In this document: one piece after another, positions 1 through 27,070 of the stretch
Layout: every line of letters begins with the position of its first letter
Position numbering within the stretch: the first letter of the stretch is position 1
Virus record (IMG/VR): IMGVR_UViG_3300009168_000097
Location: 1-27,070 of that record
Strand: one strand, 5' to 3'
Length of the DNA: 27,070 nucleotides
Source: a virus
The notes under the pieces: generated by a model
Told to the model about the DNA's origin: nothing
The model's database searches: none
What the model saw: only the letters and a program-made list of their open reading frames with translations
Made by a program: the position numbers and the translations under genes

Positions 1-1126
1 CATTGGCAGCTGCCACGTGTGACCATTTACCATCTGACGCATAAACTACCGGGCTATCTGTACGCCCTAAAACAGTACTCACCAGCCTGTTTGCCTGCCC
101 TGTCATGGCTTCCAGTAGCTTATTGCCTAACTCGAAAGGTAAGATTACATTTGCGGTTGTGGCGGGGTAAATAGATACTTCTTTTATGGTTAATGCCTGA
201 TCATTGGTAAAATAAAAAGTACCTGTTGATGATCCTAATTGATAAACATTTAAAAATATATAATCACCTACTGCAAATGTAAATAACTTACTAATAGCCC
301 AGGGAATAGTAACATCATAAGTACCAGCGGCATTAAACTCATAATCAACTTTATCCTGCGAAACACCACCTGAATCTAAATGAAAAAAAGCTATGAATAT
401 TTTAGCCCCGGCCAATATAGCCCCGGCCATTCTAAAAGTTAAAGTACCGGATAATGTAAATGAGCCAGCTGTTGATGCAACAAAAAAAGCATTTTCAGCC
501 GTCCTAATATCAGCTTCACCGTAAACATCAATGATACTTTTATATTCAGTATCATTAATTGCAGGGACTACGGTCGGGTTGCATTGGGAATTAATAATAC
601 CTAATGAAATTCCAGTCTCATTATTAACAATTGATAGCGTTGATACTCTTAAAGTTTCAACCCCTGTAACCGCTGCATTAACATAACTTGCAGCGGCTGT
701 CATGGCATCACCGTCAAGGTTTACCGTATCATTATAATTGATAATATTTTCTGACCTATTGAGAAACTTCTCAGAAAAGCCACTATCTAAAAAGGTTAGT
801 TTAACTATAGGATTATACCCTTCGTCCGCTGGTGTATAAGTTGAAAAATCAGCTTTCCCGTAAAAATCCTGTACATAAACCCCGGTTGCATTATTCCATT
901 TTTCAACCTTTAAAAATAGTTGTGATTCAATTCCATCATAAGCCTCTAATTGAGTAATATAAGTATAACCATCTTTGGCGAAGGTATATTGCCCGGTATA
1001 TTTTCCAAAGAAACCGCCATAAAGTGCATCCCTGGACAATGTTTTAAACACAGTCGAGTATCCGATAGGTTCGTGTTCTAAAACCTGCCAACCAAAACGA
1101 TCACTATATAATGAAAATCTAAGCAC
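1..1126 (-). CDS. putative tail-tip / distal tail structural protein (3' end outside window)
   Basis: The frame is open from a GTG at 1126 to the left edge, about 375 codons with no stop, so the C-terminus is missing. The protein begins MLRFSLYSDRFGWQVLEHEP. The rest is rich in Thr, Tyr, Asn and Gly with beta-type composition, as in virion proteins, and shows no signal peptide. The GTG overlaps the tape measure stop codon by eight bases. No ATG lies in frame before an upstream stop, which is why I chose GTG. Lying directly downstream of the tape measure gene, it is most likely a distal tail or baseplate protein that joins the tail tube to the adsorption apparatus. That role comes from gene order, since I recognise no domain. 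A receptor-binding or fibre function is an alternative. Confidence 0.7.
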   Translation of the reverse strand, partial: MLRFSLYSDRFGWQVLEHEPIGYSTVFKTLSRDALYGGFFGKYTGQYTFAKDGYTYITQLEAYDGIESQLFLKVEKWNNATGVYVQDFYGKADFSTYTPADEGYNPIVKLTFLDSGFSEKFLNRSENIINYNDTVNLDGDAMTAAASYVNAAVTGVETLRVSTLSIVNNETGISLGIINSQCNPTVVPAINDTEYKSIIDVYGEADIRTAENAFFVASTAGSFTLSGTLTFRMAGAILAGAKIFIAFFHLDSGGVSQDKVDYEFNAAGTYDVTIPWAISKLFTFAVGDYIFLNVYQLGSSTGTFYFTNDQALTIKEVSIYPATTANVILPFELGNKLLEAMTGQANRLVSTVLGRTDSPVVYASDGKWSHVAAAN

Positions 1127-3524
1127 GCCTATGATATTTTTTACTTAAATAATGTACTATGTTATTTCCATCGATTGTCGTCACCCCGTTACCATCAACC
1201 ACTATGTTAAGCGGTTTTAATTTGTCAAGTTTACTATCGATTTTCTCAAAGATTTTTATTGATTCATGGTTAAATTTCTGAGAATAATCATCAAAATATT
1301 GCGGTTTACGCAAAGATTCTTTTAAGGCCATGCTGTTTAATTCATTGTTCGGAATAATATCAGCACCCTGGGGAATGAATATTCTGCTTTCTTTTTCAGG
1401 GGTAAGAAATGATTTACCATCTTGTGTAATCATAAGTTCTGGCCCGGCTTCTGAAACTGTGGCAAAGGTAGCAGGCCCGCCTTTACGACCTTTCTTATAT
1501 TTTGGTTCGGGAGTTGACATTATCATTCCAGTTTGCAATAAGGCCGAACCCATAATCATGGCAATTAAAGGAATACCAGCATAACCCATTTTCCAGGCTT
1601 CCATAATGGCCGGGCCTTGCTTAATGATTATTTCTGCCAATGCAATACGCCTGTTAAATCTAAACTGTCTTTGCTGGATCTGTACTTTTTGCTTTTCAAT
1701 TTGCATTTGTCTGGTTTGGCTTTCGGATTCCAGTACTTTCCTTTCATTCTCGGTTAACTTTTCATTCTGTAATTTCTTTTGCAAAGATTCTTTTTCAGCA
1801 TTTAAATCAGTATCGTAATTCCTTATTTGCCCTTCGTAATAATTATTCCCAATGGTAATAATAGCATCATGAATATCCTGTTGTAATTGCTTTTTCCTTG
1901 CGGCTATATCTTCAGCGAGTTTTATTTCCTTTGCCGCTGCTTCCTCCCAAAGTTCCAATTCATAATTAACTTGGGCCTCCAATATTTCTGCACTTGTGGC
2001 TCCGATTTGTTCCTTTGCATCGGCTACGTTTTGCTCACTTTCGATTATTGTATTATCCTTATTTATTTTTTCGTCTGCTATTTTTTTAACATATTCTTCA
2101 TGTTTTTGAAGGTCTTCTTTTCTTTTATTTTCCTTTTCTTCATTCAGTTTTATCTGTAAGTCAATGCTTAAAGCAGTATATTCTCTTTCTAATTCAATTT
2201 TTCTTGCTGTATATTCTTTACTTTTTGTTATTTCTTCCTCTCCAATTTCTTCGCCATTCCTTGCCCTTTCACGCTGCAATTGTATATATAGAGAATGTTC
2301 TATTTGATTTGCCTTTTGAAGCTGCAAATTGGCTTCCATTTTTCTATCAATCATATCAATCTCATCTTTGTTTGATTTTTCAAGTTGAGAAAGATAAAAT
2401 TCTGATTCTTCTTGTGTTTTTTTCTGAGTTTTACGATATTCCTCTAATTTATTATTTGCAATCTCTACTTTTTCAGCATTGGATTTAAAAGCACTTGCAA
2501 GGGCTATTATTCCAACAACTAAAGCAGCCGCCCCGGCAACTATTAACCCTATTACCCCTATACTTGCTTTCTGAGCTGCATTAAAAGCCCATTGCCATGC
2601 GGTTGCAATCTTTGTTTTAATGGCAACTAACCCCATCATAAAAGCCGATTCTTTTTGCAGGGCGTTACCTATTTCCTGGGATGCATTTAACATGGTTTGT
2701 ACTGCCATCATATCTCTTATGCCTTCCTGCACCTTCTCATTTTCGGCTCCAAATAATTGGGTAGCACTTTCAGCAAACTGAGCAGCCGAACCAATACCCC
2801 GGAAGATACCAACAGCCATATCCAAGTTCTTTGTATCTGAACCTAATATTTTGGCTTCTGCTGCGGTGTCTGACATTGCATCTTTTAACTCACCTAATCT
2901 TTGCTTTGCTTTGATTATTTCAGGTGTATTTTCCTGATTGGCTATTTTAGCCGCAATTATTTCAGCGGTTAATTTTTTCATTTCCGCCCGAGCTGATAAA
3001 ATAGTAGTTGGATAATTACCTACATTATCATGGTAATTTTTAGTATCAACATTTAATTGTTGTAATGATTTTGCTAATTCGTTTTGTTCTTTTAAAAGTT
3101 TTTTTGCTTCTGCACTATCCCGGCCTTTAGCAATTGCCACTTCCTGATAAGCCTTTGTAAGATTTGCCAGCCTTGCCCGTTCTTTGTCTAATAAAGAAAG
3201 TCCATCATTTTGTTCTTTTATTCTTGATTTTCTTAAAGCGGTTTCCTTTGCAGCTACTTGCTGCGCTTTTATTTGTTCATCGGTTAATTGTTTGGTTTTC
3301 TTTATGATTGTATCATATTCCTTTGCGGTTTTGGCAATCTCAACATTATAAGCCTTTTGTAATCCTTCGATATCCTTTAAAGATTTTGCATTCCCAAAAC
3401 TAATTGATAACTTTTCAAAGGCTGCAATCCGAGCGACCATGCCATTGATTAATTCATTGATCCGTTCAAATTCAGATTCAATTTTTTTAACATTTAAAAT
3501 ATTATCAATCAGTTCTTTTGCCAC
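1119..3524 (-). CDS. tail tape measure protein
   Basis: This 801-residue protein sets tail length and fills the tube lumen before DNA ejection. The N-terminal half and centre are long charged coiled-coil stretches rich in Lys, Glu, Ala and Gln. A hydrophobic block (IGVIGLIVAGAAALVVGIIA) lies about two fifths of the way along, and a second, shorter one lies near residue 660. The C-terminal part carries the usual tape-measure signature, a Gly-rich stretch followed by SEAGPELMI and then IFIPQGADIIPNNEL. At the common rule of about 0.15 nm per residue the tail would be roughly 120 nm, but that is an inference. It starts one base after the stop of the gene at 3526 and overlaps the next gene's GTG, so it is translationally coupled on both sides. 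Confidence 0.92.
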   Translation of the reverse strand: MAKELIDNILNVKKIESEFERINELINGMVARIAAFEKLSISFGNAKSLKDIEGLQKAYNVEIAKTAKEYDTIIKKTKQLTDEQIKAQQVAAKETALRKSRIKEQNDGLSLLDKERARLANLTKAYQEVAIAKGRDSAEAKKLLKEQNELAKSLQQLNVDTKNYHDNVGNYPTTILSARAEMKKLTAEIIAAKIANQENTPEIIKAKQRLGELKDAMSDTAAEAKILGSDTKNLDMAVGIFRGIGSAAQFAESATQLFGAENEKVQEGIRDMMAVQTMLNASQEIGNALQKESAFMMGLVAIKTKIATAWQWAFNAAQKASIGVIGLIVAGAAALVVGIIALASAFKSNAEKVEIANNKLEEYRKTQKKTQEESEFYLSQLEKSNKDEIDMIDRKMEANLQLQKANQIEHSLYIQLQRERARNGEEIGEEEITKSKEYTARKIELEREYTALSIDLQIKLNEEKENKRKEDLQKHEEYVKKIADEKINKDNTIIESEQNVADAKEQIGATSAEILEAQVNYELELWEEAAAKEIKLAEDIAARKKQLQQDIHDAIITIGNNYYEGQIRNYDTDLNAEKESLQKKLQNEKLTENERKVLESESQTRQMQIEKQKVQIQQRQFRFNRRIALAEIIIKQGPAIMEAWKMGYAGIPLIAMIMGSALLQTGMIMSTPEPKYKKGRKGGPATFATVSEAGPELMITQDGKSFLTPEKESRIFIPQGADIIPNNELNSMALKESLRKPQYFDDYSQKFNHESIKIFEKIDSKLDKLKPLNIVVDGNGVTTIDGNNIVHYLSKKYHRRA

Positions 3525-3525
3525 T

Positions 3526-4137
3526 TCATTTATTCTTTAAAGTTTCCAAATGTTCTTTTATAACCGCTTGTTCTTTGGCAAATTCGTCACATATTGCCAG
3601 AAATTCAGTAACATATATTTTTTTAGGATCAATTCGGCTGCCCTGATATTTCCATAATTGCGCTAAAATCCTGTTAAAATCCTGTCTTGTGACGGCCTTG
3701 CCTTTGTCAATCTTAATTTCAGATAGTTCTTTTTCAAGTAGTTTTATTTCGAGTAAAATACTTCCAATCTGTTTATTGACTTTTTCCAAATCATCCATGA
3801 GAAACTCAGGCCGAACGGTATAACCAAAATTACTAATACAGTTAAAAGCGATATCACTATTTTGATTTGTCAGTACAAAAATTGACAATTTAATTGCATC
3901 ATGTTTGGCTTTTAGTTCCAATATTTCAGCTAAAATAGAAATATACCGAGTACCCTTTATACTCCCTGACTTGCTTGTATAATCATCTGATAAATCCTGC
4001 CAGGCTTTTTGAAGTTGTTTTTTTGTCGGAATACCGAATTTAATCAGTCCTCTTAATTTCCCATCACAGGCGCAATCAATGAAAGTGGATAGTTTACATT
4101 CATCGCATTGATTGATTAAAAGAACTAATTTTATCAT
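3526..4137 (-). CDS. hypothetical tail-module protein upstream of tape measure
   Basis: A 203-residue protein of unknown function. The N-terminus has a cluster of four cysteines (CDEC then CACD, residues about 11-30) that could bind metal. The centre and C-terminal half are helical and charged. In siphoviruses the position directly before the tape measure gene is usually held by tail assembly chaperones, so a role in tape measure or tube assembly is a reasonable inference from place only. Its ATG overlaps the stop of the preceding gene by four bases (ATGA), which shows translational coupling. Confidence 0.7.
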   Translation of the reverse strand: MIKLVLLINQCDECKLSTFIDCACDGKLRGLIKFGIPTKKQLQKAWQDLSDDYTSKSGSIKGTRYISILAEILELKAKHDAIKLSIFVLTNQNSDIAFNCISNFGYTVRPEFLMDDLEKVNKQIGSILLEIKLLEKELSEIKIDKGKAVTRQDFNRILAQLWKYQGSRIDPKKIYVTEFLAICDEFAKEQAVIKEHLETLKNK

Positions 4138-4568
4138 AATCCTGCTTTTTCTTTTATTGCTTCAACTAAAACCGGTTCAAACTTTTCAATAAATTCATTG
4201 TGGAAAATCTCATTTAAACCAAAGATATCTGAACCATATTTTTCTTCCAGGTCATTAGTTTTGCCGTCAAGGCTTGTAAACTCTATTTCCTTTGCTCCAA
4301 TGTCAACCGTGACCGCTTCGTAAAAAGCCCCGGTAAGTTTTAAATCAACATATCCCTTTCCAGGCTTTGGGTTCATACTGTTTTTTAATTCAGCATAAAA
4401 CCTATTGCGATAATAACCTATTTTCTTACCTTTAGCATTTAAACCCTCTGACATTTGATCTGTTTGCAGGGTTTCTAAAGTTTTAGTTTGCTTTGCTAAT
4501 TCCTGTTTTATTAGTACCGGAATGTTTACGGCTTTTATTTGCCGGGCTTTTTGCGCAAATGTCATCAT
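4134..4568 (-). CDS. putative minor tail / tail-completion protein
   Basis: A protein of about 144 residues with a helical N-terminus, then a central segment containing KGKKIGYYRNRFYAELKN and DLKLTGAFYEAVTV. From memory, similar segments occur in small structural proteins of Bacteroidota siphophages. The function (head-tail joining or tail completion) is inferred from that resemblance and from its place between the major tail protein and the tape measure. An in-frame TTG at 4574 is possible, but ATG at 4568 (or 4565) is the normal choice. Its first 86 bases overlap the end of the preceding gene in another frame, an unusually long overlap discussed in the findings. Confidence 0.65.
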   Translation of the reverse strand: MMTFAQKARQIKAVNIPVLIKQELAKQTKTLETLQTDQMSEGLNAKGKKIGYYRNRFYAELKNSMNPKPGKGYVDLKLTGAFYEAVTVDIGAKEIEFTSLDGKTNDLEEKYGSDIFGLNEIFHNEFIEKFEPVLVEAIKEKAGL

Positions 4569-4743
4569 TACCAATCAATTTTAACGCCTGTTTGTAAACT
4601 TCTTTTAATTCTTTTTCGTCATAAATTCCAATTGATTTATAATGTTGGATGAATTCACCCTCTAAGGGGAATTGTTTTAAAGTAAGGGCGGCATTTATTG
4701 CGCCGCCCTTAAAATAAATACATCCGTTTTTAATACTTACCAC
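4483..4743 (-). CDS. hypothetical small tail-module protein
   Basis: An 86-residue protein. The first 60 residues look like a normal globular domain (aromatic and aliphatic residues, ending in EVYKQALKLIGND). The last 26 are polar and basic and are read out of frame across the start of the next gene. It begins five bases after the major tail protein stop. In phages of this layout a tail assembly chaperone can sit here, with a longer product made by frameshifting into the overlapping ORF. That would require a +1 or -2 shift and is not demonstrated. No known domain is recognised. Confidence 0.6.
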   Translation of the reverse strand: MVSIKNGCIYFKGGAINAALTLKQFPLEGEFIQHYKSIGIYDEKELKEVYKQALKLIGNDDICAKSPANKSRKHSGTNKTGISKAN

Positions 4744-4747
4744 TTGA

Positions 4748-5710
4748 TTAGGTGTATGCGACTGTTATGGTATTGCTTTCATAGCCATTGTTCGGAGTGC
4801 CCCCAATTCCAGCGGCTGCCAAAACAGTCGGAGTATCCAAACTAAGATAATGAGAAGCACTTAATGATGCATGAGTAATTACAGCCGTTCCCACTGTATC
4901 GGTGCCTGTTGGAGCTGTGTAAACAATTCCTGAAGGAACAACGTCCGCACCACCTGCCACCGGGTATAACCTCCAATTTGCAGGGGTTTCGAGGGCTGTT
5001 TCGTAAGCTGCTGAAATACCGAACATGTCAATTGCACCGTAAGCAGTCGTTAATTTAACTGTTACAGTAGTGGCATTGTGAGCAGTTTCCAAAATGGTAA
5101 CATCAACGATTCCCTTTACGGTTTTCATCACATCAACTGAACATTGCATAAACAATAAATCATCAGCTAATTCGGTAACATCATCCCACACAAGATTAAT
5201 TCTGTATTTGTTGACCTCTGAACCAGTAGCCATTTTTGGGAAAAAGATATTAACCGTCCCTGTAAATGGTTTTAAAACCCCTGTTGAATCGGTTGTGCCA
5301 ATTACCTGGTTATATTCATTAACCAGTAAAAACCCCATTGACCGTTCGTTAAATTTGCGAAGGTTTTTGTTTAGCTCATGACCGCCTTTCATAAATTCGA
5401 AAGTCAAATCAATTGATCCATCGTCTGCGAACCGGACAACTCCGTAATCGCTTGTGGTCTTTTCAGGATCGCTCGAATTATCTGTAGGATTATCCAAGTT
5501 TGCAATAGGGTATATTCTTCCAGTTCCTACCACTAATGAAGCGGCTGCCAATGCAGTTATAAATAAAGCTGAAGTTCCGCAATTGGTAGTACTAACTGAA
5601 AATGTAGGATCTGCCAAAATTATACCTATAATCTTCCCTATGTTAAATTCCTGCGAAGGCACCCCGGAATTTCCGCCAGCTGTCCTCGCTGTTAAAGTGT
5701 TTGCTGCCAT
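4748..5710 (-). CDS. major tail tube protein with C-terminal Ig-like extension
   Basis: A 320-residue protein that I take as the tail tube subunit. The N-terminal ~210 residues are beta-rich, containing RIYPIANLDNPTDNSS, a GSIDLTFEFMKGG segment, and internal strands ending in VDVMKTVKGIVDVTILE. About 110 more residues follow, rich in Thr, Ala and Val, resembling the Ig-like (Big-type) surface domains often attached to major tail and capsid proteins; those domains decorate the tube surface and may hold carbohydrate. The gene lies between the connector gene and the tape measure with an 18-base gap upstream. The assignment is from order, length and composition. Confidence 0.8.
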   Translation of the reverse strand: MAANTLTARTAGGNSGVPSQEFNIGKIIGIILADPTFSVSTTNCGTSALFITALAAASLVVGTGRIYPIANLDNPTDNSSDPEKTTSDYGVVRFADDGSIDLTFEFMKGGHELNKNLRKFNERSMGFLLVNEYNQVIGTTDSTGVLKPFTGTVNIFFPKMATGSEVNKYRINLVWDDVTELADDLLFMQCSVDVMKTVKGIVDVTILETAHNATTVTVKLTTAYGAIDMFGISAAYETALETPANWRLYPVAGGADVVPSGIVYTAPTGTDTVGTAVITHASLSASHYLSLDTPTVLAAAGIGGTPNNGYESNTITVAYT

Positions 5711-5728
5711 TATATTTTCCCTTTCTTT

Positions 5729-6250
5729 TTAAATTCCAAATTGATTTATGTACTTAAAATAATTTTCTGAATGATCATAATCCGGATAAGTTGAAGCATT
5801 AGCAATAAGCCAATCATGTACCTCGCCAAACATATCTACCATGTGATTCCACGAAGCACAAAGCTGTTCAGTGTCATCAATCGTAACCATGCCAGCCGGG
5901 ATAGTTTTCACCGGGTTGTCAGTGTTAATAATTGAACCTCGATGAAACTTAACCCAATACCACCAAATATAGCCCGCAATAGGGCTTTTAAAATTGGTTG
6001 CATCGATTAGTTTATTTTTCAAAGCCGTATACTTAGCTGTGCCAGCTGTCACCCCTGCAATAAATAGGTTATAAAAATTATCAGTTTCATCTTCATTGTA
6101 TCCTAAAAATTTCTTCAAACATTCCGTTTCGTACCTGGTAATATATTGGTCAATGTCTTGACGGTATGCTAAATTATCCTGAGTTGTACGGTTTAACGGT
6201 ACAATTTCCCATTGATCAATGAAATATTGATAATTTAAATAGTTTGCCAT
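5729..6250 (-). CDS. putative head-tail connector / head completion protein
   Basis: A 173-residue protein rich in aromatic residues (MANYLNYQYFIDQWEIVPLN at the N-terminus, a GYIWWYWVKFHRG segment in the centre). It is mainly alpha-helical, with a short loop-like stretch near the C-terminus. The family is common in Bacteroidota siphophages between the capsid and major tail genes, where other siphophages carry the Gp6-like adaptor that joins portal to tail. It starts after a three-base gap from the preceding small gene. The connector role is inferred from position and size; no motif is diagnostic. Confidence 0.65.
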   Translation of the reverse strand: MANYLNYQYFIDQWEIVPLNRTTQDNLAYRQDIDQYITRYETECLKKFLGYNEDETDNFYNLFIAGVTAGTAKYTALKNKLIDATNFKSPIAGYIWWYWVKFHRGSIINTDNPVKTIPAGMVTIDDTEQLCASWNHMVDMFGEVHDWLIANASTYPDYDHSENYFKYINQFGI

Positions 6251-6253
6251 TGT

Positions 6254-6466
6254 TTACTTCTTTTTATAGCCTTTTCTTATTGCCTTTTTTATTACAGGGG
6301 CGTTAAGTTCTTCCAGTGCGATCTCAGTTTTTTTGATTTCCAAAGGTTTAACCGTCTGTTTTTCTACTATCTTATTGTTAAGTAAGCAGGAAATCATAGG
6401 ATTTGGAAGGGTGCAAATGTCACCCTCCCGAAACCTTAGATAATCTTTTATGAATACATAAATCAT
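6254..6466 (-). CDS. hypothetical small head-module protein
   Basis: A 70-residue protein of unknown function with a hydrophobic N-terminal half containing FREGDICTLPNP and a strongly basic C-terminus ending KKAIRKGYKKK. It lies three bases upstream of the connector gene and six bases downstream of the signal-peptide gene, so it is clearly part of the head operon. The basic tail could contact DNA or an acidic partner. Confidence 0.65.
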   Translation of the reverse strand: MIYVFIKDYLRFREGDICTLPNPMISCLLNNKIVEKQTVKPLEIKKTEIALEELNAPVIKKAIRKGYKKK

Positions 6467-6472
6467 AAGAAA

Positions 6473-7090
6473 TTAGTATTTTTTAAATAGTTTCACAGTA
6501 AAAGAAACAACCTTTACGCCTGTTCCAACGCTATCATCTCCAAGAATTCTGAATTTAATATTCAAATATCTGTAATAGCTTGTCAGGTAAGTAGGTGTAA
6601 AAGTATAAGTCATAGCAGCTCCGGTGTATTGCAGACAGGCATCAGGCGTAACTGAGAATTTAGTACTATCCCCAGTAAATACCTGAGTACCTGAAACCAG
6701 CGTATAAGCATCAGTTGCATTCATGACATATCCATAAATAGTTGTGGTAACGGCTGCCGAAAGTGAATCTGTAGGATCAAGACATTTAATGGCCGTCCAG
6801 TCTTCGCTGGTTGAATTACGCCCTTCAATGTCAATCATTACAGTTGTATCATTTCCAGCCCTTTTATTCAAGGCGTATTCAACCCAAATCCTATAACCGC
6901 AATCTAATGAAGTCATCAAAGGATAAGAACGAATATCAACAGTACCACCATTGAGGGTGTCCTTTGCGGTTCCAGTATAGGTATAAACCGTTTGATCTTT
7001 GGTAAGATAAATAAGGTCAGCGGTTACAGTCTGCGCACCAAGCATTGATACAATGCTTACAAATGCTAATAAGAAAAATAATTTTTTCAT
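6473..7090 (-). CDS. exported protein with Sec signal peptide inside the head gene cluster
   Basis: A 205-residue protein beginning with a textbook signal peptide: Lys2-Lys3, a hydrophobic core (LFFLLAFVSIVSML), and a small-residue cleavage site around Gly18-Ala19-Gln20. The mature part is Thr-rich and probably beta-sandwich, with Tyr-Tyr-Arg and strand-like repeats near the C-terminus. It begins 18 bases after the major capsid gene and is co-transcribed with it. Phage head proteins are normally not exported, so an envelope role (changing the receptor, blocking later phages) fits the leader better than a capsid role. A decoration protein with a hydrophobic N-terminus is the alternative. The function is unknown. 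Confidence 0.8.
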   Translation of the reverse strand: MKKLFFLLAFVSIVSMLGAQTVTADLIYLTKDQTVYTYTGTAKDTLNGGTVDIRSYPLMTSLDCGYRIWVEYALNKRAGNDTTVMIDIEGRNSTSEDWTAIKCLDPTDSLSAAVTTTIYGYVMNATDAYTLVSGTQVFTGDSTKFSVTPDACLQYTGAAMTYTFTPTYLTSYYRYLNIKFRILGDDSVGTGVKVVSFTVKLFKKY

Positions 7091-7107
7091 TGTTTTACCC
7101 TCCTTTA

Positions 7108-8319
7108 TTAGCTTAATTGTAATGCATTGATAGATGCCTGAACAGTACCGTAAATAAACGCTTTGGCATCGGTTTTTGCCACAAAGTGAGTACAGAATAA
7201 TTCACCAAGGATAGTAACCTTATTAGTGGTTAATCCGGTGTAAGGATCCACGTATATTTCAAAACCACCTTGTAAAGCGATGTTTGATAACATATACTCA
7301 CCAAGCTGGAAGGTGTCAGCTGTGATCTGTGCAGTTTCAACGATTGGAACACCTGCTACGAACATCTGACCATTTGAGAAAATGGCTTCCGGTGCATTGA
7401 TCTGATTAGCAATTACTGCCAATCTTAAACCGGCTGCATCTGATGGGTTTAGATAAATCCTTGAGGGATTGAAATTTTCAGCCCTGGCCTGTGCAATACC
7501 GATAATCAAAACATCGTATAAACAAGGCTTAACAATCTTATTCGCCCAATTTCCTGCACTCCATGCGGTTGCAAAGGTTGCGATACCTTTCATAATCGGA
7601 GAAACGCCCGAACCCTCCAGAACCTGACTTGATGCTTTTTCATAAACTTTTTTCATCAAGCGGGTTTTAATCATGTTTTCAAGGTAGGGCAGGTTTTTCA
7701 TCATGTTTCTCGACACTGTAATGTAAGCATTAACAGGCAAAATAACATATTGAGTACCATATACATTGAAATCATACTGTTCTTTTGCAGAACCTTCAGT
7801 AGTGCGAGCAGCTCCGCCCTCTTCAGAATCCTGGGAAACATCGGTAATAATGCCTTCGGTTGATTGGAATACATTATGACCACCGTCAAAAGCTACTGCA
7901 CCCGGTATTCTGATTTCAGAAATAGGGGTTAATAATTGCGGCTGCGCTCCGGTTCCGGTAACGTTGTTACTGGTTGACATATCGCCAACGGCTTTGATTT
8001 TAATACGCTCGCCAAGTTCACGTTTTTCAATTTGCTCAGAAAGTTGTTTAACACCTGCACTCAGTTCTTCCTTGAACCTTCCAACCAAAGTGATTGATTT
8101 TACTTTCATTTCTGCAAGTTCTGCGCCCTGTTTAACAGCGGCTTCCCGGACTTCTTTTAATCCGGTTTCGATGCCAGTGATTGATTCGGTAACTTTTACC
8201 AAATCTTCTTTCCCGGCTGATTTCGTTTTTAAATCTTCAATCAAAGTTTCAACACCTTTTATTTTCGTGTCTACTTTGTTTGTGATTTCATCAACGATTT
8301 TTTTATCGTTTTCTTCCAT
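7108..8319 (-). CDS. major capsid protein, HK97 fold
   Basis: A 403-residue protein. Residues 1 to about 105 form a charged coiled coil (the delta or scaffold domain), which the adjacent protease would be expected to remove. The junction (VGDMSTSNNVTGTGAQ) is a likely cleavage zone. The rest matches HK97-type capsids: an N-arm and E-loop region (EGSAKEQYDFNVYGTQYVIL), a helical spine with LMKKVYEKASSQVLEGSG, and the late A-domain segment with GVPIVET. HK97-fold capsid proteins self-assemble into the icosahedral shell. It follows the protease gene with a 20-base gap, the normal order portal-protease-capsid. Confidence 0.92.
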   Translation of the reverse strand: MEENDKKIVDEITNKVDTKIKGVETLIEDLKTKSAGKEDLVKVTESITGIETGLKEVREAAVKQGAELAEMKVKSITLVGRFKEELSAGVKQLSEQIEKRELGERIKIKAVGDMSTSNNVTGTGAQPQLLTPISEIRIPGAVAFDGGHNVFQSTEGIITDVSQDSEEGGAARTTEGSAKEQYDFNVYGTQYVILPVNAYITVSRNMMKNLPYLENMIKTRLMKKVYEKASSQVLEGSGVSPIMKGIATFATAWSAGNWANKIVKPCLYDVLIIGIAQARAENFNPSRIYLNPSDAAGLRLAVIANQINAPEAIFSNGQMFVAGVPIVETAQITADTFQLGEYMLSNIALQGGFEIYVDPYTGLTTNKVTILGELFCTHFVAKTDAKAFIYGTVQASINALQLS

Positions 8320-8339
8320 TTTCTTTTTTACTTTTTAAA

Positions 8340-9035
8340 TTAAAACTTTATTGAATTTGAAACCTCATTCCAGTTTATCCTTTGCGGCTTTTGATCTTGA
8401 GTGGTTTCCCGGCTCTTTTCAATAAGTGCTGTAAAATGGTTTTTCAGGTTTTCTATTTTTTGTAAATCAAAATCTTTAAATTGACAGTTTAAAAGTAGGT
8501 TATAAAATTGTTCTTCTTTCATCAGTTCATCAATTGAATAGTCCTCAAACATTGATTTTAAAGAAACTGTCTTTGCTCCTGGGTTCATTGCGAAGGTTGT
8601 TAAGGTTGAAACCTCTACTAAGAAGTTTTCAGTATTATAAGTAATCCCGGCTTTTTGATAATTTTTTACAGTGATCTCACCTACTGAGTGACGAACATTG
8701 CGCCCTAATTCAGCAGACTTTTTATAATATTCATATACAAATTTACCTTGTTCTGTTTCCAAAAGTAGATGTGATTCACAAAGTAATCCGTAATTATCCG
8801 GCGTAATTGATTTCAAAACTCCGGGAACTAAGTTTTTATCATGGTTGAGATAATGTTGTATTTCACCAAAGTTTTCAGATAGGTTTTTATTATAGGAATC
8901 AGGTAATTCTACCTCTTTAGAACGGTCAACGTTATTAAAGGCAGCCCCGTAAAAGATTACAATTCCTTTTTCGTCAATATCTTTGACCTGGCCGTCAAAT
9001 GACTTATATTTGATTGGCCGTTCCCTGAGTTCCAT
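8340..9035 (-). CDS. HK97-type prohead maturation protease
   Basis: A 231-residue serine protease of the U35/HK97 prohead protease family that cleaves the capsid scaffold domain. Visible features are an opening beta strand and FYGAAFNNVDRSKE, the catalytic His65 in YLNHD, the catalytic Ser117 in RHSVG, and the family segment EVSTLTTFAMNPGAKTV near residues 150-168. About 60 further residues form a helical tail. The first 32 bases overlap the end of the portal gene in another frame, so the two are translationally coupled. Confidence 0.92.
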   Translation of the reverse strand: MELRERPIKYKSFDGQVKDIDEKGIVIFYGAAFNNVDRSKEVELPDSYNKNLSENFGEIQHYLNHDKNLVPGVLKSITPDNYGLLCESHLLLETEQGKFVYEYYKKSAELGRNVRHSVGEITVKNYQKAGITYNTENFLVEVSTLTTFAMNPGAKTVSLKSMFEDYSIDELMKEEQFYNLLLNCQFKDFDLQKIENLKNHFTALIEKSRETTQDQKPQRINWNEVSNSIKF

Positions 9036-10326
9036 TTTCGTTTGTTTTTGATTTTATCCCTATATTTATTAAATCAGTTGCCTCTTGCAAGTCATAATCA
9101 TAATAAGTATAAAGGATATTTATTTTTTGTTCATCGCTCAAACCAGGCGAAGTAATAACAGATATAACAGCGTCACTTATTGCCTTTGCTGTGTCCGCCT
9201 TCTCTTTTTCGCTTGTCTGTAAAGCTTGCACGTGATCAAATTCGGCACAAATATAATTTGTACCCATTCTCAGTTTGCCGGTTAACCAGCTATAAAATGA
9301 GTTGTTATAAGGGATTACATTGTTCTGATATAATCCCTTCTCGGCTTCGCTTACATTGTTATAAGTACTGTTATTTTTAAAACCAAGTAAATACATGGGA
9401 TAGCCTAAAGAATCGCAAAGCTGCCTTACATCATCTTCAATCTCTTCAAATAAAAGTAAATCCCTTGTTGAAAATCCCATTGCAGTCCATTGAAGCGAAG
9501 CCTTTGAAATGATTACTTGCTTTTTATCCCTGCTTAATCCGTAACCATTTAGATTATCCTGTATGCGATCACCTTCTTCCGGTGTAACAGGGAAAGCATT
9601 AATCCCTGTTGATGCACTATTTAATATTCCTTTAGGTCCAGTATTTTCCATTAACGTCCTTCTGGCTTCCATAGCTGTCAGGATGTTGTTAATAGTACTA
9701 TCCAAAGAATACAGCAAAGAACGGCCCCGGATTGGGTCTAAATCATTTGGTACTGAGTTTTTATAGTGCCAAAGTTCATCCGGTTGTAATTTTAATATTT
9801 CTGTTTTGGTGTCAATTTGCCAATATAAAACAGGGTTTTCTCTGAACCATTGCGAAGCTATTCCAGTTTTGTAGAAAGGTTTTATGATCCAATTGGGGAT
9901 AAGAAATAATTGTAAATCTTTGAAACCTATTGATTTTAAAGGGTAAATAAATACTTCGCCAAAGGTGTAAAAATACTGATCTAATTGTTCTTTAAATGAT
10001 TCCCATGATTGAAGCGGGTTGGGTTGCTTTAAAATGGATTGAATGAACTTAATATCCATTCCAGTTGCCTCTTGTCCGTTCTTATCTTCAATATATACTT
10101 TAGCGTTTGCGCTTGCTTTGGCTATCCTTTGAATAATGGCAGCCACCGGACCGCAATACTTATAAGCGTATAATTGGCCCTCAACGGTCTTACAATCGTT
10201 ACTTACTGAATATCCAGAATCGGATAGATAAATAAAGTTTTTTCCGCTTGCCAATTTAGCCAGCGATCCCGTGCCGTTAACGTCTTTTTTTTTGATTAAA
10301 AATGGAGAGCGAATAGTAAAATCCAT
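9004..10326 (-). CDS. portal protein (HK97 portal family)
   Basis: A protein of about 440 residues that forms the dodecameric DNA gate at one capsid vertex. Recognisable stretches are the wing/stem region with DPIRGRSLLYSLDSTINNI, the GPKGILNS segment, and the clip/stem region DLLLFEEIEDDVRQLCDSLG followed by PMYLLGF and the NNVSEAEKGLYQN helix, all typical of the PF04860-type family. I chose ATG at 10326 (MDFTIRSPF). An in-frame TTG at 10347 exists, but it lies inside the -7 element of the promoter and would precede the transcription start. The promoter at 10345-10376 makes this the first gene of the structural operon. Confidence 0.93.
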   Translation of the reverse strand: MDFTIRSPFLIKKKDVNGTGSLAKLASGKNFIYLSDSGYSVSNDCKTVEGQLYAYKYCGPVAAIIQRIAKASANAKVYIEDKNGQEATGMDIKFIQSILKQPNPLQSWESFKEQLDQYFYTFGEVFIYPLKSIGFKDLQLFLIPNWIIKPFYKTGIASQWFRENPVLYWQIDTKTEILKLQPDELWHYKNSVPNDLDPIRGRSLLYSLDSTINNILTAMEARRTLMENTGPKGILNSASTGINAFPVTPEEGDRIQDNLNGYGLSRDKKQVIISKASLQWTAMGFSTRDLLLFEEIEDDVRQLCDSLGYPMYLLGFKNNSTYNNVSEAEKGLYQNNVIPYNNSFYSWLTGKLRMGTNYICAEFDHVQALQTSEKEKADTAKAISDAVISVITSPGLSDEQKINILYTYYDYDLQEATDLINIGIKSKTNENGTQGTANQI

Positions 10327-10344
10327 TTTAGAATATATTTTGTA

Positions 10345-10376
10345 CAAATGTAAATCATATTTTAATACAATACAAA
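10345..10376 (-). promoter_or_regulatory. Bacteroidota-type promoter of the structural operon
   Basis: On the minus strand a TTTG (10373-10376) is followed by 20 bases and TACATTTG (10345-10352), which matches the Bacteroidota housekeeping consensus TTTG / TAnnTTTG. Transcription should start near 10339, leaving a leader of about 13 bases before the portal ATG at 10326. It lies just downstream of a palindromic operator-like site and a terminator. Confidence 0.75.
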
Positions 10377-10388
10377 ATATATTTTTTT

Positions 10389-10402
10389 ATGATGTATATC
10401 AT
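10389..10402 (-). promoter_or_regulatory. operator-like palindrome, portal promoter
   Basis: The site reads ATGATGTATATCAT, followed on the plus strand by GTTTTAAA. It is one of the copies of the dispersed ATGA-N6-TCAT motif. Its centre lies about 50 bases upstream of the inner edge of the portal -7 element, between terminator and promoter. Binding by a phage regulator is inferred. Confidence 0.6.
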
Positions 10403-10419
10403 GTTTTAAAATGAGGTAA

Positions 10420-10445
10420 TAAAAAACCCGGCTATTAAACCGGGG
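10420..10445 (-). terminator. intrinsic terminator ending the lipoprotein operon
   Basis: On the minus strand a GC hairpin, CCCGG - TTTAATAG - CCGGG (10427-10444), is followed directly by six T residues. It lies about 100 bases after the stop of the gene at 10548 and just before the operator and promoter of the structural operon, so it separates two transcription units. Confidence 0.85.
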
Positions 10446-10547
10446 AAAAAACTTAAACAAATAGATCGTGTATCAATTTATTTATTTGTTTTTATATAGC
10501 AGTGTCTTTTGATCAGAAAGGCTTACTATTAATATCAACTTATAGGT

Positions 10548-10895
10548 TTACTTTTCCTTTGGCTCCTTTTTTACTTTGTGTATAAATTCAATAAGTCTGT
10601 TTGCTTGTACGTCTGCCATTTTCATGTATGTTTCGGCTCTTATTACTTGAATAGGATTAGCATCTCTAATCATTGCGTAATATGCATTTATTAAATCTTC
10701 TTTGGTAAATGACAAAACAGGATGTTCATTTCCGTAATCGGTTTTAGTATTTAAAAGCATATTCATCGCATCATTACCAAGTTTTAATATCTCAGTTAAA
10801 TCATTCTGTTTTTCAAGTTGTTCAACCCGTTTTAAAAGTTGTTTAATGTCTGTTTTATGACATTCAAATCTATTTTCAATATCTTTTATTTCCAT
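10548..10895 (-). CDS. hypothetical coiled-coil protein
   Basis: A 115-residue, highly charged, helical protein. Residues 1-45 have heptad character (DIKQLLKRVEQLEKQND), and the remainder (LINAYYAMIRDANPIQVIRA) is helical, ending in KKEPKEK. It is the last gene of a three-gene operon with the lipoprotein and the DUF4177-like gene, and is followed by an intrinsic terminator. No family is recognised. Confidence 0.65.
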   Translation of the reverse strand: MEIKDIENRFECHKTDIKQLLKRVEQLEKQNDLTEILKLGNDAMNMLLNTKTDYGNEHPVLSFTKEDLINAYYAMIRDANPIQVIRAETYMKMADVQANRLIEFIHKVKKEPKEK

Positions 10896-10910
10896 ATCTT
10901 TACTTTTTAA

Positions 10911-11141
10911 TTATTTACACTCGTTTCTTGAATAAGCCACTAATACACCATTCTCATGATATTCAACCCTGGGTTTACTTTCCCAATAGTCTGCATCGGT
11001 CGGGCTGCAAACTTCCCATTGTTTGATAACTTGCGGTGTCGTGTCAAGGGAATACATAATTGTCCGGCATGTTTGGCAGTCCTCTTTTTTCTCACAGGAA
11101 AATAAAAGGAATAGGAATGATAAAAATAGTAGTGTTTTCAT
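10911..11141 (-). CDS. phage-encoded lipoprotein
   Basis: A 76-residue protein with a type II signal peptide. Lys2 precedes a hydrophobic core, and the lipobox LFSC places the lipidated cysteine at residue 16. The mature protein is only about 60 residues and contains further cysteines (CQTC, C in the centre, C near the end) that could form disulfides in the periplasm or at the surface. The charged residues right after Cys16 (EKKED) resemble those found in Bacteroidota surface-exposed lipoproteins, though that is tentative. Small phage lipoproteins commonly serve in superinfection exclusion or, less often, as outer-membrane spanins; the isolated operon argues for the former. Confidence 0.8.
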   Translation of the reverse strand: MKTLLFLSFLFLLFSCEKKEDCQTCRTIMYSLDTTPQVIKQWEVCSPTDADYWESKPRVEYHENGVLVAYSRNECK

Positions 11142-11144
11142 AAT

Positions 11145-11357
11145 TTAGGATTTAGGTCTTTTAAAATAAAAATAATAGTTAATTCCTGACATATATCTAT
11201 TCTCAATAATTTTTATTAATTCCCATCCTTCCGCACCAAAACAATTTAACTCATCGGTGCTTTGGAAACCATTAATCACAATATATTCCCATTTCTGAAT
11301 AGTTGGAATCCACTCCAATGGTAAAGTAGATGTTTTAGGCTTTACTTTTACTGACAT
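11145..11357 (-). CDS. DUF4177-like small protein
   Basis: A 70-residue protein with the DUF4177 pattern: KWEYIVINGF, then ELNCFGAEGWELIKII, and a final strand ending in FYFKRPK. The family's biochemical role is unknown; members are small alpha/beta proteins found in many bacteria and phages. It is the first gene of the operon that also encodes the lipoprotein, and it has its own promoter with an adjacent palindrome. The gap to the lipoprotein gene is three bases. Confidence 0.75.
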   Translation of the reverse strand: MSVKVKPKTSTLPLEWIPTIQKWEYIVINGFQSTDELNCFGAEGWELIKIIENRYMSGINYYFYFKRPKS

Positions 11358-11379
11358 ATCATTTCGGTTTAGTTATCCA

Positions 11380-11387
11380 CAAATTTA
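11380..11387 (-). promoter_or_regulatory. promoter -7 element of the lipoprotein operon
   Basis: TAAATTTG on the minus strand is a perfect TAnnTTTG match about 23 bases before the ATG at 11357. The -33 position has only ATTT/AATT, which is weak. The palindrome centred about 37 bases upstream may therefore be where an activator compensates, although repression is equally possible. Confidence 0.6.
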
Positions 11388-11410
11388 CAAAATATTTTCC
11401 ATTCTAAATT

Positions 11411-11424
11411 ATGATATTCGTCAT
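11411..11424 (-). promoter_or_regulatory. operator-like palindrome, lipoprotein operon
   Basis: The site reads ATGATATTCGTCAT, the best copy of the dispersed motif, followed on the plus strand by GTTTAAACATGATG, which adds a second inverted half-site. It lies in the 88-base gap between the terminase stop and the DUF4177-like gene. Confidence 0.65.
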
Positions 11425-11445
11425 GTTTAAACATGATGTAGTTAA

Positions 11446-12657
11446 TTACCATAATCTATCTTTTTGACTTAAAATATATCTACAACAATCGATAAAATGA
11501 TCATTCCCTCCCAATGGTTCTGGTAAAATATTACCTTCCTTATCAATTTTATGCACATAGTTTTCCATTTCATTAATGCCATTCTTTGACCGAGATGTCA
11601 AATGTATTTTGTAGCTTTTCATCATTTTTAAACTGTCAAAAATACCAGGCTTTTGTACTGCTAAAATATTAAATCCCTTCATTCTTAATTCCATTATACT
11701 CTTTGGCTCTGCGCTGTCTGCTACTATCATTTGTGACTTTGGAAAACCTATTGTATTTAACTCCTCCTCAATAGAAAACCCGGTCCCCAGTTCTATATTT
11801 GTCAAATTCTGCTTATAAATTCGTTCATCAAAATATACCGAATCACCTAAAATATAGCAGTCAACCAAAACAGTAGGATCAGGATTAAAACCAAAGTCCA
11901 TTCCTGAAAGTATCCTTTTTGCATTTGCCGGGATAGTGTCAACTACTGACCAATTTTTAAATATTAGCCGCTCTGTTAATATTCCCCATTCGCCAAGGCA
12001 ATAGATTTTATAGTCGTTTTCGTCAATATATTTAAGGTTTTCGAGTTGCTCAATATCTTCTTTGGTTAGAAATTGATTATCCATGTAGCTACATTTAACA
12101 ATGTCAGTATCTTTGCGTATCATTTCATTATCAAAGAAATGTTTTTTAATCCAATGAAGATGTGAGATAGGATTAAAAACAAGTATTATTTTAATGTTTG
12201 GAATACCTCTTAACCTTCTGTTTATTTCCAAAAAGTCATCTTTTGTAAACTCCGTAGCTTCCTCAAGTAAGGCAATACGAATGTTAACAATAGACTTTAG
12301 TTTTTCAGGATCGTCAACCCCTGATAAAATAATACGTCTGTCGTTTTCTTTGTTTACTATTTCTAATGGAGTCTTTTTAAACTCTAAAATATCATTAAGT
12401 TGCCAATCTTTAGCAAGTTTTTTTAACCCCTGAAAAACAGAATTGTAAATAGTCGATCCTATTTTTCTAAAAATGATTATATCGCTTTGATGTTTGTTAT
12501 TGAAAAGTTCGATTAAAAGAAGTTGATATAATGTGAAGGACTTTGCCGAACCTGAACCGCCATAGATAATAGTAAACCTATTTTGTGATAAATAAGCCGG
12601 GCAAATCTTATTATAAGCCTTTGCAAAATACTTTTTATTTACTGTCTGCGTTATCAA
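11446..12657 (-). CDS. terL: terminase large subunit
   Basis: A 403-residue packaging motor of the Terminase_3 (PBSX-like) group. The ATPase has a Walker A of GGSGSAKS (residues 33-40), an unusual Ala in place of Gly before Lys, and a Walker B with catalytic acid in IALLEEATEF (128-137). The C-terminal RNase H-like nuclease domain begins at GMDFGFNPDPTVLVDC, continues with VADSAEPKSI, and ends with the metal-ligand segment GGNDHFIDCCRY. The first 23 bases overlap the small-subunit gene. After it comes an unusual insertion: a separate three-gene operon lies between terminase and portal. Confidence 0.95.
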   Translation of the reverse strand: MITQTVNKKYFAKAYNKICPAYLSQNRFTIIYGGSGSAKSFTLYQLLLIELFNNKHQSDIIIFRKIGSTIYNSVFQGLKKLAKDWQLNDILEFKKTPLEIVNKENDRRIILSGVDDPEKLKSIVNIRIALLEEATEFTKDDFLEINRRLRGIPNIKIILVFNPISHLHWIKKHFFDNEMIRKDTDIVKCSYMDNQFLTKEDIEQLENLKYIDENDYKIYCLGEWGILTERLIFKNWSVVDTIPANAKRILSGMDFGFNPDPTVLVDCYILGDSVYFDERIYKQNLTNIELGTGFSIEEELNTIGFPKSQMIVADSAEPKSIMELRMKGFNILAVQKPGIFDSLKMMKSYKIHLTSRSKNGINEMENYVHKIDKEGNILPEPLGGNDHFIDCCRYILSQKDRLW

Positions 12658-12937
12658 CCGGGGGGAGTTCTAAATTTAATCTGTTAATACCTATATCGCC
12701 TTTTATTTCAGTCCTTGCAAGTTTCGGGATGACATATTCAGATAATTCAGATATTACATGAATAGCCTTTGCGGGATCTTCGTCTGCAATTTTCTGCAAC
12801 CAGATAGTCATGTTTTCCAGGTTCATTTCAATAAGGTTTTTATAGGCTGTCTTAATATCCCTGGTAACCGTATTTATGTCACCTTTTTTCTTTAAGGGTT
12901 CGTGCCCCTTTTTAAAGGTAGTTTTATTCTTTCCCAT
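12635..12937 (-). CDS. terS: terminase small subunit (putative)
   Basis: A 100-residue protein with a basic start (FKKGHEPLKKKGDIN) and a helical core (IKTAYKNLIEMNLENMTIWL, then AIHVISELSEYVIPKLART). This resembles the short small-terminase proteins of Bacteroidota phages that recognise the packaging site. The overlap with terL and the dedicated promoter right upstream support the call. It is shorter than many small terminase proteins, and a helix-turn-helix is not obvious, so the assignment depends partly on context. Confidence 0.75.
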   Translation of the reverse strand: MGKNKTTFKKGHEPLKKKGDINTVTRDIKTAYKNLIEMNLENMTIWLQKIADEDPAKAIHVISELSEYVIPKLARTEIKGDIGINRLNLELPPVDNADSK

Positions 12938-12956
12938 AATTGCCCATTATTTATGG

Positions 12957-12987
12957 CAAATTTACGCCAAAATTAGCAATTTACAAA
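12957..12987 (-). promoter_or_regulatory. consensus promoter of the terminase genes
   Basis: On the minus strand TTTG (12984-12987), exactly 19 bases, then TAAATTTG (12957-12964). Both boxes match the Bacteroidota consensus fully. Initiation is expected near 12951, about 14 bases before the small-terminase ATG. No operator palindrome is nearby, unlike most other promoters in the window. Confidence 0.8.
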
Positions 12988-13157
12988 TTAAAATTGTCAA
13001 AGTCTTTTAAAACCAAACCAATGAAAAAGATAATATTTAACAACATAGCTATTGACAAAGCTATAAAATCTTCAAAAAATTTAGTATTATAAAAAAGTAA
13101 TAATAATATTACATAAAAAGGAAATATTATAAGTAAATATCCTATAATCTTTTTCAT
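12981..13157 (-). CDS. 58-residue two-pass membrane protein
   Basis: This small gene starts at ATG 13157 and stops at 12981. The protein is almost entirely two hydrophobic helices (YLLIIFPFYVILLLLFY, then IALSIAMLLNIIFFIGLVL), separated by NTKFFEDF and ending in KDFDNFNL. The size and topology would fit a holin or a small membrane effector, but no lysin gene is next to it, so no function is assigned. It starts 11 bases after the gene at 13169. Its stop codon touches the terminase promoter. Confidence 0.65.
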   Translation of the reverse strand: MKKIIGYLLIIFPFYVILLLLFYNTKFFEDFIALSIAMLLNIIFFIGLVLKDFDNFNL

Positions 13158-13168
13158 ATCTCAAAGGT

Positions 13169-13375
13169 TTAAAAAGGTAAATCAAATGAAATGATAAGAT
13201 ATTCATCATAATCTTTGTAGTATTGATTTCTGTCAGATATTACATTTTCTAAATTCTGATTTGGTATTGCAGAAATCCAGGGTTGATCTTTATATCTTAC
13301 ACAAAGTTGATAGTACTTTTTAGTTTTTGGCATATCTTCTATTTTGAAGTTTTCGGCCGGGATAACATTTTCCAT
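13169..13375 (-). CDS. hypothetical protein
   Basis: A 68-residue protein with no recognised family. It is mixed charged and aromatic (YYQLCVRYKDQPWISAIP in the centre, DEYLIISFDLPF at the end), suggesting a small alpha/beta fold. It follows the VRR-NUC gene after 10 bases and is part of the long accessory operon. Confidence 0.6.
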   Translation of the reverse strand: MENVIPAENFKIEDMPKTKKYYQLCVRYKDQPWISAIPNQNLENVISDRNQYYKDYDEYLIISFDLPF

Positions 13376-13385
13376 ATCTCAATTA

Positions 13386-13787
13386 TTAAAGGTTTAAATA
13401 TACAGTCATTTCGTGTAAGAACTCATCTATTGAACGGACAATGACATATTTATATCCCACCGATTCCATATTCATTTGGAACTCTTTTTGCTTTTCAGAT
13501 TGCACCCCGGCTTTTGATTTCATTTCAATCCAAAGGCCGCAAAAACCCTTATCTCGAAGCATAATCCAACTTCCTGAATCCATTAACTTTTTAATATATG
13601 GCGAAGGATAAGCCAAAAACAAATCAGCGGCTCCAGGTAGTTCACCCTCTGCAAGCGATCTGATAGCGGCTATTTTAGTTCTTTTTCCTCCGTTACCTAC
13701 CTTTAATAGAAAGGGTGAATACTTCTTAAAATGCGTTCTTATAAGCCTTACACAAGCTTTTTGAATGTCGCTTTCAGTATGTTTCAT
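13386..13787 (-). CDS. VRR-NUC domain nuclease
   Basis: A 133-residue stand-alone VRR-NUC endonuclease of the PD-(D/E)XK superfamily. Family markers are Glu5 in the first helix (TESDIQKACVRL), NGGKR at 32-36, the metal-ligand motif PGAADLF (51-57), WIEMKSKAG (86-94), and the final helix with Gln100. The FAN1 and phage members cut branched or flapped DNA. In phages these small enzymes are thought to resolve recombination or replication intermediates, or to help packaging. An ATGA overlap couples it to a zinc-ribbon microprotein. Confidence 0.88.
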   Translation of the reverse strand: MKHTESDIQKACVRLIRTHFKKYSPFLLKVGNGGKRTKIAAIRSLAEGELPGAADLFLAYPSPYIKKLMDSGSWIMLRDKGFCGLWIEMKSKAGVQSEKQKEFQMNMESVGYKYVIVRSIDEFLHEMTVYLNL

Positions 13788-13888
13788 TTTGGTATAAATT
13801 TATCATGTTTTTTATTACAATATGCACACGCCTGAAAACCATTTCTATTATAAAAGAAACAGTTTTTACATTTTAATTTCTTTTTCAT
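13784..13888 (-). CDS. 34-residue zinc-ribbon microprotein
   Basis: A short gene from ATG 13888 to TGA 13784. The peptide has two Cys-X2-Cys knuckles, KCKNC and ACAYC, 14 residues apart from first Cys to first Cys, on a basic background, as expected for a minimal zinc ribbon. Its TGA shares the ATGA with the VRR-NUC start, so the two are translationally coupled. This suggests it may act with the nuclease in recognising DNA or another partner, though that is an inference from the arrangement. Confidence 0.65.
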   Translation of the reverse strand: MKKKLKCKNCFFYNRNGFQACAYCNKKHDKFIPK

Positions 13889-13893
13889 ATTCA

Positions 13894-14079
13894 TTAATTT
13901 AAGTTACCTTCAACTTCTTTTCGGATCTGATCTGAATAACTCCACAAACAATTATCCAGTTCTTTCATTTTCTTTTCGAGTTCATGCTGGGTGCCGGAAA
14001 ACATTATAGGAAATAATTTCCCATCGTGTTCCAAACAAACCCGTTTTTTACACCTTATTTTTTTGATTAATGTTCTCAT
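13894..14079 (-). CDS. hypothetical protein
   Basis: A 61-residue basic-to-acidic helical protein with three cysteines (RCKKRVC near the start, one at about 44). No known family. It is separated by two or three bases from the gene upstream and by five from the microprotein downstream, so it is in the operon. Confidence 0.55.
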   Translation of the reverse strand: MRTLIKKIRCKKRVCLEHDGKLFPIMFSGTQHELEKKMKELDNCLWSYSDQIRKEVEGNLN

Positions 14080-14081
14080 AA

Positions 14082-14324
14082 CTAAGTTTTTAAAACATTC
14101 TTAATTCGATCTAAAAGAGTTAATTTTACTGGTTTTCTTTCGATATGTTCGCCATTTTTATGGATTAAATCCAACACCTTGACGCTGGTAAAATTATAAA
14201 CAAATCCGGTCGATGTTGTTATTTGTCCGCCTAATTTCTGACTTATCAAATTTTGGCAGTCAACATGATGAAGATTATTTCTTTCACCTTCGATCTGAAT
14301 TTCAATGATAAATTTTGCTTTCAT
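14082..14324 (-). CDS. hypothetical protein
   Basis: An 80-residue protein beginning with a beta strand (MKAKFIIEIQIEG), with a central LGGQITTSTGFVYNFTSVKV segment that reads as a second pair of strands and a helical end. No family is recognised. The ATG overlaps the stop of the upstream gene (ATGA, 14321-14324). Confidence 0.6.
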   Translation of the reverse strand: MKAKFIIEIQIEGERNNLHHVDCQNLISQKLGGQITTSTGFVYNFTSVKVLDLIHKNGEHIERKPVKLTLLDRIKNVLKT

Positions 14325-14557
14325 TCGTTATCAATTATAAATTTAACATTAAATAATTTGATTACTTTTCTAAATTTCTTTGCTCCGTTATAACTTATTT
14401 TATTGACTTTGGAATAGTCTGATATGGTTTTAAGGTTAAGATATTGGCCGGATAGTTCAATAATTTGTACAAGCGATTCGTTGTTTAACTCTCCATTTTG
14501 ATATTTAAATCCAATAAAGTTTAAAAGTTTTTGAGTGTTTTCAGCTATTTCAGGCAT
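14321..14557 (-). CDS. small helix-turn-helix-like protein
   Basis: A 78-residue protein from ATG 14557; an in-frame TTG two codons earlier is less likely. The C-terminal half contains LKTISDYSKVNKISYNGAKK, a short pattern frequent in small Bacteroidota mobile-element proteins, where it reads like a winged or simple HTH. The family has no assigned function that I can state. It might regulate the operon or bind phage DNA, but this is only a suggestion from the pattern. Confidence 0.6.
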   Translation of the reverse strand: MPEIAENTQKLLNFIGFKYQNGELNNESLVQIIELSGQYLNLKTISDYSKVNKISYNGAKKFRKVIKLFNVKFIIDNE

Positions 14558-14596
14558 ATTCAATTTTTTGAATTAAACATATAAGTAAGTTAGAAA

Positions 14597-14830
14597 TCAG
14601 TTTGTTTTAAAATCCAAACATCCTTCTGTGTTTTTATTACAATGTGAGCCATAAATACATTCATCAACTACTTCACAAACCGAATTTCTAACAACAGGTA
14701 TAGCAAATAATTTTACTATCTCTGGTTGTGAAATAAGCCACTGAACACCATTAACGAAGGCTTCTTGTTCGCCTCTTTGTTTGTAATTAATTGCAGCTCT
14801 TTGAACCGCTTCTTTTAAATAATCTTTCAT
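14597..14830 (-). CDS. hypothetical Cys-rich protein
   Basis: A 77-residue protein. The N-terminal part is helical (VQRAAINYKQRGEQEAFVNG) and the C-terminal part has four cysteines (CEVVDEC, then HC and GC) that may bind metal. No family is recognised. A 50-base gap separates it from the membrane protein gene upstream, the largest gap in this stretch, with no convincing promoter in it. Confidence 0.6.
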   Translation of the reverse strand: MKDYLKEAVQRAAINYKQRGEQEAFVNGVQWLISQPEIVKLFAIPVVRNSVCEVVDECIYGSHCNKNTEGCLDFKTN

Positions 14831-14880
14831 TTTGTTTTGTTTTTTAAATCCGTAAAATTACATTGTCATACCTGCGGACG

Positions 14881-15069
14881 TTATAAATTTTCAATCCTTT
14901 TATTCCACTTCTCATTAATGCTTTTATAAATAATATCATCTTTCCTTTGCCAATTAATTGCAAGTAAAATTATAACAAACAAAATAAACATCATTAATCC
15001 AAATATACAGAATCCTGGGTTTTGGTCAATGAACTGAAAAAACTGATTCATATAAAAGGTTGTTTTCAT
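14881..15069 (-). CDS. one-pass membrane protein at the end of the CDP-ribitol cassette
   Basis: A 62-residue protein with one strong transmembrane helix (FGLMMFILFVIILLAINW, about residues 23-41), an N-terminal stretch rich in Phe and Gln, and a charged C-terminal tail (KDDIIYKSINEKWNKR). Its ATG overlaps the stop of the CDP-ribitol synthase gene by four bases, so it is translated together with that enzyme. It could tether or assist membrane steps of the glycan modification. A holin-like role is an alternative. Confidence 0.7.
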   Translation of the reverse strand: MKTTFYMNQFFQFIDQNPGFCIFGLMMFILFVIILLAINWQRKDDIIYKSINEKWNKRIENL

Positions 15070-16421
15070 AATATATTTTTTTTAATATTTATTACTTGCC
15101 CCGTGAGATTACTTAACAATACCGATAATGATTTTTTTGCCACTACTTCAGGACTTAAAAGGCTTTCTTCTGGTTCATTACTGAAATGTTTTATTCTCAT
15201 TGGTGTTTTTGTACGTTCTGGACAAATACAATTCACTTTAATATCATATTCCTTCCATTCCTCAGCTATTGCCTGGGTGAAATTAACAACAGCCGCTTTA
15301 CAAGATGAATAAATGCTATATTGAGAACGTCCCCGCATATAGGAACTTGAGGTAAAAAGCAATAATTGTCCTTTCGATTCTTTAAGATATTCGAATGATT
15401 CTTTGGCAATATTGATATTTCCTGTATAATTGGTGTGAATCATTTCATGAATAGTATAGTAACTTGTTTTTATCAAGTCATTTATATGAAGTATAGCAGC
15501 CGTATTAATAACATAATCAATCCTTCTAAATTCAGAATGAACAAATTCTAATTCAATATTTATAGATTCTTTATTAATAATATTAATTTGATTTCGACTA
15601 AATGAAATTACTTTTGCCCCGTTAAGAATAGCAAGTCTTTTTATTTCTAATCCTATACCGGAATTCCCGCCAAAGATTATTATAACCTTATCCTTTAAAT
15701 TTTCTAAAGGCATTTCATTGATTAATTCATATTGCTTTAGCTGAAAAAGTTTATCAGCAGTAAACAAATCAATATCATAGGTTATCTTGATATTGTTTTC
15801 AGATCCGTTGACTATGTAAATTGGTTCATTAGGAAGGTACTTTTTAACCACGGAGCAATCATCAGTTAATTTAAAATCATAGTCATTCAATGCCAAATCG
15901 TATGCTTTTTTAATAGTTTCAATTTTAAAACCTTGCGGAGTCTGGCCCCTTCTCAATAATCTTCTTTCAGGTATTGATTTAATAATATTTTCATCTATTT
16001 CAATTACGGTGTCAGTTGGAATAATGGCTACATCAACAGCGTTATAATGTTTTAAGGCTTCGATAACATCATTTATAATTTTGTCAGTTACAAACGGCCT
16101 CACAACATCATGGAATAGGATATTATAATCAGGATTATTTCTGTAATAAAGAATAGCTTTAAGGCTTGAAAGGTTCCTGGTTTTACCGCCCTTTAAAACC
16201 TTTTTAACCTTTGTAAAATTGTTTGCTTCGATTATTTTCTCAGATTCTTTTATATAACCGGGATGCATAACCACAACAATCTCATTGATCAATTCATTGT
16301 TTTGAAAAACCTCTAAAGTATGTTCTAATATTGTTTTGCCAGCTATTCTAATAAACTGTTTTGGTATATCGGAATTTAACCTATATCCATTACCACCGGC
16401 AAGTATTACGGCTATATTCAT
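15066..16421 (-). CDS. bifunctional CDP-ribitol synthase: cytidylyltransferase-reductase fusion
   Basis: A 451-residue two-domain enzyme. Residues 1-235 are an IspD/TarI-type cytidylyltransferase: LAGGNGYRLNSDIPKQF (7-23, nucleotide loop), DVVRPF (105-110), TPQGF (161-165), and DD near 187. Residues 240-451 are a short-chain dehydrogenase: GGNSGIG (251-257), NTAA (306-309), Ser359/360, and the catalytic pair Tyr371/Lys375 in YSIYSSCKAA. This architecture matches Bcs1 of Haemophilus influenzae, which reduces ribulose 5-phosphate to ribitol 5-phosphate with NADPH and then makes CDP-ribitol from CTP. IspD alone would not carry the reductase. It overlaps the transferase gene by four bases (ATGA), so product and user are made together. 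Confidence 0.88.
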   Translation of the reverse strand: MNIAVILAGGNGYRLNSDIPKQFIRIAGKTILEHTLEVFQNNELINEIVVVMHPGYIKESEKIIEANNFTKVKKVLKGGKTRNLSSLKAILYYRNNPDYNILFHDVVRPFVTDKIINDVIEALKHYNAVDVAIIPTDTVIEIDENIIKSIPERRLLRRGQTPQGFKIETIKKAYDLALNDYDFKLTDDCSVVKKYLPNEPIYIVNGSENNIKITYDIDLFTADKLFQLKQYELINEMPLENLKDKVIIIFGGNSGIGLEIKRLAILNGAKVISFSRNQINIINKESINIELEFVHSEFRRIDYVINTAAILHINDLIKTSYYTIHEMIHTNYTGNINIAKESFEYLKESKGQLLLFTSSSYMRGRSQYSIYSSCKAAVVNFTQAIAEEWKEYDIKVNCICPERTKTPMRIKHFSNEPEESLLSPEVVAKKSLSVLLSNLTGQVINIKKNIL

Positions 16422-17557
16422 TTTGTCAAAAATTCGTGAATTCTTTTGCAGTTATTTTGATCGTGATATAAATAAAAATTATCAATCATTTTTTTATTAT
16501 TCATTATTCGATATTCCAAATATAATGAAATACTATCAATTAAATCAAATTGATTTTTTATACACCACTCGGTAAAATTTTTATAGTCAAATAATAATCC
16601 TTTAGATTTTTGATACTTTTCGAGATCATAAGGAATAAATATAATAGGCTTATTAAATGGCAGAAAATCAAAAAATACTCCAGAATAATCAGTTATCAAA
16701 ATGTTAACAAAAGGTAATAATTCAACAATATCAGGGAAAACAGATTGATCAGCAAGTATTATTCTTTCACTTAAAAACGGCTTTACATTATTAATTTCTT
16801 CTTTGTGGCATCGGAGTAAAATAACCGCATCCTGTTCATTTAAAAAATCATTAATACACTTCAGGTTAAAATCATCAAATGGGAAAAACTTAGTTCCATA
16901 ATTGCGCCATGTCGGAGCATAAAGGATTACTTTTTTATTCAGATAATCATATTTACTTTTGGGCTTTGGCCTGTGTGTTGCTTTAAAAATAACATCATTG
17001 CGTGGAGAACCTGTTATTAAAATATTATCAAATGAAATATCAAAAGCTGATTTTAAAATGAACTTCTCGATTGTACTGCTGCAAGTACAATAAGTATATT
17101 TCTGTAATAACTTCGATTTAAACCAGATATTAAATTGTTTTGTAAGTTTTCCTATGCGTTTCATTGGTATCCCATGCCCTAAATACACAATGTTTTTCTG
17201 TTTTGAGTTTAAAAAATATGGAAAGAACTCGGTTTTACTTGTGCCATAAGAAATGATAATTGTTTTTGACCTTAAAAATATTAATAAACCTTTGAACGAT
17301 AAGTAATAATATGCTTTGCCTGGATATGTTTGTTTCATTTTCAGGTATAAGGATTTATTTTTTAGCAGTAAAATTGAATTTGTATCATTTTCATTAATCA
17401 TATATTTAAAAAGATAACGGGAATTATCATAAAATACGGCTTCAGTATGAAAAAATAGAATGATATTTTTATCCTTTCTCACAAAATTTAGCAGGGTAAA
17501 AAGTATATTTTGCAGGGGTGAAACTATCAATACCGTTAATATTTTTTTGATACTCAT
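16418..17557 (-). CDS. CDP-glycerol/CDP-ribitol polyol-phosphate transferase (TagB/TagF/TarL family)
   Basis: A 379-residue single-domain glycerophosphotransferase (PF04464 type), close to TagB in length and shorter than TagF. Family motifs are GHGIP (127-131, catalytic His128), ITGSPRND (181-188), YAPTWR (213-218), LLRCHKEE with His251, and TDYSGVFFDFLPF (289-301) followed by KPIIFIPYD. These enzymes move a polyol phosphate from a CDP donor to a lipid-linked or glycan acceptor at the membrane. The start is hydrophobic (IKKILTVLIVSPLQNILFTL), which suits monotopic membrane attachment. The adjacent synthase would supply CDP-ribitol, so ribitol-phosphate transfer is the best guess. The acceptor is unknown: host surface glycan, capsule, or virion. 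Confidence 0.88.
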   Translation of the reverse strand: MSIKKILTVLIVSPLQNILFTLLNFVRKDKNIILFFHTEAVFYDNSRYLFKYMINENDTNSILLLKNKSLYLKMKQTYPGKAYYYLSFKGLLIFLRSKTIIISYGTSKTEFFPYFLNSKQKNIVYLGHGIPMKRIGKLTKQFNIWFKSKLLQKYTYCTCSSTIEKFILKSAFDISFDNILITGSPRNDVIFKATHRPKPKSKYDYLNKKVILYAPTWRNYGTKFFPFDDFNLKCINDFLNEQDAVILLRCHKEEINNVKPFLSERIILADQSVFPDIVELLPFVNILITDYSGVFFDFLPFNKPIIFIPYDLEKYQKSKGLLFDYKNFTEWCIKNQFDLIDSISLYLEYRIMNNKKMIDNFYLYHDQNNCKRIHEFLTK

Positions 17558-17721
17558 AATGGAAATTTTTTATCGTTTTCAAGTTCTATTATCCTGTTTT
17601 CAAGTTCGTTTATTTTGGCAATCAAAATGTCTGTGATAATATTCACATCATTTTTCATTCCGTTTTTTCCGTTTAATTCCTTAGCTTTTAAAATAGCTTT
17701 TTCAAGTTCTTTGAAGTCCAT
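17554..17721 (-). CDS. 55-residue coiled-coil protein
   Basis: A small gene from ATG 17721 to TGA 17554. The peptide is a helical coiled coil (DFKELEKAILKAKELN at the start, AKINELENRIIELENDKK at the end). Its TGA overlaps the transferase ATG (ATGA), and its start lies inside the end of the upstream membrane-protein gene, so the cassette is continuous. Short coiled-coil proteins of this kind are common in Bacteroidota phages and have no known function. A bridging role for the membrane partners is a guess. Confidence 0.65.
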   Translation of the reverse strand: MDFKELEKAILKAKELNGKNGMKNDVNIITDILIAKINELENRIIELENDKKFPL

Positions 17722-17882
17722 AATTTTAGTATTAGTTTTTCAATCAAATGATAAATTCCCATAAATGAAATAAGCAAAATAACCAGACCAAAGAAAAATA
17801 TTGGCACAATCCAACAATTCCAAAGAATCCAAAATTTAGAAACCTTTGACCATTCGGTGTAACGAATTCCATTGTTAATCAT
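17688..17882 (-). CDS. small membrane protein of the CDP-ribitol cassette
   Basis: A 64-residue protein with a long hydrophobic central segment (WNCWIVPIFFFGLVILLISFMGIY), one helix or a tight hairpin, followed by a basic tail (KLWTSKNLKKLF). It overlaps the upstream membrane gene by four bases and the coiled-coil gene by 34 bases. No family is recognised. Confidence 0.65.
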   Translation of the reverse strand: MINNGIRYTEWSKVSKFWILWNCWIVPIFFFGLVILLISFMGIYHLIEKLILKLWTSKNLKKLF

Positions 17883-18193
17883 AGCTTATCAATATTTAAT
17901 CGAATGTGACGTATGTTTTCTTTCATTTCCCTTATTGCCGGATTTGTTTCGCTCAAATGGTTTTGCTCGTTTTCCTTAATTTTTAGCCGGGTGTCAACCC
18001 ATCCAATGAAACCCAGGACCAGAATATACAGGACAAACCAGAAAGGGATATAATACCAAGCCAAATAAGCAGACCAATTGAAATACTTTGCAGCTGCCAA
18101 AACGACAATAAACAGTTGTATTTTTGAAGCATAGCTTTGCGCCCGGTCTGCATAGACTTTGAAGCGGGCTAAGGTTTTAGAAAGGTTTTTCAT
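17879..18193 (-). CDS. two-pass phage membrane protein, first gene of the cassette operon
   Basis: A 104-residue protein. A basic amphipathic N-terminus (KTLARFKVYADRAQSYASK) precedes two hydrophobic helices (IQLFIVVLAAAKYF and YIPFWFVLYILVLGFIGW) and a charged C-terminal coiled coil ending in HIRLNIDKL. The layout resembles small membrane proteins found in many phages, sometimes called holin-like, but I cannot assign lysis because no lysin is seen. It is the first gene after a palindrome-bearing promoter region and is coupled by ATGA to the next membrane gene. Confidence 0.7.
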   Translation of the reverse strand: MKNLSKTLARFKVYADRAQSYASKIQLFIVVLAAAKYFNWSAYLAWYYIPFWFVLYILVLGFIGWVDTRLKIKENEQNHLSETNPAIREMKENIRHIRLNIDKL

Positions 18194-18238
18194 ACTGCTA
18201 AATTAAGTTAATTATCAATTCGTTATTAAAATAATTTT

Positions 18239-18252
18239 ATGATATTCGTCAG
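18239..18252 (-). promoter_or_regulatory. operator-like palindrome before the CDP-ribitol operon
   Basis: The site reads ATGATATTCGTCAG, followed by GTTTTTTT on the plus strand. Its first 13 bases are identical to the copy at 11411. It lies 46 bases upstream of the ATG at 18193. A -7-like element is weak here (TAATTAAC at 18207-18214, or TAATTTAG at 18198-18205). Confidence 0.6.
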
Positions 18253-18270
18253 GTTTTTTTATGAAACAAA

Positions 18271-18585
18271 TCATAAATATTTAATTTCCATTGTCATTTT
18301 AAAAGTTAAACCACAATCTTCCTTTTTTGGAAAATCATTAGTTGTAAAAAAACGAACTAAAAGTAAACCTAAATCTGAACCATCATTCCAAAACCAACTT
18401 TCACAATCATTAACATTTACGCATTTAATTCTCGGGAATTTCTTTTGCAGTTCATCTTCTAAATCAAAAAAATTTAATCCAACTCTTTCAAAAACTCTTT
18501 CAGTTATTACTCTTTTCTTTTCATCGAGTAAATTCATAGTTAATTTATTTATTGCTTCATACAAATGATCATGCATATTTTCCAT
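18271..18585 (-). CDS. hypothetical protein
   Basis: A 104-residue alpha/beta protein with no recognised family. Notable stretches are VFERVGLNFFDLEDELQKKF and ESWFWNDGSDLGLLLVRFFT in the centre, with a beta-strand C-terminus (FKMTMEIKYL). It is ten bases downstream of the DnaA-like gene and shares its transcript. The overlapping plus-strand frame is a shadow. Confidence 0.6.
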   Translation of the reverse strand: MENMHDHLYEAINKLTMNLLDEKKRVITERVFERVGLNFFDLEDELQKKFPRIKCVNVNDCESWFWNDGSDLGLLLVRFFTTNDFPKKEDCGLTFKMTMEIKYL

Positions 18586-18595
18586 ATCTTTAAAT

Positions 18596-19006
18596 TTAAA
18601 CGTTAAATAAGGCCATTCTTTCCACTATCTTATTATCAATACTACATTGTACTTGTTTTTTGATTTGGATGCGAGAAAACCCACTTTCCCGAAGCGTACG
18701 ATAACAATTTACGTTATTTTGAAACCTGCTTTTCTGATTGGTGAGTATTTTATGAATATTATTAAAGATAGTTCGATACTCTGATTCTGTATTAAAATAA
18801 TCATCAAACATTTTTAAACCCCTTAACACGGTTGCATGATCCCGGTTTACTTCTCGCCCTATTTCATAAAGGCTTTTCTTTGTTAATAGTTTGGCAAATT
18901 TATAATAAAATTGCCGGGCTGTAATGTTTTCTCTTTTTCTGGTTTCATAATCAGGGAGTAACATCAACTCATCCCAAATAATATTTTTTATTTCGTATAG
19001 TTCCAT
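18596..19006 (-). CDS. free-standing DnaA domain-IV DNA-binding protein
   Basis: A 136-residue protein whose residues about 28-68 match the DNA-binding domain (IV) of the initiator DnaA: ITARQFYYKFAKLLTKKSLYEIG followed by REVNRDHATVLRGL, where RDHATV is the base-reading signature (RDHxTV). There is no AAA+ ATPase region, so it cannot be a full DnaA. The C-terminal third is a second basic helical region (GFSRIQIKKQVQ). In phages such proteins may bind DnaA boxes to capture or block host initiation, or mark the phage origin; that is inference. It lies two genes from the replisome-organizer gene and has its own operator-bearing leader. Confidence 0.85.
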   Translation of the reverse strand: MELYEIKNIIWDELMLLPDYETRKRENITARQFYYKFAKLLTKKSLYEIGREVNRDHATVLRGLKMFDDYFNTESEYRTIFNNIHKILTNQKSRFQNNVNCYRTLRESGFSRIQIKKQVQCSIDNKIVERMALFNV

Positions 19007-19024
19007 TTTAGTTTAGATTTACAT

Positions 19025-19051
19025 TAAAGTTAAAATTATGATATTCATAAT
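19025..19051 (-). promoter_or_regulatory. promoter with imperfect operator before the DnaA-like gene
   Basis: TAACTTTA (19025-19032) is a seven-of-eight match to TAnnTTTG on the minus strand. An imperfect motif copy, ATGATATTCATAAT, lies at 19038-19051, much closer to the -7 element than in other copies. This geometry would favour repression over activation if the site is used. Confidence 0.45.
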
Positions 19052-19122
19052 AATAAACCACATTCCATGTAATAGTGTCGTTGACTGTCATCATTATAAA
19101 TTGGGTGCCTGGGTACATGGGT

Positions 19123-19641
19123 TTATTTTAAAAATTCTTTTATTCTTTCAGCTATTGGCATTAGTCTGTTATTTTTCGAATCATCCAAACCACGTTTTAA
19201 TTTCTTTGCTGATTCAAAACAAATCTTTTCAATTCGTTCATACATTCCTTCCGGCATGGCAATAATCTTTATTTTACCAGACTTTATATCTTCATCCCGT
19301 TTATTCATCTTTTCAATAAATTCATTCTGGCTTTTATTCTCATATTCCCGAAATCCATTTTTTAAATACTGAATGATAAACATGGCATTTATTGAAATCC
19401 TTTGAGTTTTTTGATCATAATTTAAGGCGAAGTTTTTTAACAGGCTTTCAAAAACAATAAATGGAACCCGGTTAAGCGGTTTGTTTTCTGCCAGTAAATC
19501 TGTGATGCGTTCTGACATTTTTACAATCCTTTCACACGAATAATTTTGATCAGTATCTTCGCAAATAATAGTGATATAATGCTGAAGGCAATCAAAAATA
19601 TTCTGGTTTGAATATTCCCGTATTTTTTTAAGTTCTTCCAT
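19123..19641 (-). CDS. hypothetical replication-module protein
   Basis: A 172-residue mostly helical protein (INAMFIIQYLKNGFREYENK in the centre, a basic C-terminal third ending in LMPIAERIKEFLK). No Walker motif is present, so it is not a DnaC-type ATPase loader. Because it overlaps the replisome-organizer gene by 14 bases, a helper role in helicase loading or initiator control is a fair inference from position only. Confidence 0.65.
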   Translation of the reverse strand: MEELKKIREYSNQNIFDCLQHYITIICEDTDQNYSCERIVKMSERITDLLAENKPLNRVPFIVFESLLKNFALNYDQKTQRISINAMFIIQYLKNGFREYENKSQNEFIEKMNKRDEDIKSGKIKIIAMPEGMYERIEKICFESAKKLKRGLDDSKNNRLMPIAERIKEFLK

Positions 19642-20428
19642 TTTGATTATATTTTGAAGGTATCTTTTTCATTTCTGCAATTCTTTCTTCAATAGATAAT
19701 ATTTTTTCCTTTGCCGGTTCGAAGGTTTGTTGACACCAAATCCCGGACCATGGAATATCATCTTTTGGCGATCCCATCCATTTATAAATTCCATGTAAAA
19801 ATTTTCCATCTGGTTTTAATTTTTTATAAGCATCAAACTGTTTTTTTAAATAGTCAGTTTGGTTTCTTTCCTGCATTACACTTACAAATGATTGAATATC
19901 AATAAAGGTTTTATAATTATTTAATTCATTGACTCTAAAAAATGAATGCATTTCTTTTATTATATTTAAACTTAATTGAGAAAATTCAAACGGATATTCT
20001 TTTTCTTCTTTTTCTTCTTTATTATTCTTTTCATTCTTGTTTGTTGTTAGTTGTTTGTTAGTCGTTTGTTGATCGCTTGTTAGTTGTTTGTTAGATTGTT
20101 TGTTAGTCGTTTGTTGGTATTCCTGGTAATCATCATATTTTAAAATAGTTATAATACTATATTGGTTTGTTGTTTGTATGTTGATTTCTCCGGTTTTTTC
20201 CAATCTCTTTAAACAAGTTCTCAAAGTCTGAAAACTTATTTTTGTTTTTTGATTGAGTGAATTTAATCCGGTTAAAATTTGACCACGTTCAATAATTACA
20301 CCTCTCCATTCTCCTTTTTCATGGTTTGCATTTATTAAAAGATGTATAAAAAGATGTACCATTTCACTTATATTATACCATTCCCAATCAGAAAACTTGC
20401 GATATAATTTTATCCATCCATCATTCAT
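19628..20428 (-). CDS. DnaD-like replisome organizer / replication initiator
   Basis: A 266-residue protein. The N-terminal winged-helix domain (about residues 1-105) opens with MNDGWIKLYRKFSDWEWYN and contains GQILTGLNSLNQKTKISFQT and LKRLEKTGEINIQTT, as in phage replisome organizers. A long polar linker (QTTNKQ repeats, then a run of E/K) leads to a C-terminal helical domain with GKFLHGIYKWMGSPKDD. These proteins bind the phage origin and recruit helicase. I chose ATG 20428; an in-frame upstream codon would add nine residues and place the start inside the leader ORF. Codons of the linker are direct repeats in the DNA. Confidence 0.85.
   Translation of the reverse strand: MNDGWIKLYRKFSDWEWYNISEMVHLFIHLLINANHEKGEWRGVIIERGQILTGLNSLNQKTKISFQTLRTCLKRLEKTGEINIQTTNQYSIITILKYDDYQEYQQTTNKQSNKQLTSDQQTTNKQLTTNKNEKNNKEEKEEKEYPFEFSQLSLNIIKEMHSFFRVNELNNYKTFIDIQSFVSVMQERNQTDYLKKQFDAYKKLKPDGKFLHGIYKWMGSPKDDIPWSGIWCQQTFEPAKEKILSIEERIAEMKKIPSKYNQNGRT
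20041..20117. repeat. direct repeats in the initiator linker, candidate origin iterons
   Basis: TTGTTAGTTGTTTGTTAG occurs at 20044-20061 and 20077-20094. TTTGTTAGTCGTTTGTTG occurs at 20054-20071 and 20099-20116. Spacings of 33 and 45 bases keep the reading frame and encode the Thr-Asn-Lys-Gln linker. As in lambda O, an initiator-gene repeat cluster can be the origin itself; here that is an inference. Confidence 0.5.
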
Positions 20429-20444
20429 AACAAAAAGATAAGCC

Positions 20445-20546
20445 CTAATAGGCAAAGAAAAACCCTGAGCGTACAGCCACGTGAAACTCAGGGTAATCTT
20501 CGCCCAAAAGGGCTATTTTATTAACTAAAAAAGTCGAATTATTCAT
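20445..20546 (-). CDS. 33-residue leader ORF upstream of the replication initiator
   Basis: Reading from ATG 20546 to TAG 20445 gives a 33-residue peptide whose second half is YPEFHVAVRSGFFFAY. The ATG lies about 17 bases from the expected transcription start, and the stop is 16 bases before the initiator ATG. Its codons for PEFHVAVRSGFF span a perfect eight-pair terminator-like hairpin. It may be a leader peptide for attenuation, or a chance frame over a structured RNA. The coincidence of promoter, ORF and terminator favours regulation. Confidence 0.5.
   Translation of the reverse strand: MNNSTFLVNKIALLGEDYPEFHVAVRSGFFFAY
20457..20494 (-). terminator. terminator-like hairpin inside the leader ORF
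   Basis: On the minus strand ACCCTGAG (20487-20494) pairs with CTCAGGGT (20462-20469) around a 17-base loop, and T residues follow. Just upstream, GCCCTTTTGGGC forms a second small hairpin near 20502-20513, and part of it (AGCCCT) could instead pair with AGGGCT near 20441-20446. The arrangement resembles an attenuator. Confidence 0.7.
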
Positions 20547-20569
20547 CTTGGCTATACTTTAATTCAATG

Positions 20570-20600
20570 CAAATATAACATTTTATTCCTTATCCTGAAA
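20570..20600 (-). promoter_or_regulatory. promoter of the replication-initiator mRNA
   Basis: TTTC (20597-20600), 19 bases, then TATATTTG (20570-20577) on the minus strand, a near-consensus Bacteroidota promoter. Expected start is near 20564. A looser palindrome, ATGAT-N6-ATCAT (20628-20643), lies about 65 bases upstream and overlaps the stop of the previous gene. Confidence 0.7.
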
Positions 20601-20635
20601 TATTTTAGTGTAAAAAAGTGTATAAAAATGATACA

Positions 20636-20899
20636 TTAATCATTAGTTTTAAATCGGTTCCTGTTGATGAATTTAGGAACTGAGTAAATAATAGGAATAC
20701 TCATTTGATCTTTCAGTTTCTTATTACATTCTATTTTGTAATATTTATAATTAATTTCCCTGGTTAATCTTTCCATTTCTTCCAGGTTTGGATTGCTATT
20801 TCTTTGCTTTTCAAGTTCCTTTATTTCTTCCAGAAGTTGTTTGTTTTCAGACTTCGAAAGGTCTGGCACCCGTGCATGGGATTTGTGAGTGTTTTTCAT
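20636..20899 (-). CDS. hypothetical coiled-coil protein
   Basis: An 87-residue basic protein with a strongly charged helical centre (ENKQLLEEIKELEKQRNSNP, then LEEMERLTREINYKYYKIEC) and a basic C-terminus (KFINRNRFKTND). No family is recognised. It is last in the operon that begins at the promoter near 21601 and overlaps the gene upstream by four bases (ATGA). Confidence 0.6.
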   Translation of the reverse strand: MKNTHKSHARVPDLSKSENKQLLEEIKELEKQRNSNPNLEEMERLTREINYKYYKIECNKKLKDQMSIPIIYSVPKFINRNRFKTND

Positions 20900-21096
20900 G
20901 ATTCCTTTATTTTAGTTTCAATTAAATCAGTTTCGAAAGGTGTCAAACCCTCGGTAATATCCTTATTACCTTTATACACGCTGTATTCATAACTCATTAA
21001 CTCTAAACCAGATTCATTGTCTGAATAGACTTTTAACCAGTCAACCTCGACTTCGAAGTCACTAATTATGGTTTTAAAAAATCCAAATTTGTTCAT
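20896..21096 (-). CDS. hypothetical acidic protein
   Basis: A 66-residue protein from ATG 21096 (MNKFGFFKTIISDFEVEVDW), rich in Glu, Asp and Tyr. A longer frame opens at 21171, but ATG 21096 sits in an ATGA overlap with the preceding stop, the pattern used by its neighbours, so I prefer it. No family is recognised. Confidence 0.6.
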   Translation of the reverse strand: MNKFGFFKTIISDFEVEVDWLKVYSDNESGLELMSYEYSVYKGNKDITEGLTPFETDLIETKIKES

Positions 21097-21284
21097 AATG
21101 ATAATGAATAAATGAGTAAACTTATTTGATTTGTACAATGCAGGTTTTGATTTTCGACATAATCCCGGCATTCTTTCACCATTTTAGCAGGGTTTTTAAT
21201 CCTTTTTTGGTATTCTAAAATTTTATCATAAACCTTAATTTTCTGGCTATGATATTCGATCTGTTCTTTAATGAAGTTTTCCAT
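21093..21284 (-). CDS. hypothetical helical protein
   Basis: A 63-residue helical protein with a basic N-terminal half (FIKEQIEYHSQKIKVYDK) and three or so cysteine/histidine residues in the second half (ECRDYVENQNLHC). Unknown function. It is 13 bases after the gene at 21298 and coupled by ATGA to the next gene. Confidence 0.6.
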   Translation of the reverse strand: MENFIKEQIEYHSQKIKVYDKILEYQKRIKNPAKMVKECRDYVENQNLHCTNQISLLIYSLSL

Positions 21285-21297
21285 TTTTAGTTATGTT

Positions 21298-21579
21298 TTA
21301 TTTTATTGTATGTAAAAATTCTCTATTGTTATCAATGAATAAAATTTGATCATTTGTTAAATTTTTAGCAATTTTTAAATAATCATTTGACATCATCGCA
21401 TATTCCGGCAGGTGTTCAACAAAAAATATAATGCTGCCATTTCCTGATTTTGTTAAAACATTATTAGAAAGCCCATTTGAAATTTGACGGGAGTATTCAA
21501 ACCAGGAGTATTTTGTTTTTTGGCTTAATTCCATAACCCTTTTTATTTCGCTCCAGTTTCTTTTTATAATTGCTATCAT
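21298..21579 (-). CDS. hypothetical protein with leader-defined start
   Basis: A 93-residue protein beginning MIAIIKRNWSEIKRVMEL. ATG 21579 is preceded by the leader AAAACCTAACTAAA, identical to that of the gene at 23830, and the promoter at 21601-21608 would start the mRNA around 21595. This rules out the earlier in-frame ATG at 21600, which lies upstream of that start. The protein is helical, with a segment reading SGNGSIIFFVEHLPEYAMMS. No family is recognised. Confidence 0.6.
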   Translation of the reverse strand: MIAIIKRNWSEIKRVMELSQKTKYSWFEYSRQISNGLSNNVLTKSGNGSIIFFVEHLPEYAMMSNDYLKIAKNLTNDQILFIDNNREFLHTIK

Positions 21580-21600
21580 TTTAGTTAGGTTTTGTTTCAT

Positions 21601-21608
21601 CAAATATA
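21601..21608 (-). promoter_or_regulatory. promoter -7 element
   Basis: TATATTTG on the minus strand, a perfect TAnnTTTG match, about 22 bases before the ATG at 21579. No clear TTTG at -33. The palindrome at 21631-21644 is centred 36 bases further upstream, the same geometry as in the lipoprotein operon (37 bases), which hints that the palindrome may stand in for the -33 box through an activator. Confidence 0.6.
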
Positions 21609-21630
21609 ATCCGGTTTATTGGATAAATTA

Positions 21631-21644
21631 CTGACTTTTGTCAT
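21631..21644 (-). promoter_or_regulatory. operator-like palindrome, proximal copy
   Basis: The site reads CTGACTTTTGTCAT, followed on the plus strand by GTTTTTAAAG. It is one of two copies in front of the gene at 21298-21579; the other is at 21685. Confidence 0.55.
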
Positions 21645-21684
21645 GTTTTTAAAGATTATTAACAATAGTTTGACAGGTAATTTT

Positions 21685-21698
21685 ATGATGTAGGTCAG
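21685..21698 (-). promoter_or_regulatory. operator-like palindrome, distal copy, overlapping a stop codon
   Basis: The site reads ATGATGTAGGTCAG, followed by GTTTTAACC. The TGA stop of the gene 21695-21889 is formed by bases 11-13 of this motif. The same coincidence occurs at 23820 and 24383. Confidence 0.55.
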
Positions 21699-21889
21699 GT
21701 TTTAACCACTTTTAAAACACCTACTTGTACAAGATAATCAACACACTCCAAAAGGTCTTTTTTTGTTTCATTATCTTTAAATAAGGCTATTCCCGTATTT
21801 GAATAATAGTTTTTATCACCTCTAATAAAAACCTTTGTAGGGGTCTTTACCATTGCCAGACGGTCAGGGAGTTTGGATAGTTCAGTCAT
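21695..21889 (-). CDS. hypothetical protein
   Basis: A 64-residue protein with VKTPTKVFIRGDKNYYSN followed by a helical region (KKDLLECVDYLVQVGVLKVVK). No family. It ends inside an operator-like palindrome and is coupled by ATGA to the upstream gene, closing the recombination operon. Confidence 0.6.
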   Translation of the reverse strand: MTELSKLPDRLAMVKTPTKVFIRGDKNYYSNTGIALFKDNETKKDLLECVDYLVQVGVLKVVKT

Positions 21890-22071
21890 AATACAATCGG
21901 TTTAATTTTTTCAACAAGTTCGTTATATTCGATAATCAAATCCAATGGTAATTTTTTACATGAATTAAACTTGTTAGATAATTCAACATTTAAATCATTC
22001 CATCTTTTCAATTCCCAATCTTCACGGGAAAGAAAACCGGGATTTTCCCGGCTTTGGTTTGGATTATTCAT
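21886..22071 (-). CDS. hypothetical protein
   Basis: A 61-residue protein with an N-terminal NPNQSRENPGFLSREDWEL stretch and a helical remainder. No family. ATGA overlaps occur on both ends (22068-22071 and 21886-21889), so it is part of the ERF operon. Confidence 0.6.
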   Translation of the reverse strand: MNNPNQSRENPGFLSREDWELKRWNDLNVELSNKFNSCKKLPLDLIIEYNELVEKIKPIVL

Positions 22072-22541
22072 AATTTGTATTTTAAAATAGTCTGTGAACT
22101 TTTTGCAGGCGGGAATACTTCCCAGGATTCACCTGTATTGGAATTGACCATGATAAAACCCGGGCTAATTGCTTTCAATAAATCTTTGCGCTTTTTAATT
22201 TCAGCCTGGAGTTCTTCGTCCTGTTTTAAAAGGTCACTCAAAACAATATCATTACAGACAGAAAAGTCATATTTTACCCCGGCTTCGCTAATTTCACATT
22301 TGGCACCGGAATAATCAAAGGACTTTGCACCGTATTTTTCAGCTTCTCTTAAAACGGCTGCTTTTACCTGGTCATTCTTCCTGATCCCGTCCAAAGTCGT
22401 TTCAATACATTTCAATTGAAAATCGACCTTTAAAGGGTTTACTTCGCCTGATGTAATACTTTCTATTACTTTGTTCACAAACGATGAAATTTCAGCCTTA
22501 TTTGAAGGCATCAGGGCAAGTACTGAGTTAGTTGTTTCCAT
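22068..22541 (-). CDS. hypothetical protein of the ERF recombination operon
   Basis: A 157-residue protein with segments GEVNPLKVDFQLKCIE and KYDFSVCNDIVLSDLLKQ followed by a coiled-coil EELQAEIKKRKDLLKAI and a short C-terminal strand segment. From memory, a family with this layout appears next to recombination genes in Bacteroidota phages. No catalytic motif is visible; a helper of the annealing protein, or a nuclease inhibitor, is possible. It is one base from the ERF stop. Confidence 0.7.
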   Translation of the reverse strand: METTNSVLALMPSNKAEISSFVNKVIESITSGEVNPLKVDFQLKCIETTLDGIRKNDQVKAAVLREAEKYGAKSFDYSGAKCEISEAGVKYDFSVCNDIVLSDLLKQDEELQAEIKKRKDLLKAISPGFIMVNSNTGESWEVFPPAKSSQTILKYKL

Positions 22542-22542
22542 G

Positions 22543-23184
22543 TTATTTTTTAATTAGGTTAGTTAGTTCCTCGAAGTTTACTTTTGATACTTTGAATTTG
22601 GTTTTCACCTTATCAATATTTCCGCCTTCACGAATGAATTTACAAACATTTTCCCATTCCTGGCTTATTTCTTCAGTCTTTCCAACAAACTTATTTAACC
22701 AGGGTAAATCATTTGTTTCTGGTTTCTTTTCCGGTTTGGGTTCGGGTTTAGGCTGCAAAGGTTCGGGAGTTACTGCATCCGGATCTTTGTCTTCTTTGGT
22801 TGGTATTAAAAAAGCCTGTAATAAAGCATATTTTAAACCGATTGACATTGCCTTGTTAGTTGCTTTGTCGCCTGAGTCCATAGCTTCACCGATCACAATC
22901 ATATCAATACTGGATCCGTCAATAGTCCAAAGGGTAAATTTACATTTTGCTAAAACATGATTCATTACACCGCCTGACTTTGTTGTTTTTTCAACGGTTG
23001 AATGTTCCAAAATTTCAGTAGTAATAAATACCTGGTTAATGGCAAAAATTGAATGCAGTTCATTTATTACATCATCAATACCTCGGAAATTAAAACCCTG
23101 CTGAAGGTTCTTTTTGTCTTTTTCAATGGCTGTAATACTTTGCATTATTGCAACCATTTTTTCATAAATCAATTTAGTTTCCAT
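22543..23184 (-). CDS. erf: ERF-family single-strand annealing protein
   Basis: A 213-residue recombinase of the ERF superfamily. The core (residues 1-135) shows NFRGIDDVINELHSIFA, followed by the diagnostic IGEAMDSGDKATNKAMSIG and KYALLQAFLIPTKEDKDPDA. A Pro-Lys-Glu repeat linker (PEPLQPKPEPKPEKKPE) then joins a short C-terminal domain. ERF proteins anneal complementary strands to circularise or recombine phage DNA. Neighbour genes form a conserved Bacteroidota recombination block, starting two bases after the upstream gene. Confidence 0.92.
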   Translation of the reverse strand: METKLIYEKMVAIMQSITAIEKDKKNLQQGFNFRGIDDVINELHSIFAINQVFITTEILEHSTVEKTTKSGGVMNHVLAKCKFTLWTIDGSSIDMIVIGEAMDSGDKATNKAMSIGLKYALLQAFLIPTKEDKDPDAVTPEPLQPKPEPKPEKKPETNDLPWLNKFVGKTEEISQEWENVCKFIREGGNIDKVKTKFKVSKVNFEELTNLIKK

Positions 23185-23186
23185 AG

Positions 23187-23540
23187 TTAGTCAAGTTTAG
23201 TTTTATAATGTTCGATTATTCGATTCATTTCGTGAGCGTAAAAAGATTTGAAGTCTGTAAATCCCTGGTTATTTTTCTGGAATAAAACATATAAAACCGA
23301 TCTTAATCTTTGGCTGTCAGTCTTTTTACTGTCTTCAAAGTCAGTATTCACATTTTCAAGTATATCCTTTTCAGTCGTTTTAAAATCATTTATTTTGAAT
23401 GCCACAAAACAAAAGGATTGGTTAAGGGAAAATACATCCATTGACTGCGCAGGGCTTAATTCCTGCGTGCCAATCCTAATGGATAAGGTGCGATCTTTGC
23501 GGGTCGCAATGCCTTCAATAAGGCCGGGAATGATTACCAT
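23187..23540 (-). CDS. conserved hypothetical protein of the recombination operon
   Basis: A 117-residue protein with IATRKDRTLSIRIGTQELSP and DSQRLRSVLYVLFQKNNQGF, ending in a HEMNRIIEHYKTKLD helix. I recall this pattern from Bacteroidota phages, where it sits just before the annealing protein gene. The function is unknown. It ends two bases before the erf gene start. Confidence 0.75.
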   Translation of the reverse strand: MVIIPGLIEGIATRKDRTLSIRIGTQELSPAQSMDVFSLNQSFCFVAFKINDFKTTEKDILENVNTDFEDSKKTDSQRLRSVLYVLFQKNNQGFTDFKSFYAHEMNRIIEHYKTKLD

Positions 23541-23555
23541 AATTCAAAATTTAGT

Positions 23556-23735
23556 TTATTTTATTAATTGATAAAAATACGTTGTTTTTCCTTTTTCTAT
23601 CAAACGAAATGAAAATGAAGTTTCGCTCTCATAAATCTCAGATACTTTTATTTTGTCGTATCCCTCAAATTTCTTTGATAAAACTATATTTCTATTATTT
23701 AAGTCCTTTAAAGAATTGCAGTTAATAATTTTCAT
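23556..23735 (-). CDS. small hypothetical protein, first gene of the recombination operon
   Basis: A 59-residue basic beta-rich protein (MKIINCNSLKDLNNRNIVLS at the start, SFRLIEKGKTTYFYQLIK at the end), ATG 23735 to TAA 23556. A preceding ATG closes after two codons, so 23735 is the start. It follows the promoter at 23758-23765. No family is recognised. Confidence 0.65.
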   Translation of the reverse strand: MKIINCNSLKDLNNRNIVLSKKFEGYDKIKVSEIYESETSFSFRLIEKGKTTYFYQLIK

Positions 23736-23757
23736 TTCATTGAGTATTAATTACAAT

Positions 23758-23765
23758 CAAAGTTA
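23758..23765 (-). promoter_or_regulatory. promoter -7 element of the recombination operon
   Basis: TAACTTTG on the minus strand matches TAnnTTTG exactly; TTTT lies 20 bases upstream as the -33 region. Expected start is near 23752, about 17 bases before ATG 23735. It comes right after the terminator at 23785. Confidence 0.65.
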
Positions 23766-23784
23766 AAAATTAAAGTAATTGTTT

Positions 23785-23815
23785 TAAAAAACCTACCCAG
23801 GATTTGAGCAGGTTT
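23785..23815 (-). terminator. intrinsic terminator before the recombination operon
   Basis: On the minus strand ACCTGCT pairs with GGTAGGT (five Watson-Crick and two G-U pairs), flanked by A and T runs. It is weaker than the other terminators. It may work in both directions, and it separates the gene at 23830 from the downstream promoter. Confidence 0.6.
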
Positions 23816-23819
23816 TTTT

Positions 23820-23833
23820 ATGAGATTTGTCAT
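23820..23833 (-). promoter_or_regulatory. operator-like palindrome overlapping a stop codon
   Basis: The site reads ATGAGATTTGTCAT. Bases 11-13 form the TGA of the gene 23830-23994. Here a terminator lies between site and next promoter, unlike the other copies, so direct control of that promoter is less sure. Confidence 0.5.
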
Positions 23834-23994
23834 ATTACATTCAATCTTTTTGCACCTTTATAAGTCAACCAAAATGATACTAACCCGGCTCCAAATCTCG
23901 GTGTCATATCAATTCTTACTTTATGATTGTACTCATTAACTTTTTTAATTTTCCAATCTTCATTTTTGGCTTGGGTGTAAGTTCTCGGTTTCAT
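23830..23994 (-). CDS. 54-residue basic hypothetical protein
   Basis: A small gene from ATG 23994 to TGA 23830. The peptide is basic and beta-strand-like (DWKIKKVNEYNHKVRIDMTP, then SFWLTYKGAKRLNVI). The ATG has the leader AAAACCTAACTAAA, identical to the one at 21579, which supports translation. No family is recognised. Confidence 0.65.
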   Translation of the reverse strand: MKPRTYTQAKNEDWKIKKVNEYNHKVRIDMTPRFGAGLVSFWLTYKGAKRLNVI

Positions 23995-24013
23995 TTTAGT
24001 TAGGTTTTAGTTT

Positions 24014-24262
24014 TTATAATGATACAAAGTTGATTGCTGCAAAGTGTTGTTCTGACATATTTTTTAAGAATAACCACATTGGAATTGTGTTATCTTTTAC
24101 CATTGATTTTGGGACCCAAATGTTAACAGCTCTAAAATAACCAGAATTACCATTTAAAACCATATATTCGCCTTTATCAGAAATAACATAACCAGTAGTT
24201 ATTAAAATAGCTTTTTCGGTTTCTCTTTCTATTTTCTTGATTGTGTAGGCTTCGTTTGACAT
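24014..24262 (-). CDS. hypothetical protein
   Basis: An 82-residue protein with beta-strand character (AILITTGYVISDKGEYMVLN, then VNIWVPKSMV) and a helical end. No family. It is first in a two-gene unit whose promoter is unclear (TACCTTTA at 24298-24305 is a seven-of-eight -7 match) and which has two palindromes upstream. Confidence 0.65.
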   Translation of the reverse strand: MSNEAYTIKKIERETEKAILITTGYVISDKGEYMVLNGNSGYFRAVNIWVPKSMVKDNTIPMWLFLKNMSEQHFAAINFVSL

Positions 24263-24338
24263 GGTTTCTTATGTTTTAATTGGTCCGTTTCGATGATTAA
24301 AGGTAGTTATAAATCTTGGATTTGATACCATGAAAACG

Positions 24339-24352
24339 CTGTATTCTGTCAT
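24339..24352 (-). promoter_or_regulatory. operator-like palindrome, proximal copy
   Basis: The site reads CTGTATTCTGTCAT, followed by GTTTTAAAC on the plus strand, a variant with one weaker half-site. Centre about 47 bases from the inner edge of the possible -7 element of the gene at 24014. Confidence 0.5.
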
Positions 24353-24382
24353 GTTTTAAACACTACCTTGACATATTGGAAT

Positions 24383-24396
24383 ATGAGATAGATCAT
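24383..24396 (-). promoter_or_regulatory. operator-like palindrome overlapping a stop codon
   Basis: The site reads ATGAGATAGATCAT, followed by GTTTTGG. Bases 11-13 form the TGA of the membrane protein gene at 24393. It is the second copy before the gene at 24014. Confidence 0.6.
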
Positions 24397-24602
24397 GTTT
24401 TGGTATGATTAAACAACCTTCGTAAAACATAACCCCTTATAATTGATGCAATTGTAAATATAAAGGTAATGATCAAATTCTGATGAAATGAAACAGGAAT
24501 ACCCATAACCGGGTAAATGATAAGCTGAATTAACAGGCTTACCAGGAACCCGGCTAAGGTATTTGTGATGCTTTCGAGTAGGGAGTGGCGCTTAGATTGC
24601 AT
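24393..24602 (-). CDS. DUF7220-like small phage membrane protein
   Basis: A 69-residue protein with two hydrophobic helices (AGFLVSLLIQLIIYPVMGIP, then NLIITFIFTIASIIRGYVL) and the family-type ends QSKRHSLLESITNT and RGYVLRRLFNH. Proteins with this pattern occur in phages of many hosts, with unknown function. It is one base after the helicase-methylase stop and shares its transcript. Confidence 0.75.
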   Translation of the reverse strand: MQSKRHSLLESITNTLAGFLVSLLIQLIIYPVMGIPVSFHQNLIITFIFTIASIIRGYVLRRLFNHTKT

Positions 24603-24603
24603 A

Positions 24604-26916
24604 TTAAAAAAGAGTTAGTTGTCCTTTTTCTTCATAGGCTGCATTATGGTTTCTTTTATTGATCTCAAAGTAACTTTCTTTTAACTCAATAGAAATACTT
24701 TTACGCCCCATTTTTAAAGCCTGGTAACCCTCTGATCCAATACCTCCAAATGGACTTAAAACAGTTTCTCCGGTATTAGAATAAAGTAAAATTATCCTTT
24801 CAATAACTTGCAGTTGAAGTGGGCATATATGTTTTTCATCATTTTGACCTTTGGCGTTCATCCATTGCAGGGTATTAGTACTATCAATATCCATCCAAAT
24901 TGGGGATGCATACCTTTGCCAAACCTGATGCGAGTATTGTTCTAATCTTGAATATTTACTTTCAGGATCAAAGCCCCAAAACTCATTAAATCCCTCCTCG
25001 CTTTTTGGGAATGTATCAAATTCATGCATCGGAATATAATGAGTAAATCGTATATCATCCAATTGAATTGGAATTTGATTTTCTTCTTTGGTTTTAAAAC
25101 AAAGTACCTTATCAGGAATACCACATCTAATAATACTCATATCCTTTGTAACTTGCTTATGGGCTAATCCTATTGTTTTAGTTCTTACGGCTGCCAATAA
25201 TGGATCTTTCCAGATAGTAAATTCAGAATGCAAAAACATATCGAATTCCTCAAACATATTAGCAATCATATCTGGAAATCTTTTAAAACCGATATATCCA
25301 TCCCGGCTTTTTAAAGTAGGCAAGTTCATGCAATGTACTGCAATTATTCGCCCTGGTTTTATTACCCTTTTCAATTCAGCAACTAAATATCTGAACTGAG
25401 CGACAAATTGATCGTAATCAACTACATTGCCCATATCTTCAATATGGTTTGAATAGGTATAGAGGTCTGCAAATGGAGGACTAAACATGATTAAATCTAC
25501 TGATTTATCACTCACTTCTTTTATCCTTTGTACGCAGTCACCACGCATAAGCCAGTATTTGTCATTTTTGGCATCTATTGATTTTTCCATTGATGTAGTT
25601 ATTTGATTGTTAATATTTTTAGTTACTGCCTTAGTCATTAACTTTTGCATTGTAGTAAAAGAAATATGCTTATCCCTTTGAATTTTTATTACATTAATCA
25701 TTCTGTCAGTTGAAATCATATAACAAGTTACTACTTTAGTTTGCCCATATCTCCATGATCTACGAATAGCCTGGTAGCTTTGTTCAAAACTGAAATCAAT
25801 AGAATTAAAAATCTGATAGGCACAATTCTGAAAATTTAATCCCATCCCTGCAATGGATTGTTTTGATATTAAAATCTGATATTTTCCATGAGCAAAATCA
25901 AGTAAATCAGTTTCCTTTTTTTCAGGTGAATCCGAACCTTGTACATTTCTGCAATCAATACCGAGTGATATTAATTTTTTATAAATGTTTTTTGCTTCTT
26001 CATTTTGTTTTGTCCATACTATTATTTGTTCATCTTTTGGCAGTCCGGTTATAATCTGGATTGTTTCATTTATTCTTTGTTTTTCAGTATCTCGCAAACT
26101 TTGATTATAATCAGTTGCATTAACCGCTAAACCTGCGAATAATTGACCTTCAGGCAAAGGAGTTGATACTTGCCTTTCGATTATTTTTAATTCTGGCAAA
26201 TCAAATCCGGGCATATCAAAACCTATATCTTTTGGATGAGAATACATAATAGCCCATGATGAAACAAACTCATAAAATTTATCTACTGCATGACCTTTTA
26301 AACGCCATTGCTGCGTTTCATTCGTGTCATGTACAAAGAACATTGCAAGCATTTCATTAAAGGTCATCACATCAAGGAACTGACTATGGTTTCCTAATTC
26401 CATTGGATCATTTGGGCTTGGAGTAGCTGAAAAACAAAATTTATAAGGAATATTTTTAAATTTCTCCATTAATAAATTCCTGTATTTCCCTGATTCATTT
26501 TTTAAAATACTACTTTCATCAAGGCATATACAACAAAATTGATCTTCTTTTACGTGTTCCAATTGTTCATAATTGGTAATGTAAATACCAGCCCCAAATA
26601 CATCGCTTTTAAGCCGTTCAACTTTGGTGTTAAACTTTATACCTTGCTCAATAGTTTGCCCTGATACCGCCAAAGGAGAAAGGATTAATGCGGGTTTATT
26701 GAATCGAGTTGTTATTTGGTTCGCAATTTCTAATTGCATCGGAGTTTTACCCTGGCCTGTATCTGCGAAAATTGCATATTTCCCGGCTCTTAAGGCTCTT
26801 TTAACAGTAAACTTTTGAAATTCAAATAACATAGGATTTAATTGATTCATGTCAATATCAAATCCTGATTGAATAACTGTCTTTTCTTTTTGCTTTAAAA
26901 ATTCCAAATAATCCAT
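24604..26916 (-). CDS. Snf2-like helicase fused to a DNA N6/N4-methyltransferase
   Basis: A protein of about 770 residues with two enzymes. The first ~430 residues are an SF2 Snf2-type ATPase: Walker A DTGQGKT (52-58), DESS (133-136), SAT (163-165), and C-terminal motifs VWTKQNEEA, SIAGMGLNFQNC and QAIRRSWRYGQ. The rest is a DNA aminomethyltransferase with the catalytic motif SPPF near residue 478 before the cofactor motif SPFGGIGSEGYQ near 725, the beta-class order. Translocation along DNA may feed methylation; this could protect phage DNA from host restriction. No nuclease domain is seen. ATG 26916 is chosen because the earlier frame start at 26958 overlaps the promoter. Confidence 0.9.
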   Translation of the reverse strand: MDYLEFLKQKEKTVIQSGFDIDMNQLNPMLFEFQKFTVKRALRAGKYAIFADTGQGKTPMQLEIANQITTRFNKPALILSPLAVSGQTIEQGIKFNTKVERLKSDVFGAGIYITNYEQLEHVKEDQFCCICLDESSILKNESGKYRNLLMEKFKNIPYKFCFSATPSPNDPMELGNHSQFLDVMTFNEMLAMFFVHDTNETQQWRLKGHAVDKFYEFVSSWAIMYSHPKDIGFDMPGFDLPELKIIERQVSTPLPEGQLFAGLAVNATDYNQSLRDTEKQRINETIQIITGLPKDEQIIVWTKQNEEAKNIYKKLISLGIDCRNVQGSDSPEKKETDLLDFAHGKYQILISKQSIAGMGLNFQNCAYQIFNSIDFSFEQSYQAIRRSWRYGQTKVVTCYMISTDRMINVIKIQRDKHISFTTMQKLMTKAVTKNINNQITTSMEKSIDAKNDKYWLMRGDCVQRIKEVSDKSVDLIMFSPPFADLYTYSNHIEDMGNVVDYDQFVAQFRYLVAELKRVIKPGRIIAVHCMNLPTLKSRDGYIGFKRFPDMIANMFEEFDMFLHSEFTIWKDPLLAAVRTKTIGLAHKQVTKDMSIIRCGIPDKVLCFKTKEENQIPIQLDDIRFTHYIPMHEFDTFPKSEEGFNEFWGFDPESKYSRLEQYSHQVWQRYASPIWMDIDSTNTLQWMNAKGQNDEKHICPLQLQVIERIILLYSNTGETVLSPFGGIGSEGYQALKMGRKSISIELKESYFEINKRNHNAAYEEKGQLTLF

Positions 26917-26948
26917 AATATCAAAGTTTAGTTTATGTAAAAGTATAT

Positions 26949-26956
26949 CAAATATC
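26949..26956 (-). promoter_or_regulatory. promoter -7 element of the helicase-methylase gene
   Basis: GATATTTG on the minus strand is a seven-of-eight match to TAnnTTTG, 33 bases before ATG 26916. A variant palindrome is centred about 36 bases further upstream. Confidence 0.5.
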
Positions 26957-26978
26957 AATATGAATTTTAAAAAATACG

Positions 26979-26992
26979 CTGTAATTGGTCAT
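26979..26992 (-). promoter_or_regulatory. operator-like palindrome, variant copy
   Basis: The site reads CTGTAATTGGTCAT, with one weak half-site. It has the same geometry to the -7 element (about 36 bases) as the copies at 11411 and 21631. Confidence 0.4.
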
Positions 26993-27000
26993 AAAATTTT

Positions 27001-27014
27001 ATGAGATTTATCAT
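27001..27014 (-). promoter_or_regulatory. operator-like palindrome, distal copy
   Basis: The site reads ATGAGATTTATCAT, directly next to a terminator T-run. It lies about 58 bases from the -7 element of the helicase-methylase gene. Confidence 0.55.
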
Positions 27015-27042
27015 AAAAAAAGCCCGGTTGACAAGACCGGGC
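27015..27042 (-). terminator. intrinsic terminator at the right edge
   Basis: On the minus strand GCCCGGT (27036-27042) pairs with ACCGGGC (27022-27028) over a seven-base loop, followed by seven T residues (27015-27021). It would end a minus-strand gene lying to the right of the window. The 24 bases beyond it contain no assignable gene; a plus-strand ATG at 27065 is possible but unproven. Confidence 0.8.
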
Positions 27043-27070
27043 AAACTAAACCTAACTTTTAATTATGAAA

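Follow-up and report, generated by a model that had tools for sequence, protein, structure and literature searches.

A cytidylyltransferase-reductase fusion coupled to a TagF/TarL-type transferase in a phage contig: a putative CDP-ribitol cassette

Background

Phages are known to alter the surface sugars of their hosts by the addition of glucose or acetyl groups and by changing polymerases. IspD/TarI-type enzymes, together with reductases, make several CDP-pentitols, among them the arabinitol derivative associated with the pneumococcal Abp proteins. The closest described system for the locus considered here is that of Haemophilus influenzae type b (Hib), in which Bcs1 is an established CDP-ribitol synthase acting from ribulose 5-phosphate, NADPH and CTP; the chemistry of Bcs3 is also established (PMC10299916). 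Among phages, gene 151 of SP-15 is annotated as a CDP-glycerol glycerophosphotransferase and lies in a base-modification gene cluster (PMC5977210). No published report of a phage module of the present kind (CDP-ribitol, LicD, ispD) was found in the open-licence PMC literature.

The window analyzed is the whole 27,070-base virus record IMGVR_UViG_3300009168_000097, classed as linear; the contig is a fragment. Two of its ORFs had been singled out in a preliminary description as a possible ribitol-phosphate pair, and both are present and intact where that description had placed them (Table 1).

Table 1. Coordinates of the pair, of the ORFs coupled to it and of comparable loci in other viral contigs.
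Record	Feature	Coordinates	Strand	Remarks
Window	104-aa membrane ORF	17879..18193	minus	first gene of the coupled chain
Window	64-aa single-pass membrane ORF	17688..17882	minus	coupled upstream; ATGA with 104-aa gene, 34-nt overlap with 55-aa ORF
Window	P0004, 55-aa charged ORF	17554..17721	minus	stop overlaps P0002 start by ATGA
Window	P0002, predicted CDP-polyol phosphotransferase (Glyphos_transf, PF04464), 379 aa	16418..17557	minus	
Window	ATGA overlap, 4 nt	16418..16421	minus	P0002 stop/P0001 start
Window	P0001, cytidylyltransferase-reductase fusion, 451 aa	15066..16421	minus	
Window	62-aa single-pass membrane ORF	14881..15069	minus	ATGA-coupled downstream of P0001
L005	fusion, methyltransferase, remote PF04464-like protein	1871-4862		short phage contig; directly before terminase and portal
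L098 (IMGVR_UViG_3300032053_000025, 88.6 kb)	IspD-SDR fusion, LicD/glycosyltransferase protein	9965-13146		second gene 2 nt on
L109	fusion, LicD gene	5349-7236		genes overlap
L111	fusion, LicD gene	5995-8547		one gene apart
L099 (344-kb viral contig)	IspD-like gene without reductase, near LicD gene	9992-11556		
L113 (464-kb viral contig)	IspD-like gene without reductase, near LicD gene	6001-9671		

Gene order and phage setting

The pair lies within a chain of overlapping genes that runs from the 104-aa ORF through the 64-aa and 55-aa ORFs, P0002 and P0001 to the 62-aa ORF, each junction being an ATGA except for the 34-nt overlap between the 64-aa and 55-aa ORFs. The overlap of P0002 with P0001 is the ATGA that had been reported earlier. 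P0004 is an orphan, without counterpart in the loci compared, and the 104-aa and 62-aa membrane ORFs each gave zero matches among phage records. Upstream of the pair, on the same strand, are genes for a helicase-methyltransferase, an ERF recombinase, a DnaD-like helicase loader and a DnaA C-terminal-like protein; downstream, again on the same strand, are those for terminase, portal, head protease, capsid and tape measure. This arrangement is best explained by an accessory ("moron") cassette that entered a tailed-phage genome between its replication genes and its terminase, and the ATGA chain of small phage ORFs, together with phage genes on both flanks, argues against a chimera.

The host is probably a member of the Bacteroidota, as suggested by the portal, for which phages of Polaribacter and Cellulophaga are among the best matches (below two unassigned gut contigs), and by the helicase, whose best matches are Flavobacterium columnare phages at 44%. 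The major capsid protein matched nothing in 198 Labilibaculum-order genomes, a negative that, with no positive control, is uninformative. At 24604-26958 of the window, a DNA helicase fused to an N6/N4 DNA methyltransferase is 76% identical to that of another phage (L103), whose other genes are largely unlike those of the window, a pattern of modular exchange.

A scan of viral sequences with the single TerL protein found no relatives. Four contigs (L114-L116 and L121) carry structural genes that are similar to and collinear with those of the window, and the pair is absent from 13 related phage contigs comprising these and other portal or helicase relatives, many of them fragments. In one (L116), other cargo occupies the interval from the DnaA-C-like gene to the terminase. 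The absence of the pair from related phages marks it as acquired cargo. No integrase, repressor or other lysogeny gene was recognized in this fragmentary contig, so that lasting conversion of the host is not supported. Neither a flippase nor a polymerase nor a glycan-targeting gene was recognized adjoining the pair, and the window ORFs scanned (some small ORFs lay outside the scan, and the contig is a fragment) had no Pfam or PHROG match to a GtrA-like flippase or GtrB-like lipid-sugar synthase.

The fusion protein P0001

P0001 is laid out as a cytidylyltransferase of the IspD/TarI type (residues 1-229) followed by a short-chain reductase (residues 240-450), with Pfam matches to PF01128 at residues 3-224 (1.1e-43) and to PF00106 at residues 245-415 (9.2e-29). 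The motifs and residues named in the preliminary description are all there: PKQF, with K21 within it, GGNSGIG (G251/G255/G257), and Tyr371 and Lys375. Loss of catalytic residues would have counted against a working enzyme, and none is seen among those checked; R14, K21, D105, R108 and K212 of the cytidylyltransferase and N331, S358, Y371 and K375 of the reductase are kept. With both domains in a single chain, IspD/TarI then SDR, P0001 is by architecture a putative Bcs1-type CDP-ribitol synthase, in agreement with its first reading.

The profile scores point the same way, by narrow margins. P0001 scores 169.1 against a cut-off of 166 for NF001183, the NCBI model for D-ribitol-5-phosphate cytidylyltransferase, and 175.3 against 181.3 for TIGR00453 (ispD), with other ispD equivalogs also below their cut-offs. 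The best solved-structure sequence match of the domain is 4jis, deposited as a ribitol-5-phosphate cytidylyltransferase. A ribitol-type rather than an IspD/MEP-type enzyme is thus supported at the level of sequence, on narrow margins, and the product would most likely be CDP-ribitol, with CDP-arabinitol or another CDP-polyol also possible. Should CDP-arabinitol or another pentitol be made and transferred, the surface-modifying role proposed below would be the same; stereochemistry is not fixable from sequence, and the NF001183 cut-off is exceeded only slightly. This variant is nevertheless considered unlikely, given that the ribitol model is passed where the IspD equivalogs fail, that Foldseek places TarL with CDP-ribitol first, level with TagF, for the partner transferase, and that the nearest characterized fusion is Bcs1.

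In a genome scan the fusion had at least 559 relatives, the best being 55-58% identical and mostly in Bacteroidota. In a quick tree, a long branch of its own (0.85 substitution) leads to P0001, which falls with Marinifilaceae and Marinilabiliaceae (SH-aLRT 91). Its overall identity to the consensus of the bacterial set is only 60%, but of the 102 positions at which 97% or more of that set agree it keeps 98, which argues against decay and is as expected for a working enzyme.

The transferase P0002

P0002 matches PF04464 over its full length (residues 20-377; 4.4e-57; 194.1 bits against a Pfam gathering score of 22.1) and begins with a hydrophobic or amphipathic, membrane-type helix at residues 3-26. 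The GHGIP motif (H128), TDYSG and the second His (H251), as first described, are all found. H128 and H251 align with the WHGTP-loop His (H444) and the RMH His of TagF, and H128, H251, D290 and S292 are invariant among 19 homologues. An AlphaFold model of P0002 (pLDDT 83.7, pTM 0.85; an earlier model from 6 sequences, pLDDT 60.7, was set aside) superimposes on TagF with Z 31.4 over 358 residues (rmsd 3.7), on TarL with CDP-ribitol with Z 31.2 and on the Hib polymerase Bcs3 with Z 29.2; the next fold is at Z 18.2. Foldseek likewise ranks TarL, TagF and Bcs3 foremost. The model thereby supports a GT-B-like transferase of the TagF/TarL/Bcs3 fold, and the TagB/TarL-type assignment of the preliminary description holds at the level of fold. 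By equivalog scores P0002 is far below the TarF, TarL and TarB cut-offs (92.2 versus 550, 79.6 versus 1000 and 39.1 versus 500), and it is therefore to be regarded as a PF04464 family member but as none of those named enzymes.

Bacterial relatives and origin of the pair

The nearest relatives of P0002, 41-44% identical, are in Labilibaculum, Marinifilum and Ancylomarina; among 295 genomes sampled from the class, only one (G001) had a strong match, a lower bound from a search that was not fully sensitive. Four Marinifilaceae loci (L007, L009, L011 and L015) carry, one after another, a P0002-like gene, another PF04464 gene and the fusion. Horizontal acquisition of the pair, from surface-polymer genes like those of the Marinilabiliales, is supported by these sequence comparisons, the nearest homologues being those of Marinifilaceae and Marinilabiliaceae and the related phages lacking the pair. 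Transfer had been proposed earlier from AT-richness, and that argument falls away: the two genes have 30% and 26.5% GC, and adjoining phage genes are equally AT-rich (27.7% for the DnaD-like gene, 25.7% for a 104-aa ORF at 18271), so that composition is no evidence of transfer.

In one of the Marinifilaceae loci (L007:2759-10356) the order is YfhO, PF04464, PF04464, IspD-SDR fusion and polysaccharide pyruvyl transferase, with a polysaccharide flippase a few kb away, an organization that suggests a teichoic-like polymer in Bacteroidota. In Parabacteroides distasonis (L002:10979-14276, NZ_OY725790.1, listed as a plasmid) a capsule-type locus contains the fusion with LicD as its neighbor. A further candidate relative from a plasmid collection (H62) was rejected as an ordinary chromosomal ispD-ispF region.

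The fusion in other viruses

The pair had been called unusual for a phage. This stands insofar as the related phages lack it and phage GenBank records contain no full-length fusion, only separate-domain matches; some of the latter, on unannotated Staphylococcus, Listeria and Enterococcus "phage" contigs, look like host DNA. It does not stand for viruses at large. Single-protein viral scans with P0001, and a viral scan with a transferase alignment (A2), found no relatives, but alignment scans of IMG/VR revealed four further viral contigs in which the fusion lies near a polyol-phosphate transferase (L005, L098, L109 and L111; Table 1); these scans rely on exact short peptide matches, and the counts are therefore lower bounds. 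With four further viral contigs carrying the fusion beside a transferase, the combination is a recurrent viral theme and not unique, the arrangement of the window itself being found in this contig only.

The four fusions are only 28-38% identical to P0001, and all keep R14, K21, D105, R108, K212, N331, S358, Y371 and K375. In the tree they form deep branches separate from P0001 (L098/L109/L111 and L005), with long branches that make exact placement uncertain. The partner is PF04464-like in L005, as a remote relative (hhalign probability 94%, E 1.2e-7), and LicD in the other three. In L098, the LicD/glycosyltransferase protein is followed by more glycosyltransferases and a PIG-L deacetylase, which together make up a large viral glycan cluster. 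In the two contigs with an IspD-like gene without reductase, the LicD gene is adjacent or about 2 kb off. PF04464 and LicD are two unrelated kinds of polyol-phosphate transferase, and by analogy such viral pairs would resemble the animal ISPD-fukutin route. It may be, and this is offered tentatively, that unrelated bacterial viruses have repeatedly captured the fusion, paired with either transferase; ribitol-phosphate decoration would in that case be a general and so far overlooked viral strategy, possibly acting on virions and not on host glycans.

Proposed role and alternatives

The reading favored here, with moderate confidence, is that the cassette makes CDP-ribitol and modifies the surface glycan of the infected host, altering the phage receptor or excluding competitors. 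From family and architecture, the C-terminal domain of P0001 would reduce ribulose 5-phosphate with NADPH, and the N-terminal domain would activate the resulting ribitol 5-phosphate with CTP. The polyol phosphate would then be transferred, at the inner membrane, onto a host surface glycan; we infer as acceptor the host's own lipid-linked capsule, O-antigen or teichoic-like glycan. The extra charged group gained by the surface polymer could change the phage receptor, such that the infected cell is shielded from competing phages or progeny are freed from rebinding. The module had been described as complete in two steps, and activation plus transfer are indeed both encoded; the second transferase of the bacterial locus is missing. 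Since only one of the two Marinifilaceae transferases is present, it seems more likely that a polymer already made by the host is capped or given side branches than that a new one is built.

Alternatively, the pair might place ribitol phosphate on glycans of the phage's own capsid or tail proteins, affecting stability or adhesion. This role would be in keeping with the location of the pair, which has packaging and structural genes downstream in the same orientation, and with L005, in which the fusion and PF04464-like gene directly precede terminase and portal. Virion decoration is judged rather improbable here, since P0002 has a membrane-type N-terminal helix, its nearest relatives are in bacterial surface-polymer loci, and no protein glycosyltransferase was recognized in the window. 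That the pair is passenger DNA, either a bacterial fragment captured recently and with no role in the phage or a chimeric assembly, could be argued from its absence from the 13 related contigs and the uniqueness of the exact arrangement; undamaged frames, small orphan ORFs ATGA-coupled on both sides, phage genes to either side in the same orientation and near-invariant positions retained on a long branch make it very unlikely. Transfer of a polyol phosphate to modified bases, as proposed for SP-15, whose gp151 does occur among the viral fold matches of P0002, is considered highly unlikely, as that match is weak (TM 0.33), no thymidylate synthase, hydroxymethylase or similar was recognized among the genes scanned in this fragment, and the closest relatives of P0001 and P0002 are bacterial glycan genes.

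If the cassette does modify the host surface, it would be self-sufficient, able to turn a central metabolite into an activated polyol phosphate and to attach this with no need for a pathway in the host, and the surface-modification repertoire of phages would gain a new charged group. The fusion occurs, with one or other of two kinds of transferase, in five or more viral contigs, which makes a systematic search possible.

Comparison with known systems

The three activities predicted for the phage pair, reductase, cytidylyltransferase and ribitol-phosphate transfer, are those of TarJ, TarI and TarL of wall teichoic acid synthesis. TarI and TarJ are separate proteins, whereas both activities would reside in P0001, and TarJ belongs to a different reductase family. 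Among phages, gp151 of Bacillus phage SP-15 is likewise a phage gene for polyol-phosphate transfer, but a single one, with a proposed role on DNA and no paired CDP-ribitol module; the glycerol-3-phosphate cytidylyltransferase of roseophage CRP-6 represents polyol-phosphate activation by a phage, also as a single gene and from another cytidylyltransferase family. In the Labilibaculum and Marinifilum loci, strand and order are the same as in the phage, at the identities given above for transferase and fusion; these are loci of bacterial chromosomes, with a second PF04464 gene between transferase and fusion and with YfhO and pyruvyl transferase neighbors. Hib Bcs1 resembles P0001 in architecture, with cytidylyltransferase and reductase in one protein, and its CDP-ribitol feeds the CroT domain of Bcs3, a ribitol-phosphate transferase of the P0002 fold (PMC10299916). 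The Hib genes form a bacterial capsule locus with a three-enzyme polymerase, whereas the pair described here is phage-borne and its transferase is a single-domain protein.
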